Made by a program: the position numbers and the translations under genes. From IMG/VR virus record IMGVR_UViG_3300000101_000014, positions 1 to 62,025 of that record: a DNA stretch of 62,025 nucleotides; one strand, 5' to 3'. How positions within the stretch are numbered: position 1 is the first letter of the stretch; the number at the start of each line of letters is the position of its first letter. The notes under the pieces were generated by a model, which was not told where the DNA came from, searched no databases, and saw only the letters and a program-made list of their open reading frames with translations. Positions 1 to 62,025 of the stretch are shown in pieces. Source of the DNA: a virus.

Positions 1-257
1 GACTCACGTACCCACCTTGCAGACGGGTGATTGATATGACACGCCTTGTACAGGTACATGTTTAAGTCAGGGTCAGGGTGAAAGAACCTCTTGATACGAT
101 GACCCTTAGTGGTACGACCTTCCCACTCTGTGCCATCTACCATACGATGTGCCGTAGACATCAGCTGAGCGTATTCTATGATCATTTTTACGACATGCTT
201 GTCGCAGTGTTGTTCTGCACATCGGACAGGATCTGGATCTAGATAAAAGATATTCAC
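1..257 (-). CDS. Conserved phage protein, 3' end outside window
   Basis: Opens with GTG at 257, overlapping the stop of the upstream gene by GTGA, and runs off the left edge, so only about 85 residues are visible. The N-terminus reads MNIFYLDPDPVRCAEQHCDK followed by HVVKMIIEYAQLMSTAHR. This His/Cys-rich opening resembles an uncharacterised family I recall from T4-like marine phages. A metal-binding or nucleic-acid role is possible from the HCDKH cluster but is not demonstrated. Confidence 0.7.
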   Translation of the reverse strand, partial: MNIFYLDPDPVRCAEQHCDKHVVKMIIEYAQLMSTAHRMVDGTEWEGRTTKGHRIKRFFHPDPDLNMYLYKACHINHPSARWVRE

Positions 258-409
258 TTGAACTTGGACTCCAAATAGTTACCACCGTTTTTATCTATCC
301 ATGTCGCTGCATGGTAGACTTTAGATATGATATAATACACCATATCCCACAGAAAGGCAATAGGGTACAACACACAATACTTAAAGTATTTGTTTTTATT
401 CAACATCAT
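254..409 (-). CDS. Small membrane protein
   Basis: A 51-residue product starting MMLNKNKYFK with one hydrophobic segment (about residues 10-30, with LYPIAFLWDMVYYII) and a polar tail. The start overlaps the last codons of the deaminase gene and sits just behind a G-rich stretch. It ends in a GTGA overlap with the next gene, which supports a real operon member. Function unknown; a single-pass inner-membrane protein is the likely location. Confidence 0.55.
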   Translation of the reverse strand: MMLNKNKYFKYCVLYPIAFLWDMVYYIISKVYHAATWIDKNGGNYLESKFK

Positions 410-878
410 CCCCCAGTTTTTTAAGTTGAACTCCACTTTTGAGAAGAAAGTCTTTACCCTTTCCTTTACCAGCATTGTATTCAATATCATAATAGACGGT
501 CTCGATTCCTGATTGGTATAACAATTTGGCACACTCGATACATGGCAAGTGTGTCGTGAATAGGGTTGCACCTTCACCAGACTCGGTAGACTTCGCAAGT
601 TTGGTGATTGCATTAGCTTCTGCGTGAAGAACCTCGGGTTTAGTTTTGTAATGCCCGTAGATGTCTTTGTCTCCATCGTGTACCTTAAAGGTCACGCCAT
701 CATTGGGTACCCAATCCTCACACTGATTATCCCAACCGGTCGGGGTTCCATTATACCCAATACTTATAATGCGATCATCCTTGACAATAACCGCACCAAC
801 TTGTGCTTTAGTTGCAGAACTAAGTTTCGCGGTAGAGTATGCGATATCCATATAGTAGTCAAGAAACTTATCCTTCAT
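396..878 (-). CDS. cd: dCMP deaminase
   Basis: A zinc-dependent deaminase of 160 residues that converts dCMP to dUMP, feeding dTTP synthesis during phage DNA replication. The start MKDKFLDYYMDIAYSTAK fits the family. HAE is at 85-87 (zinc His, catalytic Glu) and PCIEC at 112-116 (zinc Cys 113 and 116). Length is slightly under T4 Cd. It overlaps the preceding small gene by 11 nt. The longer reading frame upstream is rejected because its extra residues read through that small gene. Confidence 0.9.
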   Translation of the reverse strand: MKDKFLDYYMDIAYSTAKLSSATKAQVGAVIVKDDRIISIGYNGTPTGWDNQCEDWVPNDGVTFKVHDGDKDIYGHYKTKPEVLHAEANAITKLAKSTESGEGATLFTTHLPCIECAKLLYQSGIETVYYDIEYNAGKGKGKDFLLKSGVQLKKLGDDVE

Positions 879-1041
879 TAATGAACTCCAGATCAGCGAC
901 CGGATAAAGATACTCCCGCCCATTGGAATGACGGCACAGAACCCGATCAGGGTTGGTCTGTTCGATAACCTGATACACCGCTCGGAACTCATAACCGTAC
1001 GGTGAAGGGCCATAGACAAAGTCGCGAGCGTTAAATACCAT
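868..1041 (-). CDS. Hypothetical 57-residue protein
   Basis: Starts MVFNARDFVYGPSPYGYEFR and ends just inside the deaminase start. It is linked to the upstream gene by a 1-nt TGATG overlap. The composition is soluble, with a likely small beta-rich fold (RVLCRHSNGREYLYPVADLE). I do not recognise the family. Tight packing on both sides is the main support. Confidence 0.6.
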   Translation of the reverse strand: MVFNARDFVYGPSPYGYEFRAVYQVIEQTNPDRVLCRHSNGREYLYPVADLEFINEG

Positions 1042-1274
1042 CATGCGACATTCAGATCCGGATGGTAAGCATACTGTTCATCACCGTAGATCGAGTTGAA
1101 AAGAACATCGACATCTTGGGCAGACAAAGTGTTGTCGCAGATGACCATGTCAGTGTCACCTTCCATCTGGAGAAACTCCATACGTGTCGTGAAGACATCA
1201 CGAGTACGGTTGTAGAAGTAAGTGAACGTCTGGTCAGTCTCGTTGCGCTTAAAGATCATGTTTTTCTTGAACAT
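1041..1274 (-). CDS. Hypothetical 77-residue protein
   Basis: Begins MFKKNMIFKRNETDQTFTYF and is predicted soluble and acidic towards the C-terminus. It lies in the small early cluster between overlapping neighbours. I chose the internal Met at 1274 because the longer frame overlaps the upstream gene extensively and encodes a low-complexity Ser/Thr stretch. No recognised domain. Confidence 0.55.
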   Translation of the reverse strand: MFKKNMIFKRNETDQTFTYFYNRTRDVFTTRMEFLQMEGDTDMVICDNTLSAQDVDVLFNSIYGDEQYAYHPDLNVA

Positions 1275-1284
1275 AAAAGTATTC

Positions 1285-1503
1285 CTATCGAAGGTGGAAA
1301 TCATGGTTAGGGTTGTTCCAGAACTCTGAAACATCTGCGTAGAGAACGACACACTGGTCGTGCTGATAGTACTTACGCAGGTTATAAACGAAGTTGGAAA
1401 GAGTGGAACACCACTCTTGGGAAATCTCGTTCCCATAGTTCCAACGCTGATAGGCAGACTTGATGTAGGACATGGGTAACGGACTTGGTAACTTTTTATT
1501 CAT
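1285..1503 (-). CDS. Hypothetical 72-residue protein
   Basis: Starts MNKKLPSPLPMSYIKSAYQR, with aromatic-rich helices. It is translationally coupled to the upstream 47-residue gene by TAATG and is the second gene behind the sigma70-like promoter at 1676-1705. No recognised family. Confidence 0.55.
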   Translation of the reverse strand: MNKKLPSPLPMSYIKSAYQRWNYGNEISQEWCSTLSNFVYNLRKYYQHDQCVVLYADVSEFWNNPNHDFHLR

Positions 1504-1646
1504 TACTTCACCTCCACTTGGTCAACCCAAGCAACATCACGCTCAAGATAAGTCATACGATAGTTAAGAGCATCGACCATAGTGTCGAACATCTTACAGT
1601 TAATTAACTGGTCATTAACAACGTTTCTCAATACATACTTAATCAT
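1503..1646 (-). CDS. Hypothetical 47-residue protein
   Basis: Reads MIKYVLRNVVNDQLINCKMF and ends DQVEVK. It is the first gene behind a strong promoter, with the shared purine-rich leader (GAGATGAGAGAGAAAG) just upstream of the ATG acting as ribosome binding site. The stop overlaps the next ATG (TAATG). Function unknown. Confidence 0.6.
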   Translation of the reverse strand: MIKYVLRNVVNDQLINCKMFDTMVDALNYRMTYLERDVAWVDQVEVK

Positions 1647-1675
1647 AACTTTCTCTCTCATCTCAATAGGGTACT

Positions 1676-1705
1676 ATTATAACATTGTTTTCATAACAAA
1701 GTCAA
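1676..1705 (-). promoter_or_regulatory. Sigma70-like early promoter
   Basis: On the minus strand: -35 TTGACT (1700-1705), 18-base spacer containing TATGAAAAC, -10 TATAAT (1676-1681). The downstream leader is the same as at several other early promoters here. It drives the small cluster from 1646 downwards. Confidence 0.8.
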
Positions 1706-1736
1706 CTATAAAGTTCGACTAATTTCAACTATCTGG

Positions 1737-2222
1737 TCACGCCGCCTTAGCAGCTTCCAACTCCGCAACGAACTCACTGTACGGAAGAACTGTGCCATCC
1801 ATCTTCTCGATGACGGTACACATGTCCGTCTGTTCGCCTTCTACCTGCACATAGGTAGAGATACGACCCTTGCAAGTAGACGAGTAGTCAATCTTAGTGG
1901 ACTGGACACACGAGAACCTATTGCCCTCGATCAACTCCATGTACACCGGAGATTCCCAATATTCACAGAAGTCCTCGATCTTGAAATCGCACTGGTCTAC
2001 CACAGTCTCGCCCACAACGTACTCCTCAGCGTACTCAGACTTGTGAGTCACACAGCCTTCTATGAGGCTATAGAACTCCTCTGACTGCGCCTGCTCGAGA
2101 TCCATCTCGCAGATGTAGGTGTTACCACCCTTCATCTTCCAGTACTGCGGGCATTCACCCTCGCCGTCCCAATCATGGGCGCCATAGTTTTCGCGGAACT
2201 GTGTGTGTAGAACTAATTTCAT
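1737..2222 (-). CDS. Conserved early phage protein, 161 residues
   Basis: An acidic soluble protein starting MKLVLHTQFRENYGAHDWDG, with many Asp/Glu and Cys residues. It directly follows the 2224-2571 gene and shares its promoter. I recall similar openings in T4-like marine phages but no assigned function. High negative charge could suit a DNA-mimic or inhibitor role, which is speculation. Confidence 0.7.
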   Translation of the reverse strand: MKLVLHTQFRENYGAHDWDGEGECPQYWKMKGGNTYICEMDLEQAQSEEFYSLIEGCVTHKSEYAEEYVVGETVVDQCDFKIEDFCEYWESPVYMELIEGNRFSCVQSTKIDYSSTCKGRISTYVQVEGEQTDMCTVIEKMDGTVLPYSEFVAELEAAKAA

Positions 2223-2223
2223 A

Positions 2224-2571
2224 CTATGCTATCCTCTCAATACCAAAACCATTACGCAGACTGCGTGGCGGTTGACGTTTCTTTCTAGGTTTCCACCCCA
2301 AATATTCCATTGCTTGCATCGGGGAGGATTCTTCACTCAACTCGATATATTCTTCAACCGAAGTAGTCTTACAAAGGAAGTTGACCCACGACTTCCAAGG
2401 CTTAGAACCGTACTTGAATCGCGCAATGAAAGTTGGTTGTGGCTTACCGTGCCAAGATGGGTGACAATCAGGTCTCGCGACCTCCATGTTCACAGACTTA
2501 CTGTGACGCCCACGGTACATCAAGTACATACCGTCCCAAACAAACTGGTCTTTCTCAAATCGTGTTTTCAT
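2224..2571 (-). CDS. Hypothetical 115-residue basic protein
   Basis: First gene after the promoter at 2601-2629. Starts MKTRFEKDQFVWDGMYLMYR, with a basic C-terminus (WKPRKKRQPPR) suggestive of nucleic-acid contact. No recognised domain. Its start lies just downstream of the purine-rich leader shared with other early genes. Confidence 0.65.
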   Translation of the reverse strand: MKTRFEKDQFVWDGMYLMYRGRHSKSVNMEVARPDCHPSWHGKPQPTFIARFKYGSKPWKSWVNFLCKTTSVEEYIELSEESSPMQAMEYLGWKPRKKRQPPRSLRNGFGIERIA

Positions 2572-2600
2572 AACTTACTCTCTCATCTCAATAGGGTACT

Positions 2601-2629
2601 ATTATCTCATGTTTTGAGAACAAAGTCAA
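2601..2629 (-). promoter_or_regulatory. Sigma70-like early promoter
   Basis: Minus strand TTGACT (2624-2629), 17-base spacer with the inverted repeat TCTCA-AAACA-TGAGA, -10 GATAAT (2601-2606). An AT-rich tract reading GTCTAAAAATA lies upstream of the -35, as at other early promoters in the window. Confidence 0.85.
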
Positions 2630-2660
2630 CACTATTTTTAGACCAATTTGTTATAATAAT

Positions 2661-2708
2661 CACACTTTTATGCACTTTAGTTTGGTCAAAACACACACTT
2701 TTATGCAC
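2661..2708. repeat. 15-bp direct repeat pair
   Basis: CACACTTTTATGCAC occurs at 2661-2675 and 2694-2708, 33 bases apart (about three helical turns). It lies in the gap between the SleB-like gene and the 2601-2629 promoter. Similar flanks (TTAGTTTGGTC and TTAGTCTTGAC) extend the repeat imperfectly. This could be a regulator site or a duplication relic. Confidence 0.6.
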
Positions 2709-2709
2709 G

Positions 2710-3252
2710 TTAGTCTTGACGGTAGAAGATATGAGATCCAATAGTCCCTACTTGTTGTAAGGATGGAGCCCAATATGGATTGACATAGGTAGTGTGGTAA
2801 TGGGTGGCACCCTCTGTGATACCACGGAACTTACCGACATGTAACATTCTGTAAGCAACATACACCGATTCTTCCCATGCATCTACTTCAGTTGCGGTAT
2901 CACCTTTCCCGTCACAATACCAACTGAACTGACAACGATTTCTTACTGGTACAAGAATGGTAGGATCTTTCCAAGAGGGTTTAGTCTCACCTTGATACAC
3001 CACGGAACAGACATCACTTGGATATCTGTCGTCACGTACGCGATTCAGAACTACATCGGCAACTGCATATTTACCTGCAAGGTTCTCTGACCTCGACTCA
3101 TGATAAACATTCATCGCCAAACAATGCAGGTCTTTTGATCGATATTCCAACGAACTATCCATCGTGATGCCATCATCAAAGGTGCTTGCATTGATCCCAT
3201 TGATGATCAATAACAGAAAGAATGCAGGTAACACTAGTTTGATTATATTCAT
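2710..3252 (-). CDS. Secreted SleB-type cell wall hydrolase
   Basis: Has an N-terminal signal peptide (about residues 1-22) followed by a Hydrolase_2/SleB-like domain: MNVYHESRSENLAGKYAVAD, then VVLNRV, RCQFSWYCDG and EGATHYHT. Members of this family cleave peptidoglycan (lytic transglycosylase or amidase activity), with a conserved Glu in the HESR segment. Export would place it in the periplasm. It sits among early genes, apart from the lysozyme at 20653-21099, so a role other than final lysis is possible. Confidence 0.82.
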   Translation of the reverse strand: MNIIKLVLPAFFLLLIINGINASTFDDGITMDSSLEYRSKDLHCLAMNVYHESRSENLAGKYAVADVVLNRVRDDRYPSDVCSVVYQGETKPSWKDPTILVPVRNRCQFSWYCDGKGDTATEVDAWEESVYVAYRMLHVGKFRGITEGATHYHTTYVNPYWAPSLQQVGTIGSHIFYRQD

Positions 3253-3254
3253 AT

Positions 3255-3509
3255 CTACGCTTCTTTCGGAAACAAAGACAATTGAACAGGAGCGAAAGGA
3301 TCTGGGACAATAAGTGCCATCCCCTCCTCCTCTTCTACGTAATTCGAGACTTCTTCTACCGCATCTACATAATCTATGCGTTCACAAAGTTTACCAACTA
3401 TACGTTCTTGGTTCTCTATAGACGCATCGTTGGATAGATCTTCGAGTTGATCTAAACACCACTCGCCCATTTCACCTCGGGCATACCAAGGGGTTCCTGT
3501 TGTTCTCAT
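3255..3509 (-). CDS. Hypothetical acidic protein, 84 residues
   Basis: Starts MRTTGTPWYARGEMGEWCLD, strongly acidic in the middle (EEVSNYVEEEEGM), ending LFPKEA. It overlaps the upstream gene by ATGA and lies 2 bases before the SleB-like gene. No recognised family. Confidence 0.6.
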   Translation of the reverse strand: MRTTGTPWYARGEMGEWCLDQLEDLSNDASIENQERIVGKLCERIDYVDAVEEVSNYVEEEEGMALIVPDPFAPVQLSLFPKEA

Positions 3510-3694
3510 ACTACCTCCATTACAATTCCAATTCTCTTTTCACGGTTGACCTCAATAGTCACCGTATCACCAACCCGCCGGCGTTCGCCTTCGGCATCAC
3601 AAAACACGTGGGTCTTTATTACCCGTTTACCATAGTAACGGTACTCAATCTTATACTCATTCCAGTTCCAGACTGGAAGTTTGAAAAAACTCAA
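3506..3694 (-). CDS. Hypothetical 62-residue protein, TTG start
   Basis: Starts with TTG in a TTGA overlap with the stop of the upstream gene. Sequence MSFFKLPVWNWNEYKIEYRY suggests a small beta-barrel-like protein ending GIVMEVV. Function unknown. The rare start codon plus overlap suggests translational coupling. Confidence 0.5.
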   Translation of the reverse strand: MSFFKLPVWNWNEYKIEYRYYGKRVIKTHVFCDAEGERRRVGDTVTIEVNREKRIGIVMEVV

Positions 3695-4029
3695 GCTGCA
3701 ATCTCCTTTCCATAAACAGGATCTATTTCAAAACCGCACATCGCGACTTTATATTTTACATTACCCATCAACATCCGGTCACCCATTGAGGTAGACCGCA
3801 GACCGTACGTCACACCTTCGTGGACTGGCAGTTCTGCCATGACGGTCACATCTTCTGAATAGTCGGGATTAGGTTCAAAGTCATTACGACTCCACGAACC
3901 ACCAAGGTTCTGAGTACGATGGTATGCATACTCAAGGGCTTCATCACCCGTACGACTGCCGACTTCGACAAGGGCAACAACTCGGGGCGAATCTTCAAAC
4001 GCCGTGTGAATAACTGTTACAGTATTCAT
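3691..4029 (-). CDS. Hypothetical 112-residue protein
   Basis: Begins MNTVTVIHTAFEDSPRVVAL with a repeated beta-strand feel (VTVMAELPVHEGVTYGLRST). It lies in the same operon as the neighbours, with 1- and 4-nt overlaps. I recall similar small proteins in T4-like cyanophages without function. Confidence 0.6.
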   Translation of the reverse strand: MNTVTVIHTAFEDSPRVVALVEVGSRTGDEALEYAYHRTQNLGGSWSRNDFEPNPDYSEDVTVMAELPVHEGVTYGLRSTSMGDRMLMGNVKYKVAMCGFEIDPVYGKEIAA

Positions 4030-4337
4030 TATATTTCTCCTTTAATTAACTGAGACTCACGCAACTCGGCAACGATGTCACGAACATACTCGCGATCGAT
4101 GGAGTCACCTTCATAGGGGGTTGCACCTTTCATTTGTGAACGTGCAATACGGATTTCGGTCGCGAGTTTTACCTCATCGTACATGTATCCGTAGTCATAG
4201 ATACCACCGTGACCGTAGAACGACAAAACATATTCGATAAACGAATTGGTGTAGTAGCTGATGTCATACGGTAAGGTGGACATTTGTTCGCTGTCAGAAG
4301 CGCAGATTATTGGTTTGGAAGTCGCGGAAGCAGTCAT
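4029..4337 (-). CDS. Hypothetical 102-residue protein
   Basis: First gene after the promoter at 4371-4399, with ribosome binding site GAGAGAGA just upstream. Starts MTASATSKPIICASDSEQMS and contains an aromatic segment YDISYYTNSFIEYVLSFYG. No domain recognised. It is translationally coupled to 3691-4029. Confidence 0.6.
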   Translation of the reverse strand: MTASATSKPIICASDSEQMSTLPYDISYYTNSFIEYVLSFYGHGGIYDYGYMYDEVKLATEIRIARSQMKGATPYEGDSIDREYVRDIVAELRESQLIKGEI

Positions 4338-4370
4338 ATATTCTCTCTCTCATCATCAAATTACATAGTA

Positions 4371-4399
4371 ATTATCTCATGTTTTGAGAACAAAAGCAA
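4371..4399 (-). promoter_or_regulatory. Sigma70-like early promoter
   Basis: Minus strand TTGCTT (4394-4399), 17-base spacer identical in its core to the 2601-2629 promoter (TTCTCAAAACATGA), -10 GATAAT (4371-4376). Three TNTAAAAATA-like blocks lie upstream of the -35, possibly an UP element. Confidence 0.82.
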
Positions 4400-4427
4400 C
4401 ACTTTTTTTAGGTATTTTTAGATATTT

Positions 4428-4598
4428 TTAGACTGTTTTGATCTCGATAATGGTATCTCTTATAACATCTTCGTATATACCATCATGGGTCAAAACGACA
4501 ATTCTTGCTGAAGTGGGGTTGTTGAGGTGAGCTGGCATAGTCCCTTTTATCTCTAGAACCATGCCTGTCTTCCAATGTTTGTAAGTTACTTTAACCAT
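4428..4598 (-). CDS. Hypothetical 56-residue protein
   Basis: Reads MVKVTYKHWKTGMVLEIKGT and ends IEIKTV, a small beta-rich protein. It is coupled by TAATG to the bilin reductase gene, so it is the distal member of that operon. Its stop lies just upstream of the 4371-4399 promoter. Function unknown; association with bilin synthesis is only positional. Confidence 0.55.
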   Translation of the reverse strand: MVKVTYKHWKTGMVLEIKGTMPAHLNNPTSARIVVLTHDGIYEDVIRDTIIEIKTV

Positions 4599-5251
4599 TA
4601 ATAAGGGAACTGTTTGTTTGTTTTGAAGTCAGTTAAGTAGTCTTCGGGAAAACCTAGGTTCAACATGACATTGAAACTATGGGGGTTCTGTAACTGGTTG
4701 TGACAGTACTTCTCTCGTGCCATACAGAACTCGTAATGTTCTGCATCATCCATGACTGAATACATAGGTATCTTTGATGCCTTGTCAAACCACCGTTCGA
4801 GGTTCTCTGAACCAAATGCACACAACTCTAGACACTCATCCTTTTCCTTGATATTACCCGCAGCAATCATGTTCTCAGAGAAGATCTCTTTTGCCCAGTC
4901 GGGAAGTGGTCGTGTCCGTGCCACCTGTTTACGTTCCATCTTCATGTCATTGAATCCTGTAGGAGACAGATCATGGAAACATCCTGTTACTTTCTTTTTA
5001 GAACAAACTACATCGAACCCATAGATGGGCATCGGAGTCTTTGACTTAGAGTATGCGTTGACGTGCATCATCCAGATACCGTGAGTATCTCTTTTGTCAA
5101 CAACACTTACATGACCCATATCTAGTACGCGACTCGACCAGAACCAGTTGTAGTGACCCAGATCTTCTCTGTGATCCACATTAGGACTGTCACAGTATAA
5201 TGTCATAGTACGTATCAGATCATCTTTGAGTTCTATAAAATCATTCCACAT
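4598..5251 (-). CDS. pcyX: Ferredoxin-dependent bilin reductase, PcyA/PcyX-like
   Basis: Reduces biliverdin IX-alpha to a phytobilin using ferredoxin electrons. At 217 residues it is somewhat shorter than cyanobacterial PcyA. Recognisable segments: PIYGFDVV (75-82) and HDLSPT (93-98), matching PLFGCDIV and ADLSPT of Synechocystis PcyA; WAKEIFSE (119-126), matching WGEIFSE; and a C-terminal KYCHNQLQN helix. His63 and Asp80 fall at the spacing of PcyA His88 and Asp105, the substrate-protonating pair; I see no clear equivalent of Glu76. It overlaps the heme oxygenase gene by 11 nt, forming a two-gene pathway. Oceanic-virus PcyX enzymes are reported to make phycoerythrobilin; the product here is inferred, not shown. 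Confidence 0.88.
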   Translation of the reverse strand: MWNDFIELKDDLIRTMTLYCDSPNVDHREDLGHYNWFWSSRVLDMGHVSVVDKRDTHGIWMMHVNAYSKSKTPMPIYGFDVVCSKKKVTGCFHDLSPTGFNDMKMERKQVARTRPLPDWAKEIFSENMIAAGNIKEKDECLELCAFGSENLERWFDKASKIPMYSVMDDAEHYEFCMAREKYCHNQLQNPHSFNVMLNLGFPEDYLTDFKTNKQFPY

Positions 5252-5753
5252 CTTCGAGTTCCTTTAACATTTCACCATGATATACAAAACCTTGGTAGAC
5301 TTGATCCCAATCAACCTTGAGTTTGCGTATAGATTTGATCGCAGTTGTACGGTCAGAGAAATGCCACATCCACTCCATCTCAGGGTTATTTTCGGAAATA
5401 ATCTGACCACCCATCAACATTGCCATGTAGTTCAAATAAACGTGAGAGTTCCACTTGTCTTTATCGTCTTCACAACCCACAATGTAGTTGATATATTTTG
5501 CGGTTCCTTGGGTCATAAGATCCCCATCGATCTTACCACCGAGTTCCCGTACACAGTCTGAGATCTTGTCGCACCGTGGTAGAGACGAATGTGGTAGATG
5601 TCGGAAGATGTTATGTTCCATTGCTTGAAAGATGAACCATTGGTTCACCATGTATGCAATACTTTGCGTGTCGGTCAGTTCACCCTTAAAGAGAGATTGG
5701 GAGAACGGCATCCTCTCGACTTCTTCGTGCACTTCTTTTATCTTCTCGTTCAT
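5241..5753 (-). CDS. ho1: Heme oxygenase-like protein
   Basis: Would open heme to biliverdin, the substrate of the adjoining bilin reductase. At 170 residues it is shorter than cyanobacterial HO1 (about 240). His9 in KEVHEEVERMPFSQ aligns with the proximal heme His of the KKSH.MAEN..F segment. FIFQAMEHN (40-48) matches FVYSAMEEE, and HVYLNYMAMLMGGQ (104-117) matches the distal helix AHSYTRYLGDLSGGQ with the two glycines kept. The distal Gly-Asp pair (human 139-140) is replaced by Ala111-Met112, which is unusual. The ORF overlaps the upstream nuclease gene by 68 nt; the start at 5753 is retained because it includes His9. Confidence 0.8.
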   Translation of the reverse strand: MNEKIKEVHEEVERMPFSQSLFKGELTDTQSIAYMVNQWFIFQAMEHNIFRHLPHSSLPRCDKISDCVRELGGKIDGDLMTQGTAKYINYIVGCEDDKDKWNSHVYLNYMAMLMGGQIISENNPEMEWMWHFSDRTTAIKSIRKLKVDWDQVYQGFVYHGEMLKELEDVE

Positions 5754-6420
5754 AGTAACTATCTATGGTCTCTTGTAATTTAGGATACCAATCATCACGG
5801 TGTTCAACGAAGACTTGTGGATCTCCCTCATCAACTGCAATAATAGTAACCAACTGAGTAATTGGCATACCCGTACGTTCTTCCCACATGATTGCATATG
5901 CAGTCTCTTGTTGGAAGTACTGTTTAATGTGTGCCTTCTGTTTAGTCTTACGTGAAGTCTTGAAGTCAATGATGGATAGTTTACCATCGAACTCTGCGAC
6001 ACAATCCACACGACCAGCGACTTTGAGGTGATCAGAGTACAGGGGTGCTTCTTGCAGGTAGACTTTACCAATACGAGTATCTAGTATATCTTTAACCTTG
6101 AGAAAGTCTGCATGGATATTAGGCATATAACCCTTGGTATACTTAGGGTCATTGTCGATATACTTCTCGATCAATTCATGAACTGCGGTACCACGTTGGG
6201 ATGCACGATAAGAGATCTTATTCGCTTCCTCTTCACCCACACGTTTGCGCCACATTGCGATACCCTTCTCAGAGAGTATAGACAACACTGTAGTAATGGA
6301 TGGGTAGTTACCGCCTTGTGGAAGGACATAACGTCTGCCATCCTCACTCTGGGTAGTGTCGAGGTCTTTATACCCCAGATCTACATCAACATGTTCGAAC
6401 ATTCTTGGTTCTCTATTCAT
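5686..6420 (-). CDS. PD-(D/E)XK nuclease, RecB/Cas4-like exonuclease
   Basis: A 244-residue nuclease with the family motifs in order: GTAVHELIE (78-85, His81), GRVDCVAEF (137-145, Asp139), IDFKTS (151-156, Asp152 and Lys154), and a QQETAYA helix (170-176) matching motif QxxxY. Likely processes host or phage DNA ends. It is the first gene after a clear promoter and precedes heme oxygenase in the same operon. Its basic C-terminus (KRSARRSRED) overlaps the heme oxygenase start. Confidence 0.85.
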   Translation of the reverse strand: MNREPRMFEHVDVDLGYKDLDTTQSEDGRRYVLPQGGNYPSITTVLSILSEKGIAMWRKRVGEEEANKISYRASQRGTAVHELIEKYIDNDPKYTKGYMPNIHADFLKVKDILDTRIGKVYLQEAPLYSDHLKVAGRVDCVAEFDGKLSIIDFKTSRKTKQKAHIKQYFQQETAYAIMWEERTGMPITQLVTIIAVDEGDPQVFVEHRDDWYPKLQETIDSYYEREDKRSARRSREDAVLPISL

Positions 6421-6431
6421 AGTAAGTGTAC

Positions 6432-6460
6432 ATTATACAGGGTTAGGGAGATGTTGGCAA
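6432..6460 (-). promoter_or_regulatory. Sigma70-like promoter for nuclease-ho1-pcyX operon
   Basis: Minus strand TTGCCA (6455-6460), 17-base spacer, -10 TATAAT (6432-6437), 12 bases before the ATG at 6420. The spacer lacks the GAAAAC motif of the early family, so this may be a separate class. Confidence 0.8.
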
Positions 6461-6463
6461 GGA

Positions 6464-7147
6464 TTATATAAAGAAATCGTCTTGATCTATGGTAGTGTTG
6501 TATCTATACCCCAGACTCTTTAGATAGTTTGACTGTTCACTCTTCCCACCTTCCCAACTGCGTTCGATCTGTAGTAGGGGTTTACAACGTTTTAACGTCT
6601 CAGTCATACCATACAAGGGTTGCATGATGTACCCTTCTGTATCCATCTTGATGAAGTCAACGTCCTCAAACTCATATGAATCAATAGTTCTTGTGTTAAT
6701 AATGATCTGTTGAGTCTCGTCAAACTGTTCTTTTCTACGTGGATTCTTCCATCTAGATTCGATCAGTGTCTTGGTCTGGTGGTTCTCGATCACATTACTG
6801 CCGGGATTCTGTTTATTAACCCAGATGGTTGCAGTACCCTCGATGTCACTGATACCGACATTGTGGATCTCTATCTGATCGTTGTTCTTTGTGTTCTCTT
6901 CCAGACACTCAAACAATGCGGGGACTGGTTCGAACGAGACAACCTTCTTAAATTGACTTGCAAACTTGAGAGCAGAACCACCAACATGACCACCAAAGTC
7001 TATGGCGAAGTCACGTTTACGAGTGAGTTTCAGTACTGTCTCCCACTGGTTACGTTCTGCTGGGCCGGGAAAATATAGATTTTTCCATAATCTCGCATCC
7101 GTCTTTTGGTAATCCGGATAAGCGTAACCTTCCTTGTTAAAAATCAC
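6464..7147 (-). CDS. FkbM-family methyltransferase
   Basis: A SAM-dependent O-methyltransferase, 227 residues. The Rossmann motif is FAIDFGGHVGGSALKFASQF, followed by VSFEPVPALFECLEEN and the FkbM signature VDFIKMDTEGYIMQPLYGM. FkbM enzymes methylate sugars or polyketides, so a glycan target fits the surrounding glycosyltransferases. It is the distal gene of the glycan island and overlaps the next gene by 4 nt. Confidence 0.88.
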   Translation of the reverse strand: MIFNKEGYAYPDYQKTDARLWKNLYFPGPAERNQWETVLKLTRKRDFAIDFGGHVGGSALKFASQFKKVVSFEPVPALFECLEENTKNNDQIEIHNVGISDIEGTATIWVNKQNPGSNVIENHQTKTLIESRWKNPRRKEQFDETQQIIINTRTIDSYEFEDVDFIKMDTEGYIMQPLYGMTETLKRCKPLLQIERSWEGGKSEQSNYLKSLGYRYNTTIDQDDFFI

Positions 7148-7803
7148 TTTGACATATCCGAAGGATCTTCACGTTCCTGTAGTTTACTCATCTTACCCTT
7201 GTACACCTCTACACGGACATTGTCAGGTTTAGGTATCTTCAGGTGATCGTGGTTGTGATGAAGAACAAACTCAGTATTAGGGAACTCGTTAAATAGATGC
7301 ATCCAGACGGGTCTCCAGTTACCTAACAAACGGTAGTTATTGTTATCACTACGATCACTCATCAACATTAGATCAGTGTAACTACGCATGTTGAAGTCGA
7401 AGATAGTATCGAATCCGTACATGTGAATAACATCTGCTTTATGTTTCTTCGCTGCGTAGTGGACTGCCATGTGACCACAGTTGAAATTGGTTGCGTTACC
7501 TGCATACTTGGGTACGTCAGTATAGAACTCTTTTACACGATGTGCATACTTGAGGTAGAACGTACTCCTCTCGTACATCCAGATCCTAGGTCTAGTACCC
7601 AATACCCACTCATACTGATCCAGTGCAAGTTCACCCTTGGTGAGTGCCTGCATCATCTTAAAGTCGACCATACATGTTGCGTAGACTTCACTAGGATCCA
7701 TTTCAAACGGAGGCATATTACAAAGAATCTTTATCCCATGACGGGGTTTCTCTTTGTAGTATTGTGCTTTATCACCATTACCGATTACATGACAAACTTT
7801 CAT
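7144..7803 (-). CDS. Rossmann-like protein, possible glycosyltransferase
   Basis: Starts MKVCHVIGNGDKAQYYKEKP and contains DVIHMYGFDTIFDF, a layout reminiscent of DUF115/MptE-like or GT29/GT42-type sialyltransferase folds. A His-rich stretch (LHHNHDHLK) lies near the C-terminus. The 4-nt overlaps on both sides place it firmly in the glycan operon. Activity is inferred from context only. Confidence 0.6.
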   Translation of the reverse strand: MKVCHVIGNGDKAQYYKEKPRHGIKILCNMPPFEMDPSEVYATCMVDFKMMQALTKGELALDQYEWVLGTRPRIWMYERSTFYLKYAHRVKEFYTDVPKYAGNATNFNCGHMAVHYAAKKHKADVIHMYGFDTIFDFNMRSYTDLMLMSDRSDNNNYRLLGNWRPVWMHLFNEFPNTEFVLHHNHDHLKIPKPDNVRVEVYKGKMSKLQEREDPSDMSK

Positions 7804-8471
7804 TTCCAGTATTCCTCAATCCAACTTTGTGGTTCATACGTTTTCATCGGAGTAGTAACCGATTCGTTCTGTGCTTGTATCACACTAGGTCTCCCGTGGA
7901 AACAGATTATCGATGTGTCTTCTAATCTGTCGGGATATACTTCATACTTATACGACTTTACTTTGTTAGGATACAGGTGTTGTAGTAGGTCACGTTTCTT
8001 TATGACAGAGTTTAACCACTCCCCATCTCCTCGAAATCTTTTGAGAACATCATCACCTGTAAAGAAGAACTCTGCACGTAACCAATCCATCGCAGCAGAT
8101 CTCCATGCCATCACACCCGACTGCATAACACCCTTGAGGTGTTGTTGATGTGAGTTTGCCACACCAAGATCTTCAATACCCATAAAGGTACCGTTGTAGT
8201 CCATCAACCAGTCTATCGATGATGTGATAATTGTGTCAAGATCTAGGTAAACAATACGACCACTAATCTTACCATCAAACAATTGAATCTTGTTCCACCA
8301 CCCTGTCATGCCGGGTTCTAGGATCTTGGTATCAACTCCATCAATTTTACGATCAGACAGACACACAAACTTATGTGGTCGAGTAGTGTTTCTTTCTACT
8401 GCACGTTTAAGTTTATGTACATACTCTTCAGAGAACTTGTCTCCCCACAACACACAACATACTGTAATCAT
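7800..8471 (-). CDS. GT-A glycosyltransferase
   Basis: A 223-residue transferase with a nucleotide-sugar fold. It begins with strand ITVCCVLWGD and has the metal-binding DxD in IVYLDLDTIITSS, with GWWNKIQLF before it as in GT8/GT32-like enzymes. It would add a sugar to a cell-surface or phage glycan. It overlaps both neighbours by 4 nt. Confidence 0.82.
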   Translation of the reverse strand: MITVCCVLWGDKFSEEYVHKLKRAVERNTTRPHKFVCLSDRKIDGVDTKILEPGMTGWWNKIQLFDGKISGRIVYLDLDTIITSSIDWLMDYNGTFMGIEDLGVANSHQQHLKGVMQSGVMAWRSAAMDWLRAEFFFTGDDVLKRFRGDGEWLNSVIKKRDLLQHLYPNKVKSYKYEVYPDRLEDTSIICFHGRPSVIQAQNESVTTPMKTYEPQSWIEEYWK

Positions 8472-9121
8472 AATAATTTATAGTCCTTGTTGTAACCATG
8501 TTTTGCAGAACATCCACCCTCATTTTGGATGGTACTGAAACTATCAACGGCAGCGACAGGCCACGGATAGTATTCTTCCAACCACGGGAACCATGCAGTA
8601 GTTAAGAACACGTCAGTAGGTGATGCGTGAGTCTTTGCGTGTTCAACGAGTGCCTTTGCACCCTTGGGGTTGATACGGTATGCATGGGCGCCTGGAAAGT
8701 ACTTCTTACTTGTCAACGGGTTTGTACCTAGTGTCGTAGGAGTATTATACTTCCCATAACTAGGTTGACCCAAAGAGATACAACCTTGGTAATTGATGAA
8801 CTCAGGTAGGTTACCGACACGAACTGCGTCATGTTCGAATACCTGAATCTCTTCGTTTTTGGCAATACAGTGTTTCCAGAGAGAGTAGTGAGACAGAAAC
8901 GCAGAGACACATCGGTCACGTCTAGAGATAAACTCTTCCTTGTCCATGTGTGAGAACCATCCCAGAGACATATTTTCTTTCTTTGCGATCTGCATAGGGT
9001 CATCTTCAGGAGTAACACCTGCGTACATTTCAACATTGTATTCTGGCATCGATTCAATACACCGTTCCGCAGCCTTCACTGACTCCGGTATATTCATGAC
9101 TGTAATCACATATGACTTCAT
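8468..9121 (-). CDS. Glycosyltransferase family 25 protein
   Basis: GT25/LPS-biosynthesis-like enzyme of 217 residues. It has the opening MKSYVITVMNIPES, the GT25 hallmark CVSAFLSHYSLWKHC, and VFEHDAV carrying the acidic ExD. PGAHAYRINPKGAKALVEH is the family's conserved C-terminal segment. Likely transfers a hexose to lipooligosaccharide or capsule. A second GT25 lies at 9864-10568 and a third, divergent one at 18128-18682. Confidence 0.88.
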   Translation of the reverse strand: MKSYVITVMNIPESVKAAERCIESMPEYNVEMYAGVTPEDDPMQIAKKENMSLGWFSHMDKEEFISRRDRCVSAFLSHYSLWKHCIAKNEEIQVFEHDAVRVGNLPEFINYQGCISLGQPSYGKYNTPTTLGTNPLTSKKYFPGAHAYRINPKGAKALVEHAKTHASPTDVFLTTAWFPWLEEYYPWPVAAVDSFSTIQNEGGCSAKHGYNKDYKLL

Positions 9122-9867
9122 GACATCATCTCTTTAATAATACGCATATCACCTTTCTTCACACATCGTGTAATGGTAGAAGATCCATCATAACATCGGT
9201 ACTTGACCTTCTTGTTTTCTAACAGAACTTGATACCATCCAAACTCTGCTGCAAGTAACTCTTTCTTATTATGTAGTGAATCCACTAAATCCGCATCCCA
9301 TACATCTGCATGGTGTATAATGATACCGCCATCATAGACCATATAGGTATGACCACTATTATCATGGTCTCTGTAGTTGTTAAACATCTTTCGTTTACCT
9401 TCAGTTGTACCGAAGTTCATGAATGAAATAACACTACGTTTATTATAACACAACTTTGCGTAATATTCAAATGATTCTGTAGGAGAAATAATGGAGTCGT
9501 ATCGTGCCCGTACTATCACATCGTACCCGTCCCCGTACTTCTTCATCATACGATTATGATTGAGGATCTGTTTGGTCTGGTGAATGTGACGTTCGGTATT
9601 ATCGAACTTTAGTTTCTTCTGCCAGTTCCATGTGTTACGCATTGCGGGGTTATCATCATAGGGGTGGTAGTCGATCTCGTACTCATCGATCACCTCTACC
9701 GTACCACCCCAACTCTCTATTAATTCGCGTCTAGTATTCCAGTCATCTTTCCATATGGTAAGAAAAAGATCTGCGTCAGGAAACGCATCCTTGAGTAAAT
9801 CGATTGAGAGAGTGAGAGTGTCGTCATCCAACCGTAGTTGTCCACCGACAATGATTGCGGTCTTCAT
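9118..9867 (-). CDS. Glycan-island protein, putative glycosyltransferase
   Basis: A 249-residue product starting MKTAIIVGGQLRLDDDTLTL, coupled to the upstream gene by ATGA. VIVRARYDSIISP and YDGGIIIHHADVWDADL resemble WavE-like or capsule glycosyltransferases, where the Arg/Asp-rich segment binds nucleotide sugar. I am not certain of the family. The upstream extension of this frame overlaps the preceding gene and is not used. Confidence 0.6.
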   Translation of the reverse strand: MKTAIIVGGQLRLDDDTLTLSIDLLKDAFPDADLFLTIWKDDWNTRRELIESWGGTVEVIDEYEIDYHPYDDNPAMRNTWNWQKKLKFDNTERHIHQTKQILNHNRMMKKYGDGYDVIVRARYDSIISPTESFEYYAKLCYNKRSVISFMNFGTTEGKRKMFNNYRDHDNSGHTYMVYDGGIIIHHADVWDADLVDSLHNKKELLAAEFGWYQVLLENKKVKYRCYDGSSTITRCVKKGDMRIIKEMMS

Positions 9868-10568
9868 GTTGTCGTAGTTGAAACGGTTCCTTGAACCCGA
9901 GTACAGTAAGTATGAACACACCCAAGACGGCGCGGTAGAAGTTGTCGACACATCAATGCGTCATTTGGCCATGCACCAAACTCTTTGACCAACTCGATCA
10001 TCATACGTGCAAGGGCAGGTTTGATGTAGTACGCAGAATGGCCAGGCAGTCCCTGTGGTACATCATCTGTATCAATTATTGGTACAGGACGAACACCTTC
10101 AACTGTCTGTAGAATGGTATGGTATGCTTCAGATCTACGTGTTGCACCCCGTGGATCGTTGAGAGAGATACCTTGATAACCGACATCATTCAACAACACC
10201 AAGTCTACCTTTCTGGTGAAGATTGCATCATGTTCCAGAATAATAATGGGGTGATTAACTTCTGCACAACGTTTCCAGAGTTTGTAGTGTGACAGAAAAC
10301 ATGCGATACGTTTCTTTCTGTCCACAGTCTTGTACGGGTGTTTACGCAACCCACTCTTTAGACAAAGTTGTGTTTTATCCCACGGGTAGTTCCATGTGAT
10401 ATCCTCTAGGATCATCTCATTGTCGACACGTTCCGGAGTGATTGCATCAAATGTTTCCACAACGAAATCATTACCCACTAAACCATTAGACAGTATAAGT
10501 TCAGAGGCGGCGTCTGTTGACTCTTTGTTGTCGGTCAGAGTGATGACGAATGCTTTTACTTTTTCCAT
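9864..10568 (-). CDS. Glycosyltransferase family 25 protein
   Basis: GT25 member of 234 residues: MEKVKAFVITLTDNKES, IACFLSHYKLWKRCAEV, IIILEHDAIFTRKV and GLPGHSAYYIKPALARMM. It has the same architecture as the 8468-9121 product, suggesting serial sugar additions by related enzymes. It overlaps the sulfotransferase gene by 13 nt. The C-terminus ends in a short Thr run. Confidence 0.88.
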   Translation of the reverse strand: MEKVKAFVITLTDNKESTDAASELILSNGLVGNDFVVETFDAITPERVDNEMILEDITWNYPWDKTQLCLKSGLRKHPYKTVDRKKRIACFLSHYKLWKRCAEVNHPIIILEHDAIFTRKVDLVLLNDVGYQGISLNDPRGATRRSEAYHTILQTVEGVRPVPIIDTDDVPQGLPGHSAYYIKPALARMMIELVKEFGAWPNDALMCRQLLPRRLGCVHTYCTRVQGTVSTTTT

Positions 10569-11068
10569 GTGTTTTCTCTCGCATTTGACTTACCGAATTG
10601 ATAACCTTTCTGAGGTAGTCCCAAGAAATCTACCAAGATGTCAGGGGTGTCTCCACTAGTGATACTCATCTCTAGAAAGTTCTTAGAGTCTTTGAAGTAC
10701 TCTCTCACGTCATCATTGTGACGTTTGTAAGCATCATGGTACTTCTTACGATCCCACTGTGGTGCACCATAAACATCTGTACGTAAGTTCATAGTGTAAC
10801 TTCCATACGTCCTTTCCTTCTTACGTAAGAAGTAAGGTTCTACACTGTCAACCCAGTTCTCTCTAGTCAGATGCACAAACTTAGAGTCGGGTCTCATCTT
10901 ATGCAACTCCTTGTAGTATGGTATCACCGGAATGTCTGACGCACCGTCACCAACACCCATCATCAATTGATCTAATGTGGGATAGTGTATAACATTCTTT
11001 TGATAACGTTTCAGAAAGTCAGAGAATGTAGTAGTACCGGTTCGGGACATGCCAGTGCAATATATCAT
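10556..11068 (-). CDS. Sulfotransferase-like protein
   Basis: A 170-residue protein opening MIYCTGMSRTGTTTFSDFL, the 5'-phosphosulfate-binding loop of PAPS-dependent sulfotransferases, with SKFVHLTRENWVDSV matching the 3'-phosphate-binding segment. It would transfer sulfate from PAPS to a glycan or lipid. It is shorter than most family members and may be a minimal form. It overlaps neighbours by 4 and 13 nt. Confidence 0.8.
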   Translation of the reverse strand: MIYCTGMSRTGTTTFSDFLKRYQKNVIHYPTLDQLMMGVGDGASDIPVIPYYKELHKMRPDSKFVHLTRENWVDSVEPYFLRKKERTYGSYTMNLRTDVYGAPQWDRKKYHDAYKRHNDDVREYFKDSKNFLEMSITSGDTPDILVDFLGLPQKGYQFGKSNARENTWKK

Positions 11069-11880
11069 ACTATAGATGTTCCATTATTCATTGTAGGCCA
11101 ATCAGACTTGGGTTTGTTTGCAATCGTGTGGTGCCATGCATTTGACTGATTGTCTGCACCACGCATCTGTATGTGTACCATCTTAGTATACTTTGTACGT
11201 GGATCTACTGCGGTACGTACAAACGAATTACCATTGTCATAGGGACACCACGTGATGTATCTATTCCATTCGTTATCCAGTTCTACAAAGTCAATGTCCA
11301 TAGAACATGCCATTGCATGGAGATATCCTTGGTCTGTACCATACACCTTACCACGACAGGAAGGATCACTCTCGACCATCTCTACGTATGGTAGGAAAGG
11401 TTCAAACTGTTCACGACACTTACGCAACCCTGCGTTGGAGTATAACACGACACCAGAGTTATATACCTTGGGTCTACCATCTGGATCTAGAGGTATTTCA
11501 CAACCATATTTTTCAGTAACCAGACGTGACCATGTCAACTCCGTAACCTTGTTGCACTGTTTCTTTAGTTTAGGGTCGAATCGATATTGAGTCTGAAGAG
11601 GTTCTGTCGCCATTGCGAGTTCACCTGTAAACGTATCGAAAATGTTTTCATCACACTTGTCCAGAGGAAAGATATCCGTGTCCGCAAACATGACGTTGTC
11701 GTACTCAAGGAATGCATCGTCAAAGACTGGTTTGAAACACCCATAGTATGGTGTCACTCTACCCAGTCCAAACTTCTTACCAAAGTTCGCGTTTAGATCG
11801 AATATGTAATCTGCACCGATCCTCTCTGCATATGCCTTCATGCAGTCCGAACCGTATTGTGCAGATGGTCGGACGTTCAC
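11065..11880 (-). CDS. GT-A glycosyltransferase, probable N-terminal frameshift
   Basis: A 271-residue frame starting at a weak GTG, with GADYIFDLN, the DxD motif VMFADTDIFPL and KVYNSGVVLYS typical of GT8-like transferases. The usual first strand is missing from this frame. The preceding bases in another frame, from GTG at 11914, read SKNLIYQYWDGERP, which matches the N-terminus of related proteins (compare 12839-13522). A single-base indel near 11855-11870 would join them. This could be a sequencing error, a decayed gene or recoding. Confidence 0.75.
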   Translation of the reverse strand: MNVRPSAQYGSDCMKAYAERIGADYIFDLNANFGKKFGLGRVTPYYGCFKPVFDDAFLEYDNVMFADTDIFPLDKCDENIFDTFTGELAMATEPLQTQYRFDPKLKKQCNKVTELTWSRLVTEKYGCEIPLDPDGRPKVYNSGVVLYSNAGLRKCREQFEPFLPYVEMVESDPSCRGKVYGTDQGYLHAMACSMDIDFVELDNEWNRYITWCPYDNGNSFVRTAVDPRTKYTKMVHIQMRGADNQSNAWHHTIANKPKSDWPTMNNGTSIV

Positions 11881-11906
11881 CGTCCCAGTATTGATAGATT
11901 AGATTT

Positions 11907-12842
11907 TTACTCACCGTAATGTCTCCGGTACCATTGGACAAAGTTATTTACTCCTTCTTCAATAGAGGTCTTAGGTTTATACCCAATACTCTGTAACTTG
12001 GTTGTATCTGACGCAGTCGTCTTTGCATCTGCGGGGTGTTTAGGGCCATACTCAATGATTGCCTTCTTACCCAAAGAGTCTTCGATTGCGTCCACAAATC
12101 GTTGCAACTCTACTACTTCACCACGACCGATAGAGTACATATCACGAGGTGTCATATTATCGACTACACATTCTATACCCTGTACGATATCATCAACGTA
12201 TGTAAAGTCTCGTTGCATATCACCGTTGTTGAATAGAGTAATCGGTTTACCTGCAAGTATGTTCTTAGTGAAATCAAACAGTGCCATATCAGGTCGACCC
12301 CAAGGGCCATACACTGTGAAGAATCGTAGACCAACTGCATTAGGTATCTTAGAGATGTGGAACTGCGACTCAGTGATTGCCTTGGTATAACCATAGGGGT
12401 TGATCTGAGGATACAGGTGGTCTGGTTCTCCCCAAGGAAGTTCATTGCCATGCATAACACAGGATGTAGACGCATAGATAACGTTCTGTATGTCACTTGC
12501 TTCACAGGCATTGATAAGATTGAGAGTACCGTGACAGTTGGTGTCGATATATTCACCTGCATTACTCATAGAGTAACGTACACCTGCCATCGCGGCAAGG
12601 TGTATTACCATGTCAGGTTTGGTCTTACTGACATAATCGGTCAAGTCTAGTTTATCACGAAGATCTCCAACTCGGAATCCAACACCAGTTTCCCGTAGAC
12701 ATGCCACACGTTCTTTCTTCAAGAGAGGTTCGTAGTAATTGTTGAGGTTGTCGAAACCGAATACCTCATGACCCAATTCTTTTAACCTAAGTGCAGTATG
12801 CATACCAATGAAACCGGCGATACCGGTGATCATAATCTTCAT
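11907..12842 (-). CDS. NAD-dependent nucleotide-sugar epimerase
   Basis: Short-chain dehydrogenase-type epimerase of 311 residues. The NAD loop TGIAGFIG is at 6-13, the catalytic Ser/Thr region ASTSCVMHG at 124-132, and YGYTK supplies Tyr150 and Lys154. FTVYGPWGRPDMALF and RDFTYVDDIV are typical of UDP-glucuronate 4-epimerase or UDP-glucose 4-epimerase. It makes an activated sugar for the adjacent glycosyltransferases. Exact substrate unresolved. Confidence 0.92.
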   Translation of the reverse strand: MKIMITGIAGFIGMHTALRLKELGHEVFGFDNLNNYYEPLLKKERVACLRETGVGFRVGDLRDKLDLTDYVSKTKPDMVIHLAAMAGVRYSMSNAGEYIDTNCHGTLNLINACEASDIQNVIYASTSCVMHGNELPWGEPDHLYPQINPYGYTKAITESQFHISKIPNAVGLRFFTVYGPWGRPDMALFDFTKNILAGKPITLFNNGDMQRDFTYVDDIVQGIECVVDNMTPRDMYSIGRGEVVELQRFVDAIEDSLGKKAIIEYGPKHPADAKTTASDTTKLQSIGYKPKTSIEEGVNNFVQWYRRHYGE

Positions 12843-13522
12843 TCAATTATTCCTTTTTGTACTAACTTTCTGTAGTTAAGTATCTTATCCTGTTTAGGGG
12901 ATGGTCTCCCCGGCGTGTTCTTCATTTTACGGCGAACATGGATTATATATCCTTCATCTACGTTTTCCTCAAACGATGATCTGTTCCACTTGTCGTCATC
13001 TAGGTACAATGAGGGATCTTCTTTTAGATCTGCACGTACTGCGAGACGGTGCATGATACCCTCGTCTTCGTAGTTGTTATGAAACTGTTTGATCTCATGT
13101 TCGTGGATCTGTTCACGGAGTTTGATTCTGATATCTTTCTCCAGCCGGTAGATTGAACCACCCCAGTATGGATATCGTTCGTCACCTAACAGAGGGAAAC
13201 GATTGACCAGTTTCTTTCTCAGGGATGGTTGGATACCATAGTGTCTACCAATACCAGTATCATCTGTAAAGATGTTCTTGGTCAAACCTTTACGAGTGAA
13301 CATGTCAATGTCCATCATAACCACGATGTCATAACTATCGAACCTACGATCCAGCATAACCATCTTCTGACAGGGCGCACTCAATCCCTCACGGAAAGCG
13401 TTACCTTGGACTAACTCATAGTCCGCACCACAGAACTCTGCATATTCTTTGATGGACTTCTGAGACTTCTTCTCTAACTCACCCATTGGGCCAGTCCAGT
13501 GTTGCAAGATTATATATTTCAT
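12839..13522 (-). CDS. GT-A glycosyltransferase-like protein
   Basis: 227 residues starting MKYIILQHWTGPMGELEKKS, with GADYELVQG and the DxD motif IVVMMDIDMFTRKG. C-terminal GYIIHVRRKMKNTPG is basic. It is a paralogue in style of the 11065-11880 and 17340-18131 proteins. The 4-nt overlap with the epimerase gene suggests coordinated expression. Confidence 0.75.
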   Translation of the reverse strand: MKYIILQHWTGPMGELEKKSQKSIKEYAEFCGADYELVQGNAFREGLSAPCQKMVMLDRRFDSYDIVVMMDIDMFTRKGLTKNIFTDDTGIGRHYGIQPSLRKKLVNRFPLLGDERYPYWGGSIYRLEKDIRIKLREQIHEHEIKQFHNNYEDEGIMHRLAVRADLKEDPSLYLDDDKWNRSSFEENVDEGYIIHVRRKMKNTPGRPSPKQDKILNYRKLVQKGIIE

Positions 13523-13896
13523 TATAACTCTACACCTCTCAATAATAATTCATGTTGCATACATGCTTTATGTGTGGGGTTCACGTTGAGTTTTAGTACT
13601 GCTTCAAGATGAGCAGTATCCATTTCAGCAATAGTTACATATTTAAGTGGCTGATCACCATCGATGCCATACGTTCCCCACTTTAAAACAGACGCTTGAA
13701 TAATATGCGGAGCGTCATCATAGAGACATAAGTCTTCTTCATCACCATGTGCACTACGCCGAACATAGGCTAACCCGCCATCAACCATGTATTCTTTACC
13801 ATTGGCATCAGTATGTGTCTTATAATCGTGACGATGCGTTGATTCTAAGATCGTTCCGTCAGGAGTTTGTATGGCATTTTTAATTAAACTCTTCAT
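13522..13896 (-). CDS. Hypothetical 124-residue protein
   Basis: Starts MKSLIKNAIQTPDGTILEST, His- and Asp-rich near the N-terminus (THRHDYKTHTDANGKEY). It lies between two sugar-metabolism genes with 1- and 4-nt overlaps but lacks any fold I recognise. Similar proteins occur, in my recollection, scattered in marine phages outside glycan loci, so the location may be incidental. Confidence 0.6.
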   Translation of the reverse strand: MKSLIKNAIQTPDGTILESTHRHDYKTHTDANGKEYMVDGGLAYVRRSAHGDEEDLCLYDDAPHIIQASVLKWGTYGIDGDQPLKYVTIAEMDTAHLEAVLKLNVNPTHKACMQHELLLRGVEL

Positions 13897-15254
13897 CGGG
13901 TTCTCTCACTTGATAAAAAATATTCTAGATCTTCTGGTGTACCCAGACCCCACATACCATTTGCGGTGTGAGTGCGTATCTCTTTACAGTCTGCGATTGC
14001 TTCATTGAACACAGGACACACATAGAACTCACCATTGACTCTTATGTCCTTTTCGATCATCTGTTCTGCATACTTTACAAAATCAGATCCGTGTTTCCAG
14101 TAGTAGTATCCCACCGTGGCATTGTCACTGATAGGGTTCTTCTCTGCAACCTCAGTCACAAAGTTATTTTCATCTATCTTCGCAAACGACCACTTGGGGT
14201 GTGTTGCTTTGAATGTTACTATACCACCGTCTGCAGCAGTCTCTTGCATCTCATACATGAACTGTGTAGGATTCCAGTCGACCCATTGGTCGCTGTTTGC
14301 AAAGAACAAAGGGGAATCATTGTCTATGTAATCCTTAGCGAGTAAGGCAGTACATGCAGCACCTTGTGTCATCTCATCTACTTCTACTATTATACAGTTT
14401 GGAGCGATCAATGGCAACATATTTTCGAGATGAAAACGTTCACGATGTTCTCTCTGTACAACAAAGATGAAGTTTGCGTCCAGTCCTAAGTTCTCTACCA
14501 CTACCTGTATCATGGGTTTACCATTGACATCGATCAAGGGTTTAGGAAAAGTGTACCCTGCTTGTTGAAAGCGAGAACCTGCACCCGCCATAGGTATTAA
14601 AACGTTGAGTTTTTCATCTTTCCATTTGTTATTCATAGGGTTCGCCAATCTCTGTAGTTTAGGTAGTATGTTTTCTTTTGTCACTTCGGTAGGGTTTGCA
14701 ACACGTATGCAAGATGCACCAGATCTCTTTGCCGCCAACAATCCAGGCGGGGAGTCTTCGATGATAACAGTCTCTTCGGGCAGAAATCCGTACATGGACA
14801 TTGCTGTCCAATACATCTCGGGGTGTGGTTTGGAGTTTTTAACGTGATTGTTTGACAGGACAATTTTGCAGTAGTCTAACAAACCTGTCTTCTCTAACGC
14901 AGAGTATACAGTTGGTTTTATTGAGTTAGAACACACACCGATAGTGTATCCTAGTTCAACAAGTTCTTGCATAAGTTCTATTGCAGAGTGGTTTACAGGT
15001 ACACCGTCCAGTTCTTTTACTGTAAGTTCCTGTTTATTTCGGAATATATCTTCGTGTAACTGGGAAGGTAGACCCTTTAGTTCGGTTAGTAATTCTAACT
15101 TCTCTAAGGTCTTTCTGCCATCATATATGTTTCGATGTTCTTCGGGGGTGATCGCATAGTCTTCACCGAGCGCATAGTTTAACGCTCTGTAGTGAATGTC
15201 TTTTGCGTCAATTAACACCCCGTCTAGATCGAAAAGGATTAGTTTTGTATTCAT
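13893..15254 (-). CDS. HAD phosphatase / nucleotidyltransferase fusion
   Basis: A 453-residue two-domain enzyme. Residues 1-205 form a HAD hydrolase of the beta-phosphoglucomutase type: FDLDGV with nucleophile Asp9 and Asp11, VCSNS, and IIEDSPPGLLAAKRSG. Residues about 213-450 form a nucleotidyltransferase of the sugar-phosphate type: IPMAGAGSRFQQAGY, then FPKPLIDVNGKPM and NSDQWVDW. The fusion could dephosphorylate or isomerise a sugar phosphate and activate it to an NDP-sugar for the island. It heads the run that includes the epimerase and transferases. Confidence 0.9.
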   Translation of the reverse strand: MNTKLILFDLDGVLIDAKDIHYRALNYALGEDYAITPEEHRNIYDGRKTLEKLELLTELKGLPSQLHEDIFRNKQELTVKELDGVPVNHSAIELMQELVELGYTIGVCSNSIKPTVYSALEKTGLLDYCKIVLSNNHVKNSKPHPEMYWTAMSMYGFLPEETVIIEDSPPGLLAAKRSGASCIRVANPTEVTKENILPKLQRLANPMNNKWKDEKLNVLIPMAGAGSRFQQAGYTFPKPLIDVNGKPMIQVVVENLGLDANFIFVVQREHRERFHLENMLPLIAPNCIIVEVDEMTQGAACTALLAKDYIDNDSPLFFANSDQWVDWNPTQFMYEMQETAADGGIVTFKATHPKWSFAKIDENNFVTEVAEKNPISDNATVGYYYWKHGSDFVKYAEQMIEKDIRVNGEFYVCPVFNEAIADCKEIRTHTANGMWGLGTPEDLEYFLSSERTR

Positions 15255-15296
15255 AAGTATAATCTATAATCATCACGTCACTGTTATATAGATGCA

Positions 15297-15638
15297 TTAT
15301 AATCCGCAAGCTTCAGTAATCTTTTCTAATCCACCAACATATACCCAGTTCTCACCATTGTCGTTATGAGTAAACAATTGTGGTGTCAACCGCATATTTG
15401 GTATCTTTGCACGAGCCAGTTCATGTGACGGATCGATTTCAACTTGACCAACATAATCGGGGTCTTGAGTCTCCGCGATAGTCATCAGATCTTCTTGTTC
15501 TTCAAGAGTGAGGTTTTCAAGGTCAACCACTTCGATTGAATCATCTGATCCCGCAAGAAGATAGTTTTCTATCGATTCTTGCGCCCCGTTACAGTATACA
15601 CAATGACCTTCACCAACACGTATTAAGTAGTAGTTCAT
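15297..15638 (-). CDS. Glutaredoxin/thioredoxin-like protein
   Basis: 113 residues with CVYC at 13-16 near the N-terminus, as in glutaredoxins, and MRLTPQLFTHND supplying a cis-Pro-like element. The middle is acidic. A 42-base gap follows before the HAD fusion gene, containing AT-rich promoter-like sequence without a clear consensus. It may reduce ribonucleotide reductase or a sugar-modifying enzyme; the partner is unknown. Confidence 0.75.
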   Translation of the reverse strand: MNYYLIRVGEGHCVYCNGAQESIENYLLAGSDDSIEVVDLENLTLEEQEDLMTIAETQDPDYVGQVEIDPSHELARAKIPNMRLTPQLFTHNDNGENWVYVGGLEKITEACGL

Positions 15639-16234
15639 GGGTAGTAACTCCTTATTGCTAAACCGGAATAAACTCCCTCACTACAATAGATTGTAGGTAG
15701 ATTGAGGTCGACACAGTAATACCCAGCTTCGTTAAACACATACTCCCATTCCTCTCGTGTCAATCTGAGTCGATGAGTGCGGTCTTTTCTGGAACATTCC
15801 AAAACATAATCTTCTCCCTCTTCTGCACAGATAGGCATTCGGAACACTATGGTTTCAGTCTCTAAAACATTAAGTAAGTCTAAGACCTGATCCATGTTCA
15901 TATGTTCCAATACATCTAATGCAAAGGTGAGACCATATTCTTTATCGGGGTCGATAGAGTTGCTTACGTCTAGTCCTTTCTCCCTACACTGACTTAACGC
16001 CCATTCACTGATATCAACACCACTCACATCCTCGTAACCTTCGTTTTCCATTGCTTCGATCACGAAACCGACTGCACAACCAAAGTCCAATACAGGGCCT
16101 TTGTTGAGTCCAATCTTCTTCAACAGATCGTTGATGTCTGCTGCGAGTCTTTTGTAACGATCTCCTCGTTGTAGGAAATCGATATAGTTCACTGTACTAT
16201 AATATGCTTCACCGAAATCTGAATCTTTCATCAT
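15635..16234 (-). CDS. Class I SAM-dependent methyltransferase
   Basis: 199 residues with motif I PVLDFGCAVGFVIEAMENEG, VSGVDISEWALSQC, and LTFALDVLEHM (motif post-II/III). It resembles UbiG/Methyltransf_11 enzymes that modify small molecules or sugars. It overlaps both neighbours by 4 nt and belongs to the radical SAM sub-cluster of the island. Confidence 0.88.
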   Translation of the reverse strand: MMKDSDFGEAYYSTVNYIDFLQRGDRYKRLAADINDLLKKIGLNKGPVLDFGCAVGFVIEAMENEGYEDVSGVDISEWALSQCREKGLDVSNSIDPDKEYGLTFALDVLEHMNMDQVLDLLNVLETETIVFRMPICAEEGEDYVLECSRKDRTHRLRLTREEWEYVFNEAGYYCVDLNLPTIYCSEGVYSGLAIRSYYP

Positions 16235-17343
16235 GCAAAGTTCCTATCATCTTCACTCATCTGTTGTGCAACGGTGTGAAGAAGTTTGTTGTTGTTAAAA
16301 TAAAAACAGTTGGGACATGCTTCTTTCCAACCACCAGATCCTGCGCCTCTTATGTTATAGGGTACACCTGTTTTTGCGTATTGTATATTACAAGTATCCC
16401 ATATTTCTAACACATTGTCAATAGACCCAAGAGAAAAATCTAGGTCATATGTCCGTTTCTCAAGTACGTGACTCGTGCACACATACACCTGATAGTCTCC
16501 GCCATCGGGATGTGGCGCAATGTATGGACGTGTAAGACCCACATAACAACCATCAGCATACGGTGTTGCGTTATCCCAGATGTCCTTGATAAAGAACTTG
16601 TTATCCACATCAATCTGTTTAACAACCTCTTTCCACTGATTCTGTACTTCTACCTGTGCACCATCAATCAACGCATTACCTGCAAGACGACAGAACTTGA
16701 TCTCTGGATTGAGTTCAATCAACCTCGCAATCTTCTTGATCGACTCTACGGTCGTACCTGCGTAGGCTTTGTTGGTACGTGACAACGCATCAGGGACACC
16801 ATTAGTACCGTCATAGATGATGTACGATAGTCCTATCTTATCTTTTGGAAACGAACCAAAGTCATAGTCTTCTGGTTCACACTTCTCATCTAACTTGATT
16901 AGACTAACCCGTATCCACTTGAGGTGAGGATATACCTCTGGTCTGAGATGACGTTCTAACTTCTCTGTATTGGTAATGATACCTACATCGAATCCATACT
17001 TGGAGGCAAGGAGAACCACATCGTTGATGTTCTTCTTCGATACCTTGTCACGATACAACATGGGATTACCACCACCAGTAATCTCTATTGCCTTTGCACC
17101 TAACTTATGGAAGTCTTCAAACAACTTCTCGATCTTCTCAAACGGGATATAACTCTTGAGTGGACGAGCAGCAACAGAACAGAACGGACAATCACTATCA
17201 CAGATCTCGCACAAACATAGTTGTATGTTGATCGGTTTAAATGTGTCTTCGTACTGAATGGAGTACAATACATCTGTGTGTTGCAGATACTTGTCACCCC
17301 ATGTTGCGTACTTCTGGGTCTTCTCTTCATAACTTTGTGTCAT
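16231..17343 (-). CDS. Radical SAM enzyme
   Basis: 370 residues. The 4Fe-4S motif CxxxCxxC is CDSDCPFC at 48-55, with SAM-binding GGGNP near 90-94. C-terminal GGWKEACPNCFYF carries a CxxC, hinting at an auxiliary cluster as in SPASM/twitch enzymes. Reaction unknown; it may modify a sugar or peptide. Its need for iron-sulfur clusters is notable beside the phage IscU/IscA genes. Confidence 0.85.
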   Translation of the reverse strand: MTQSYEEKTQKYATWGDKYLQHTDVLYSIQYEDTFKPINIQLCLCEICDSDCPFCSVAARPLKSYIPFEKIEKLFEDFHKLGAKAIEITGGGNPMLYRDKVSKKNINDVVLLASKYGFDVGIITNTEKLERHLRPEVYPHLKWIRVSLIKLDEKCEPEDYDFGSFPKDKIGLSYIIYDGTNGVPDALSRTNKAYAGTTVESIKKIARLIELNPEIKFCRLAGNALIDGAQVEVQNQWKEVVKQIDVDNKFFIKDIWDNATPYADGCYVGLTRPYIAPHPDGGDYQVYVCTSHVLEKRTYDLDFSLGSIDNVLEIWDTCNIQYAKTGVPYNIRGAGSGGWKEACPNCFYFNNNKLLHTVAQQMSEDDRNFA

Positions 17344-18131
17344 ATCATTTCCATGAGTGCAGCGACATTTTCCCCTCTATCCGGCAACAAATCTTTTAAA
17401 AAGAAGTGTACGAAACAACATGTCGCAATGTTTTCGTTCGCGGTAAATAACCCGTTCCATTTCTGATCCATATGTTTAGTAGGGATCTTATATTTCTTCA
17501 AGAAGAAGTTAAGTAGTGTTTGGTCAGTAGACCATTTCCATGGCCCTATGCCATTAACAAAGTCCATGAACTCATACCGTTGTATGAACTCTGTCGGTGT
17601 TTGGTTATTTAGGTAGGGACGGAACAGAGATGAGTTGATTAAGATCAAACCCATGTTAAAAAACTCGAACCCACGGTCATTTGGTTTGAAGTCTACCTTG
17701 TTACATTGCAATGTCGAGTATTGCATATGACTATAATTCTTGATTTTATCGACATATCTTTGTGATATGTTCATGTCGCGTTCACATACTGCACCGAACG
17801 CATGGTCTGTACCGAAGTCTTCAAAGATGTTTGGTGCGTCTTCGCGGATGAGGATATCAGCATCAACGATCGCGATCTGATCATACTCATTGAGGAAAGA
17901 GAATGCATTCTCCTTCTCGTAGATAGGTAGGAAACCGCCATGTTTCTTCCACGAGTCCTCTGATCTATTACTCATGAATGGATCTGGACGTATGTTCAAT
18001 ATAGGAGTTTGTTGTACCATATGGATGAATCCATACTTCTTACAGTACTGACTTACAGATTCAATGCAGTGCTGGTATAGTTCTGAGTTCTTCGCTTTGC
18101 CTAGACAAACTTGATATACTAATCTCTTCAC
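17340..18131 (-). CDS. GT-A glycosyltransferase-like protein
   Basis: 263 residues with first strand RLVYQVCLG, DxD motif IAIVDADILIRED, GAVCERDMN and the NMGLILINSSLF segment typical of GT8-like transferases. WSTDQTLLNFFLKKYKI fits the family's C-terminal part. It overlaps both neighbours by 4 nt. Confidence 0.8.
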   Translation of the reverse strand: MKRLVYQVCLGKAKNSELYQHCIESVSQYCKKYGFIHMVQQTPILNIRPDPFMSNRSEDSWKKHGGFLPIYEKENAFSFLNEYDQIAIVDADILIREDAPNIFEDFGTDHAFGAVCERDMNISQRYVDKIKNYSHMQYSTLQCNKVDFKPNDRGFEFFNMGLILINSSLFRPYLNNQTPTEFIQRYEFMDFVNGIGPWKWSTDQTLLNFFLKKYKIPTKHMDQKWNGLFTANENIATCCFVHFFLKDLLPDRGENVAALMEMI

Positions 18132-18682
18132 TTTTTCTTATGCTCTATTGTTGTTCCTATAGATCTATTCTGTACTTGATAGACATGGTCAGTCTCAAAT
18201 ACCCCTTCTTTAGTACCGTACCCGTGGATTGTACCATCAGAGTTCCACGTAATCTTTTTGATTGACTTTACATCATTCACCATTCTGGTTGCGATGTCAG
18301 GTGTTAAGTAGTATGCAAGGCCAGGCAGTCGTATCTTGTTCTTACCCGTATGACCTAAACAGATCATACCGTGTTGATCCCATATACGATCAGGTATAGG
18401 TTTTACCAATAACGCATCATGTTCTATGATTATGATTGGTTTCTTTCTTGCCTTTGCCCATAACTCTACGTGACTATACCACACTGCTTTCTCGGTCGGT
18501 GTAAACTCTATTGTATCACGTTTCTTACCAAAATGCAAGTATCCTTTACTCTCCATTGTTTCTGGAGTGATTGCATTGAAGAACTTGAGGTTATATCCAT
18601 TCCATGACTCCTCTACTCTCCCACGATAATACATCGATTGCGGAGAAGAAGGCATTTGGATCATCCATACATCAGGCCTCAT
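18128..18682 (-). CDS. Glycosyltransferase family 25-like protein
   Basis: 184 residues starting MRPDVWMIQMPSSPQSMYYR. It carries AVWYSHVELWAKARKKP and IIIIEHDALLVKP, matching the SHY.LWK and ExD segments of GT25, and LPGLAYYLTPDIATRMV. I chose the Met at 18682, which gives an 11-nt overlap with the radical SAM gene; the longer frame adds residues with no match. Confidence 0.82.
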   Translation of the reverse strand: MRPDVWMIQMPSSPQSMYYRGRVEESWNGYNLKFFNAITPETMESKGYLHFGKKRDTIEFTPTEKAVWYSHVELWAKARKKPIIIIEHDALLVKPIPDRIWDQHGMICLGHTGKNKIRLPGLAYYLTPDIATRMVNDVKSIKKITWNSDGTIHGYGTKEGVFETDHVYQVQNRSIGTTIEHKKK

Positions 18683-19652
18683 TCTGATAGTCACGCAGAT
18701 TGAACTCAGTGCCATGCATCTTCATAAGATCGCGTTCGTGGTTTGTGTACACTAGTACCTCTGGGTCGTCTATTAGAAAATCACACGACTTACAGAAATC
18801 AGGATAATCTCCGGAAGTGTGTTGATCTCGTAGTTTAGAATATTCCTCTCCAAAGAAGATGGACTTGATATCAGTTTCACTTGTGTGTCCTAGGACTGCT
18901 TCCTCATCTCTACCAAGTACTTGACAACACGGATGGACAGCACCCTTCTTGCCTTCCAATCCACCTGCACGGATTACAACATCTGGAGAGAAGGGTCTTC
19001 CACAAGTCTTCACTGCTCCTTTACGTACACCAGACTCAGAGATGTCAGTGACACCCGACCAGTTGTGCATCTTCCATATTTCTGTTTTGACATCGAGTTC
19101 GTCAACGATACGTTTGTAATGATCCAACTCAAAGTCTAGATTGTCGTTGTCTGTGATTAGATGATATGTAGACACAACGCACTCACTGTTCGTCTCTTTG
19201 ACATAATCCCGCATTTCTTTTACTTTGGCCCATGTGTTATCAAAGTTACCTGCAATACGGTTGTACATCCACTTGTCATATGCTTCGACATCATACCCAA
19301 TCCAAGAGAATCGATAGAAGTCAAGACCTGCATCTACGCAGTCACGCATGAACTGACCTTCCATACGATAACCATTCGAGAAGATAAATGCCTTCGCACC
19401 ATACTTCTTAACGATTTCGATGTACTTGGGTAGATTGCGATTGAGTGTTGCTTCACCGGAACCATCGAGATTAACAACACGTAGACCGTACTGTGCACAG
19501 TCTGCTACATTGTCCTCGAACTCTTGGAGCGACATCTTCTTGAGGAAGTCTTTGTGTCGTCCACCTGTTCGTACGTCTTGAGGGCACATAGAACATGAGT
19601 AGTTACAACCACCATTCACTTCAATCACTGCACGATCAATTTTAAAAGTCAT
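18672..19652 (-). CDS. Radical SAM protein with SPASM-like C-terminus
   Basis: 326 residues. CNYSCSMC (16-23) binds the catalytic 4Fe-4S cluster, and NLDGSGEATLNRNL is the SAM-binding GEP-like motif. Downstream cysteines (KTCGRPF, HPCCQVLG, DFCKSCDFL) match a SPASM domain with auxiliary clusters. Such enzymes modify peptides or sugars (epimerisation, dehydrogenation). It is the second radical SAM enzyme within 2.5 kb. Confidence 0.88.
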   Translation of the reverse strand: MTFKIDRAVIEVNGGCNYSCSMCPQDVRTGGRHKDFLKKMSLQEFEDNVADCAQYGLRVVNLDGSGEATLNRNLPKYIEIVKKYGAKAFIFSNGYRMEGQFMRDCVDAGLDFYRFSWIGYDVEAYDKWMYNRIAGNFDNTWAKVKEMRDYVKETNSECVVSTYHLITDNDNLDFELDHYKRIVDELDVKTEIWKMHNWSGVTDISESGVRKGAVKTCGRPFSPDVVIRAGGLEGKKGAVHPCCQVLGRDEEAVLGHTSETDIKSIFFGEEYSKLRDQHTSGDYPDFCKSCDFLIDDPEVLVYTNHERDLMKMHGTEFNLRDYQNEA

Positions 19653-20490
19653 CTATTTTATCCATTAATTGTTTCTTATAACGTCTTGCACGACCCTCTA
19701 GATGTTTTTCGTTCTCGGGTAGTCTATATAGGTAATCCCAAAAACAGTTGTCAGGGTCGTGTGGTTTGCTGAAATGAACACCCTGCGGTGAATGTACCTT
19801 TGCAATACTACTACCACCCAATGTGATAACAGGTTTACAAAAGTTACGAGCAATGTACTGCCACATCCCATCATAGAAGATGCAGAACTTAGAAGTACTT
19901 ATATGGTATATTGCCTCACGTACGGGCGTACGATAGGATAACTCAACGAGTTCGTATCCCTTGAGTTCAAGAAACATGATGATCCTTTCCCACTCTTTCA
20001 CAGAGAAAGTCATCTTCCATTTCTTACCACCCGAAGGTATCTCTCGATTGAAGGTTGGTCTCCAGAACACTACTTTGTTTCGAGAACGTTGGAATAACTC
20101 TTTACGGAATAACCAGTGGTGGAAGGTGAGTACCTTCTGTTGATCTCGTTTGTGACCAAAACCTCGCCACCGTAGTTTCTTTATCTCCTCATCCGTTGAG
20201 TTGAAGATATGATTCACAGTAACGTTATGTGCGTTATGGTACATACCCTCAAGAATGTGAGTACGTTCAATGATGGTTTCTGGGTCTTCATAATGGTAGA
20301 CATAGTCCTCATCATGCTCCCAGAAAACATTCATTTTAATCGGATGGTCGTACATCTTAGACAATGCGTGAGCTGCATTGAGACCATACAATATATCCCC
20401 GACACCAATTGTACCGCGCCAGTCTATCTCGTAATCCTCGTTGACCCTTATGGGTTGACCAGAGATAGGTTCACGATACACTTCGTTCAT
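19642..20490 (-). CDS. GT-B glycosyltransferase, heptosyltransferase-like
   Basis: 282 residues. TIGVGDILYGLNAAHALSKM resembles the N-terminal substrate loop of GT9-type enzymes, and FCIFYDGMWQYIARNFCKPV followed by ITLGGSS fits the nucleotide-sugar domain. Probably acts on LPS core or a related polymer. It is the promoter-proximal glycan-island gene and overlaps the radical SAM gene by 11 nt. Confidence 0.7.
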   Translation of the reverse strand: MNEVYREPISGQPIRVNEDYEIDWRGTIGVGDILYGLNAAHALSKMYDHPIKMNVFWEHDEDYVYHYEDPETIIERTHILEGMYHNAHNVTVNHIFNSTDEEIKKLRWRGFGHKRDQQKVLTFHHWLFRKELFQRSRNKVVFWRPTFNREIPSGGKKWKMTFSVKEWERIIMFLELKGYELVELSYRTPVREAIYHISTSKFCIFYDGMWQYIARNFCKPVITLGGSSIAKVHSPQGVHFSKPHDPDNCFWDYLYRLPENEKHLEGRARRYKKQLMDKIDDF

Positions 20491-20492
20491 AA

Positions 20493-20642
20493 CTACTTCA
20501 CTCTTACAGTTCCATCATCCCATGTATCTGCAACTACTCGCCGTGGTTTATCATGTTTTACCGCGACATTCATATTCTGATACTGTTTCTTGTGACGATC
20601 TTTCTTCTTGTTTCGGGGGTCAAAGCGGGTGTACTTCGCCAT
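20493..20642 (-). CDS. Small basic protein, 49 residues
   Basis: Reads MAKYTRFDPRNKKKDRHKKQ and ends DDGTVRVK. It is Lys/Arg-rich with a polybasic N-terminal half, so nucleic-acid or ribosome binding is plausible. It lies 10 bases after the lysozyme gene and 2 bases before the glycan island. I recall similar short proteins in T4-like marine phages. Confidence 0.65.
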   Translation of the reverse strand: MAKYTRFDPRNKKKDRHKKQYQNMNVAVKHDKPRRVVADTWDDGTVRVK

Positions 20643-20652
20643 GATTGAATCG

Positions 20653-21099
20653 TTAAACCTCTTCTAAAGTTACCATTAACCGTTCAGCTCTGTTAGTGAC
20701 CTGACGATGCCAAAGACTGTCTCGACCTTCTACTCCAGCACGTTTCCAATCGTTCTCTGCAATAGCGGCATTAAAGTTCTTGAACTTACTCAAACGAGTA
20801 CGTCCCATGTTAAACATCATATTGACAAGTACACCTTGTACTCCGTCTGGTAACGAATCAAAGTCGCCCTGTCCGTATAAAGCATGACACTCGCTGATTG
20901 CTGTATTGAGGTCGTTGTCAAAACATTCTGCAACTCTTTCTTCACTGATTGGGGTTCCGACAGGTTGTCCATGCTCGGGATCTGATTCGAGGACGAGATG
21001 CCCGACACCAAAGGTTGGATACCCAAGATGGTCGTTATAGATTGCATATTCTACTCCTTCGTCTACTTTTAATGTTTCGAAAACTTCTTGCCTATTCAC
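20653..21099 (-). CDS. e: T4-type lysozyme (GH24 muramidase)
   Basis: 148 residues. Glu14, Asp23 and Thr29 reproduce the T4 lysozyme catalytic triad spacing (Glu11, Asp20, Thr26) in KVDEGVEYAIYNDHLGYPTF, followed by GVGH. RDSLWHRQVTNRAERLM matches the C-terminal lobe. It hydrolyses the MurNAc-GlcNAc bond of peptidoglycan. No signal peptide is visible, so it needs a holin or it is a virion component. Confidence 0.93.
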   Translation of the reverse strand: MNRQEVFETLKVDEGVEYAIYNDHLGYPTFGVGHLVLESDPEHGQPVGTPISEERVAECFDNDLNTAISECHALYGQGDFDSLPDGVQGVLVNMMFNMGRTRLSKFKNFNAAIAENDWKRAGVEGRDSLWHRQVTNRAERLMVTLEEV

Positions 21100-21101
21100 T
21101 T

Positions 21102-21344
21102 CTAATCTCCTTGGTAAATTGATTGTAATAGATCTTCAAACTGTTCTACTTTCGCCAGTCGGTTTGGCCAGAGGATATAATCTTTCTCTGGGTTCTTCTT
21201 GAGGTTGTTTAACAGTGGGGTCACTGCATTGAACAACTTGTCCAAACGGTCTTGTGTATCAGACACAGCCTCGCGTTCGGTGGTGACGACTTCTAGTTCG
21301 TCCTCCGTTACCGCAGTAAATCCGAAGTCAAATATATCGGACAT
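21102..21344 (-). CDS. Conserved small phage protein
   Basis: 80 residues starting MSDIFDFGFTAVTEDELEVV, acidic and predicted helical. It precedes lysozyme by 2 bases and follows PhoH. I recall near-identical openings in T4-like cyanophage and pelagiphage genomes, always unassigned. Confidence 0.7.
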   Translation of the reverse strand: MSDIFDFGFTAVTEDELEVVTTEREAVSDTQDRLDKLFNAVTPLLNNLKKNPEKDYILWPNRLAKVEQFEDLLQSIYQGD

Positions 21345-21365
21345 TGCGTTTCTCCTTTAATTGGT

Positions 21366-22115
21366 TCATGCGATTCCCATGTGTTCCTTTGTCATTATAT
21401 AGTCTCTTACTAGACCACTACGGACTATATCTTCCCAACAGAAGTTGACCGTTTCGAAGTGTTTCATTTGTTCCAGTATCTCTAGGAACGTACTGATACC
21501 CTTCTTATCTTTATCTGTCTTGAAGTCTGACTGTCTGCCATCGCCACAAAAGATAACTTTGCAGTTGTTCCCTATACGTGTAATCACAGAATCTAGTTCA
21601 TGAAAGTTTAAGTTTTGCATCTCATCAACTAACACAATCGTGTCGTCAAATGTGATACCTCTTATATAAGATGTCGATTCAAACTCTATGTATTTATTAT
21701 GAACTAACTTCTCATATGCACGATCATCCTCAAAAAGATCCGCAGCCACTGCACGGTAAGGGCCTGTAAACGCCTGTAGTTTCTCTTCGATTGTGCCAGG
21801 CAAGAACCCCACCTCTCGGGTAGGTACTGCTGACCGGATTATGTGTAACGATTGGTATGGAGTACCCTTATCAAGGATCTCCACCAGTGCAAAGTACATT
21901 GCAAGGAATGTTTTACCTGTACCCGCAGTACCGACCAACGCAAGATTATTACCTGATTTGTATGCATCAAATGCCTCTTGTTGTCTGATTGTTACTGGTT
22001 CAATAGTACGTAAATGATCCATGCGTATGTTCATGGATTCAGAATGTTGTCTTTTCAAAGTCCGATGAGTCCCCATCCGTGGTTTGCGATTGCGTTTAGT
22101 ATGATGAACAAACAT
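21366..22115 (-). CDS. phoH: PhoH-family ATPase
   Basis: About 249 residues with Walker A GTAGTGKT, VPTREVGFLPG, the Walker B/DEMQN sequence VLVDEMQNLN, and GDGRQSDF. These are diagnostic of PhoH, a P-loop ATPase common in marine phages, implicated in RNA or phosphate-stress metabolism though its phage role is unsettled. The start is uncertain: Met at 22115 keeps the basic NRKPR N-terminal region but overlaps the upstream membrane-protein gene by 61 nt. Confidence 0.92.
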   Translation of the reverse strand: MFVHHTKRNRKPRMGTHRTLKRQHSESMNIRMDHLRTIEPVTIRQQEAFDAYKSGNNLALVGTAGTGKTFLAMYFALVEILDKGTPYQSLHIIRSAVPTREVGFLPGTIEEKLQAFTGPYRAVAADLFEDDRAYEKLVHNKYIEFESTSYIRGITFDDTIVLVDEMQNLNFHELDSVITRIGNNCKVIFCGDGRQSDFKTDKDKKGISTFLEILEQMKHFETVNFCWEDIVRSGLVRDYIMTKEHMGIA

Positions 22116-22237
22116 GTTGCCATGTGAGTCAACCACCATACCGTTCGTATTACTGCAACACTGTCTGCCTGTTTATCGGTGGATCCGACCTTCTCCCCTA
22201 GAGACTTGGCCCAGATTCTCCACAATTTTCTTCCCAT
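22055..22237 (-). CDS. Small membrane protein, paralogue of its neighbour
   Basis: 60 residues: MGRKLWRIWAKSLGEKVGST, then one transmembrane helix (WWLTHMATCLFIILNAI). It shares the W-IW--LG amphipathic opening and single helix with the 22237-22404 product, indicating tandem duplication. It starts at the 1-nt overlap with that gene. Unknown function; possibly a membrane-associated lysis or superinfection factor. Confidence 0.65.
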   Translation of the reverse strand: MGRKLWRIWAKSLGEKVGSTDKQADSVAVIRTVWWLTHMATCLFIILNAIANHGWGLIGL

Positions 22238-22404
22238 TACCACCCTCTGACAATGTTGAACATTATTAGATACGCACACAAAAGATTAGACAATACAATG
22301 AATGTCCTTATATAAGATATTAGGTTTTCGTTGCCAGGGTCATACCCATCTTCTTCATCAAACGAACCTAATGCGTGCTTCCAGATTTTCCACCAGTTAG
22401 TCAT
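22237..22404 (-). CDS. Small membrane protein
   Basis: 55 residues: MTNWWKIWKHALGSFDEEDG, then a single helix in TFIVLSNLLCAYLIMFNIV. It overlaps the upstream gene by 8 nt and the downstream paralogue by 1 nt. I recall similar tryptophan-rich small membrane proteins in T4-like marine phages. Confidence 0.65.
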   Translation of the reverse strand: MTNWWKIWKHALGSFDEEDGYDPGNENLISYIRTFIVLSNLLCAYLIMFNIVRGW

Positions 22405-22636
22405 GGATACTGTTTTTGACGTACCTAGATTGGTTCGATTTGATTTGTTTGAGTTTGTCCTTCCAATCACCGCTGGTCTTACTGAGTACAGATCCTACTC
22501 CAGTAACCATTTTCGGTGCGGAATTGATTTGATTAGCCCATTCTCCGGACTCGACCATCTCGGTCATTTTTGATATGGAGATAATCATTTCCGTGACTTC
22601 CCCAGTCTTGATATTTTGCATGTCGTACGTTGGCAT
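22397..22636 (-). CDS. FmdB-like protein lacking zinc ligands
   Basis: 79 residues opening MPTYDMQNIKTGEVTEMIIS, the start shared by phage proteins annotated as FmdB-type regulatory zinc ribbons. The usual CxxC knuckles are absent here, so the fold may be kept without metal. Role unknown. It lies downstream of a pair of hairpins. Confidence 0.65.
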   Translation of the reverse strand: MPTYDMQNIKTGEVTEMIISISKMTEMVESGEWANQINSAPKMVTGVGSVLSKTSGDWKDKLKQIKSNQSRYVKNSIHD

Positions 22637-22662
22637 AATATTGTTGTCCAGTAAGATGAAAT

Positions 22663-22697
22663 GGGCCCCAATTAAGGAGCCCGTTCCAGATACTGGA
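22663..22697 (-). terminator. Tandem hairpins, possible terminator or leader structure
   Basis: A 7-bp stem GGGCTCC / GGGGCCC with one G-U pair and loop TTAATT (22663-22682), next to a 5-bp stem TCCAG-TAT-CTGGA (22685-22697). They fall directly after the 22698-22871 stop. No U-tract follows, so intrinsic termination is doubtful; mRNA stabilisation or attenuation is equally possible. Confidence 0.35.
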
Positions 22698-22871
22698 TCA
22701 CCCCCTTAGTCGAAGTTCAGCCTGATTGATTGCAGTCTCTAAAAACGTTTGACGTTTAGCGACTTTATACGCAATGTCTGCTTTGCCCTTCTTATTTAGT
22801 TTATGAATGTAATGTCCCAACTCTCGCGAGTCTTTCCTAAGTCTTTCTAGCTGATTAGTGTTTCCAACCAT
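22698..22871 (-). CDS. Hypothetical 57-residue basic protein
   Basis: Reads MVGNTNQLERLRKDSRELGH and ends NQAELRLRG, predicted as two helices with a basic linker (NKKGKADIAYKVAKR). GGAGAGAGT lies just before the ATG. No family recognised. Confidence 0.6.
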   Translation of the reverse strand: MVGNTNQLERLRKDSRELGHYIHKLNKKGKADIAYKVAKRQTFLETAINQAELRLRG

Positions 22872-22902
22872 ACTCTCTCCTTACTTGAATTAATGGGGGA
22901 TG

Positions 22903-23340
22903 TTATTCATGAAGTAGATCTGGAAATGCCTCCGTTACCAGTTTTTTAGTGATGCCTTTCATAGGCGGTTGCTTGTTAATCATAGTGACGATCAATTCTG
23001 CATCGCGAGGATGTACTGTCTCAACCATATCAAGGAACAATTTTTCTCTTTTGACTGACGATAATCTCTCGGACTCCATAAGCCCTTTCACGAAGTATTT
23101 GAACTTCATGTGTTCTCTTAATAGGGTTGTAGGAGGAGATTCCTCGGACGAGGGATTATACGGTACCGTTCCAGTGGGTAGGTTCCACTGAATGACATTG
23201 TCAAAGGTACCTCGTAACACGTCTCTTAACGCATTACTCTGTTCTTTTTGTAGTATAGATACTTTATCTTTTCTACTTTTAGCTTTAGTTACTTTATCTA
23301 ACGTTTCGTACACTTGGTACTTGATAGCTGTTATTGCCAT
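22903..23340 (-). CDS. Conserved T4-like phage protein (DUF6433-like)
   Basis: 145 residues, soluble and helical: MAITAIKYQVYETLDKVTKA, LREHMKFKYFVKGLMESERL, INKQPPMKGITKKLVTEAFP. The pattern resembles a family I know as DUF6433 in T4-like phages; function unknown. It is first behind a near-consensus promoter at 23373-23401. Confidence 0.7.
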   Translation of the reverse strand: MAITAIKYQVYETLDKVTKAKSRKDKVSILQKEQSNALRDVLRGTFDNVIQWNLPTGTVPYNPSSEESPPTTLLREHMKFKYFVKGLMESERLSSVKREKLFLDMVETVHPRDAELIVTMINKQPPMKGITKKLVTEAFPDLLHE

Positions 23341-23372
23341 AATCTTATTAATCCTAAAAGGTGTTGAAGCTC

Positions 23373-23401
23373 ATTATACAGTTATATAGTTGCCTTGTCA
23401 A
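23373..23401 (-). promoter_or_regulatory. Sigma70-like promoter
   Basis: Minus strand TTGACA (23396-23401), 17-base spacer, TATAAT (23373-23378): a perfect consensus at both boxes. It starts 4 bases after the upstream gene's stop and would drive 22903-23340 and genes beyond. Confidence 0.88.
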
Positions 23402-23404
23402 GCA

Positions 23405-24079
23405 TTATCTTGTCTTGCGTTTCTTCTGTTGTTCTATCCACTTCTTCGCTTTCTTACCGACTGGTTTGTTAGTGAACTTAGTCGCGTCACGATACGCAGT
23501 CAGTGTCTCTTTCTGGTAGTTCTTACCCTCAGAGTTATCGACAACTAAGAAGTTAGGTTTACCGAACATACGTTGGAACTTACCAATGTTACGTTGTACT
23601 GCTTTCCAGTACTCAGTGACACCCTTCGCACCCAGAGTACGTGCTCGCATTGCGTCACGTTTGATTGCAGTGTCAAGGTCGGTGTTTACGAAAATCATTG
23701 CGACATCGTAACCCAGTGCTTTCACTTTCTTTGCCTGTTCTGCAATCTTGTCTGGATCCTTACCAGTACCATCTACCACAAGACCGAGTCGACCTTTTAG
23801 ATATATGGCTTCTTTCGTACCAGTGAGTCTCTTTGCCTTACCGCGAAGTTCTTGTCCCTTTGGTGAGAAGATGTTGTCTGGATTCATTTCCATACCAGCT
23901 TTCTTCATGGCATTTTCGAATGCATCATCAGAGTTAACAACTTTATAACCTAATGATTGTAATCCTGTCTTACCGACAATGAACGACTTACCAGACCCTG
24001 GCCCACCCGCGAGAAAGATTGCTTTGAATATTGCGGGGTCGTTGACACCCTCTTCGAGGAACTGATTGAAAGTTAACAC
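23405..24079 (-). CDS. P-loop kinase, zeta-toxin-like, with CTS-like N-terminus
   Basis: 224 residues, GTG start. Walker A GGPGSGKS follows KAIFLAGG, with VVDGTGKDPDKIAEQAKKV and a basic C-terminal tail (KKAKKWIEQQKKRKTR). It resembles zeta-toxin/AAA_33 nucleotide or nucleic-acid kinases. The first residues MLTFNQFLEEG resemble the T4 capsid-targeting sequence and include an LxE site of the kind cut by gp21 protease. A TATAAATA late promoter lies 28 bases upstream, so it may be a virion-internal protein. Confidence 0.82.
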   Translation of the reverse strand: MLTFNQFLEEGVNDPAIFKAIFLAGGPGSGKSFIVGKTGLQSLGYKVVNSDDAFENAMKKAGMEMNPDNIFSPKGQELRGKAKRLTGTKEAIYLKGRLGLVVDGTGKDPDKIAEQAKKVKALGYDVAMIFVNTDLDTAIKRDAMRARTLGAKGVTEYWKAVQRNIGKFQRMFGKPNFLVVDNSEGKNYQKETLTAYRDATKFTNKPVGKKAKKWIEQQKKRKTR

Positions 24080-24106
24080 TGATACACCCTTATTGTAGTA
24101 TGATAT

Positions 24107-24114
24107 TATTTATA
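24107..24114 (-). promoter_or_regulatory. T4-type late promoter
   Basis: TATAAATA on the minus strand, an exact match to the T4 late consensus recognised by gp55-RNA polymerase. It overlaps the stop codon of the carbamoyltransferase gene and sits 28 bases before the GTG of the P-loop kinase gene. Confidence 0.8.
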
Positions 24115-25897
24115 AAACTTCTGCACTGAAGTAACAAAGTTTTCCGTTGTTATATACAACTAATCCATCTAACGCAGTTTCTTCTAGTACTTGAAATGCT
24201 TCCTTTAATGTATTTAGTATTGGTTTACCCTTAACATTGAAGGATGTGTTGAGTAATACCCCGCCAGAGGCGCCCAGAAGGTCGTAGAGGAACGCATTTG
24301 ACTTTCTGGTAACTGACTGCACCCTTGCCGAACCATCTACATGTGTCACAGCTGCAAGTTGTTCTTTATACTCTTCACGCACTTTAACACTGAAGTTCAT
24401 ATATTCTAGGTTATCATATGACCCTGCATCAAAGTATATATGTGCGTCTTCCTGTCGTACCATAGGCGCAAACGGTCTGTAGGACTCTCTACGTTTGACT
24501 AGGTTGACCTTATCCTTCTTATCCGCACCCTTGGGGTCACAGATGATTGATCGATTACCTAACGCACGAGGGCCAACCTCTGCATTACCCTGCACCAGAC
24601 CAAGGATCTTGTCCTCCTTCAAAAGACCTACTAACTGGTCTATTGAGATGATTGCAGAACTAAACTTGTTTCGATAACTAAACATCTCATGCATGTCTGA
24701 TATTGGTAGACCTGCATAACGAATGTCCGCACCAATGAAATCTATTCTGTTATGTATTGACATATATGTACATATCATACCAAAGGGCAGTCCACTATCG
24801 GTGACATCTGGTGGTACGAATACCTCCAGACCCAACTCTTCCTGTATACGAGTATTGGTAAGGATGTTTAAGGCACAACCGCCAGAAAGAACCAGACGTT
24901 TGCCATTACGACAGATCTTATCCCACACCTCTGGTTCTTGTAAATATTGTAGAACGTTCTCTTCGTGTTGGTGTTGAATACCCGCAGCAATGTCACACTC
25001 TTCTTCCCATGTGGACTGAAAAGGACTGACAAACAAGTTATAATGATTAACCTCTTCTGGGGTTTCGTTCTGATTCTCAGCTATCCATTCTTTGCCGTCT
25101 ACATTTTTCTTACCGGTACGCATGACACCGTCTGACGCCATATCAGATGATGATAAGTTGTACACACTTCGATACCAGATCCATGCTGGGTTGACCATAT
25201 TGGTTGTTTCTTCATCTTCATTAATCAAACCTCTACCTAGGAATGCATGGTAACTATCACGATTTCCATACGCAGACATTCCCATGACTTTACCTGCCAT
25301 GTCTAGAGTTGAATCCGTCTTACTGACCATGTTTTGACAACCTAGTCCAGCGGCTAAGTTATAGTTGCGACCAAAGTAATATGGCCACGGTTGGGGTGCT
25401 TCGTCCCTATCGTAGTTACCGCATTTCATGGGCGTGAGAACCCAAGGTTGACAATCCCACATATGGGTGTGACCATCATCTCCACCTGCATCAAAGGTAA
25501 ACGCAGTACAGGACTTTCCTACCCAAGGGGACTGTGCATATGCACCCCACGCATGAGCGCGATGGTGGCGTTTGTGCCACTCGATCTTACGTACGTTGAA
25601 GATACTTTGGACGATTTCGGGGTCAAGTGAAAGATTGTCATCACCCCACTCATCCTCATGTCCAGCGAAGGAACCGATTATGAATGCATCATAGTCGTTC
25701 TTGATACCCAAGGTCTTTTCAGAGATCTCTAAAACAGTCTCTAGTATCTCTCTTTCTTCTTCTTTTCTTGCATGTCCCCTATAGTGTTTTATTCCTGTTA
25801 ACTTTTCAATCTCTATGACGTGAAATGTTTTTGTTTGGTCGTTGTACAAACATATTGAAGAATCGTGTCCCCAATAAGCAGCGGCCAAGTTAGCCAT
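24110..25897 (-). CDS. Carbamoyltransferase, NodU/CmcH family
   Basis: 595 residues. N-terminal Kae1-like ATPase domain (GHDSSICLY, HHRAHAWGAYAQSPW, FTFDAGGDDGHTH), then the YrdC-like transferase part with NAEVGPRALGNRSIICDP and NTSFNVKGKP. The family transfers carbamoyl phosphate to hydroxyls of sugars, antibiotics or nucleosides; T4-like marine phages often carry one. It may decorate glycans or modified DNA bases here. It is full length for the family. Confidence 0.93.
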   Translation of the reverse strand: MANLAAAYWGHDSSICLYNDQTKTFHVIEIEKLTGIKHYRGHARKEEEREILETVLEISEKTLGIKNDYDAFIIGSFAGHEDEWGDDNLSLDPEIVQSIFNVRKIEWHKRHHRAHAWGAYAQSPWVGKSCTAFTFDAGGDDGHTHMWDCQPWVLTPMKCGNYDRDEAPQPWPYYFGRNYNLAAGLGCQNMVSKTDSTLDMAGKVMGMSAYGNRDSYHAFLGRGLINEDEETTNMVNPAWIWYRSVYNLSSSDMASDGVMRTGKKNVDGKEWIAENQNETPEEVNHYNLFVSPFQSTWEEECDIAAGIQHQHEENVLQYLQEPEVWDKICRNGKRLVLSGGCALNILTNTRIQEELGLEVFVPPDVTDSGLPFGMICTYMSIHNRIDFIGADIRYAGLPISDMHEMFSYRNKFSSAIISIDQLVGLLKEDKILGLVQGNAEVGPRALGNRSIICDPKGADKKDKVNLVKRRESYRPFAPMVRQEDAHIYFDAGSYDNLEYMNFSVKVREEYKEQLAAVTHVDGSARVQSVTRKSNAFLYDLLGASGGVLLNTSFNVKGKPILNTLKEAFQVLEETALDGLVVYNNGKLCYFSAEVL

Positions 25898-26339
25898 CAG
25901 GTTCTCCTAGATGTTTTGCATGGATTTTACATCCTATAAAGGAATTGTAATAATCATCACTCAACAAGACATCTTTCTCGAACTGAATCTTTGCTTCGTA
26001 ATAAGAACAATCTCCCTTCGTCTTACACAGACGTAGGATCTCTCGATGATATTTGTCGCCACCATGATGTTCTACTAGTGTCTTCAATGCATCATTACTA
26101 CCATAGTACTCACGCCAGTCAGACTGTTTGGTAACCTTACGTTTCCGTTTGGTTCCTTTGAGAGGGGGTAATCTGCGAGTAGACCAGAAGAACTTCTTCC
26201 CGATATATTTCTTACCATCAGGATCAGTGATACAATAGACAAACCCGACAAAGTCTTTTAGAAAGTCTTCATCGGGTTCAAAGGGCAGGTTTTCAAATAA
26301 CCAATTAATCTTCCCACTCCTCCTGAGAAGGTGTACCAC
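25890..26339 (-). CDS. GIY-YIG endonuclease-like protein
   Basis: About 149 residues with FVYCITDPDGKKYIGKKFFW, a GIY-YIG-like core as in phage Seg endonucleases, and DWREYYGSNDALKTLVEHHG. The GTG at 26339 overlaps the upstream zinc-ribbon gene by 35 nt. A strong AGGAGG lies inside this frame, 9 bases before an in-frame ATT codon at about 26307-26309, so the true start may be ATT (protein beginning INWLFENLPF). No flanking homing signature is seen. Confidence 0.72.
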   Translation of the reverse strand: MVHLLRRSGKINWLFENLPFEPDEDFLKDFVGFVYCITDPDGKKYIGKKFFWSTRRLPPLKGTKRKRKVTKQSDWREYYGSNDALKTLVEHHGGDKYHREILRLCKTKGDCSYYEAKIQFEKDVLLSDDYYNSFIGCKIHAKHLGEPDG

Positions 26340-26436
26340 ACATAGGACAGTGGGTAGGCTTCTCTTCGGAGTTTTTAACTATTAGTGTGGTGGAGGCATC
26401 ACAGACCCCACACACCATTTCGTATTCGTATTCCAT
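26305..26436 (-). CDS. Small zinc-ribbon protein
   Basis: 43 residues with two CxxC knuckles: VCGVC (8-12) and CPMCG (31-35), a typical rubredoxin-like or zinc-ribbon spacing. Likely binds one Zn(II). It lies between nrdB and the GIY-YIG gene. Role unknown. Confidence 0.7.
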   Translation of the reverse strand: MEYEYEMVCGVCDASTTLIVKNSEEKPTHCPMCGTPSQEEWED

Positions 26437-26446
26437 ATGTACATCC

Positions 26447-27409
26447 TCATGCGGTAGCGACCTCGTTCCAACCCCAGTCGCCTTCCATTCCGTTGACCGA
26501 GTATTCAGTCACCCTTTTCTCAAAGAAGTTGTCATGTGACGCACCGTTCAACACCCAATCCAACCAAGGTAATGGGTTATCCTTCTGACGGAACTTAGGT
26601 TTCAATCCCAACTGAAGTAAACGTCTGTCAGCGATATGACGAATGTACTTTCGTACTTCTTCTTTGGTGAGACCCTGAACGTCATTACCCTTAAATGCGA
26701 GTGCAATGAACTTATCCTCAAGATCTACTGCTTGTTTTGCCATAGTATATATCTTAGACTTTAACTCGTCATTTACGATACGTGGATGTTCGTCACAGAA
26801 CTCACGGAATAGTTTTGCATTACCTTGCACGTGAATAGTCTCATCGCGAATAGACCACTCAACAATTGTACCCATACCTTTCATCTTACCGAAACGTTGG
26901 AAGTTCAACAACATTACGAACGATGCAAACAATGACATACCCTCGTTAAATACTGACTGTGCAAGAGATAATGCCAGTCCAGTCTGAGTACTACTGTCTC
27001 CATCCTTCATGAAGTCGATCTTATCCGCCATCTCTTTGTACTCAAGAAACGCATGATACTCCTCATCTGCAAGACCCAGTGTATCATTCAACAATGCATA
27101 TGCACGTTGGTGTACACCCTCACGGTTCGCAAACGAAGATAACATGTTACGTACTTCATTATTCTTAAACTTAGGTATCAAGAGTTCATGATAATTCTCT
27201 CCTACCTGTACATCTGATTGGGTAAATAACCGAAGAACCTGAGTAACAAACTCTTTCTCTTCTTCTGTCAATTTAGTTTTCCAATCTTGAACGTCTTCAC
27301 TGAGTTCTGCTTCATCTTCTACCCAGTGTACCTCTTCGTGTTTCTTTGTCAGTTCAACTGCCCAAGGATACATGAAAGGTTTGTACGTTTTACTAAACTC
27401 TAGTAACAT
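26447..27409 (-). CDS. nrdB: Ribonucleotide reductase class Ia, beta subunit
   Basis: 320 residues, shorter than T4 NrdB (388). Glu97, His100 and Tyr104 in FANREGVHQRAYALL match the E. coli Glu115-His118-Tyr122 iron-ligand and tyrosyl-radical set; RDETIHV repeats the ExxH ligand pair of the second half. It makes the radical used by NrdA for dNTP synthesis. It is separated from nrdA by an FkbM methyltransferase gene, unlike the usual adjacency. Confidence 0.95.
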   Translation of the reverse strand: MLLEFSKTYKPFMYPWAVELTKKHEEVHWVEDEAELSEDVQDWKTKLTEEEKEFVTQVLRLFTQSDVQVGENYHELLIPKFKNNEVRNMLSSFANREGVHQRAYALLNDTLGLADEEYHAFLEYKEMADKIDFMKDGDSSTQTGLALSLAQSVFNEGMSLFASFVMLLNFQRFGKMKGMGTIVEWSIRDETIHVQGNAKLFREFCDEHPRIVNDELKSKIYTMAKQAVDLEDKFIALAFKGNDVQGLTKEEVRKYIRHIADRRLLQLGLKPKFRQKDNPLPWLDWVLNGASHDNFFEKRVTEYSVNGMEGDWGWNEVATA

Positions 27410-27423
27410 CTATTCTGCCTCTA

Positions 27424-28164
27424 TTAATTGATTGTAGTTCCATAGGTATATCCGTATTCTTTTGGACTCCATATGAAGTCCGAACCGATTGTACGTTGAT
27501 ATTCGTAATCCAGATCTTCCAATAGACAGATTATATCCACACATTTTTTGGTTGATTCTGGATCATCGGCGTTTATTTCCGTAGTGATGACAGGACGCCA
27601 CCGTTTTATTGTTTCCACTGCACCCCTGAGTACTTCAAGTTCGAGACCCTCAACATCTATCTTGATGAAGTCAACGTTCTCAAACTCAAATGAGTCCAAC
27701 GCTCTAACCTGACATTTAAGGATTGTTTCGTACTTACCAAGACCAGCATAAATGTCTAAGTTTCTATAATGAGAAGAATGTCCTGTCCAGCTGGGGGTGA
27801 AGTAAATATCCACCTCACCCTCTTTTTCTCCTAATCCATAGGGGAAGACTTCAACGTTATTATTTTCAAAACGATTAACGTTTTCAATAAGACAATCTCT
27901 GACCGGTGATACGACCTCAAACGACTTAACTTCATCGTATCTCTCACTCATAAACTCACTCACAAAACCATAACATGCACCAACATCAATGGCAACCCTT
28001 TTCTTCGTTTCATTGCCCTTGAGGAATCTATTTAGTTTTCTAAGATAGTTACTGTCCCAACTGGATCTGCCGTAAACGAAGTCGAGTATAGATCCTGACT
28101 TTTCTTCATTCAGTATCGTCCATCCGCGTACTTTCTTTTTACCACCGAAGTAATTATCCTTCAC
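27424..28164 (-). CDS. FkbM-family methyltransferase
   Basis: 246 residues. RVAIDVGACYGFVSEFMSE is motif I; VKSFEVVSPVRDCLIENV and VDFIKIDVEGLELEVLRGA are the FkbM hallmarks. It is inserted between nrdA and nrdB, overlapping nrdA by 11 nt. It is a second FkbM enzyme besides 6464-7147 and lies outside the main glycan island. It probably methylates a sugar; the substrate is unknown. Confidence 0.88.
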   Translation of the reverse strand: MKDNYFGGKKKVRGWTILNEEKSGSILDFVYGRSSWDSNYLRKLNRFLKGNETKKRVAIDVGACYGFVSEFMSERYDEVKSFEVVSPVRDCLIENVNRFENNNVEVFPYGLGEKEGEVDIYFTPSWTGHSSHYRNLDIYAGLGKYETILKCQVRALDSFEFENVDFIKIDVEGLELEVLRGAVETIKRWRPVITTEINADDPESTKKCVDIICLLEDLDYEYQRTIGSDFIWSPKEYGYTYGTTIN

Positions 28165-30139
28165 AAGCCCGGCACTCCTCTCCTTCTTCTGATTGAAGGG
28201 TACCTCCAGATAACCACTTCATTAAGTCATCATACCCACCTATGTACTCGCCTTCCACGTATATCTGTGGTACAGTCTTTACATCTCTACGTCCAGTGAT
28301 CTCTGCGGCAGTCTTACCTGCATCTTCGATATCAATGGCATCGTATGGAATACCTCTCAGTTTCAACTCTTCTTTTGCGAGTTGACAGAAAGGACAGTTC
28401 TTCTTGGTGTACACCAGAGTACGTCTGTCATCCTGTAGGGCAACACGTTCTACCTTCTCTGATACATTCTCTGCACGTGCCTTTGCTTCTGTACGTAGGT
28501 AGTATAGACCCTTGAGTCCTTCTCTCCACGCCTTTAGATGAACTTGGTTTACGTACGTCTTATCAGATCCTGAAGGGAAGAATACGTTAACAGACTGACC
28601 TTGACATATGAAAGGTTGTCGATCTGCTGCGTGGGTTATTACCCAGTTCTGATCGAGTTCTTGTGCAGTCTTGTAGATTGCTTTCTCACCTTCAGTGAGG
28701 AATGGTAAGTGTTGTACCGATCCTTTGTTGGTGATAATAGAAGTCCAGTTAGAGTTTGTGTCCTCTCCTTTAGTCTTCAACAGATCCACCAAGTATGCAT
28801 TCTTTACTAAGAACGAACCTGCACGTGTGCGGTGTGTGTATGCACATGCCTTCAGGGGTTCAATAGAGGGACTGGTAGAGAGGATTACTCCACTGGATGC
28901 ATTAGGTGCAATTGCTAACAGGTGAGAGTTTCTTCGACCAGATCCGATTCCGTCTGGATACTCACCTTTCTCCACTGCGAGTCTTTCAGTCTCTGCCACT
29001 GCTGCTTCGTTAATATGGTTGAACACAACGTGATTGATCTCTCTGGCTTTGTCTGATTCCCACGCCACCCCGTGTTTCTGTAGTAGACTGTGGAAACCCA
29101 TGGCACCAAGTCCAATAGATCTTTCTCTTTCAGCAGAGTATTTTGCACGTGCAATTGAGTCGGGTGCGTGTTCGATGAAATAGTCAAGGACATTATCAAG
29201 CATACGAACAAGGTCTTCGACAATCGTAGTGTCTTTCCACTCATCATAGTATTCCAAATTAAGAGACGACAAACAACATACCGCAGTGCGATCAGGGGAC
29301 GTGGGTAGATGGATCTCGTTACAGAGATTACTACCATTGATCTTTAATCCCAGATCTTTTAAAGGTTGGGGTAGGTACCTGTTTGCGGTGTCAATAAAGT
29401 TTAAGTAAGGTTCACCTGTACGGAATCGTGTCTCAAGGATACGTTCCCATAACTTACGTGCATCCACGGTATCCTTTACACTGGCATCCTTGGGGTCACG
29501 TAGATTGAACGGAAGACCCATCGTCACACACTCCATGAACTCATCGGTGATATTGATGGCGTTGTGTAGGTTGAGTGCCTTGCGTTGTACGTCACCCGTA
29601 GGTATACGCATGTTCAAGAACTCAATGATATCAGGATGAGACACATCCATATATGCAGCATAAGATCCCTTACGAGTCTTACCCTGACGATATGCAATCA
29701 TGTCAGCATCTACGGTGTGTAGGAATGGCATAGGGCCAGGCGCAACATCAGATACTGTACGTACGTCACTCCAGTGTCCACCGACACCACCACCGAACAC
29801 AGATAACCATCGTAGTTCTGCGGTATGATCAATTAACCCTTCTAGGGTGTCTGGAACATATGTTAGAAAACAAGATATGGGTAGACCTTTACTCTTACCC
29901 TTTCCGTTACCATTAGGCGCATTAGACAACACCGGTGACGCAAACATAAAGTACTTCTTAGATACATAATCATATAGACGTTGTGCGAGATCTTCATCTC
30001 CGCCTGACCATGCAATTGCTGCACGTCTATAACCTTCTTGGGGTGACTTCTCGTTATCGTTTAGGTAGAAGTCCTTTAGCATTCCCACTGCGTAATCTTG
30101 AAGGACGGAGTCGCGGGATTTATCAATCTTAACTGACAT
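28154..30139 (-). CDS. nrdA: Ribonucleotide reductase alpha subunit with built-in glutaredoxin
   Basis: 661 residues. Catalytic core without the N-terminal ATP-cone. Cys90 (ISCFL) and Cys288 or 289 (VCCLSSLNL) form the redox pair; Asn271, Cys273 and Glu275 (NLCNE) are the radical site; Tyr546-Tyr547 (LYYLRT) is the radical-transfer pair. Residues about 574-645 are a glutaredoxin with CPFC (582-585), TVP (622-624) and GGYDD. The C-terminal tail ends ECRACEG, the shuttle CxxC of NrdA. So glutaredoxin sits between the core and its own tail, likely making the enzyme self-sufficient for reduction. Lack of the ATP-cone predicts weak dATP inhibition. Confidence 0.95.
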   Translation of the reverse strand: MSVKIDKSRDSVLQDYAVGMLKDFYLNDNEKSPQEGYRRAAIAWSGGDEDLAQRLYDYVSKKYFMFASPVLSNAPNGNGKGKSKGLPISCFLTYVPDTLEGLIDHTAELRWLSVFGGGVGGHWSDVRTVSDVAPGPMPFLHTVDADMIAYRQGKTRKGSYAAYMDVSHPDIIEFLNMRIPTGDVQRKALNLHNAINITDEFMECVTMGLPFNLRDPKDASVKDTVDARKLWERILETRFRTGEPYLNFIDTANRYLPQPLKDLGLKINGSNLCNEIHLPTSPDRTAVCCLSSLNLEYYDEWKDTTIVEDLVRMLDNVLDYFIEHAPDSIARAKYSAERERSIGLGAMGFHSLLQKHGVAWESDKAREINHVVFNHINEAAVAETERLAVEKGEYPDGIGSGRRNSHLLAIAPNASSGVILSTSPSIEPLKACAYTHRTRAGSFLVKNAYLVDLLKTKGEDTNSNWTSIITNKGSVQHLPFLTEGEKAIYKTAQELDQNWVITHAADRQPFICQGQSVNVFFPSGSDKTYVNQVHLKAWREGLKGLYYLRTEAKARAENVSEKVERVALQDDRRTLVYTKKNCPFCQLAKEELKLRGIPYDAIDIEDAGKTAAEITGRRDVKTVPQIYVEGEYIGGYDDLMKWLSGGTLQSEEGEECRACEG

Positions 30140-30179
30140 AGGTTTGTCTCGGTGTAGTTGTAATAACGTTAATATGAAG

Positions 30180-30212
30180 GTACAGTATACACTGTACTTA
30201 GTCTTTTGTCAA
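30180..30212 (-). promoter_or_regulatory. nrdA promoter with palindrome over the -10
   Basis: Minus strand TTGACA (30207-30212), 17-base spacer, TATACT (30184-30189), about 45 bases before the nrdA ATG. The inverted repeat GTACAGT-GTAT-ACTGTAC (30180-30197) spans the -10 and could be an operator, recalling but not matching NrdR boxes. The palindrome's edge coincides with the end of the upstream spanin-like gene. Confidence 0.8.
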
Positions 30213-30656
30213 CTGTTCCGAGGACAATTCTTCATTCTTTTCCAACCAATCTTCACTATCAGTATCTTCGTCTTCTTGTGTTGCTTTGCGATAATAGAGA
30301 ATGATTTCTTTTTGTTCGAGGATGTACCTACGAATCTCTTGTAGGTTGAACGCCATGTTCTCATAACCTTGTGGAGTCAATCCAAACAGGACGAACGATC
30401 CGGACTGTAACTTTTCAAGTTCAGCGATCTGTTCTTCCTTGTTCTTCTCCGTGATTACAAAGAAATGCACATCCTCTAGATTGATGGCCTGTGGAAGAGG
30501 CGGTTGGTAAATCTCTAAAGTTTTGTACTCTGTTACAGTCTTAATGACTGGTTCCGGAATAATGGGGGCAGTATTCCATGACGGTAGACCTGCACAACCT
30601 GTCATTAATACTAGTAGTGATACCGTAAGGATCTTAGTTAATGTCTGCATTCTCAA
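30198..30656 (-). CDS. Lipoprotein, probable outer-membrane spanin
   Basis: 152 residues with a lipoprotein signal: hydrophobic run then LMTGCAG lipobox (Cys about residue 21), followed by a Pro-rich segment (IIPEPVIK, IYQPPLPQA). It overlaps the 3' end of an inner-membrane coiled-coil gene by 23 nt, the gene order of Rz/Rz1-type spanins. O-spanins link to the i-spanin and fuse inner and outer membranes at lysis. It is longer than most Rz1 proteins, so a different lipoprotein role remains possible. Confidence 0.65.
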   Translation of the reverse strand: MRMQTLTKILTVSLLVLMTGCAGLPSWNTAPIIPEPVIKTVTEYKTLEIYQPPLPQAINLEDVHFFVITEKNKEEQIAELEKLQSGSFVLFGLTPQGYENMAFNLQEIRRYILEQKEIILYYRKATQEDEDTDSEDWLEKNEELSSEQLTKD

Positions 30657-31059
30657 TCTCCTTACTGTCAGTTTCTATAGAACGAAATACTTGTGCGGTA
30701 CCTTTGTTTATACGGGGTTCAATCAGACCGGGCTTGACTCGTGCGAGTCGGGTCATGTCATGACGTTTGAAGATACCGAGGTACTCATCACGTTCTTTCT
30801 TGAGTTGGTTGGACTTCTCAGTCAACTCTCCTACTGCCTTGAGTTGATTCTGTAAGTTGTTTTCTGCTCGTTCTCTAGACTTCTTTTCAGTCTCCAGTGC
30901 TTGTTCCATCTGCATCTGGTTTGTTTTGAGAATAGCATTATTGGATTCTAACTGGGCGATTGCTTTCTCGGCTTTCCCGAGAGTCACTGTGTGGTATCCC
31001 CATCCTGCGCCCGCAAGTAGAATAATGAGGGGTAACATCTTTAACATTCCAAACATCAT
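30634..31059 (-). CDS. Membrane-anchored coiled coil, probable inner-membrane spanin
   Basis: 141 residues: N-terminal transmembrane helix (MLPLIILLAGAGWGYHTVT), then a long coiled coil (about 27-95), then RLARVKPGLIEPRINKGT, a segment I recall as conserved in T4-like marine phages. N-in/C-out topology with a periplasmic coiled coil is the i-spanin pattern. Paired with the lipoprotein at 30198-30656. A host requirement for an outer membrane follows. Confidence 0.7.
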   Translation of the reverse strand: MMFGMLKMLPLIILLAGAGWGYHTVTLGKAEKAIAQLESNNAILKTNQMQMEQALETEKKSRERAENNLQNQLKAVGELTEKSNQLKKERDEYLGIFKRHDMTRLARVKPGLIEPRINKGTAQVFRSIETDSKEIENADIN

Positions 31060-31310
31060 TTGACCTTTTTTATTTGATAATTAAATGGGTGTTGAGTATT
31101 CATTTCAAACGCCTCACCTGAACTTAGTACTCCCTTGAGACACTTTGAGTTAATCTTATCTATACGTTTAAAAGAGTACTCTGCCTTAGATGACTCATCC
31201 CGCCAGATAAAAACTTCCCACTCATTAGTAAAAAGTTTGACTATAGGACTAGCAATCGAATGTAAACTTGAGGAGACAATCCTCAATAATCCTTGCCATA
31301 TTTTCTTCAT
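31056..31310 (-). CDS. Hypothetical 84-residue protein
   Basis: Starts MKKIWQGLLRIVSSSLHSIA, with a soluble C-terminal half (WEVFIWRDESSKAEYSF). The start is uncertain: this Met gives a 62-nt overlap with the lipoprotein gene upstream, and a TTG at about 31286 would shorten it. It overlaps the spanin-like gene by 4 nt. Confidence 0.5.
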   Translation of the reverse strand: MKKIWQGLLRIVSSSLHSIASPIVKLFTNEWEVFIWRDESSKAEYSFKRIDKINSKCLKGVLSSGEAFEMNTQHPFNYQIKKVK

Positions 31311-31545
31311 TTTCTTCGCGTTCCTTATAATATTCATACATTTGTGTTCTATGATGAGGAGGTAACTGGTGGAACTCTATCCACTCCTCTGGTTTCATGA
31401 ACTTCTTTGCAGGGTAACTTACTTCAAGACCAATTTCAAAGTATGGTTGATCCGTGATCAGGTCAATCTTCTCTTCGAGGTTGCCAGATACAGCAACGCA
31501 CCCCGTCATTATCAGAGATAATATCAGGAGTGCGTACGTCTTCAC
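31249..31545 (-). CDS. Predicted lipoprotein, 98 residues
   Basis: GTG start in a GTGA overlap with the upstream gene. The signal sequence MKTYALLILSLIMTGCVAVS has a lipobox with Cys16. The mature part is acidic and aromatic (PEEWIEFHQLPPHHR). Probably an outer-membrane-anchored periplasmic protein; it could be a second spanin-like or superinfection-exclusion lipoprotein. Confidence 0.65.
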   Translation of the reverse strand: MKTYALLILSLIMTGCVAVSGNLEEKIDLITDQPYFEIGLEVSYPAKKFMKPEEWIEFHQLPPHHRTQMYEYYKEREENEENMARIIEDCLLKFTFDC

Positions 31546-31703
31546 TTGTTCCTACGAACCCTTTTCCCTGCAACTTCGATATAGTTACGGGTAAGTGGTT
31601 TAGTCTTACGTTTCTTCTTAGGCATCATGTCTGCTGTGTCATGAGGTATACCCGCATCTGCTGCGGTCATCGCATCTTCATACATCTGTTTAAAGGTTTT
31701 CAT
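31542..31703 (-). CDS. Small basic protein with CTS-like N-terminus
   Basis: 53 residues: MKTFKQMYEDAMTAADAGIP, then a basic tail (KKKRKTKPLTR). MKTFKQMYEDA resembles the N-terminal capsid-targeting sequence of T4 internal proteins (MKTYQEFIAE in IPIII as I recall it). The size and charge suit a packaged internal head protein. This is inference from the motif. Confidence 0.65.
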   Translation of the reverse strand: MKTFKQMYEDAMTAADAGIPHDTADMMPKKKRKTKPLTRNYIEVAGKRVRRNK

Positions 31704-31707
31704 TTCC

Positions 31708-31854
31708 TTAAAACACCAAACACAACGCGATACCGATCAGTACACCAATACCTTTGTGTACCCACGTCATCTCGTATTCGGTCATGTTGTAGTGAGTCTG
31801 GAGACGCCATTGGCGATCTTCGTGCCACAATTTGATTTTCTTTAGAATGTTCAT
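31708..31854 (-). CDS. Small membrane protein, 48 residues
   Basis: Starts MNILKKIKLWHEDRQWRLQT and ends with a transmembrane helix (KGIGVLIGIALCLVF). It overlaps the upstream gene by 4 nt. Cytoplasmic basic N-terminus with a C-terminal anchor. Unknown function. Confidence 0.6.
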   Translation of the reverse strand: MNILKKIKLWHEDRQWRLQTHYNMTEYEMTWVHKGIGVLIGIALCLVF

Positions 31855-32435
31855 CGGGTTATTTCTCCTAGAGTAATATACAATGAGTGTCCTGTATTTA
31901 TGTGTTCGACACAATAGATTCTGTGTCCTAGTACACTTCCTACAGGGAAACAACCATCTTTTACTCTTATTGTGTCGTTTCTTTTTGCGATTTCTGAACA
32001 CAACATGATGTCCAGTTTGTTTTCATTAAGACGATAGACACCTTGACCTAACTCTCCATCATCGTTAATATACCACTTAGAATCTTCTTCAAGTAATTCA
32101 AAATCCAAATCAGAGTTTGCAATGATTTTGTCAATAGACTTATCACTCATACCGTACGTTTCCTTGATCAGAAACAATGCAGCTGCATAGGATGCGAGTT
32201 TACTCCCACCGCCAGGCACTTTGTTCAGTAGACGTTTGACATTAAATACTAGTCTCATGAACGTACTGTATGCATCTTTCTCTTCTGTAGTCTTGATCTT
32301 CTTCGACTTATTCCGGACACCCTTATCATCGATCAAACCTAATTTGAACGCATCGGTATCTTCCCAAGGTGTTGTCAACATCTTGATGAATCGAAATGTG
32401 TAGTAGAGATCACCTGCTCTTGATGCTAGTGACAT
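31851..32435 (-). CDS. Conserved T4-like phage protein, 194 residues
   Basis: Opens MSLASRAGDLYYTFRFIKML, then TPWEDTDAFKLGLID and AYSTFMRLVFNVKRLLNKVP. I recognise this pattern as a conserved, functionally unassigned protein of T4-like marine phages, next to the 32435-32806 gene as here. The C-terminal part is beta-rich. A virion-assembly role is possible. Confidence 0.75.
   Translation of the reverse strand: MSLASRAGDLYYTFRFIKMLTTPWEDTDAFKLGLIDDKGVRNKSKKIKTTEEKDAYSTFMRLVFNVKRLLNKVPGGGSKLASYAAALFLIKETYGMSDKSIDKIIANSDLDFELLEEDSKWYINDDGELGQGVYRLNENKLDIMLCSEIAKRNDTIRVKDGCFPVGSVLGHRIYCVEHINTGHSLYITLGEITR
31895..31902 (-). promoter_or_regulatory. Possible late promoter
   Basis: CATAAATA on the minus strand, one mismatch to the T4 late consensus TATAAATA, inside the 3' end of the 31851-32435 gene and 41 bases before the 31854 start. 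Chance occurrence is possible. Confidence 0.35.
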
Positions 32436-32806
32436 TATATTTTCCTCAGTTCTTCAACGATCCTAGGATCCATTGGGGTACTAGCATATTTAGTGTTTTC
32501 AATATGTCTAAGATAGATCAAAAAGGGTTTTATTATTGACCAGTCACTCTCACTAGGGATCTTGAACTCTAACATCCGAAGACCCGCATCCACTCCAAAG
32601 ACGTTGAAGATAACAATGAGGTGGTTGAGTAGGAGATTGACAGGGGGACTACCGTTATCATTGTAACGGGTAATGAGACGTTTAATGTATTTAAAACGTT
32701 TTAAATCTTCATAGAACTCTTCTGCATCCACACATCGTGGGCTGTAATAGTTCCGTATTGCGAATAACTCAAAGGTAGAGTCTTGTAGTTCATCAAACAA
32801 ATGCAT
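32435..32806 (-). CDS. Conserved T4-like phage protein, 123 residues
   Basis: Starts MHLFDELQDSTFELFAIRNY, then VDAEEFYEDLKRFKYIKRLI and LLLNHLIVIFNVFGVDAGLR. I recall this family as widespread in T4-like marine phages next to the 31851-type gene, with no known function. I chose the Met at 32806 because related proteins begin MHLFDEL. Confidence 0.78.
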   Translation of the reverse strand: MHLFDELQDSTFELFAIRNYYSPRCVDAEEFYEDLKRFKYIKRLITRYNDNGSPPVNLLLNHLIVIFNVFGVDAGLRMLEFKIPSESDWSIIKPFLIYLRHIENTKYASTPMDPRIVEELRKI

Positions 32807-32841
32807 ATAGTGGGTTCCGAATCTCAACTGTATGGTACTAT

Positions 32842-33165
32842 CTATACTGTAAAACTTTCCCCACAACCACACTCACCAGATTGGTTTGGATTAGAGAACT
32901 CGAAACCTTCATTGAGACCCCTTTTGACCCAATCTAATTTTGTACCATCAAGATACACCAGACTCTTGGAATCGATAACTACTTTAAACTGATCAAACTC
33001 TGAGACATTATCATCGTCTTCAATATTGTCCGCAAACTCTAGAACGTATGATAATCCCGAACAACCGGTAGTTTTGACTCCTAGACGTATGCCAATACCT
33101 CTAGAACGTCCCTGTAGTTGATCTACGACACGTTTCTCTGCGGTGGGGGTGAGAGTGACACTCAA
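32842..33165 (-). CDS. iscA: Iron-sulfur cluster carrier, IscA/HesB family
   Basis: 107 residues with the three cluster ligands at the E. coli IscA positions: Cys35 (TGCSGLSY) and Cys99 and Cys101 (GECGCGESF). A-type carriers pass Fe-S clusters from the scaffold to apo-proteins. It overlaps the iscU-like gene by 4 nt, so the pair is co-translated. HesB-like proteins are known from T4-like cyanophages; the pairing with IscU is less usual. Confidence 0.93.
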
Positions 33166-33575
33166 GTGAAGACACAGAGATCAATAAGTTCTGCGACAGC
33201 TCTTTTCTTTTTTATGTCTTTAACTGCGGCTTGAATGGCATCCTCAGCGAGTACTGAACAGTGAATCTTCACGGGCGGTAGTGCCAACTCTTCTGCGATC
33301 TGAGTGTTCTTGATTTGTGCGGCATCATCGACATGTTTACCTTTGACCCACTCAGTTAAGAGAGAACTGGATGCAATTGCTGAACCACAACCGTAAGTCT
33401 TGAACTTAGCATCCTGAATGATACCTTCTTTAGATACCTCGATTTGCAGACGCATAACGTCACCACAGGCAGGTGCACCGACCATACCAGTGCCGACATT
33501 TTCAGCAAACTCATCCATACGACCTACATTACGTGGATTCTCGTAGTGATCTATTACTTTCTCTGAGTATGCCAT
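33162..33575 (-). CDS. iscU: Iron-sulfur cluster scaffold IscU
   Basis: 137 residues. Cys37, Asp39, Cys63, Lys103, His105 and Cys106 coincide in number with E. coli IscU ligands and catalytic residues. Motifs are [22 protein letters not shown] and [21 protein letters not shown] is the HscA chaperone-docking site. So it should assemble clusters with host IscS and HscA. It is very close to bacterial ISC-type scaffolds, suggesting acquisition from a proteobacterial host. It is coupled to iscA. Confidence 0.95.
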
Positions 33576-33763
33576 TAACTAAGTTTCCTTTGAATCCATT
33601 TGAATAGTGCGTAGATACTTAGACCGTAGAAGGCCAATACACTCATGGGTAATGCGATATAGATGAGTTCCCACGGAGACAAGAATAATATTTCCCATGT
33701 GAACTGTGCTACTGCTTCTGCGTCACCCAGTTCTGCAACATCATCGAACTCACATTCGTCCAT
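33575..33763 (-). CDS. Small membrane protein, 62 residues
   Basis: Acidic N-terminus (MDECEFDDVAELGDAEAVAQ) followed by a transmembrane helix (WELIYIALPMSVLAFYGLSI) and a basic tail. It overlaps iscU by 1 nt, so it is co-expressed, but nothing links it to Fe-S chemistry. Confidence 0.6.
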   Translation of the reverse strand: MDECEFDDVAELGDAEAVAQFTWEILFLSPWELIYIALPMSVLAFYGLSIYALFKWIQRKLS

Positions 33764-33767
33764 TGGT

Positions 33768-34226
33768 CTAATCCGCTAGTGGGTTATCGAGTACTTGTTG
33801 TATTTTCTTGGTGAGTCTGTCTTCGAGAGCTTCGATTTGTAGTCGAGTATCGTTTTGTAGGGACTCTCGTTTCGTGTCAAACTTCTCATTCGCACGGTCT
33901 ATCTGACCTTCCACCTTTTCATTCATGTCCCTTACAGTGGACGAGAATCGGTCTACACGTCTTTCCATGCGGTTAAAATCGTCTCTTAGGTCATTCTTGA
34001 TTGATCGAGAGTAGTCGATTGCCTCATCGAGTTTGACTTCGATCACTTCGTTACGTGCTTTGATATCACCTACGTCAATGTTCTGAACAATTTCTTTCAT
34101 GTCCATATAGTCTTTGTAGAACTCAAAACCAGCCCACGATGCTCCACCTAGTGTAGACAGTGCGGTAAATGCAATCGCCATCATACCACCCTGAAACTTT
34201 ATTCCGGCAATTTCTATTTCTGCCAT
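33768..34226 (-). CDS. Membrane protein with coiled coil, 152 residues
   Basis: N-terminal hydrophobic segment (GGMMAIAFTALSTLGGASWA) then a long charged coiled coil (about 60-145). I recall similar single-helix coiled-coil proteins in T4-like marine phages beside the secreted-protein cassette. It may scaffold a membrane complex; no domain identified. Confidence 0.7.
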   Translation of the reverse strand: MAEIEIAGIKFQGGMMAIAFTALSTLGGASWAGFEFYKDYMDMKEIVQNIDVGDIKARNEVIEVKLDEAIDYSRSIKNDLRDDFNRMERRVDRFSSTVRDMNEKVEGQIDRANEKFDTKRESLQNDTRLQIEALEDRLTKKIQQVLDNPLAD

Positions 34227-34237
34227 TTTTGACCTTC

Positions 34238-34693
34238 CTAGTTATCGTCACTTTCTGCGAACTTGAGGTTTCTTAGATTATAGACCTCTTGTTCTAGTTT
34301 GCGAATCTCCAGTTCCCTTGCTTTCAACTCCAATTGATACAACTTATTACAATCTAACCTCTTCTTGGGCGCCCCAAGAGGAATGGTTATCTTTGCATAT
34401 ACACCAACGTCTCTCACGAATCCGTTGGGATCGTATCCGTCAGGGTCTACCCCAACGTTCTGTTGATTAAAGTTCTGTCCATATGGATCGTTTTGGTTTA
34501 ACACACCTACCACACCAAACTCAACATTAGTCGCAGAACCAATAGCCTGTGAACACTCAAATTGCCCTGCCCGAACTCTGTCGGACTGATAACTCTGTGA
34601 TGAACTAGGTAACGCCATATTGATTGAGTTTGATTGTGCCCAAACGGGTACACTAGTTATCATCAAAAGTATCATTACTAAAATACTTCTCAT
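34238..34693 (-). CDS. Secreted protein with C-terminal coiled coil
   Basis: Signal peptide cleaved after VPVWA (about residue 19), a Gln/Asn/Ser-rich mature N-terminus, GVYAKITIPLGAPKKRLDCN in the middle, and a C-terminal coiled coil (KLYQLELKARELEIRKLEQE). Two cysteines (in FECSQ and LDCN) may form a disulfide. First of five exported proteins here. Function unknown; part of the possible surface-fibre cassette. Confidence 0.7.
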   Translation of the reverse strand: MRSILVMILLMITSVPVWAQSNSINMALPSSSQSYQSDRVRAGQFECSQAIGSATNVEFGVVGVLNQNDPYGQNFNQQNVGVDPDGYDPNGFVRDVGVYAKITIPLGAPKKRLDCNKLYQLELKARELEIRKLEQEVYNLRNLKFAESDDN

Positions 34694-34700
34694 TTTATTC

Positions 34701-35105
34701 TCACTTTATCTTCGAACAGATTCTCGAATATAACATAGGTTTTGTTGATTTGTTCTGAAGGGGTCTAGACTTAGAACACACATAAACCACACGGTCTTTA
34801 TCTTTGGCCCTTATGTATATATCTATCTTCTTTTGCTTCTGAAATCCTATCTGAACTGTGTTTTTTGCGACACTATTAGTGGTAATCGCAAACGGAACGT
34901 CTGTCCAGTCTTCTTCGTGTACCGATAATTGGTAGTATAAGATATCGTTACGACTGTTGAACAGTCTCATCTCTGCCTTGTAAACCGCAGGGATATGAGA
35001 TAGTTTCAATTTGGGATAGGTAGGAGTCCACTCGTGGGCACTTGCGTACCCACTCGTGGTTGTAAACATTATTAAAACGAATGCACGTGTTAATCTATTC
35101 ATCAT
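34701..35105 (-). CDS. Secreted chaperone-like protein (PapD-like fold suspected)
   Basis: Signal peptide (MMNRLTRAFVLIMFTTTSGY), then an immunoglobulin-like domain: AVYKAEMRLFNSRNDILYYQ, VHEEDWTDVPFAIT, KIDIYIRAKDKDRVVYVCS. The N-R-x-x..YY..V and late VCS segments recall the N-terminal domain of pilus-assembly chaperones, but only one domain is present. I chose the start at 35105, behind GAGAG. Fold assignment is inference. Confidence 0.6.
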   Translation of the reverse strand: MMNRLTRAFVLIMFTTTSGYASAHEWTPTYPKLKLSHIPAVYKAEMRLFNSRNDILYYQLSVHEEDWTDVPFAITTNSVAKNTVQIGFQKQKKIDIYIRAKDKDRVVYVCSKSRPLQNKSTKPMLYSRICSKIK

Positions 35106-35196
35106 TATATCTCTCATTTAAACTCTAATATCGAAAAGTAATCCTTTACGTCTGTACTTATATCCGTATTTCAACATTAAAAAACGTGCACGATTC

Positions 35197-35700
35197 TTAC
35201 AGAGCAATGCACTCGGCAATCACAGCAGACTGGTATTGTCCGCCAGGATATGCACGACCTACGCCGTATATCGCCTCAGAATCAATCTTGAACCATGTAG
35301 ATCCAGCAACGGTGAGACTGATCTCAGTTACGTTGTTGTACTCTATCTTATCATTATCATAGGCACTCATTGTGCTGTCTGATACTTGATCTACGGAAAC
35401 GTCTCCTGTCCAGTATACAACGTCAGTTAGTGCGGGGCTCTCTGTGAATGTCTCAGGGTGGGTTATTACTGCTTTGTAATAACTTGCCTGAATCACATCA
35501 AATCGCACAACTGGTCGAACACCGCCATCAGCAGGATCAGTGCTCAGAGTACCGGGCGCAGGGTTACCAAACACCCCACCGATATCCTGAGTAACTACAC
35601 ACTTGCTTTCTACAGAACCGGAAACTGGTATCTGTGTGTTCGCGTATGCAGTATTACCTAAAACCATCAATAACAATAATACAAAAGTTTTCTTGAACAT
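35197..35700 (-). CDS. Secreted pilin-like protein
   Basis: 167 residues. Signal peptide ends near TAYA (about residue 20). The mature domain starts PVSGSVESKCVVTQDIGGVF and ends YPGGQYQSAVIAECIAL, with paired cysteines near both ends, as in fimbrial subunits of the usher or spore-coat U type. Lies next to the chaperone-like gene. Whether it polymerises is unknown. Confidence 0.6.
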   Translation of the reverse strand: MFKKTFVLLLLMVLGNTAYANTQIPVSGSVESKCVVTQDIGGVFGNPAPGTLSTDPADGGVRPVVRFDVIQASYYKAVITHPETFTESPALTDVVYWTGDVSVDQVSDSTMSAYDNDKIEYNNVTEISLTVAGSTWFKIDSEAIYGVGRAYPGGQYQSAVIAECIAL

Positions 35701-35719
35701 TACGTTCTCCCTTTTTTTA

Positions 35720-36601
35720 CTACTTCTTATTTGCATACTGTAAATCAATTAATTCTTGGTGCTTTAGATCTTGCGCCAAGCCAACTCTCAATCCCTTTCT
35801 ACTTCTGGGGAGTTTAGCATCCTTCAACACTACTGTGTCTTCGTATGTTCCCCCGTCTATAGAATATGTGTATCCAACTGGTATTCCTTTTAGTTGGACT
35901 AAACTATTGTGCAATGCAATCTGTTCAGCACTAAACTCGTTCTCTAATGAAATACCGAGAAGTTGTTCTAGTCTTGCATCAGACTCTTCTACACCCTCTG
36001 CAATCTTACGGCGTTCACGGCGATCCTCTTCTTCGTCCTGTGCTCGCATATTTGCCTTTCTATCTAACTCTGCCTGAATATAATCCTCGTCCAGTGGATC
36101 AGTTATCTCCATCGCCTCGTTAACGACTGCCATGGGATCTTTATAGCCCGGACATGTGGGGTTAGACTGTGGATCGAAACATGGATCAAACTGATATCCA
36201 TAAACGACTTCCGTGTCGACTACCGATCCTTCTCCTTCAACTTCTATAGATCCTCTACCCCAAAAATCAATTGGTATTAGAGGTACTGGAACTGACTTAG
36301 TGATTGAGTTTCCACCCACACCACTCCAGTCGTCCGTCTCTCGGAAGATGTATCCATCTCCTCGTGCGTTCTCGTTCTGCACGTGGACTAACATATCATC
36401 TTCTGTATTCTTAACCGTTGTATAACGATAGAATACATTATTGACCTGCAATCCTGCCTGTTGAGGTAGGATATTGGACATTACCCAGTTTAAAGCATCG
36501 TCACGTGCGGCGTTCCCCGTAATACCATATGTGGTATCAGAGTAACAAACCGAGCAATAACAAAGCAACCCCACCAACACCAGCAGCTGTCTTTTTACCA
36601 T
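35720..36601 (-). CDS. Secreted protein of surface cassette, 293 residues
   Basis: Signal peptide (LLVLVGLLCYCSVCYS), conserved-looking WSGVGGNSITKSVPVPLIPI followed by DFWGRGSIEVEG, a cysteine loop FDPCFDPQSNPTCPG, and a charged helical region (RAQDEEEDRRERRKIAEG). No enzyme motif. It overlaps the upstream gene by 65 nt. I recall similar proteins in marine phage clusters with no assigned role. Confidence 0.65.
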   Translation of the reverse strand: MVKRQLLVLVGLLCYCSVCYSDTTYGITGNAARDDALNWVMSNILPQQAGLQVNNVFYRYTTVKNTEDDMLVHVQNENARGDGYIFRETDDWSGVGGNSITKSVPVPLIPIDFWGRGSIEVEGEGSVVDTEVVYGYQFDPCFDPQSNPTCPGYKDPMAVVNEAMEITDPLDEDYIQAELDRKANMRAQDEEEDRRERRKIAEGVEESDARLEQLLGISLENEFSAEQIALHNSLVQLKGIPVGYTYSIDGGTYEDTVVLKDAKLPRSRKGLRVGLAQDLKHQELIDLQYANKK

Positions 36602-37103
36602 TACTCATGCCCTCCTCGGCAACATCTTCGCCTTCTAATTCTGCGAGTTCCCACGCAGTCTTTGCGTCATTACCGATCTTACCGTCCTTTGGACAGGGAG
36701 TACCAGCATTCATCATAGCGTCAAAAACCCTACGATCGGTACACATGACCGATACGGCAGCCACTTTCATCCCCATGTCATAGAGAGTCTTAGCGTTCTT
36801 TAACCGTTCGCAATTGTCGTCCGTGATTTGTGTTCCGGTACTAATACCCAATATTTGAGTCTGTACCGCACCCGCAACACCGAATGTACATAGATCCGAG
36901 TTGGAGGTGTTAATCGTAGGTGTGATCGCTGAAGCTGGAGGCGATTTCAACGTAGTCGTGGACTCCGTCTTAGAACTAACCGTGCTATCAGTCGTACTAT
37001 CTGTGTAGATAATATCCAGCGGTGTTTCATCTTCGGTGTTATCCTGTGCAGATACACAAAGGGATAACACCATCAATGGGAGTATGACAATATATTTAAA
37101 CAT
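36537..37103 (-). CDS. Secreted protein with C-terminal anchor, 188 residues
   Basis: Signal peptide (IVILPLMVLSLCVSAQ), Thr/Ser-rich linker (about 28-55, TDSTTDSTVSSKTESTTTL), a conserved core beginning LCTFGVAGAVQTQILGISTG and DDNCERLKNAKTLYDMGMKV, four cysteines, and a C-terminal hydrophobic tail (GVGGVALLLLGLLL). It heads the exported-protein run behind a late-type promoter. The combination suggests an envelope-exposed protein. Confidence 0.7.
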   Translation of the reverse strand: MFKYIVILPLMVLSLCVSAQDNTEDETPLDIIYTDSTTDSTVSSKTESTTTLKSPPASAITPTINTSNSDLCTFGVAGAVQTQILGISTGTQITDDNCERLKNAKTLYDMGMKVAAVSVMCTDRRVFDAMMNAGTPCPKDGKIGNDAKTAWELAELEGEDVAEEGMSNGKKTAAGVGGVALLLLGLLL

Positions 37104-37129
37104 AATTTAACCATCCTTTAAGTGACAAT

Positions 37130-37137
37130 AATTTATA
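37130..37137 (-). promoter_or_regulatory. Probable late promoter
   Basis: TATAAATT on the minus strand, one mismatch to TATAAATA, 27 bases before the ATG at 37103, in a 114-base AT-rich intergenic stretch. Spacing matches the other late promoters here. Would express the secreted-protein cassette late. Confidence 0.6.
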
Positions 37138-37217
37138 CACCTCAGTATATATATGCAATTATCGTACCAATCTCTAATTTCTCAAATGTTACTATTTCCT
37201 AATCAAAACATTCAAAA

Positions 37218-37553
37218 TTACTTTTTACCACCTGCGTAGGCTTGTCCACCAAAGAACGCAGCGACAATTGCGGCAACTGATACAAAGTACGTTGCAGCCA
37301 TATCACCTAGTATCTTAGATGCACCATCCAGACCAATCAGATCTGCGATGACTACTGCGAAGGGGTATAGTAGAAGACCAAATAAGGCAAACCACGTCAT
37401 GCTTCTTTGTGCATCACGCATTGCGTCTTGATCTTCTAACTCTCTTCGCTTAAACTCAAGATGCATCTCAAGTTCTTCTTTCGAAATATGTCCATCACCA
37501 TTAGTATCAGCACCGTCAAGTATATCGGAGTCGATTGTCTTATGGTCAGCCAT
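37218..37553 (-). CDS. EF-hand membrane protein, holin candidate
   Basis: 111 residues starting MADHKTIDSDILDGADTNGD. A canonical EF-hand loop DTNGDGHISKEE (residues about 16-27) is followed by an amphipathic helix and two transmembrane helices (WFALFGLLLYPFAVVIADLI and YFVSVAAIVAAFFGGQAYAG). Calcium binding beside a membrane hairpin is uncommon; a calcium-responsive holin or membrane scaffold is possible. Not demonstrated. Confidence 0.7.
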   Translation of the reverse strand: MADHKTIDSDILDGADTNGDGHISKEELEMHLEFKRRELEDQDAMRDAQRSMTWFALFGLLLYPFAVVIADLIGLDGASKILGDMAATYFVSVAAIVAAFFGGQAYAGGKK

Positions 37554-37554
37554 A

Positions 37555-37848
37555 TCAGTCTTCCTTGAGTTCCTGTGGTGCAAATATTGCGGGAGACTCG
37601 TGCCAAGTCTGTTCCGCTTCCGTTAGTTCTCTTTCTGTCGCAGGTGCTTCATGCAATGTGCGAGGTGTAACCGGTCTCCAGTCAGGCTTTACTGCTTTCT
37701 TTTTCTTCGCCTTTACTGGTTTAGGGTTTCTTGCCTCGTGCCACTCTGCGATGAACGCAGGGGACAACTTCTGAGACTTGAGAAGTTCACCCGTAGTAGG
37801 ATGAACCCAACCAGTTAGAGTAGGTATTGAGTTCTTAGGTTCTGCCAT
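37555..37848 (-). CDS. Hypothetical 97-residue protein
   Basis: Starts MAEPKNSIPTLTGWVHPTTG, then a basic Lys/Pro linker (PKPVKAKKKKAVKPDWRP) and an acidic C-terminus. GWVHPTTGELLKSQKLSP is a recognisable repeat-like motif in late marine-phage proteins, function unknown. Coupled to 37848-38846 by TAATG. Confidence 0.6.
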   Translation of the reverse strand: MAEPKNSIPTLTGWVHPTTGELLKSQKLSPAFIAEWHEARNPKPVKAKKKKAVKPDWRPVTPRTLHEAPATERELTEAEQTWHESPAIFAPQELKED

Positions 37849-38846
37849 TACTTCGTTCCTCCTTTAACAATCTTCTTATCACCGTTAGACAACTTGTCAC
37901 TCGCACTACGAGGACTTGCAGGTTTGGTTACTTTACCTGCCTTTGATGCATCATCGTGACCTTCTTCTTCAGGTGTGATGTCTGCTTCTTCAGGACTACC
38001 TACACTGTTATCTTTTGCCATGTCCTGTGAACCCTTACCCTTGAACTTGTCAAGAGCACTCTCACCAGACTTCTTCTCACGCTTCTTCTCATCCAAAGCA
38101 ATCATGTCAGACAACATATCTGCGATTTGTTCTGCAAACAATTCCATCTCTTCAGGAGTGTAAGACTCTTTCTTACCTGCACTTGCCATCGCCTTTCTTG
38201 CGAGGTGACGTGCACGATTCTTATCCTTGACAACGTTTCCAAAACGATCCTTGGTTACTTCACTAGACTTCTTGTAAGGGCCATCGAAAGGAGGTTTCTT
38301 ACCTGCATGGATATGAGACTTCTCTTTAACAATTGTCAGATTTTCGACAGGTACGAGTTTCTCCACACCATGTTCAAACATTACTGTGTAGTGAGTAACG
38401 ATACCTGTACCGTCTTCTTGTTCTACCAGAGTATGTTCACCAGCGAGACACTCTCCAAAACCCCACTGTTCTGAAGTCACGTGAGTCGCACAATCGTGCT
38501 TCAACGCCTTCTTAGTGTTGTCTTGGTCAAGATCCTTCTCATCGATCTTCTTCTTGTCACCCTTCTGGGCACGAGAACAATCAGGTTCGTGATTCTCCAT
38601 AGAACCGCCACACTCTGGACACTTTTCCATCTTGTCCTTATCTTCGTTTGTGACCGCCTTAGAGATCGCCTTACGGCGTTTATGCAGATACTTGTCCGTA
38701 GAGTCAGTATCTCCGTCATTGTCGAGATCCTTATCTTTACGGTCGTCAAACTTCTTTTTAACCGCATCCTTATTGACTGGATCTAGGTTCTTCTCAGTTA
38801 CCTGTGACCAGAGATCTGCCATCTTGTTATACAATTCTTTGTTCAT
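37848..38846 (-). CDS. Late charged protein, 332 residues, modular
   Basis: Begins MNKELYNKMADLWSQVTEKN. DKDLDNDGDTDSTDKYLHKR is a calcium-loop-like Asp-rich motif, and CPECGGSMENHEPDC could bind zinc. The C-terminal half is highly charged, with SESALDKFKGKG-like low complexity. Probably an internal or assembly-related late protein. No catalytic motif. Confidence 0.68.
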   Translation of the reverse strand: MNKELYNKMADLWSQVTEKNLDPVNKDAVKKKFDDRKDKDLDNDGDTDSTDKYLHKRRKAISKAVTNEDKDKMEKCPECGGSMENHEPDCSRAQKGDKKKIDEKDLDQDNTKKALKHDCATHVTSEQWGFGECLAGEHTLVEQEDGTGIVTHYTVMFEHGVEKLVPVENLTIVKEKSHIHAGKKPPFDGPYKKSSEVTKDRFGNVVKDKNRARHLARKAMASAGKKESYTPEEMELFAEQIADMLSDMIALDEKKREKKSGESALDKFKGKGSQDMAKDNSVGSPEEADITPEEEGHDDASKAGKVTKPASPRSASDKLSNGDKKIVKGGTK

Positions 38847-38862
38847 TTTTTTTCTTCTCCGA

Positions 38863-39153
38863 TCAAGAAATAAATTGAGTTAGTGCGGCACCTATCACTG
38901 TAGCAACGATACCAATTAGTACCCATGCGAACTTTTGCATGATTGCAACTTTTTCCACGATAGTTGTCACGTGTTTTTCTATATTGTCTATCTTTCCAGA
39001 CAGACGATTCATTCGTTCGTGCTGCTCCGCACGTCTTGTTTCTAAATCTTCGATTTTTTCTTCCACCCTGGCAAGTTGAATTATCGATTCCGACATTTTG
39101 TCGATTTTATCTTCAATCCTCATCATTCTGATTTGTGCTGTTTCGTTAACCAT
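38863..39153 (-). CDS. Coiled coil with C-terminal membrane helix, XhlA-like
   Basis: 96 residues: coiled coil (RMMRIEDKIDKMSESI onwards, to about 70), then a C-terminal helix (FAWVLIGIVATVIGAALTQF). This layout matches hemolysin XhlA-type lysis accessory proteins. The start at 39153 gives a TAATG overlap with the DUF5872-like gene. Candidate holin or holin-associated protein. Confidence 0.65.
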   Translation of the reverse strand: MVNETAQIRMMRIEDKIDKMSESIIQLARVEEKIEDLETRRAEQHERMNRLSGKIDNIEKHVTTIVEKVAIMQKFAWVLIGIVATVIGAALTQFIS

Positions 39154-39422
39154 TACCACGCCTTACACGACCAATATCGCGCCTTGTCTTTTGGGCCCGG
39201 ATTGTCGCAGTTATGACGTGCCCTGAATGATTTTCGACGGCCAGGAATATTCTTCTTGATCGTCATGTTTTTGTCACCAAAGTTGACTTTCTTTGCCTTA
39301 CCGTCACCATCTGGATCAACATAAACCTTGGACTTTTTTACATCTCCAGACATAGGTTTATTTAGAGGAACTTTCTTCCCCTGATATGTCGCTTCACTGC
39401 AATGTTGTTTAAACGATTTCAT
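39153..39422 (-). CDS. DUF5872-like virion-type protein
   Basis: 89 residues. KVNFGDKNMTIKKNIPGRRK followed by SFRARHNC, then GPKDKARYWSCKAW, is a domain I recognise from many T4-like marine phages and giant viruses, function unknown. The N-terminus MKSFKQHCSEA resembles a capsid-targeting sequence. Directly downstream of an exact late promoter. Confidence 0.85.
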   Translation of the reverse strand: MKSFKQHCSEATYQGKKVPLNKPMSGDVKKSKVYVDPDGDGKAKKVNFGDKNMTIKKNIPGRRKSFRARHNCDNPGPKDKARYWSCKAW

Positions 39423-39427
39423 GTCTC

Positions 39428-39435
39428 TATTTATA
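39428..39435 (-). promoter_or_regulatory. T4-type late promoter
   Basis: TATAAATA on the minus strand, 6 bases upstream of the 39422 start codon. Very short leader for the first gene, with AGAGAC as the only possible ribosome binding site. Confidence 0.75.
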
Positions 39436-39453
39436 CCTTCTATGAATCCAGAC

Positions 39454-40893
39454 CTATTTTGAACCTTCGTTAGATCGACCGACTAACTGCCAACCATCTT
39501 TCTTCATTCGGTCAGCAGTCGCACCGTCAACCGTACGGGTGTAAGTCCCTTTCTTAACAGTGTACACCTCTGCACCTTCTTCAACTTCAACCGACTCCTT
39601 ACTTTTCTGATATGCCTTGTACTCTTTACGTCTTTCAGCATCTTTCTTCTTCTCGGCAGGAGTCATTTGAGATACTGCTTTACGTGCTTCTCTCATCTGA
39701 CTGAATGTCATATTTTCCTTGACAGACTCGTTCTTCCAACCACCACCAGCGGCTTTATACTGTTTAGCTGCCCATCCGTTTGCATATGCTGAGGGATATA
39801 CGTCAAACTTTGCCTTTGCCTGCGACTTAAACTTAGACCAGAGTGAGGGGTTCGTTGGTACACTCTTCTCATCGAGGTATTCTTCTTTCTGCAAGTCTTT
39901 CATCTTCTGCATAGAGACGGGTTGACCTGCCTTGGAGACGATACCGTTCATACCTTCCTTTCTCTTCTGAGCGAGGAACTTCTCTGCCTCACCCTGAGTT
40001 CGGAACTTAGTTTGTAAGATTGTCCCTCTCTTTGACTTTGCATAACTGACTACAAACTGTTCATTCATTACTGACTCTTTGATACCGTTTTTCTTTCTCC
40101 AACCCAAAACAGTTTCAGCATCATTGACTTCGTCTGCATACTTCCCCGCTTTCTTTCCGTTGGGGTTTGCTTTGACGGCAGCGGCTGCATCTTTCCTAAT
40201 GTACATCAATTGTGATTTTGGTAAGTTCCAGAATCTATCGTTTTCGATACGAGCGCCGTTCCTAGGTCGTCCATCACCCATTTTCCAATTGGTCTTTTCT
40301 TGCATTTCTACTGATTCCTTTTTATCTGTTTTTACCATAATGGGTTTGTTACCTGTGCCGGGTCTATCGACTTCAGGGTCTGCACGTCTCTTTCTACGTG
40401 CACTGGACGCACGGTCTTTCTTCTTCATACTATGTGCTTTGTCTCGGGGCATACACTTGGGTTTACCTTCGTCAGGTTCTCTTGCACAATCACCCTTAAT
40501 ATCTCCATCGGTACCTACACGAACCCAATCACCTTTCTTACCTTTACCAAACCACTTACGGAGATCTTCCATACGCAGTCTTGGTTCTCTTCTATTGTAG
40601 TGTTGCGTCACAATAGAGAGATTTGACTTGTCGTTGTTCATAGGATTGTTATCCTTATGATGAACGTCTTTCTCATCGGTTAGGTCTTTACGACCCCTCA
40701 ATGCACGGCGTGCCGCATTCCTTGCAGCACGTCTCTTAATTTGTTCGGGGTCGGAATGATAGTTGGCATACTCTTTGGCATAGTCCCTACCTTTGTGTTT
40801 CACAACCCCTTTCTTTGTATCTTTCTTACGGTCTCGCATCACTGCGGACTTGTTTGCCTTGTGGGCATTCTTTGCTACTGGATTATTTTTCAT
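39454..40893 (-). CDS. Multi-domain late protein with HNH-like and DUF modules
   Basis: 479 residues. Basic N-terminus with VHHKDNNPMNNDKSNL, an HNH-nuclease-like motif; then GDWVRVGTDGDIKGDCAREP with a Cys-containing segment and SSARRKRRAD; then KTNWKMGDGRPRNGARIEND; then SVPTNPSLWSKFKSQAKAKF with YPSAYANGWAAKQYKAAGGG, a phage DUF. Modules are separated by acidic linkers (KESVEMQEK, KEEYLDEKS). It may be a head-internal polyprotein cut by the prohead protease. Start at 40893 by TAATG. Confidence 0.75.
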   Translation of the reverse strand: MKNNPVAKNAHKANKSAVMRDRKKDTKKGVVKHKGRDYAKEYANYHSDPEQIKRRAARNAARRALRGRKDLTDEKDVHHKDNNPMNNDKSNLSIVTQHYNRREPRLRMEDLRKWFGKGKKGDWVRVGTDGDIKGDCAREPDEGKPKCMPRDKAHSMKKKDRASSARRKRRADPEVDRPGTGNKPIMVKTDKKESVEMQEKTNWKMGDGRPRNGARIENDRFWNLPKSQLMYIRKDAAAAVKANPNGKKAGKYADEVNDAETVLGWRKKNGIKESVMNEQFVVSYAKSKRGTILQTKFRTQGEAEKFLAQKRKEGMNGIVSKAGQPVSMQKMKDLQKEEYLDEKSVPTNPSLWSKFKSQAKAKFDVYPSAYANGWAAKQYKAAGGGWKNESVKENMTFSQMREARKAVSQMTPAEKKKDAERRKEYKAYQKSKESVEVEEGAEVYTVKKGTYTRTVDGATADRMKKDGWQLVGRSNEGSK

Positions 40894-41357
40894 TATGATT
40901 TTCTCTCGATATACCATACTGTACCGGACGAACTGGTGTCAGTACGTACGTTGTATTTACTACCTACTGCTTTCTTAACAAGTCGACCATACAATCTCTC
41001 CCTTCCCTGTAAACTTTTATCCGTCTTACTTGTGCCGGGTTTCTTGGCAGCCGACAGATTCATGTACTTGGGATTTTCTATTCTTACGAAATCTTTTAAC
41101 AACTTAAAAACAGTTGCCATGATCTTTAATGCATCACCTTCACCCGTCATTCCTTGGTCTTTCTCATTACGTACAAAGTTTATTTCCCAATCGAGTTCGT
41201 CATAGTCATCAATATGATCATTCGCTTCCATGTCTACATTAACCTTTCCACCATCGTCAAGGTTAAACGTAGAGCGATACTCCCATTTCCCTGTCTTCTT
41301 CAATGTTGCAGGGTAAGTCCTATCTAATGATTCGTCTAGTTCTCTAAACGTTATCAT
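40893..41357 (-). CDS. Late protein with CTS-like N-terminus, 154 residues
   Basis: Starts MITFRELDESLDRTYPATLK. MITFRELDES carries a T4-like capsid-targeting pattern ending in LDE, a possible gp21 cleavage site. The remainder is soluble, with KPGTSKTDKSLQGRERLYGR and a final TDTSSSGTVWYIERKS. Function unknown. Confidence 0.65.
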   Translation of the reverse strand: MITFRELDESLDRTYPATLKKTGKWEYRSTFNLDDGGKVNVDMEANDHIDDYDELDWEINFVRNEKDQGMTGEGDALKIMATVFKLLKDFVRIENPKYMNLSAAKKPGTSKTDKSLQGRERLYGRLVKKAVGSKYNVRTDTSSSGTVWYIERKS

Positions 41358-41360
41358 TTC

Positions 41361-41597
41361 TTATTCATCCTCATCACCTTTTGCGTCCCAAAAGGATTTA
41401 CTTAATTCACCTTTGCTTGTATCACCAGTTTCACCAACTCTACGAACTTTAACATACATTAGGTGAACACCGCCACTGGCTGAGGTAAATGTTCTAATTC
41501 CAGATGCCGTTGTTCCGTTTGCAGCAATGCAATCTGCTGCCGTGGCTGCATTATCATATTCCCAATCGGGGTTATTTGGAATTGCTACCCATGCCAT
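41361..41597 (-). CDS. Conserved late phage protein, 78 residues
   Basis: MAWVAIPNNPDWEYDNAATA opening and KVRRVGETGDTSKGELSKSF later are strongly reminiscent of a conserved small protein of T4-like cyanophages. A small structural or accessory role is likely; not assigned. It ends 3 bases before the next gene. Confidence 0.72.
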   Translation of the reverse strand: MAWVAIPNNPDWEYDNAATAADCIAANGTTASGIRTFTSASGGVHLMYVKVRRVGETGDTSKGELSKSFWDAKGDEDE

Positions 41598-43339
41598 TAC
41601 TTTTGACTTCCTTTAATATCTTCGTTCGTCTTAGGTTGAGTCTTACGAGCGATCGCATTGGCACGTGCAATACGAGCGCGATCAAGGATACGATCGTGTT
41701 TCTTTGCATCCGTATCCTTCTCACGTGCGATCCTTTCACGTGCGCGATCAAGAGCATCTTCCTTGATCATTTGTTCCGCCATGGACGCAACTTTACCTAA
41801 CTCACGTGCATCAAAACCTGTGATGCCATATTTCCTCATGACCTGTTGTGCATGGTATGCTGCGCCATGTCTACCAGTCTTGTCCTTCTCCATCTCTTTC
41901 CGTACAAACTTTGCAATTTCTTTGTACTTTTTGGACTTGATTGTCTTCGCCAACCAGTGTTTGATCATTGATGGGGTAGACATTTCGTTGAGATCCTCGT
42001 ATGATTCAGGTAGGGTCGATTCATACTTTAACTCGGGATCAGGAGATTTGAATGCTTTCTTACGCATTATTGTTTTGTTAACAACTTCGAACTCACCGTT
42101 CTTCCAGTTGATCACTACAGGTAGGTTAAGGTCAGACTGCATGTCCTTGAGGATCGCTTCTTTGTTCGCGTTCTTCTTGATCTTTCTACCTTTGTTGTCT
42201 GCCATCTTCTTGAACAGACGTTGTAACTCTGCAACGGTGATTGCGGGTTTGTTTCTCTTATCATTCATACGATCTTTGAAGTGTCGAGTGAACTCGATAT
42301 CTACATCGAACTTATTGAGTAGACGATCTGCAAACTTCTCTAGATCGTTTAGTTCCTTCTGAGACACGTCTTCTTTGACTCCACGTCTCTTACGTAGTAG
42401 ATCTTGTGCACGGTTAATGCCAGGCGTCATCTTAACTGCCTTCTTAACTGCGGCGGGAGTACCTTCTTCGGGTTGTCTCTTGGTAGTTACCAATACACCC
42501 TTCTTGACAATCGGTGACTCTTCTACTAGTTCTACGTTCTCGATCCACTGACGGGATACACTACCCTCATCTAATGCAACGATAACATAGTTGGTACCTA
42601 GACGATGGATCTGTCCAGACTTACCACCTTTGATCTTTACGTTGTCACCCTCTACGAACAACTCACCCTCGATGTACTTCTCACGTGCCTCTGATACGGG
42701 TTCTAGACTTAATCTGTTCTTGAACTCTTTAGTCTCTTTGAGACCCATACCAGTACGCACATCATTGAACAACCTCTTTGCGTCACGGTTGGACATCGAT
42801 GTTGGTACACCCTGAGAGAACAACGTGAAGTCATTCTCTTTGGCATTCGCTCTCTGTTTGGAGGCAGACATACCTGTCAAACCTTCCGCATCAGGATCAC
42901 GATCACCAGACGAGATAATAGTAATCTTCTCGAAGTTATAGAATCCGTGACGACCCTTGACGTTGTTGTACTTCTTTAGGAGAGTTTCGAACTCTGTGAG
43001 ACGGTCTGCACCAACGACCATATTGATTTTGTTGAATCCTTCATTGTGCAACTTGACTGCAACATCAAAGACGGTACGAGAACCTTTGTCTGATATGATG
43101 CTCCGTGCATGTTTTGGAAACATTTTACGTACATGTTTAATCTTCTGGTCATAACTCAAAGGATTCTTTCTTGCATCCTGAGTCTGTGACAGGTAGATTT
43201 TGTAAGGGGATTTTCCTGACTTCGCGGACATGGTGTTCATTAACTTACCATGACCTGTCGTAGGAGGGTTCATTCGGCCATAAGTGAAGAATACTTCTCT
43301 TTCTTCTTCGACCAAATATTGTTTAAATGAGGGTAACAT
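41597..43339 (-). CDS. Cytidylyltransferase-like multi-domain late protein
   Basis: 580 residues. After MLPSFKQYLVEEER (CTS-like, with LVE site) comes a nucleotidyltransferase domain: FFTYGRMNPPTTGHGKLMNT with the GxxxPxxxGH signature and NMVVGADRLTEF. Beyond about 200 it is modular: EGDNVKIKGGKSGQIHRLGT, ELNDLEKFADRLLNKFDVDI with HFKDRMNDKRNKP, and a basic C-terminal region. It may adenylylate or cytidylylate a small molecule or be carried in the head. Close family known from T4-like phages as a cytidylyltransferase. Confidence 0.8.
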   Translation of the reverse strand: MLPSFKQYLVEEEREVFFTYGRMNPPTTGHGKLMNTMSAKSGKSPYKIYLSQTQDARKNPLSYDQKIKHVRKMFPKHARSIISDKGSRTVFDVAVKLHNEGFNKINMVVGADRLTEFETLLKKYNNVKGRHGFYNFEKITIISSGDRDPDAEGLTGMSASKQRANAKENDFTLFSQGVPTSMSNRDAKRLFNDVRTGMGLKETKEFKNRLSLEPVSEAREKYIEGELFVEGDNVKIKGGKSGQIHRLGTNYVIVALDEGSVSRQWIENVELVEESPIVKKGVLVTTKRQPEEGTPAAVKKAVKMTPGINRAQDLLRKRRGVKEDVSQKELNDLEKFADRLLNKFDVDIEFTRHFKDRMNDKRNKPAITVAELQRLFKKMADNKGRKIKKNANKEAILKDMQSDLNLPVVINWKNGEFEVVNKTIMRKKAFKSPDPELKYESTLPESYEDLNEMSTPSMIKHWLAKTIKSKKYKEIAKFVRKEMEKDKTGRHGAAYHAQQVMRKYGITGFDARELGKVASMAEQMIKEDALDRARERIAREKDTDAKKHDRILDRARIARANAIARKTQPKTNEDIKGSQK

Positions 43340-43821
43340 TATGATTTTCTATCCTTATCACTTTGACGAACTGAAGGTAACAACTTACGTGCAATCGCAG
43401 TTACGCGAGAACCCATCTTCTTGACTCGTTTTTCAATTTCTCCACGGCGTTGAGGAGTGAGGTCACCACGACCGGCATCCTTACTGAACTTTTTGAATAG
43501 TTGATTACGTGCTTGTTTAGTCGCACGTTTCATGAGAGTGTCTTTGGTTGCAGACTTCTGCATTGCTCTCTTACGTGACATCTTGAGTCTAGACTTGTTG
43601 CGTTTCATCGCACGTGCAAGTGCACGTCTGCCTTGGAAACTCAAGACTTCGTTTTGTTCAGAGTCTTCCGCCCAGAAGGGATCTTTACTTTCCTCAGTAT
43701 CCTGTTTTTTACGCTTCTTAGCGTTCTTGGATATCTGACCGTCCATGCCCGGCGTATAGTCTACTGTCAAAAAATCTTTGAAATTAAGTGGTTTGGCCAC
43801 TTTGTCCTCCGTCTCTACCAT
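43339..43821 (-). CDS. Highly basic late protein, 160 residues
   Basis: The N-terminal part PLNFKDFLTVDYTPG resembles the F-x-x-F-L capsid-targeting pattern. The rest is Lys/Arg-rich helices (ALARAMKRNKSRLKMSRKRA, RGEIEKRVKKMGSRVTAIAR), as in a DNA-binding or internal head protein family known from T4-like marine phages. It lies 68 bases after a late promoter. Confidence 0.75.
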   Translation of the reverse strand: MVETEDKVAKPLNFKDFLTVDYTPGMDGQISKNAKKRKKQDTEESKDPFWAEDSEQNEVLSFQGRRALARAMKRNKSRLKMSRKRAMQKSATKDTLMKRATKQARNQLFKKFSKDAGRGDLTPQRRGEIEKRVKKMGSRVTAIARKLLPSVRQSDKDRKS

Positions 43822-43888
43822 TGGTTAAAAATATAAAGTGGGATAAGTCTAAGACAAATACCCCTTTCACTAACTGAGTTTGTAGTAT

Positions 43889-43896
43889 TATTTATA
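43889..43896 (-). promoter_or_regulatory. T4-type late promoter
   Basis: TATAAATA on the minus strand, 68 bases upstream of the 43821 start, in the 92-base gap after the 43914-45293 gene. Exact consensus. Confidence 0.78.
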
Positions 43897-43913
43897 CAAC
43901 TTCTAATCTTGAA

Positions 43914-45293
43914 TCAATACAACTTTGCGAATGGGCCAAACAAATCTCCTTTTTTCTGTGCGAGATACCCCAAATCGGTTAGTGCATTGTTCATCTGATT
44001 CTGGTTTGTTATTGAAAATATTTCATTCAGTATATCGATCTGCATCAACTTACTTAACGCAACATCTGCTTTCCCCTTATCAAACACGATAGTCATATTA
44101 GCAACGAACTGATCTACAGTGTTAATCTCAAAGTCAACCTTTCTGGTGGCTTGGAGTTTTTTGAATCGTTGGGTATGCGTATCGATGTCATCCAGAAACT
44201 CTTGAGTGGTGGTTGGATAGTTTCTCCAACGTCTCCATCTCTGACTCTCCAGTCCTTGTCTCTGAAACAATGCGGATGCCATATCTAGTGGAACCTTACC
44301 GAGTCGTGCCGACTGTGCACTGATATCAGTTCCTTCTATCTTGAGGTTTGCCTTACCCGCTTCGTTTTGTCGGATCTGGAACTTGATCTCTTGTTTGGAG
44401 GATCCAATGAACACCAGAGAATCTGTTTTACGGAAGTTGTTTCCTTGGAGATTGAGGGTACAGTCTGCCTTTTGGAACCGGAAGAGATACTCGTCACCGT
44501 CAAACACATCCTGAGAGTCTAGGTTTACTAGTTCCCACTTCGCTTCCTTTCCGGACATCAACTTTAGGGAGATACCAACCACCTGTCTGCGTTTAAACAT
44601 CGCACGGAGGATTGTATTGAACTCCTGTAAGGATGTGCTGTTGTCTCGGATCTTAGAGTCTAATTCTCTCTTGACCCTTTCTAGATCAGACACTAACCAT
44701 ACGTCCGCAGGGTTCCATGTGTCCTTCTTGGAGATCTTATACAACTTCTGACAGGTCTCAGTGATGTAATCCATGAACCCACCGTCACGTGAGTAGTGAC
44801 TGTATGACGTTTGTCCCACCTCACGATAAGTTGTCAATTGTTGTTGAAAGATTGTATCTTCCCAAGTCTCGTTCATCTCAGGATAGATCTCTAGTAGTTG
44901 ATCGCGGTACAACTGGTAGAATTGTTTCTGGTTTTGGTAACCGTTGTTCTCAATACTCTTTTGTATTGCAAACAAAGATGCGTTCTCTTGCATCGCAGTG
45001 GTCTTTGCATTAGAACCACCACCACCGGTGAATTGACTCTTCTCTATCTCAGACCATTTGTAACCATTGAACAACGGTACAAACTGTGCGGATACTTTCA
45101 GAGTGGTTCCTATGGTTCCCTCATTCTTTTGTTTAACTGCTTGTAGAAACTCCTTGACAGTAGGAGACTCCACGATCACTTGATTCGATCGATCGGTCAT
45201 TAGGAGTGGTTTTCCATTTGCAATAATATCCGCAACCTTACCGATGTAAGGTTTCTCGAACGTTATATATTTTCCACCAGCTAGTCCAGCCAT
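43914..45293 (-). CDS. Unrecognised late protein, 459 residues
   Basis: Starts MAGLAGGKYITFEKPYIGKV, ribosome binding site GAGGG. It is soluble and has no known fold that I recognise. A Gly run (FTGGGGSNAKTTAM) lies near 90. Charged helical segments and Gln-rich stretches occur (KSIENNGYQNQKQFYQLYRD). It lies directly downstream of an exact late promoter and a terminator, so it is its own transcription unit; the size and late timing suit a virion or packaging protein. Confidence 0.75.
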   Translation of the reverse strand: MAGLAGGKYITFEKPYIGKVADIIANGKPLLMTDRSNQVIVESPTVKEFLQAVKQKNEGTIGTTLKVSAQFVPLFNGYKWSEIEKSQFTGGGGSNAKTTAMQENASLFAIQKSIENNGYQNQKQFYQLYRDQLLEIYPEMNETWEDTIFQQQLTTYREVGQTSYSHYSRDGGFMDYITETCQKLYKISKKDTWNPADVWLVSDLERVKRELDSKIRDNSTSLQEFNTILRAMFKRRQVVGISLKLMSGKEAKWELVNLDSQDVFDGDEYLFRFQKADCTLNLQGNNFRKTDSLVFIGSSKQEIKFQIRQNEAGKANLKIEGTDISAQSARLGKVPLDMASALFQRQGLESQRWRRWRNYPTTTQEFLDDIDTHTQRFKKLQATRKVDFEINTVDQFVANMTIVFDKGKADVALSKLMQIDILNEIFSITNQNQMNNALTDLGYLAQKKGDLFGPFAKLY

Positions 45294-45317
45294 GCGTATT
45301 CCCTCTTTGGTAGTTAC

Positions 45318-45325
45318 TATTTATA
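45318..45325 (-). promoter_or_regulatory. T4-type late promoter
   Basis: TATAAATA on the minus strand, 25 bases before the ATG at 45293 and 14 bases past the terminator U-tract. It marks the boundary between the early-gene region upstream and the late block. Confidence 0.82.
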
Positions 45326-45338
45326 AGGAATTGTACGC

Positions 45339-45364
45339 AAAAAAAAGGACGCTGTCAAGCGTCC
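45339..45364 (-). terminator. Rho-independent terminator
   Basis: Minus strand hairpin GGACGCT-TGAC-AGCGTCC (perfect 7-bp stem, 4-base loop, 45347-45364), followed by eight U (45339-45346). It ends transcription of the early block at 45.4 kb and upwards. Confidence 0.93.
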
Positions 45365-45376
45365 GAAGAGAGAGAA

Positions 45377-45446
45377 TGGAGCGGAGAGTAGGAGTTTCAC
45401 CTACCTTCTTTGGGGGGAACCCATAGACCCAATAACTGGCCTCCGC
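45377..45446 (-). ncRNA. tRNA-like RNA element in a 3' untranslated region
   Basis: A 70-base minus-strand element. Ends pair as an acceptor-like 7-bp stem (GCGGAGG with TCTCCGC, one G-U), with a single T then CCA at the 3' end. A perfect 5-bp T-arm-like hairpin GTAGG-TGAAACT-CCTAC abuts the acceptor exactly as in tRNA. But the T-loop lacks TTC, and the 35-base middle does not fold into normal D and anticodon arms. So it is either a decayed tRNA or a tRNA mimic. It lies 2 bases after a gene and 12 before the terminator hairpin. Confidence 0.4.
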
Positions 45447-45447
45447 A

Positions 45448-45981
45448 TTATTTGGTGGTTAACAATGTAACAAAGTTGGCATAGTCGTCACGTGCTTGAT
45501 CAGTACACAGATCATTCCAGACGTAACTTGCGTCCATAACTTCTAACAACTGTATCGCTTCAACCTTCCATGTTGACCAGAAATCCTTATCGTGTTCTCT
45601 GATACTAGGTGCGTTGTGCATCAAGTCACAGATCTTAACCATACGTAGTTCAGGGGGTGCAGAAGCCAACCTCGCACGATCCAATTCTTTACGTTTAGCG
45701 CGGTTACCGACAAACTCAGGAGGTTTAGTCAGGTACCATACGTACTCTGCAACCTTATCACCAAACTTTTGTTGGATCTCTTCTTGAGTAACATCGGTGT
45801 CTTCTACAGTGTCATGAAGATAGGCAGAGAACACCAAGTCAGGGGTGGGTTCCTTCATTGAAATGAAAACGTTTTCTGCAACTGCGAAACAATGTTCGAC
45901 ATAAGGTTCACCAGTGTACTTTCGCACTTGTCCTTCATGTGCATGAATGGTGAACATCTTAATCTCTTCTAAACTAACCAT
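45448..45981 (-). CDS. Small alarmone hydrolase-like HD protein (MESH1/SpoT type)
   Basis: 177 residues, the size of MESH1. RKYTGEPYVEHCF supplies His30, AYLHDTVEDTDVTQEEI supplies His56-Asp57 (the HD pair), and KICDLMHN supplies Asp119 and Asn123: the Mn(II)-binding set of the (p)ppGpp hydrolase domain. No synthetase domain is present. It could lower host alarmone during infection. It starts 8 nt inside the upstream gene behind GGAG. Confidence 0.88.
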   Translation of the reverse strand: MVSLEEIKMFTIHAHEGQVRKYTGEPYVEHCFAVAENVFISMKEPTPDLVFSAYLHDTVEDTDVTQEEIQQKFGDKVAEYVWYLTKPPEFVGNRAKRKELDRARLASAPPELRMVKICDLMHNAPSIREHDKDFWSTWKVEAIQLLEVMDASYVWNDLCTDQARDDYANFVTLLTTK

Positions 45982-46348
45982 AGATACTCCGTGAAAATAA
46001 CACCTGACCGTTTTCGTAACCTCGAACCGGTCGTCCGTTTTGGGTAATCACCGCAGTGAGATCCCGATTACTATTAACATTATAATCTAATTCGTAGTCC
46101 ATGGCAACAGCTGCCGCCTTATAATTGTTAAAGTTTTTAACATGAACAACACCATCGGAACGTTGGAAGTGCAACTGAAATCGTTTCAACTCCTCTTCCT
46201 CAGTTGCATACTGGTAGTAGTCAGTCGCGAGTTCAGAACAGAGATCGAGGGTGACACGTTTGACACGTCTCTCCCCAGTCTCGTCAAGGATATACCGGCG
46301 AACTTCTGCCGGTATTTGGTCGTAGGAGTTGTAAGTAACTTCTTCCAT
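45974..46348 (-). CDS. Hypothetical 124-residue protein
   Basis: Starts MEEVTYNSYDQIPAEVRRYI, coupled by TAATG to the DUF932 gene, overlapping the alarmone hydrolase gene by 8 nt. Contains GERRVKRVTLDLCSELATDY and a C-terminal RPVRGYENGQVLFSRSIYG. The first part could be helix-turn-helix-like; unassigned. Confidence 0.6.
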   Translation of the reverse strand: MEEVTYNSYDQIPAEVRRYILDETGERRVKRVTLDLCSELATDYYQYATEEEELKRFQLHFQRSDGVVHVKNFNNYKAAAVAMDYELDYNVNSNRDLTAVITQNGRPVRGYENGQVLFSRSIYG

Positions 46349-47313
46349 TATGCTACCTCCGCCATTTCTAGTGCGAGGTTCATCGCCTTGAGTTTCTTCG
46401 CTTGGTTTGAACCGAACCATGCAGACTGCATACGAGTGTCGTTTGAACGTCCCAACTCGTGGTCAGTCATGTAAGTTACAGCGTTCACTGCGTTCCACCA
46501 TGAACCCATCGCCATCTCTGCGCCAGGTTGTGTCTCCAGTACATCGAACGTACGTTGTGCAGAACGAGACAGGTCAATGTAATCCATAACCGACTTCTCT
46601 TTCGCAGGGAAGATTGCGTTGAAGTACTGAATCAGATCTTCTGCCTTAGTCTTCTTCTTTGCGAGGAATCGTGCAGCTTCTTTGTACTGGTCAAACTTCT
46701 CGTGGGCGATACCCAACTGATCTTTGACCAACTGTGGATCAAACGCACGGCGGTGGTTAAGTGCAACTTCGTTCTTTGCGTTCGCACTAAGTGACATAGT
46801 CAAAGTGTTGTTACACACTACACGGATCGGAGTGAACCGTACGTTGATTGACTTACCGTACTGGTGAGGGTTAGAGAACAGAAGGTAGGAATCTACCTGA
46901 TCTTCACCCAACACGTTGAACGACTCGTTAACCTTCGCAAGTGCCCATACCATCTGACCACCCTTCAAAGAACCCGCAGTGTGCATTTCCATGTCACCTG
47001 CAAGGCAGTACTCGTTGAAGAACTCAAACGCTTCGTGGTTCTGGACTGGATTCCAACCCTCACCCACAGACGGGGCAAGAACCTTGTTGTCAGTCGAACG
47101 AATCAACGCAGAAGTACCGGTGGCGATCAGATCGTCATCAGCAGGAGCTGCGTATGTTGGAACCTTTTTGACTTCCCAGTCACAACCTGCCTTCTCCATC
47201 ATTTGACGGGGAGACAGATCAGCAGGAACACGTTCACCTAGACCATGCCAAGGCACCTCACCAACGTATGCCATTTGCGCTTGACCGTTTACCATTTCAA
47301 TTTCATGACTCAT
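46348..47313 (-). CDS. DUF932 phage/plasmid-like protein
   Basis: 321 residues. GEVPWHGLGERVPADLSPRQ, LAPSVGEGWNPVQNHEAFEF, SGSLKGGQMVWALAKV-type segment (TAGSLKGGQMVWALAKVNES) and TPIRVVCNNTLTMSLS are diagnostic of DUF932, widespread on plasmids and phages, role unknown. First gene after the promoter at 47351-47379, with good ribosome binding site AAGGAAG. Confidence 0.9.
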   Translation of the reverse strand: MSHEIEMVNGQAQMAYVGEVPWHGLGERVPADLSPRQMMEKAGCDWEVKKVPTYAAPADDDLIATGTSALIRSTDNKVLAPSVGEGWNPVQNHEAFEFFNEYCLAGDMEMHTAGSLKGGQMVWALAKVNESFNVLGEDQVDSYLLFSNPHQYGKSINVRFTPIRVVCNNTLTMSLSANAKNEVALNHRRAFDPQLVKDQLGIAHEKFDQYKEAARFLAKKKTKAEDLIQYFNAIFPAKEKSVMDYIDLSRSAQRTFDVLETQPGAEMAMGSWWNAVNAVTYMTDHELGRSNDTRMQSAWFGSNQAKKLKAMNLALEMAEVA

Positions 47314-47350
47314 AATTTTCTTCCTTTCTCTCAGTGTTTAATATGTGTAT

Positions 47351-47379
47351 ATTATACAACGTTTTCATAATAAAGGCAA
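47351..47379 (-). promoter_or_regulatory. Sigma70-like early promoter
   Basis: Minus strand TTGCCT (47374-47379), 17-base spacer with TATGAAAACG, -10 TATAAT (47351-47356). The tract TTCCAAAATGTTCTAAG lies upstream of the -35, as also before the 54604-54632 promoter. Confidence 0.85.
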
Positions 47380-47409
47380 CAACTTTCTTAGAACATTTTG
47401 GAATAAAAA

Positions 47410-47697
47410 TCAGGACGGTAATACCAAACCTGATACCACCTGACGATATTCTTTTGCGACCTCTGCCGCAGTCTTCACCACGAAAGGTACCGCAGACTTA
47501 TTGAACTTAACTCGTTTCGGATCTTTCTCACCACTCATACAAACCGCAGGCAAGAATGCGTACTGACCTTGCTGTTGTGCAGGCATCAACAAACGAGGGT
47601 CTTCTATAAGATATGAATCAGATGCCTCATCATGGAACTTACCTACAAACTCACCCGTGAGGGTACATACTGATACAATTTCACCTTTCTCGAACAT
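47410..47697 (-). CDS. Hypothetical 95-residue protein
   Basis: Begins MFEKGEIVSVCTLTGEFVGK, likely a small beta-rich fold (DSYLIEDPRLLMPAQQQGQY) with AEVAKEYRQVVSGLVLPS at the end. SD AAAGGAA precedes the ATG. Function unknown. Confidence 0.6.
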   Translation of the reverse strand: MFEKGEIVSVCTLTGEFVGKFHDEASDSYLIEDPRLLMPAQQQGQYAFLPAVCMSGEKDPKRVKFNKSAVPFVVKTAAEVAKEYRQVVSGLVLPS

Positions 47698-47730
47698 TAC
47701 AATTTCCTTTGAATTAAAACATTATATAGA

Positions 47731-48399
47731 CTATCTTTTCAGCAGTGCTCTACCTGCCTCAAAGAAGTCACGTTGTTCACGCATTTTCTCCATGCGATCC
47801 TTTGATGCAACCCACTTATCGAACGTCAGGGGTTGACGTGGTTCCCCACAGGCGAGTTTACGTCTCTTAAACTCTCGCTTGAGAACCTTCTTTTCTTTAG
47901 TACCCATGAAGGCACCGACCAACTCAAGAACACACTGACGGAAAGAACGTCCGTGATGCATGTTACCCAAACAGTGAGCCATCTCATGGAGTAGAATGTA
48001 TTTGTTCATACCAGTGATCTGGCACAACGTGATAGTACGCCCGTCAGTGAAACCTGAAAGGGACTTGTTACGACTGTTCATGCCAACAATACTTGGAGTC
48101 GCGTTGAAGATCTGACCCACGTCATTCTCGACAGAGTCTTGCCACAACTTAGACCACTTCTTTGTTTTGTAAACACGTTTCGCAAACTTGTTCGCTTCTT
48201 CTATAGACTCGAACTCAGGGATATTGCACTCAGTCATGAAACTGTGTTCAGAGGCATAAGTCTTTTTACGTTCAGAATCACGGTAGGAACGAGAGTCCCC
48301 ACCCTTGTTTTGATTCGCACGGTGCTTCACCAGATACGTATTGTACTTGTGTTCTAGTGAATCGTAAACGGGGTGTTTAAAGAAATTATAGTCCGGCAT
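47731..48399 (-). CDS. Zinc-metalloprotease-like protein
   Basis: 222 residues. HEMAHCLGNMH matches HExxHxxGxxH of zincins (three His plus Glu). Upstream basic region and GRTITLCQITGMNKYILLHE give a short core, SprT/WLM-like. Probably an intracellular protease; substrate unknown. The start at 48399 is chosen because GGAGG lies 5 bases before it. Confidence 0.75.
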   Translation of the reverse strand: MPDYNFFKHPVYDSLEHKYNTYLVKHRANQNKGGDSRSYRDSERKKTYASEHSFMTECNIPEFESIEEANKFAKRVYKTKKWSKLWQDSVENDVGQIFNATPSIVGMNSRNKSLSGFTDGRTITLCQITGMNKYILLHEMAHCLGNMHHGRSFRQCVLELVGAFMGTKEKKVLKREFKRRKLACGEPRQPLTFDKWVASKDRMEKMREQRDFFEAGRALLKR

Positions 48400-48589
48400 G
48401 GTCACCTCCAGTCATTCCGACCCAAGCGTACGCAGGGTTTTTACAGAACATTCCGATCTCATCGAAACCTAGGATACAGAATCCTTCAGCAGGATCGGTA
48501 CCAACTTCGTACTCGACTAACTCATAACCGGTACGGAACTGGCGAACAGTGGTAATATCAACAGGGATCACTTCAAACTCTTCAATCAT
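48386..48589 (-). CDS. Hypothetical 67-residue protein
   Basis: Starts MIEEFEVIPVDITTVRQFRT, acidic, with GFCILGFDEIGMFCKNPAYA. First gene after the promoter at 48620-48648. It overlaps the metalloprotease gene. No family known. Confidence 0.6.
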   Translation of the reverse strand: MIEEFEVIPVDITTVRQFRTGYELVEYEVGTDPAEGFCILGFDEIGMFCKNPAYAWVGMTGGDHAGL

Positions 48590-48619
48590 TAACTTACTCT
48601 CTCATCACAATAGGGTACT

Positions 48620-48648
48620 ATTATCTCATATCTGGCGGCTAATGGCAC
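48620..48648 (-). promoter_or_regulatory. Sigma70-like early promoter
   Basis: Minus strand GTGCCA (48643-48648), 17-base spacer, -10 GATAAT (48620-48625), then the leader AGTACCCTATTGTGATGAGA shared with other early promoters. The -35 is the weakest in the family. Confidence 0.65.
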
Positions 48649-48681
48649 GTTTTATTTTGAAAATAAACCGGTATTTTGTCA

Positions 48682-48849
48682 CTAATCTCGACCCAAATGA
48701 GGAAACCGGTCACGTGCCTCTTGCATGGATAAGACCTCCCAGTCCTCGATATCAGTGCGGAACATCTGAAGTCGACTCAACCATTCATATAGATTGGGCA
48801 ACATGTCAGATCGCATCACACGACCTCTGGCGTCTATTACGATACCCAT
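48682..48849 (-). CDS. Hypothetical 55-residue protein
   Basis: MGIVIDARGRVMRSDMLPNL opening; amphipathic helix then DWEVLSMQEARDRFPHLGRD. It is coupled by TAATG to 48849-49121. Function unknown. Confidence 0.55.
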   Translation of the reverse strand: MGIVIDARGRVMRSDMLPNLYEWLSRLQMFRTDIEDWEVLSMQEARDRFPHLGRD

Positions 48850-49121
48850 TATGAGTACCTCACGTTCTTTTTCAAAGACCACTTCTCGATGACGGGGTTA
48901 CCGTATTCATCTTCGTCAGTCACAATGTAAGCAACGGTCTTTTTGACATTGGCATAACGGTAACCTTGATCACCGACAGAACCAACCCAGACCCTATGGG
49001 GGTAACAACACCAGTCTTCACACCCTTCTTTTCTGTCAGGATTCTCAGAGTATTCAAAGTAGTTACCCACTTCTTTCTCAGTGAAACATCCAACAGGATT
49101 CTTTGCATGAGTGTAGTACAT
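48849..49121 (-). CDS. Hypothetical 90-residue Cys/Trp-rich protein
   Basis: Starts MYYTHAKNPVGCFTEKEVGN; contains ENPDRKEGCEDWCCYPHRVW, with four Cys near each other, perhaps a metal-binding knuckle. Coupled to 49121-49369 by a 1-nt overlap. No family recognised. Confidence 0.6.
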   Translation of the reverse strand: MYYTHAKNPVGCFTEKEVGNYFEYSENPDRKEGCEDWCCYPHRVWVGSVGDQGYRYANVKKTVAYIVTDEDEYGNPVIEKWSLKKNVRYS

Positions 49122-49369
49122 TACACATTCTCCACAAAATGAATCCCGATTGGACTACCGTTCACAGAACGATGACCCGCAGGTTTGATGTCTTTCAACT
49201 TCCACCACGTCTTGGTGGTATCGTCTCCGACCCAACGGATACAAACCTCTTGGAGAGGGTAGTTGATTGAGAGGATTTTACCCTCTACAGTAGGATGCAT
49301 GGCACCCCAGTTTGCTTCAACCTCACGACCGAGGATCTCTTCACGACAGAAGTCTAGGATATCATACAT
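49121..49369 (-). CDS. Hypothetical 82-residue protein
   Basis: Starts MYDILDFCREEILGREVEAN, then an SH3-like beta part: GKILSINYPLQEVCIRWVGD. The Met at 49369 is used because the longer frame overlaps the upstream gene. Unknown function. Confidence 0.55.
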   Translation of the reverse strand: MYDILDFCREEILGREVEANWGAMHPTVEGKILSINYPLQEVCIRWVGDDTTKTWWKLKDIKPAGHRSVNGSPIGIHFVENV

Positions 49370-49592
49370 TGATGTAGTCCTCCAGTTGAGGGCGGGCGAT
49401 AGGATTGTCACTAGTCTGCCAAACGAAGGCGTTGTAATCTCGAAACATTCTCATAAAGAAGTCATTCTCTTGGTACGCAGCTTGCAGAACTCTAGACTCA
49501 TCTTGACCTTTCGTATAGGCACGGTGGTCATCGGACATCATATATGTCCAGTCATGTTTCTGAAGAAGCTTGAAGAATTGTTCGTTGGTCAT
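49362..49592 (-). CDS. Hypothetical 76-residue protein
   Basis: Starts MTNEQFFKLLQKHDWTYMMS and contains YTKGQDESRVLQAAYQENDF. It is the first gene after the promoter at 49627-49655 with the GAGAGAG leader. It resembles short proteins of early phage operons; unassigned. Confidence 0.6.
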   Translation of the reverse strand: MTNEQFFKLLQKHDWTYMMSDDHRAYTKGQDESRVLQAAYQENDFFMRMFRDYNAFVWQTSDNPIARPQLEDYINV

Positions 49593-49626
49593 AAAAAAAG
49601 TCTCTCTCATCATTGAATACAGGAGT

Positions 49627-49655
49627 ATTATCTCACGTTTTCACAACAAAGTCAA
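49627..49655 (-). promoter_or_regulatory. Sigma70-like early promoter
   Basis: Minus strand TTGACT (49650-49655), 17-base spacer with TGTGAAAACG, -10 GATAAT (49627-49632). The upstream tract TATTCCAAAACAGTCTAAAA precedes the -35. Confidence 0.85.
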
Positions 49656-49709
49656 CACTATTTTTAGACTGTTTTGGAATAAAAAACTCGATTCTTATAA
49701 CTTTTTGAT

Positions 49710-50093
49710 CTAAAACGCAACCCGCCAGGAGATACCGGTCTGGTGGTTTGAATAGACAATATAGGTTCTAAGTGCAATTCCTGCGGTCATAGAGGTGTTG
49801 AAATGATCTGGAATATCTTTACCTATCGTGTAATACGCTATCCCACTAACCACAACGTTTGCGAGAAGAAGGGTGTCCCTGTGAGGATTCTTACCGAATA
49901 ATGGATTCGCTTCAGAATAACAATCACAGGGATCAGATAAGGCACTCTTTGTTTGGGAGTAGTCTACATAGGACACTAGATTGTATCCTAGGAATAGAGC
50001 TTTCTCTTTATCAGTCCACTCGTTAAAGTGTCGAAACTCTGCACGTACATCAACACACCATAAACATGCAATGAGTGCCAATATTAACTTCAT
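49710..50093 (-). CDS. Secreted or membrane protein, 127 residues
   Basis: N-terminal signal peptide (MKLILALIACLWCVDVRA), then an alpha-helical, mostly polar domain with two weak hydrophobic segments (LLLANVVVSGIAYYTIG). SEANPLFGKNPHRDTLLLA is a conserved-looking patch. Lies after the thermonuclease gene by ATGA overlap. Periplasmic or inner-membrane location. Confidence 0.65.
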   Translation of the reverse strand: MKLILALIACLWCVDVRAEFRHFNEWTDKEKALFLGYNLVSYVDYSQTKSALSDPCDCYSEANPLFGKNPHRDTLLLANVVVSGIAYYTIGKDIPDHFNTSMTAGIALRTYIVYSNHQTGISWRVAF

Positions 50094-50530
50094 GAGATTT
50101 CGGGTGGTGTCATACCTAACTGTTCTGCCAATCGAGTTCGGTTCACTAGGTGATCTGACTCAATGTCTTCTTTGGACTGACCGAAGTATTTCACCGCGAT
50201 GTGTTTCTCAACCATCATGGTGTTTACACTTCTATAGGAATCGGTCTCTGCATCATACACGATGAACTCGCCTAGGATTCGACCGAACTTACCCTTACCA
50301 TCTTTCTTGGTTACTAGGGTAGACTTCTTGCCTAGCAGGGCTTTGAGATATTCTTTTGCAAACAAACCATACTTCTTCTCGACCTTGTCGCGGGTTCTAC
50401 TCTCCGGAGTATCGATACCATAGAGACGAACTCTCTCTTTACGTAACCAGACTCCAAACCCCAGATCGATATTCACGTCAACGGTGTCTCCATCAACGAC
50501 TTTAACTATTTCTACTTGGTACTCGTACAT
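50090..50530 (-). CDS. Thermonuclease-like (SNase) protein
   Basis: 146 residues with VDGDTVDVNIDLGFG, RLYGIDTPESR (catalytic Arg and Glu region) and the later KDGKGKFGRILGEFIV, all typical of staphylococcal-nuclease-like calcium-dependent nucleases. No signal peptide. Likely degrades nucleic acid in the host cell or during entry. The start at 50530 follows the family length. Confidence 0.88.
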   Translation of the reverse strand: MYEYQVEIVKVVDGDTVDVNIDLGFGVWLRKERVRLYGIDTPESRTRDKVEKKYGLFAKEYLKALLGKKSTLVTKKDGKGKFGRILGEFIVYDAETDSYRSVNTMMVEKHIAVKYFGQSKEDIESDHLVNRTRLAEQLGMTPPEIS

Positions 50531-50560
50531 ACAACTATTCCTTAACAATACACATGAAAA

Positions 50561-50788
50561 CTACTGAACAGCAAGAACGTTGTCGATATCCTTTTTGTTG
50601 AACTTCCTAAACTTACGTCTAGTTGGAGACCAAGTCATTTTTGGTGCTTTAAACCAAATCACTTCAGTAGTGCCTCTGCGAATATATCCATATAGAGAAG
50701 TACCCCTAGTGATATAAGTGTGATTCGGATACTCACCGCCTTCCGTAATCTCTTCGCGCCACATGTATTTATATGGATCAGAAGTCAT
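50561..50788 (-). CDS. Hypothetical 75-residue protein
   Basis: Starts MTSDPYKYMWREEITEGGEY, then a basic tail (WSPTRRKFRKFNKKDI). Overlaps the upstream gene by 11 nt. The TATAAATA string inside the gene encodes part of the YKY codons and is not counted as a promoter. Function unknown. Confidence 0.55.
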   Translation of the reverse strand: MTSDPYKYMWREEITEGGEYPNHTYITRGTSLYGYIRRGTTEVIWFKAPKMTWSPTRRKFRKFNKKDIDNVLAVQ

Positions 50789-50969
50789 AGATGCCTCTCT
50801 TGTACGTGCCAGGCACAGAATGATATGCAACTAACCGGTGAAGTTGATTGACAATTTCCATGTCGTGGTTGCCAGATTTTGAGGTTCCATCGAAATCGAT
50901 GATCAAATCCAACAAGATGTCTTTAGTCAGTTCTTCTTTTTGTTCAGGGGTCAAGATTAAAATACTCAT
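50778..50969 (-). CDS. Hypothetical 63-residue protein
   Basis: Starts MSILILTPEQKEELTKDILL; helical, acidic, with DGTSKSGNHDMEIVNQLHRL. Coupled to the upstream membrane-protein gene by TAATG. No family recognised. Confidence 0.55.
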   Translation of the reverse strand: MSILILTPEQKEELTKDILLDLIIDFDGTSKSGNHDMEIVNQLHRLVAYHSVPGTYKRGIYDF

Positions 50970-51256
50970 TACCATTCCTTCAATATAGTTACTGTTAACA
51001 TAAAACCGGATACAGCGTTCAACATAATCAACGCCCTGTCTCGCCAGATGACTGATACCCAAGTCCAGAGGATTATTCCCGCAAGACCGAACGTCAGGTC
51101 ATACATGCGGTAATCAACCCCCGCAGAACGCATGGCAAGGGACGTGAGGATCAATATCGATGCGACCCACTTCAGGTACCAGTCAAAGTTATCAGGGTAC
51201 CAGTTGCGATCCGGTTTGGTGCGACCTGCTGCACGAACCTCTGGATCACCTTTCAT
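50969..51256 (-). CDS. Membrane protein, 95 residues
   Basis: Polar N-terminus (MKGDPEVRAAGRTKPDRNWY) then three hydrophobic segments (YLKWVASILILTSLAM, LTFGLAGIILWTWVSVIW, IMLNAVSGFMLTVTIL). Possibly a small polytopic membrane protein or holin-like. No family recognised. Confidence 0.6.
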   Translation of the reverse strand: MKGDPEVRAAGRTKPDRNWYPDNFDWYLKWVASILILTSLAMRSAGVDYRMYDLTFGLAGIILWTWVSVIWRDRALIMLNAVSGFMLTVTILKEW

Positions 51257-51615
51257 TATGCATCTTCCTTAATGAAAATGCCATCTACCATCTTACCCTT
51301 ACGATCCTTGATGTCAGCATAAGCGACCTCAAGACAATGACTCATTGGTAGACCATTGCGTTTCGCAATATTGATCAACACAACCATTATATCACCAATG
51401 TCATCCGCAACGTCCTTACCCTTACATACGTTATCAGACAACTCACCGACCTCTTGGATCAACTTACAGACCTGATCCTTATCTGTGGCACCCTCAATAA
51501 GGTTCCGATCTTCGTGCCACTGTTCGACCCGATCGATCAAAGTTTCCATCGAGACAGAAGGTGTGGTCTCCCAACGGTCTAGTAGTGCTCTCTTACTAGG
51601 AGTCATTACTTCCAT
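51256..51615 (-). CDS. MazG-like pyrophosphohydrolase
   Basis: 119 residues. LIQEVGELSDNVCKGKDVAD followed by DIGDIMVVLINIAK contains the ExxE...ExxD-type Mg(II)-binding pattern of MazG/all-alpha NTP pyrophosphatases (here EVGELSD and DDIGD). It may hydrolyse non-canonical dNTPs or alarmone-related nucleotides. Phage MazG is common in marine T4-like phages. The start is uncertain (Met at 51615 or 51606). Confidence 0.8.
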   Translation of the reverse strand: MEVMTPSKRALLDRWETTPSVSMETLIDRVEQWHEDRNLIEGATDKDQVCKLIQEVGELSDNVCKGKDVADDIGDIMVVLINIAKRNGLPMSHCLEVAYADIKDRKGKMVDGIFIKEDA

Positions 51616-51628
51616 TACCAAATCATCT

Positions 51629-51835
51629 TCATTTAACTTCAAAGTGTTTCTCCAATACAAATAACTGATCTTCCCACTCGGCGATTTTTCCGAGTTCCTT
51701 TTGAACTGACTCCATGACATCGGGATGTTCTCCGATACCCGCAGGGTTAGTTAAGTAAACCTCTACGTTCATTTTGTGCAATTCGATTTGCCCCTCAGCA
51801 TTTAACTTTAAGGCGGCTAACATTTTTTCTCTCAT
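51629..51835 (-). CDS. Conserved small phage protein, 68 residues
   Basis: Starts MREKMLAALKLNAEGQIELH, then KMNVEVYLTNPAGIGEHPDV and a C-terminal coiled helix. I recall this as a conserved small T4-like phage protein of unknown function. It precedes the MazG-like gene by 13 bases. Confidence 0.7.
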   Translation of the reverse strand: MREKMLAALKLNAEGQIELHKMNVEVYLTNPAGIGEHPDVMESVQKELGKIAEWEDQLFVLEKHFEVK

Positions 51836-52152
51836 CTACTCATCCTTGATATTTCGGTTGCTTGTTCCTTGTTAATGATAGGCACAGCATTAGACTTGTG
51901 CATGGTTGAGATCCCCTTTACTAGGGTTCCCGTGTATTGCGGTCTTTCTTTTTTGGTTGTGTTAAAGGTTCCGGAATCGTGTGAGGGGTACTGTTTTGAT
52001 TCTGCCATTCGAAGATCTGCATACGTCTTTGTCGCTGATGGTTCGAACGGTTTAAACTCCGTTGCCTTGTATTTGCCACATACCACTCCTTTGGGTTTCT
52101 TACGTTTGATTTTACGACCGTGTTGGTCGTGGTTTAACGAAAAATAGTTCAC
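51832..52152 (-). CDS. Hypothetical 106-residue basic protein
   Basis: Starts MNYFSLNHDQHGRKIKRKKP, Lys/Arg-rich near the N-terminus, Tyr/Lys/Ser-rich overall, suggesting an intrinsically disordered protein. Overlaps 51629-51835 by 4 nt. Unknown function. Confidence 0.55.
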   Translation of the reverse strand: MNYFSLNHDQHGRKIKRKKPKGVVCGKYKATEFKPFEPSATKTYADLRMAESKQYPSHDSGTFNTTKKERPQYTGTLVKGISTMHKSNAVPIINKEQATEISRMSR

Positions 52153-52174
52153 AATAATACCTCACAATAGACCA

Positions 52175-52447
52175 TCAGTTTATCTTTTCTTCAATCGCAT
52201 GTCCACGCCTATGGTATTCTGCACAGACCTTCTCGAAAGTGCCCCATGTTCGTTCAAACTTGAGTTGGTACATCGCGTGGATACCTCCCATGAGATTCAT
52301 TATCTTATCAGCATGTTCACCTTTCATACCCGCAAAGAACTCATCATCACCAAAGTACTTGTATAACATATCGATATCATCAACAACTCCCCAACAATCC
52401 ATGAACTCTTGTTCGAGATTGAATATGTGCATATCTGATTTCTTCAT
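52175..52447 (-). CDS. Hypothetical 90-residue protein
   Basis: Starts MKKSDMHIFNLEQEFMDCWG, a mostly helical acidic protein with a dense Met content (DKIMNLMGGIHAMYQLKFER). ATGA overlap with 52444-52605. I recall similar early T4-like phage proteins without function. Confidence 0.6.
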   Translation of the reverse strand: MKKSDMHIFNLEQEFMDCWGVVDDIDMLYKYFGDDEFFAGMKGEHADKIMNLMGGIHAMYQLKFERTWGTFEKVCAEYHRRGHAIEEKIN

Positions 52448-52605
52448 AACATTGCCATCATGTTGGTGAATAAAGAGTGAACAAGTATACCCGAGATCAC
52501 AAGTACCATTATAGGTGAAATCACTCCACATGTCAAGACTAAAATGAAAAAACATTTCTCACTGAAATCCTCTAAAGCCTTCCATGCATCGCGTAACGAT
52601 TTCAC
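52444..52605 (-). CDS. Small membrane protein, GTG start
   Basis: 53 residues beginning MKSLRDAWKALEDFSEKCFF, using a GTG in a GTGA overlap with the upstream stop. One hydrophobic segment (FILVLTCGVISPIMVLVISG) makes it a single-span protein. The longer frame overlaps the zinc-binding gene and is not used. Confidence 0.6.
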   Translation of the reverse strand: MKSLRDAWKALEDFSEKCFFILVLTCGVISPIMVLVISGILVHSLFTNMMAML

Positions 52606-53081
52606 AGGTTCCACTCGATAGTCGGACGTTGACCACCCGAACCATTCCAATGGATTGTGCAACCGCACTCTTCGATGATAGGCAGGATCGCCTTCAGGTT
52701 CTTGACACCTTTCTTGTCACCATTGAAACAGAAGGTAGACTCACTCTGTTGTTCTGGAGTGTGACACAGGAAACCACCGACCGAAGAATCGTACTCTAAG
52801 TAGTTGTGGCACGTCTCAACGATCTCACCGGTGCCGTCACACTCCTCACAGTAAGTCCACTCATTATCTTCGTCTTCTATTTCACCCTCACCCAGACATG
52901 CATTACATGTCGAGTAGTCCTGTTCCACTTCACAGTCTTGAGAGTGATTGAACAGAACCTTTTCGAGATCCGCTTCATCCGGCACTTCCATCCACGCACA
53001 AGATTGGCAGCAAGGTAGATTCCACCCCACATACCAACCTTCTTCTGTCAGACGTTCTTGTAACTTACGGAATCCGTTCAT
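52602..53081 (-). CDS. DnaJ-type zinc-finger protein
   Basis: 159 residues with CNACLGEGEIEDED and YCEECDGTGEIVETC, two CxxC(x)GxG-like knuckles as in the DnaJ central zinc domain, plus CCQSCAW nearby. C-terminal part: KGVKNLKAILPIIEECGCTI. Likely binds one or two zinc ions. It lacks a J-domain; role unknown. Confidence 0.7.
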   Translation of the reverse strand: MNGFRKLQERLTEEGWYVGWNLPCCQSCAWMEVPDEADLEKVLFNHSQDCEVEQDYSTCNACLGEGEIEDEDNEWTYCEECDGTGEIVETCHNYLEYDSSVGGFLCHTPEQQSESTFCFNGDKKGVKNLKAILPIIEECGCTIHWNGSGGQRPTIEWNL

Positions 53082-53302
53082 ATCTCATACTCATATCTAA
53101 TTTGGTGGGCAATCTTACCGTCTTTAATAAGATCTAATGCAGGGTTCTCTTCGGAGTCGAAGAAGAACAGTTGCTTGTAGTCACCGAACTTCTCATCCGC
53201 GAGTTGAACGAGACGGTATTCCATCTCCTCGGGTGACCAGTTCTCTTCTAACAGTGTCACACTGATATCATCGGGGGTCGCACTCAAAACACATAGTCTC
53301 AT
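53078..53302 (-). CDS. Hypothetical 74-residue protein
   Basis: Starts MRLCVLSATPDDISVTLLEE; likely mixed alpha/beta. Overlaps both neighbours by 4 nt. Function unknown. Confidence 0.55.
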   Translation of the reverse strand: MRLCVLSATPDDISVTLLEENWSPEEMEYRLVQLADEKFGDYKQLFFFDSEENPALDLIKDGKIAHQIRYEYEI

Positions 53303-53454
53303 CTTTCCATTTCCTCTTGGGATTTATCAAACTTACGTTGGTTATCTTTCATGATCTCCATAGCATAGAGAACTTTCCAACCACCTATAACAGTCACAAG
53401 GAACAAACCACTCAAAGTGACTAACTCAATAAAACTGATTAAAGTACTTAACAT
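53299..53454 (-). CDS. Small membrane protein, 51 residues
   Basis: Reads MLSTLISFIELVTLSGLFLV, then TVIGGWKVLYAMEIMKDNQR and a charged tail. One transmembrane helix (LISFIELVTLSGLFLVTVI) at the N-terminus. Coupled to the SprT-like gene by TAATG. Confidence 0.6.
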   Translation of the reverse strand: MLSTLISFIELVTLSGLFLVTVIGGWKVLYAMEIMKDNQRKFDKSQEEMER

Positions 53455-53888
53455 TAGTTTTTAAACTCCGCTGAAAATGGGAAGCATGTCATAAAGAGCG
53501 CACTCTCCAAACCGTACGCTTCTTTCTCCCACGGTTGATTTTCATATTTATAGTTCTTGGCACTTTTGCCTTTCCACTGAAACTCTCCGGAGTCAGAACC
53601 CAACTGACCTCGAATATATTGACGAGCATGAACCATCTCGTGAGCGAGGGTACGCATCTGGTCAAGGAACGATATCTTGGAACCGTCAACCGGACAACGA
53701 ATGGCAATCTCGATGGATGCCTCCGTACGTTCTCCAGTGCAGTAACCAAGAGCATCCAGACCACGTTCAAACGAAACCTCGATGTGTGGTTTACGTAGTC
53801 TTCCCATGCCCAGTGCGTTGATCAAATTGAACATGTAGATTTCAACAACACGTCTATTACGACCACCCTCAATAAAAACATCCATCAT
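53454..53888 (-). CDS. SprT-like zinc metalloprotein
   Basis: 144 residues with LAHEMVHARQYIRGQL, an HExxH zinc site of SprT-like type, and a C-terminal WEKEAYGLE, a pattern like the third ligand of these proteases. Substrate unknown; related proteins act on DNA-protein crosslinks. Second metalloprotease-like gene in this early block. Confidence 0.75.
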   Translation of the reverse strand: MMDVFIEGGRNRRVVEIYMFNLINALGMGRLRKPHIEVSFERGLDALGYCTGERTEASIEIAIRCPVDGSKISFLDQMRTLAHEMVHARQYIRGQLGSDSGEFQWKGKSAKNYKYENQPWEKEAYGLESALFMTCFPFSAEFKN

Positions 53889-54184
53889 GCAACAAACGCC
53901 TTTGGTGTAAAACGGGGATAAAGTCTGAAGTGACCCAACGCAGGGAGTGTCTGCATATATGTGATAGGATCCATCAACGACTTCGCGTCAAGAGCATCAT
54001 AGTACACCATAGAATCATTCTCCATCTCTAACCAGAAGAAGTCGTCATTGAAGAACGAGTTCTCAGAGATCTTATGAATCGGGACATTCAGGTTTTCAAT
54101 AACACGGACAGGAACCTTCAGGAATGACGCTGAAGGATCCGTGATGTAAGTGACTGCATTAGCAGGGTTATTTTCGAAACTCAT
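53885..54184 (-). CDS. Hypothetical 99-residue protein
   Basis: Starts MSFENNPANAVTYITDPSAS and reads VPVRVIENLNVPIHKISENS, perhaps a small beta-rich fold. Overlaps the SprT-like gene by 4 nt. No family known. Confidence 0.55.
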   Translation of the reverse strand: MSFENNPANAVTYITDPSASFLKVPVRVIENLNVPIHKISENSFFNDDFFWLEMENDSMVYYDALDAKSLMDPITYMQTLPALGHFRLYPRFTPKAFVA

Positions 54185-54185
54185 G

Positions 54186-54569
54186 TTATGCCTCCAACAC
54201 GTAAGGAGTGTGGTACTTACCAACGTTGATGTCAGTGTAGTGACTTCTGTGGAAGTAGTCAGTCATGCTGTCATCTTCACAGAAGAAGTCAGGGCCTTCC
54301 ATCGCAGCTTTCAGTTCAGTCAGGAACGCAACAACAGTAGGACAGTCATAGTTCTCACTGATCCAGTAAGGGTTGACTTGAACATACTCACGAGGGCCAT
54401 ACTCACTGACAGGCAAAGCACCGATCACATCTAACGCACCACTCTTAATGTTCACAACTAAAGTACTGTGGTGACGAATGGCAATAGTACCTTTCATCTT
54501 GTACTTCTTGAGGACTGCTTTGATCGCAGGGGCTAACTTCTTTTTGTCTTCTTGACTTACATACGCCAT
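54186..54569 (-). CDS. LPD29-like protein, 127 residues
   Basis: Starts MAYVSQEDKKKLAPAIKAVL, then KKYKMKGTIAIRHHSTLVVN and a C-terminal HYTDINVGKYHTPYVLEA. The pattern resembles large polyvalent protein-associated domain 29, found on phages and plasmids. First gene after the promoter at 54604-54632; leader GAGAGAGAAGAAAG. Confidence 0.7.
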   Translation of the reverse strand: MAYVSQEDKKKLAPAIKAVLKKYKMKGTIAIRHHSTLVVNIKSGALDVIGALPVSEYGPREYVQVNPYWISENYDCPTVVAFLTELKAAMEGPDFFCEDDSMTDYFHRSHYTDINVGKYHTPYVLEA

Positions 54570-54603
54570 AACTTTCTTCTCTCTCTCATCACAATAGGGT
54601 ACT

Positions 54604-54632
54604 ATTATCTCATGATTAGGGGCTGCCGTCAA
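54604..54632 (-). promoter_or_regulatory. Sigma70-like early promoter
   Basis: Minus strand TTGACG (54627-54632), 17-base spacer, -10 GATAAT (54604-54609), followed by the shared AGTACCCTATTGTGATGAGA leader. Spacer lacks the GAAAAC motif. Confidence 0.8.
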
Positions 54633-54680
54633 GCGTTTTTATAACATTTCTTAGAACATTTTGGAATAAGGGCAGCGTTT

Positions 54681-54935
54681 TTAAGGTCGATTGTGCCATG
54701 GTTCTTGTTGGTGTCCAGTCTTATTGACTCGATGATTGAACCACATACGGACGCAGTACTTACGTACGATACCCAGTATAAAGAACATTATGGTCATCAC
54801 GATAGAGATCGTGCCTGGCCCCCACCCTAGACCCATGAATATGGTCAATAGGATGAAGTTCAGACAGATGTTGATGGGTAGGGCGATAATGGTATCACCC
54901 ACAGCGAAGTTCATCGCTTCTTTATTGACTTTCAA
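54681..54935 (-). CDS. Small membrane protein, 84 residues
   Basis: Two hydrophobic segments (TIIALPINICLNFILLTIFM and ISIVMTIMFFILGIVRKY) with a polar His/Arg-rich tail. It resembles a DUF2061-type membrane protein. Overlaps the DUF3310 gene by 14 nt. It may interact with DNA replication at the membrane, but this is only positional. Confidence 0.6.
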   Translation of the reverse strand: MKVNKEAMNFAVGDTIIALPINICLNFILLTIFMGLGWGPGTISIVMTIMFFILGIVRKYCVRMWFNHRVNKTGHQQEPWHNRP

Positions 54936-55293
54936 GTTTTACCTTTTCGTCATGGATGTGGAGTTGGATCAGTGCATAGTGAAGCACCTTCATGAGATCT
55001 TTACGGTGATCATCATTACCACCTTTGTTTCCATAACGTTTTGCGTACTTGATTACGTTACCAAGACAGAAACCTGTACCCAGTCCCGCATCAATGATGA
55101 TGTCGGTTGCTTGATACTTGTCTGACGCATAGTGTTGACTATACGTGGAGTCAACGTAGTCTTTGAACTGTGTAATCAGTTCGTCTTCGTTGAACTTGTA
55201 TTCGAGATCTGTCTCGAAAAGAGGAGTTTGGACGGGTGCGTAGATAGAATCTACATCAGGTTCATCGCGGAGATCGTAACTTACATTGCTCAT
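54922..55293 (-). CDS. DUF3310-like protein
   Basis: 123 residues. YASDKYQATDIIIDAGLGTG, FCLGNVIKYAKRYGNKGG and DHRKDLMKVLHYALIQL match the DUF3310 fold, which several phage nucleotide-metabolism proteins share. First gene after promoter 55324-55352. Role unknown. Confidence 0.8.
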   Translation of the reverse strand: MSNVSYDLRDEPDVDSIYAPVQTPLFETDLEYKFNEDELITQFKDYVDSTYSQHYASDKYQATDIIIDAGLGTGFCLGNVIKYAKRYGNKGGNDDHRKDLMKVLHYALIQLHIHDEKVKLESQ

Positions 55294-55323
55294 AATAATT
55301 CCTAATTCAAATAATAAAGGGGT

Positions 55324-55352
55324 AGTATAACATGTTTTCAGAACGTTGGCAA
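55324..55352 (-). promoter_or_regulatory. Sigma70-like early promoter
   Basis: Minus strand TTGCCA (55347-55352), 17-base spacer with TCTGAAAACATG, -10 TATACT (55324-55329). It lies between the 2OG-oxygenase gene and the DUF3310 gene. Confidence 0.85.
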
Positions 55353-55361
55353 GCGTTTATT

Positions 55362-55853
55362 TCACTTTTTTTTGTACCAACTGGCACACGTCCAGCGGGT
55401 ACCTTTTGTTAGGGTGTTGACCCTGTGGTGGTAATGAATACCATCATAGAAGAAGATTCTGCCCTGTTTCGGGACGATGGTAGTACCATCCTGTAGTTGA
55501 GTCTCTCCCCCCTCAAACCCGTCATTTAGGTAAAGGACTGAGGTGTACATAGTGTGTTTACTTGCAACATCATTATGTAACCCCATTTTAGATCCTTCTG
55601 TCCATTTGTAGACCTGACACCACTGCATGATTGCCCCTGCGAGTTGGTTAGCGAGGATACTCTGTCGTAACCATATATCCTCTACCAACTCATGTTTCAT
55701 TGGCATATGTTCCTGATTAGGGTCACTAACAGGCACATAACTAAAGTTCAGTTTAGTGACAACTTCGGGGGCTTTCTTGTACAATCCGATCAAGGTTGCA
55801 CATTCCTCCGGTGTTATAAAGTTGTCTTCAACATAAAAGTTACAGGGTTTCAC
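55362..55853 (-). CDS. 2OG-Fe(II) oxygenase (prolyl 4-hydroxylase type)
   Basis: 163 residues. HxD motif GLHNDV (His93, Asp95), distal His143 (HHRVN) and Arg153 (GTRWTCASWY): the facial triad and 2-oxoglutarate anchor. GRIFFYDGIHYHHRV fits prolyl hydroxylase-like enzymes. Such genes are common in T4-like marine phages; substrate unknown, could be protein, nucleotide or small molecule. Overlaps 55853-56053 by 1 nt. Confidence 0.88.
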   Translation of the reverse strand: MKPCNFYVEDNFITPEECATLIGLYKKAPEVVTKLNFSYVPVSDPNQEHMPMKHELVEDIWLRQSILANQLAGAIMQWCQVYKWTEGSKMGLHNDVASKHTMYTSVLYLNDGFEGGETQLQDGTTIVPKQGRIFFYDGIHYHHRVNTLTKGTRWTCASWYKKK

Positions 55854-56053
55854 TAATTTACCTTCGAAGTATTACCTTCAGTAGTTACGAAGAAGTCACC
55901 CTCTTCTGTTATTTCTAGAGAATCGGCATTGAATACACCCAACAATACACTAATCATATCTCTGAACCCTTCACGTCTACCAAAATATTTACCTGCAATA
56001 AATGATAGGAACATACAACCGGTCGCTAAAATGGTGTGCATATACATGTCCAT
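55853..56053 (-). CDS. Small membrane protein, 66 residues
   Basis: Starts MDMYMHTILATGCMFLSFIA with one helix (HTILATGCMFLSFIAGKYFG), then RREGFRDMISVLLG and an acidic tail. Lies 11 bases after the helicase gene. I recall similar single-helix proteins in this position in T4-like marine phages. Confidence 0.6.
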   Translation of the reverse strand: MDMYMHTILATGCMFLSFIAGKYFGRREGFRDMISVLLGVFNADSLEITEEGDFFVTTEGNTSKVN

Positions 56054-56064
56054 GTGACTACTCC

Positions 56065-57435
56065 TTACGAGAAATTGATCCGTTTAAGTTTCTCACCCTG
56101 ATCAGTGTCACCGATAGTTGGGGACGATATGATCTCCGGAGAGAGCGTCTGCTCGGAGTTATCTACATCGAATAGTCTCATCTTAGATCGATCGATACCT
56201 ACCACAAATCGTTTGTTGCGGTTAGGATCGTTGTATCGATTCTTCAATTGTTTCACCATAATCTGTCCCATCTGTTCTAGTTCTTCATTAGAGACTAAGG
56301 CGAACATCAAGTCTGCGGTAGCAGGTAGACCAAATGACTCTGAGGTATCCTCAAGGCCGGGATCTGAGTTTGCAAAACCGGATCTAGTGGTCTGAGTCGC
56401 AGACACGATCGGTACGTTGAACTCTACTGCAAGACCACGTAACTCTTCTGCGATTGCCTTGATGTATGTGTATGAGTTAATAGAACCACCCATCGCTTTC
56501 ATTCGAGAAGACGCACATATATTTAGGTAATCTATGAAGATGATTTCTGGAACAAACTTCTTCTTTAGACTCAATTCCTCAAGTAACGCACGGAAGTGAC
56601 TCGCGTGTGCCTGACCTGTGGGATATTCCTTGATGATCAATCTACCGTTGGTTCGTTTTCCAATGTCGGATACTCTGTCCTTGAACATAGTTTTAGACAT
56701 ATTTTCGATTTGGTCGATTGGGGTGTTGAGAAGGTTCGCGTCAATTCGTTCAGCGATACGTTCTTCTGACATTTCCATTGTAATGTAAAGAACGTCTCTT
56801 CCTTGTGACAGGGCCCCGGCGGCAACATGGCACATGAAGAGAGACTTACCGACACCAGTACCAGCAAGAGCAATGTTAAGAGTCTTGTTGGGTAACCCAC
56901 CCTTGGTGATGTTGTTGAAGTACTCAAGATCAAACGGGATACGTTCTTCTTGACGGTGGTAAAAATCGAATCGTTCATCTGCATTGTCCACATAGTCGTG
57001 ACCTACACTATTATCGAATGACACCCCCAATGCTTTCTGGAGAATGTCTGGTAGGGAGTTCTTAGTCAGAGTCTGATGTTTACCATCGATGATGGATATA
57101 GACTCCATGATTGCAAGGAACACAGCACGATCTTGACACCACTTCTCAGTAGTATCTAACAACCACTGAGGATCGTTGTCTTTCTTTTCAAAAAGACTTG
57201 GGATCATATCAACTGTTTCATTGTAACTGGCTTCGTTGATGCTGTCCGACTCTTCAATCTGTAGAGACAGTGCATCACGCGAAGGTAGTTTGTTGTACTT
57301 CGTCACGTACGCAATAATCTCAGCAAAGATGAGTTTAGTCACGCCTTCGAAGTATGGTTTTTTAAGGAAGGGAACGACCTTACGCATGTAAGAATCGTTC
57401 GTCAATAAGTTATTAAGTATCAGTTGTTCTTTCAT
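56065..57435 (-). CDS. 41: Replicative DNA helicase, gp41/DnaB-like
   Basis: 456 residues. N-terminal domain (1-150), Walker A AGTGVGKS, VLYITMEMSEERIAERIDAN, IIFIDYLNICASSRMK, VPIVSATQTTRSGFAN: the RecA-fold helicase motifs of the DnaB family. It translocates 5'-3' on the lagging strand with the T4-type replisome. The start overlaps the next gene by 23 nt. Confidence 0.95.
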   Translation of the reverse strand: MKEQLILNNLLTNDSYMRKVVPFLKKPYFEGVTKLIFAEIIAYVTKYNKLPSRDALSLQIEESDSINEASYNETVDMIPSLFEKKDNDPQWLLDTTEKWCQDRAVFLAIMESISIIDGKHQTLTKNSLPDILQKALGVSFDNSVGHDYVDNADERFDFYHRQEERIPFDLEYFNNITKGGLPNKTLNIALAGTGVGKSLFMCHVAAGALSQGRDVLYITMEMSEERIAERIDANLLNTPIDQIENMSKTMFKDRVSDIGKRTNGRLIIKEYPTGQAHASHFRALLEELSLKKKFVPEIIFIDYLNICASSRMKAMGGSINSYTYIKAIAEELRGLAVEFNVPIVSATQTTRSGFANSDPGLEDTSESFGLPATADLMFALVSNEELEQMGQIMVKQLKNRYNDPNRNKRFVVGIDRSKMRLFDVDNSEQTLSPEIISSPTIGDTDQGEKLKRINFS

Positions 57436-57721
57436 TTTCTAGTAAGGTTCCTTCATCAATTGCGTTCTCTAATACAGATTCAAGTATATCCCCCACGTAA
57501 CTGACGAGGTCTTCTCTCTCTTCTGTTAACGTTTCATCTGGTGTATATTGTATCACATAATTAAAGCGTAAGCAATCATTATCATCATCAAATCTGATAT
57601 TACCAAAACGAACCACAGTCTCAGCAAAATCGTCACGTAGGATGCGAACATCCCACGCTTGATCATTATCAGATCCCTCGGAAGGGATCAACTGGTAATC
57701 AATATCTTCGGTAACTTTCAA
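57413..57721 (-). CDS. Conserved protein between uvsX and helicase genes
   Basis: 102 acidic residues: MKVTEDIDYQLIPSEGSDND, VRFGNIRFDDDNDCLRFNYV. A gene of this size occupies the same position in several T4-like marine phages, function unknown. Overlaps UvsX by 4 nt. Confidence 0.75.
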   Translation of the reverse strand: MKVTEDIDYQLIPSEGSDNDQAWDVRILRDDFAETVVRFGNIRFDDDNDCLRFNYVIQYTPDETLTEEREDLVSYVGDILESVLENAIDEGTLLENERTTDT

Positions 57722-58764
57722 AACTCTTCCTCTAAGTCTAATGAAAGATTAGATGCCCCCACTATCGAGTACATCTGATTAACGAAGTCAATGAAGGTTT
57801 CATCTGCAAGCATTTCAGTCCAGAACTCAGGTGTCAGAGTATCTTTCTCTCGTACCTTAGTGCCTATAACTTCTCCAGTTGCACGATTGACCAATTGATA
57901 CCAACCATTACTAGGTTTAGTAACATACCCCCCAGCAAGAGCAATATCCAACAGACCGCTGTAACGCTCAATGCCACCATCCCAAGAAACTGAGATAGGA
58001 ATCTTCGACTTCTCTTTAACAAACCTAGACTTTTCCACATTGATGATAAAGTCATATCCGGTGACCTCCGTACCCTTCTTGTTCTGGCGACGACCAATGA
58101 TCCAGATATTGTCGGCAGAATAATAGATACCAGTACCACCACCTACGATATCTTTTGGAAACAAACCAATCTCTTTATAAGTGTGATTGATAGCAAGTAA
58201 TGGAATGTTCCTCATAGTCAAGTAGGGTGTCGACATACGGAACAGACCTTTGAGTGCTTTCGCACGGGACATATCCGCAACAGACTTCTCGTTGATCGCA
58301 TCTTCCAGTTCTTTCTTAGACGCAAGGTTACCGATTGAGTCGATCACAATGATCACCTTATCGTCCTTACCAATCTCTTCTAGTTGGTTGATCAGATCAA
58401 ACTTCAGTTCTTCAACATTGGTGATAGGCGTATGAAGTACACGACTAGTATCAATACCAAAGTTCTCGAAGTAAGATTGCGGGGAACCAAACTCAGAGTC
58501 ATAGAACAACATCATTGCTTCTGGATCTGAGTCAAGATAAGCAGACGCCATCTTCAAGGCAAACGATGTCTTGAAGTGTTTACTTGGCCCTGCGAGTACG
58601 GTAAGACCTGACGCGAGTCCACCATCTAATCTTCCAGACAGTGCGACATTCATCATTGGTACATCAATTCGCGTCAGTTCTTTTTCTTGGAAGAACTCTG
58701 ATTTATCGAGTACCGCAGTACCCGACACTTTGGAGTTCTTTTTGAGTTTTGCCATCAATGACAT
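57718..58764 (-). CDS. uvsX: UvsX, RecA-like recombinase
   Basis: 348 residues. Walker A AGPSKHFKTS, Walker B VIIVIDSIGNL, and INHTYKEIG-type L2-adjacent sequence. T4 UvsX catalyses strand exchange in replication-linked recombination. No UvsY is visible in the window. Slightly shorter than T4 UvsX (391). Confidence 0.97.
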   Translation of the reverse strand: MSLMAKLKKNSKVSGTAVLDKSEFFQEKELTRIDVPMMNVALSGRLDGGLASGLTVLAGPSKHFKTSFALKMASAYLDSDPEAMMLFYDSEFGSPQSYFENFGIDTSRVLHTPITNVEELKFDLINQLEEIGKDDKVIIVIDSIGNLASKKELEDAINEKSVADMSRAKALKGLFRMSTPYLTMRNIPLLAINHTYKEIGLFPKDIVGGGTGIYYSADNIWIIGRRQNKKGTEVTGYDFIINVEKSRFVKEKSKIPISVSWDGGIERYSGLLDIALAGGYVTKPSNGWYQLVNRATGEVIGTKVREKDTLTPEFWTEMLADETFIDFVNQMYSIVGASNLSLDLEEEF

Positions 58765-58779
58765 AATATAAAGTTCCTC

Positions 58780-59589
58780 TTATGATAAACAGTTTTCAAC
58801 AAGCGTTAACGTATCAGTTGCACCTGCGAAGATGCGAGCGTCATACTTTTCAGACTCGGTCACGAAGTTGGGAGTAACACCTTCACCTAGTGCACCTACT
58901 ACCATTCGGTTAACAATCATAGGGTTTGCGTTCTTCATGTCCATGATTGCTTCGTGTAGTTCATCGAAGTACTTCTGACGTACCATACGGTAACCAGATA
59001 CACCCAGACGGACATACACAACCTCAGCGACAGAACCAGTCTGCACCTGTTTGGCATTGAACCACGATGTGTTACGCAATACACCCATATGTTGTTCCAG
59101 ACCTTTGCCGCTACCACCCACAACCTGTAGGGATGACGTTATAACGTCTTGGACATTCTGAGAGTCTGTCATGTCAGGCATGTACACAATCTTAGCGTCA
59201 AACACTTTACGGGTCAGTGCCATCATGAGACGTTCGTATGTCTCAACATTGATCGTAGATCGAATACAGATACCTGCACCAGAGACACGAATCAACTTCT
59301 GTACAGAGGCAATAAAGTCTGCATCGTCCAATGTGTCATTCTTCTTGACATCAATCTCAGCGCACCAGAACACCACATTAGGTTTAGACTTAACAACATC
59401 ATCGATGTCGTCAACACTAGACGTGGTCACCTCAACACCTTTAGGGACGTTGAACGCACGTGCAGTTGCAGTCGTCAATACGTCATCCCCACCAATAACA
59501 GCAACCTTGAGGTCTTGACGTTCTTCAACCTCCGGTGCTGCGTTCACTTCATCACTGACGACTTCTGCGTCAATTACTTCTTCAGACAT
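58780..59589 (-). CDS. Degenerate UDP-glucose dehydrogenase-like protein
   Basis: 269 residues. Low-complexity acidic N-terminus (DAEVVSDEVNAAPEVEE), then Rossmann-like VAVIGGDDVLTTATAR, VVFWCAEID, ICIRSTINVETYERLM and IVYMPDMTD, as in nucleotide-sugar dehydrogenases. The NAD loop is altered and no catalytic Cys domain is present. Adjacent to uvsX rather than the glycan island, so it may be a replication-associated derivative. Confidence 0.65.
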   Translation of the reverse strand: MSEEVIDAEVVSDEVNAAPEVEERQDLKVAVIGGDDVLTTATARAFNVPKGVEVTTSSVDDIDDVVKSKPNVVFWCAEIDVKKNDTLDDADFIASVQKLIRVSGAGICIRSTINVETYERLMMALTRKVFDAKIVYMPDMTDSQNVQDVITSSLQVVGGSGKGLEQHMGVLRNTSWFNAKQVQTGSVAEVVYVRLGVSGYRMVRQKYFDELHEAIMDMKNANPMIVNRMVVGALGEGVTPNFVTESEKYDARIFAGATDTLTLVENCLS

Positions 59590-59598
59590 ATTTGTCTC

Positions 59599-60522
59599 CT
59601 AGTTATTTCGATATGCATATTCTACTGCTCGATCCGCTTCAACTTCAAGTGGACGATTAGTATACCAATTTCCGGTGTCAATGTCAAGCTGTCGACATAA
59701 ATCCGCGATTTCTCTTGCGGTGATCGGATAACCACGGTTGATCGCGGTACCGGCAGTCGCGACCATGATTTGATACATCTTGTGATACCAACCTGTTTCT
59801 GAAATATACTGGTAATCTCTCGCCAGCATCTTCGGAAAGAAAGGACAATCATGATAACTTGTCCATGTAAACTCTGTGTTATTCATTGAGTTCTTACGGT
59901 GTGCAACCACCGCTTTCTGTAACTCATCTGGTAATCTATCTAGGAAGTTCTTACCTTCCTTCTCTTTGTACGGGTGTTTACCGATCAGATAATTTGCATC
60001 GATTGGTCGACCTTCGTTGCGCCATATAAAGTTGTATGCGTCCTCATACTTAGCGGGGACGTAATACATACGACTCAGATCCTTGGTCTGTTTATCTCCT
60101 ATCTCATTGAGTTCGGTGTTGAGTGCCCACCAGAACGACTTGAGTTGATCCGACTCTACCTCTTCACCCAGATTGAATACCAGTCGGAACTTGGGTTTCT
60201 CCTCACGAGAACTCGCTGTACTGTAACAGACAAAGTCCCAGTGTCCATAATCCCTGATCAACCTATCCTTCAACTCATCTGCGGGGATATCGATATCGTC
60301 CACATCTACTGCCGCCCACCCAGTCCAACACTCCACGTTCTTATTGCTACGTGTGGTATCAACCGTGTACTTGGCAGGACTGATCAGTGGCGCAGTCGCC
60401 TTAGTGTCAGGTTTGTCTGATAACATATACAACAGATACACGAACTCTTCCCATGTTTCAAATGACATGGTCTTGTTCGTTTTGTTATCATAACGATTAC
60501 GGAATAATGTTAGAGAGTACAT
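59599..60522 (-). CDS. Archaeo-eukaryotic primase-like (AEP-fold) protein
   Basis: 307 residues. GWAAVDVDDIDI (Asp73, Asp75) resembles AEP motif I; CYSTASSREEKPKFRLVF resembles motif II, with Ser where His is usual; DLSRMYYVP (148-156) resembles motif III. C-terminal part TAREIADLCRQLDI may be a helical domain. It lies in the replication block, where T4 would place gp61. Catalytic competence is uncertain. Confidence 0.7.
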   Translation of the reverse strand: MYSLTLFRNRYDNKTNKTMSFETWEEFVYLLYMLSDKPDTKATAPLISPAKYTVDTTRSNKNVECWTGWAAVDVDDIDIPADELKDRLIRDYGHWDFVCYSTASSREEKPKFRLVFNLGEEVESDQLKSFWWALNTELNEIGDKQTKDLSRMYYVPAKYEDAYNFIWRNEGRPIDANYLIGKHPYKEKEGKNFLDRLPDELQKAVVAHRKNSMNNTEFTWTSYHDCPFFPKMLARDYQYISETGWYHKMYQIMVATAGTAINRGYPITAREIADLCRQLDIDTGNWYTNRPLEVEADRAVEYAYRNN

Positions 60523-61091
60523 AACGCGATTTCATTCCTATACATTTGACCCTTCCATTCTTGGTCGTAGGGAAACACTTGGATCGGTTTATAATCAGTG
60601 TGTCTCAGTACGGTATGACGTACGGGTTTCTGATCCCAGTTATCAATCAGACATGCTTTGATACCTAGGTCTTGACACATAGTAGAGTCAAACTCCACTG
60701 CCCAAGGTTTATGATACCCGTCTATGAGAGCAAAGTCAAACCAATCCGTAAAGTTTTCTAACATATCGTTCTGTACGTACTGAGTCTTACCCTTGATATG
60801 ATGAAACCGACTACCATACACCTTGTTCATCTTTTCAATCTGTTCATAACGAAGTTTAGGATCAGGTACTTCATAACCTAGGTTTTCTTCAATAGGGCCG
60901 ATACAAACCAGATCCGCATCAGTATACGTCTCCAGTTGGTAGGTCGTAGAATGACCCCACAAGAAACCGATCTCCAATACCCGTTTGGGTTTGAAGTCTC
61001 GTTGTACGGTCTGAAATGCCTCCATGATTTGGTCTGTGGGTGGCATGTAACCCCACCCGTCAGTAGGCCAAATTAAGTGGTCTAGATTCAT
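60510..61091 (-). CDS. Class I SAM methyltransferase-like protein
   Basis: 193 residues with [20 protein letters not shown] (motif I region), [32 protein letters not shown] and [11 protein letters not shown]. It resembles Methyltransf_24 or cephalosporin hydroxylase-like enzymes. Located between polymerase and the primase-like gene, it may modify DNA precursors or a small molecule. Overlaps both neighbours. Confidence 0.75.
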
Positions 61092-62025
61092 ATCATAAAG
61101 TCCTCAAGGTTCACTCGTTCTTCCGCAGTCCATCCCAACGCATCTAAGATAGGCGTGAGTGGATCTAGGAATGTCTTGTCAAACATTATACCATAATCTA
61201 TCTTAGAATGCAAGTTTAGTTCCTTGGGTAGACCCATCGGGAAGGCGACCACGTTTTCTTTTATCTGGTTAGGAACCTTCAGATAGATAAACTTGATCTT
61301 CTCACCATCCTGAATGTGTTCGTACCTTTCAGTCAGGTCATTCTTCTGCAACGCTTTGTTGTACAGTAACGCACCTCGCACATGGATAGGTGTACCCTTC
61401 TTGTAGGTCGTATCCTTGTCTTGCCACTTAGTCAGATTAGATATCCCACGGGGGAACGCAACGTCCTCTGGATCAAACTTAGAGAAACTACGGCGGAAGT
61501 CTGCGATACGTTTCTGTGTCGCACCCTCATCACCGGTCACCATGAGACTGAACATCTTCTTCATCTCGTCTCGACACACAGACGGAGTCGATGACTTGAT
61601 CGCCTCGATACCCATCATCTTGAGTTTGGGTTCTGCGTACTGGACACCCTCGTTGTTGTGCACGTTCAGGATGTATCGTTTCTTCGCCATCCAGATACCA
61701 CGGTCTGCGATTACCTCACGTCCCATCTCCATGCGATTCTCATACGCACTGGTTTCGGTTGCGAGACCTGCATAGGCATTCGCAATAATCTTTTCGAAAT
61801 GTTCTGAACAGATCTTGTCAAGGAACTTCACTGGATCCTTGGGGTTGAACTTCTTGACCAGTTTGTCCATACCAATGTAGACCGAGTCAGTATCAATTGC
61901 GATTACATAATCTTCGTCAGTCTCCAAAAGATTGTTCATCTCATCATTACATGCCTTCTCTGCGAGTTTGATTGCACGTTGACCGGACATAGTAATGCCC
62001 TCTGCGATACGGTGGTCAAAGTATC
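61088..62025 (-). CDS. 43: DNA polymerase, gp43-type, C-terminal part
   Basis: Family B polymerase running past the right edge; the frame continues upstream with [19 protein letters not shown]. Motif [15 protein letters not shown] carries the DTDS metal-binding aspartates; [14 protein letters not shown] is the KKRY-like motif of this family. About 310 C-terminal residues visible. The exonuclease domain lies outside. Confidence 0.96.

Follow-up and report, generated by a model that had tools for sequence, protein, structure and literature searches.

The window, by which we mean the whole 62,025-base stretch of DNA analysed here (a linear virus record that is a fragment), encodes a heme oxygenase (HO) and, directly behind it, a ferredoxin-dependent bilin reductase (FDBR). 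The pair itself is already known from phages infecting marine bacteria that do not photosynthesise; judged by sequence, the window contains a second, separate lineage of it, composed of an HO of the group that we designate class II and an FDBR with serine at a position held by an acid in PcyA and PcyX, and we found no description of this lineage in the literature. Sequences and structural models make it likely, though far from certain, that the two proteins form a working module converting heme to biliverdin and biliverdin to a phytobilin, with altered active sites and an uncertain product that is probably not PCB.

The pair is part of an operon with the following features:

6432–6460, minus strand: sigma-70-type promoter, TTGCCA-17 nt-TATAAT, matching the consensus at 11 of 12 letters and predicted to drive the operon
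5686–6420, minus strand: PD-(D/E)XK exonuclease (phrog_298, E=1.5e-77), a phage core gene that precedes the cassette
5241–5753, minus strand: class II HO, 170 aa, identified by PF01126 and fold
4598–5251, minus strand: FDBR, 217 aa, identified by PF05996 and fold, in the sister clade of PcyX
4428–4598, minus strand: 56-aa open reading frame (ORF), lineage-restricted and no regular component of the cassette

All four ORFs and the promoter were found where the initial annotation, made from the sequence alone, had placed them, and its calls of a PD-(D/E)XK nuclease, an HO-like gene and a reductase of the PcyA/PcyX branch held up: the first matched phrog_298 as listed, the HO matched PF01126 (E=1.6e-10, 41.6 bits; curated cut-off 23), and the FDBR, for which that annotation had named a profile search as a check on family membership, matched PF05996 (E=8.6e-9, 35.8 bits; curated cut-off 31). 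The ORFs are co-directional and overlapping. The 3' end of the exonuclease gene runs 68 nt into the HO gene, the FDBR start lies 11 nt inside the end of the HO gene, and the 56-aa ORF meets the FDBR stop as TAATG, an overlap of 1 nt. The order exonuclease-HO-FDBR is repeated across fifteen related loci (L001-L015); the promoter letters are unchanged in L001 and read TTGACA/TATAAT, 12 of 12, in L004. The 56-aa ORF is confined to the sub-lineage of the window (L001-L004), and profile searches for its family returned no match. Because it is missing outside these closest relatives, the earlier suggestion that its product could be a partner of the pair is not supported, and we rejected it.

The genomic setting agrees with the original description of a T4-like phage; the phage is aquatic. 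The window encodes T4-like replication proteins (UvsX, a DnaB-like helicase, primase and DNA polymerase), as well as a class I RNR with glutaredoxin, PhoH and a NifU-like protein. The accompanying claim that photosynthesis genes are missing is weak from the window alone, since this is a 62-kb fragment. However, psbA was found neither in the window nor in phage Mosig, and it was also missing from two class I contigs and from a further 26 contigs of class II, the longest of 221 kb; these records are mostly fragments. No ferredoxin is encoded in the window, and neither ferredoxin nor ferrochelatase was detected among the class II contigs checked. AlaS (valaS) was absent from 20 records, including contigs of 176 kb and 221 kb, and no tRNA was found in the window. 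The nearest named phage is C48C1 (UvsX 73% and exonuclease 62% identical), for which no host is recorded and no mention was found in the literature. The NifU/IscU-like Fe-S scaffold of the window (33162-33575) is 79% identical to that of C48C1, and a phage-encoded carbamoyltransferase lies at 24110-25897. Adjoining the operon upstream, on the same strand, is an extended series of genes for FkbM methyltransferases, glycosyltransferases and nucleotide-sugar enzymes (6464-20490), which suggests glycan or DNA modification.

Cassettes of hemO and pcyX, with or without alaS, have been described in T4-like phages resembling pelagiphage Mosig (Wegner et al. 2024, PMC11480375). They were published from many marine and freshwater contigs, and the host of Mosig is Ca. 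Pelagibacter ubique (SAR11) (PMC11480375); the statement of the initial annotation that the hosts of such pairs were unknown and their genomic surroundings scarcely documented has thus been overtaken. Activity has been published for marine PcyX and shown for a freshwater pair; the HO and FDBR of phage CB_2 are both enzymatically active (PMC11480375). In Mosig (EXVC030M, MT647606) the pair occupies 39650-40886 and, as in the window, the HO gene lies directly upstream of, and overlaps, a PcyA/PcyX-branch FDBR gene in a T4-like phage without psbA. In contrast to the window, Mosig retains the canonical residues in its HO (GDLSGGQ) and Asp55 in its PcyX, its HO and FDBR are 28% and 37% identical to ours and fall in other clades, and its cassette is flanked by 2OG-Fe(II) oxygenases and neck genes with no exonuclease beside it. 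When 16.7 kb was compared, the cassette was the sole match between Mosig and the window. Mosig also encodes a Fer2 ferredoxin, and its ORF near the cassette annotated as a 'putative ferrochelatase' (L023, 4354-5124) gave no PF00762 match. The peat-bog hemO-pcyA-alaS cassette of CB_2 likewise combines a phage HO and FDBR with a non-photosynthetic host (PMC11480375), but it includes valaS, its FDBR is a PcyA making PCB, and its HO may belong to class I or class II.

The loss of canonical distal residues from the HO is a feature that the initial annotation had not recorded. AF2 models of the HO and FDBR were built with alignments of relatives. The HO model (pLDDT 95.6, pTM 0.92) has HmuO and HO-1 as its best PDB folds (TMq about 0.8), with which it shares the proximal His, the distal-helix glycines and the Arg183 equivalent. 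In human HO-1 numbering (in brackets), the window HO retains H9 (H25), H104 (H132), Y106 (Y134), G115/G116 (G143/G144), R143 (R183) and Y87 (Y114), and has F42 (Y58), N108 (R136), A111 (G139) and M112 (D140) as substitutions. Unlike HmuO and HO-1, it thus has replacements at the equivalents of Asp136/140, Arg132/136 and Tyr58, the distal hydrogen-bond network, and comprises 170 residues as against about 215.

To place these changes, HO and FDBR genes were gathered from IMG/VR via single-sequence and alignment queries. Since class II motifs served in part to retrieve the class II sequences, and of 384 FDBR relatives the best 80 were retained, the counts given here describe a sample and not abundance. 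The 78 unique HOs comprised 42 of class I, including Mosig, and 36 of class II, including the window. Arg136, Asp140 and Tyr58 are present in 42/42 class I proteins, and all three are missing from 36/36 class II proteins, in which position 136 is Asn, position 58 is Phe, Met or Leu, and position 140 is hydrophobic (F 13, M 11, L 7, W 2, V 2, I 1). Both classes have His132, Tyr134 and the GG pair without exception; the heme-ligand His25 is present in every alignment row that reaches it, and the heme-ligand and pocket residues, which include the Arg183 equivalent, are invariant in all 36 class II HOs. Tyr114 is also kept in class II, and 28/36 of these proteins have His in place of Asn210. His159 was considered as a class II innovation and rejected, as canonical bacterial HOs share His there. 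Class II HOs are short (about 167-192 aa) and form a single, long-branched clade (100/99) that contains neither class I nor bacterial HOs. Their signature was not seen among the readable HO loci of a 399-genome Pseudomonadota sample, which were either HO-1-type with GDLSGGQ or BphO-type; many bacterial HOs are of this BphO type (EGSxLG), without the distal Asp.

The reductase, too, is missing an acidic side chain important in its characterised relatives. Its AF2 model (pLDDT 93.2, pTM 0.90) is closest to the folds of PcyA and PcyX, and its best phmmer match in the PDB is PcyX_EBK42635 (5owg; E=1.2e-37). Residues corresponding to PcyA His88 (H63), Asp105 (D80) and His74 (H47) are kept, and the first two are invariant in the aligned FDBRs; in a subgroup of the sister clade (L052, L054, L056, L063, L066 and L071) the His74 equivalent is Asn. 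Ser49 of the window occupies the position of Glu76 in PcyA and of Asp55 in PcyX, Asp55 having been named as the PcyX-specific catalytic residue (PMC11480375). This placement assumes a register in which His53-Leu54-Asp55 of PcyX corresponds to His47-Val48-Ser49, as judged by the position of the conserved His and by strand parity in the model. An alternative pairing of PcyX Asp55 with window Asp52 was ruled out, since Asp55 lies two residues past the conserved His (AHLD), which leads to Ser49; in the model H47 and S49 share parity on strand 43-53 and Asp52 does not. MAFFT sets PcyA Glu76 against Asp58 owing to a 3-residue gap, and we preferred an alignment without this gap, anchored on the conserved His.

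The initial annotation had called the reductase PcyX-type and proposed a tree to examine this. In that tree canonical PcyX forms one clade (97/98), and the window FDBR falls in a distinct, long-branched clade (100/100), nearest to PcyX but outside it. This sister clade consists of 22 class II partners, the window included, with Ser at the Ser49 position in 22/22. A deeper, weakly supported grouping (83/48) holds six FDBRs with Glu at this position, also class II partners. The phage class I partners group with the crystallised PcyX_EBK42635, L123 excepted, and Asp is found at the Asp55 position in 23 of the 24 class I rows aligned; L153 deviates through a gap artefact, its sequence containing HLD. 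The window FDBR shares with PcyX_EBK42635 the fold (TMt 0.83), the equivalents of His69 and Asp86, and D58, and differs in its sister-clade position, in Ser for Asp55 and in a missing 8-residue loop. The term PcyX-type is therefore not supported in the strict sense, and the protein equally lacks the Glu76 that marks PcyA.

These data bear directly on an alternative in which the window carries the canonical hemO-pcyX cassette of Mosig, with an ordinary HO and a true PcyX, an enzyme type that takes biliverdin to phycoerythrobilin (PEB) by way of 15,16-DHBV. The shared gene order and overlap, PcyX_EBK42635 as best PDB match and the published activity of marine PcyX (PMC11480375) are all compatible with it. 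We nonetheless regard it as unlikely, because the HO network is replaced in 36/36 class II proteins and kept in 42/42 of class I, because Ser stands for Asp55 in 22/22, and because HO and FDBR each fall in a separate, long-branched clade.

Class II HOs located by an HO-only pattern scan were adjoined by an FDBR gene in every locus examined save L049 and L055, the latter ending at the contig end. The HO gene lies directly before the FDBR gene, mostly overlapping it, with a gap of about 105 nt in L004, and throughout the sample the class of the HO and the clade of its FDBR partner agreed without exception. Estimates of dN/dS from unsaturated or moderately saturated pairs were about 0.05-0.07 for HO and 0.08-0.11 for FDBR, many further pairs being saturated at synonymous sites. 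By this measure class II HO and FDBR are under strong purifying selection, and the low dN/dS together with the recurring order argues that the locus is not a product of chance. That the genes are decaying or resemble the two families fortuitously, as the loss of key residues from both proteins might suggest, is most improbable and already refuted in practice by dN/dS values of about 0.05-0.15, frames that stay open across dozens of contigs, a gene order and promoter that are conserved, and confident AF2 models.

The 116-kb contig G017 is syntenic with the window: 35/90 window ORFs have matches there, many 50-85% identical, and the exonucleases are 69% identical. At the same site, behind the exonuclease and a glycosyltransferase gene, G017 carries a class II HO and a Glu-type FDBR that are 41% and 26% identical to those of the window. 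The intervening gene (L043, 3043-3984) encodes a TET-associated (TAGT-family) glycosyltransferase of PF20691, connected with DNA hypermodification. A Glu-type FDBR at the same locus of a syntenic relative implies that the cassette has been swapped, and the sequences fit a fixed genome site at which either the whole pair or just the FDBR has been replaced. A scan of genome contigs for FDBRs identified one gammaproteobacterial MAG contig. A gammaproteobacterial MAG (genome G029, MED685) has a class I HO-FDBR pair, which may be bacterial or may come from a phage contig within the MAG, and a second canonical HO (L153, L154).

The D140A variant of human HO-1 becomes a peroxidase (PMC5623701), which casts real doubt on heme opening by class II proteins, and G139A, according to references within PMC5623701, shifts activity between oxygenase and peroxidase; Met and Ala occupy the two positions in the window HO, counting against a working HO. 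The Asp is not a universal need, since plant HO, which lacks both this Asp and the Arg and works by means of a His/Ala network (PMC7948506), and BphO-type HOs do without it. Plant HO-1 (GmHO-1; PMC7948506) and the BphO/HemO-type enzymes thus resemble class II as HO-family members without the canonical distal Asp, but GmHO-1 has His at that position where class II phage proteins have a hydrophobic residue, and BphO-type enzymes lie far from the separate class II clade in the tree.

It is accordingly conceivable, if rather improbable, that the HO-like protein is no longer an HO and serves as a heme- or bilin-binding carrier, a sensor or a peroxidase-like enzyme, the FDBR taking biliverdin from elsewhere or another tetrapyrrole. 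The loss of D140, R136 and Y58 while the heme ligand and pocket persist would suit such a role, as would the peroxidase behaviour of D140A and locus L049 (3995-4513 of the 221-kb contig G018), where a solo class II HO gene is followed by 62-aa and 717-aa ORFs. No FDBR match was found anywhere on this contig, so that the HO may act in some capacity that involves no bilin reduction. However, the class II HO gene occupies the same place before the FDBR gene as in class I cassettes; each of 17 records scanned, up to 221 kb, contained one HO and no second, canonical one; and the Glu-type partner FDBRs, with all PcyA-like catalytic residues, imply a supply of biliverdin. The pairing with both Ser-type and Glu-type reductases is most easily explained by an HO supplying the substrate common to FDBRs. 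Given this same placement and the two biliverdin-needing types of partner, class II HO most likely still opens heme, as far as sequence comparison can indicate.

We therefore propose that the cassette would act as an auxiliary metabolic module for tetrapyrrole catabolism. The HO would bind host heme via His9 and open it to biliverdin, freeing Fe and CO, and the FDBR would draw electrons from host ferredoxin to reduce biliverdin to a phytobilin. Barred from the Asp140-Arg136-Tyr58 proton relay, the HO would work through a rearranged distal pocket with the kept Tyr87 and His159, a new Asn108, and Met, Phe, Leu or Trp replacing Asp. The FDBR would operate with neither Glu76, the acid directing 18-vinyl reduction, nor Asp55, its counterpart in the chemistry of PcyX. 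As 18-vinyl reduction needs Glu76 (PMC10151467) and the window has Ser49, PCB is an unlikely product; the candidates are PEB, phytochromobilin and 15,16-DHBV. The phage might gain released iron, redirected heme or a chromophore. A more specific reading, to which we give only tentative credence, is that class II represents a natural HO without a distal acid that opens heme (or handles heme or bilin) via a hydrophobic pocket and is paired with a reductase devoid of Glu76 and Asp55, so that phages of non-photosynthetic bacteria would obtain a bilin, or a mixture, that neither PcyA nor PcyX makes.

The purpose of bilin synthesis by phages of non-photosynthetic bacteria has been described as an open question (PMC11480375). 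The lineage described here adds a second, independent and strongly selected sequence clade of the pair, and the finding that related phages carry a Ser-type or a Glu-type reductase at a single genome position suggests, at the level of sequence, that the bilin product itself has been exchanged. The natural replacements of this lineage affect residues held to be catalytic in work on HOs and FDBRs. If active, these enzymes would provide natural test cases for oxygen activation by HOs without Asp140 and for how FDBRs set regiospecificity.
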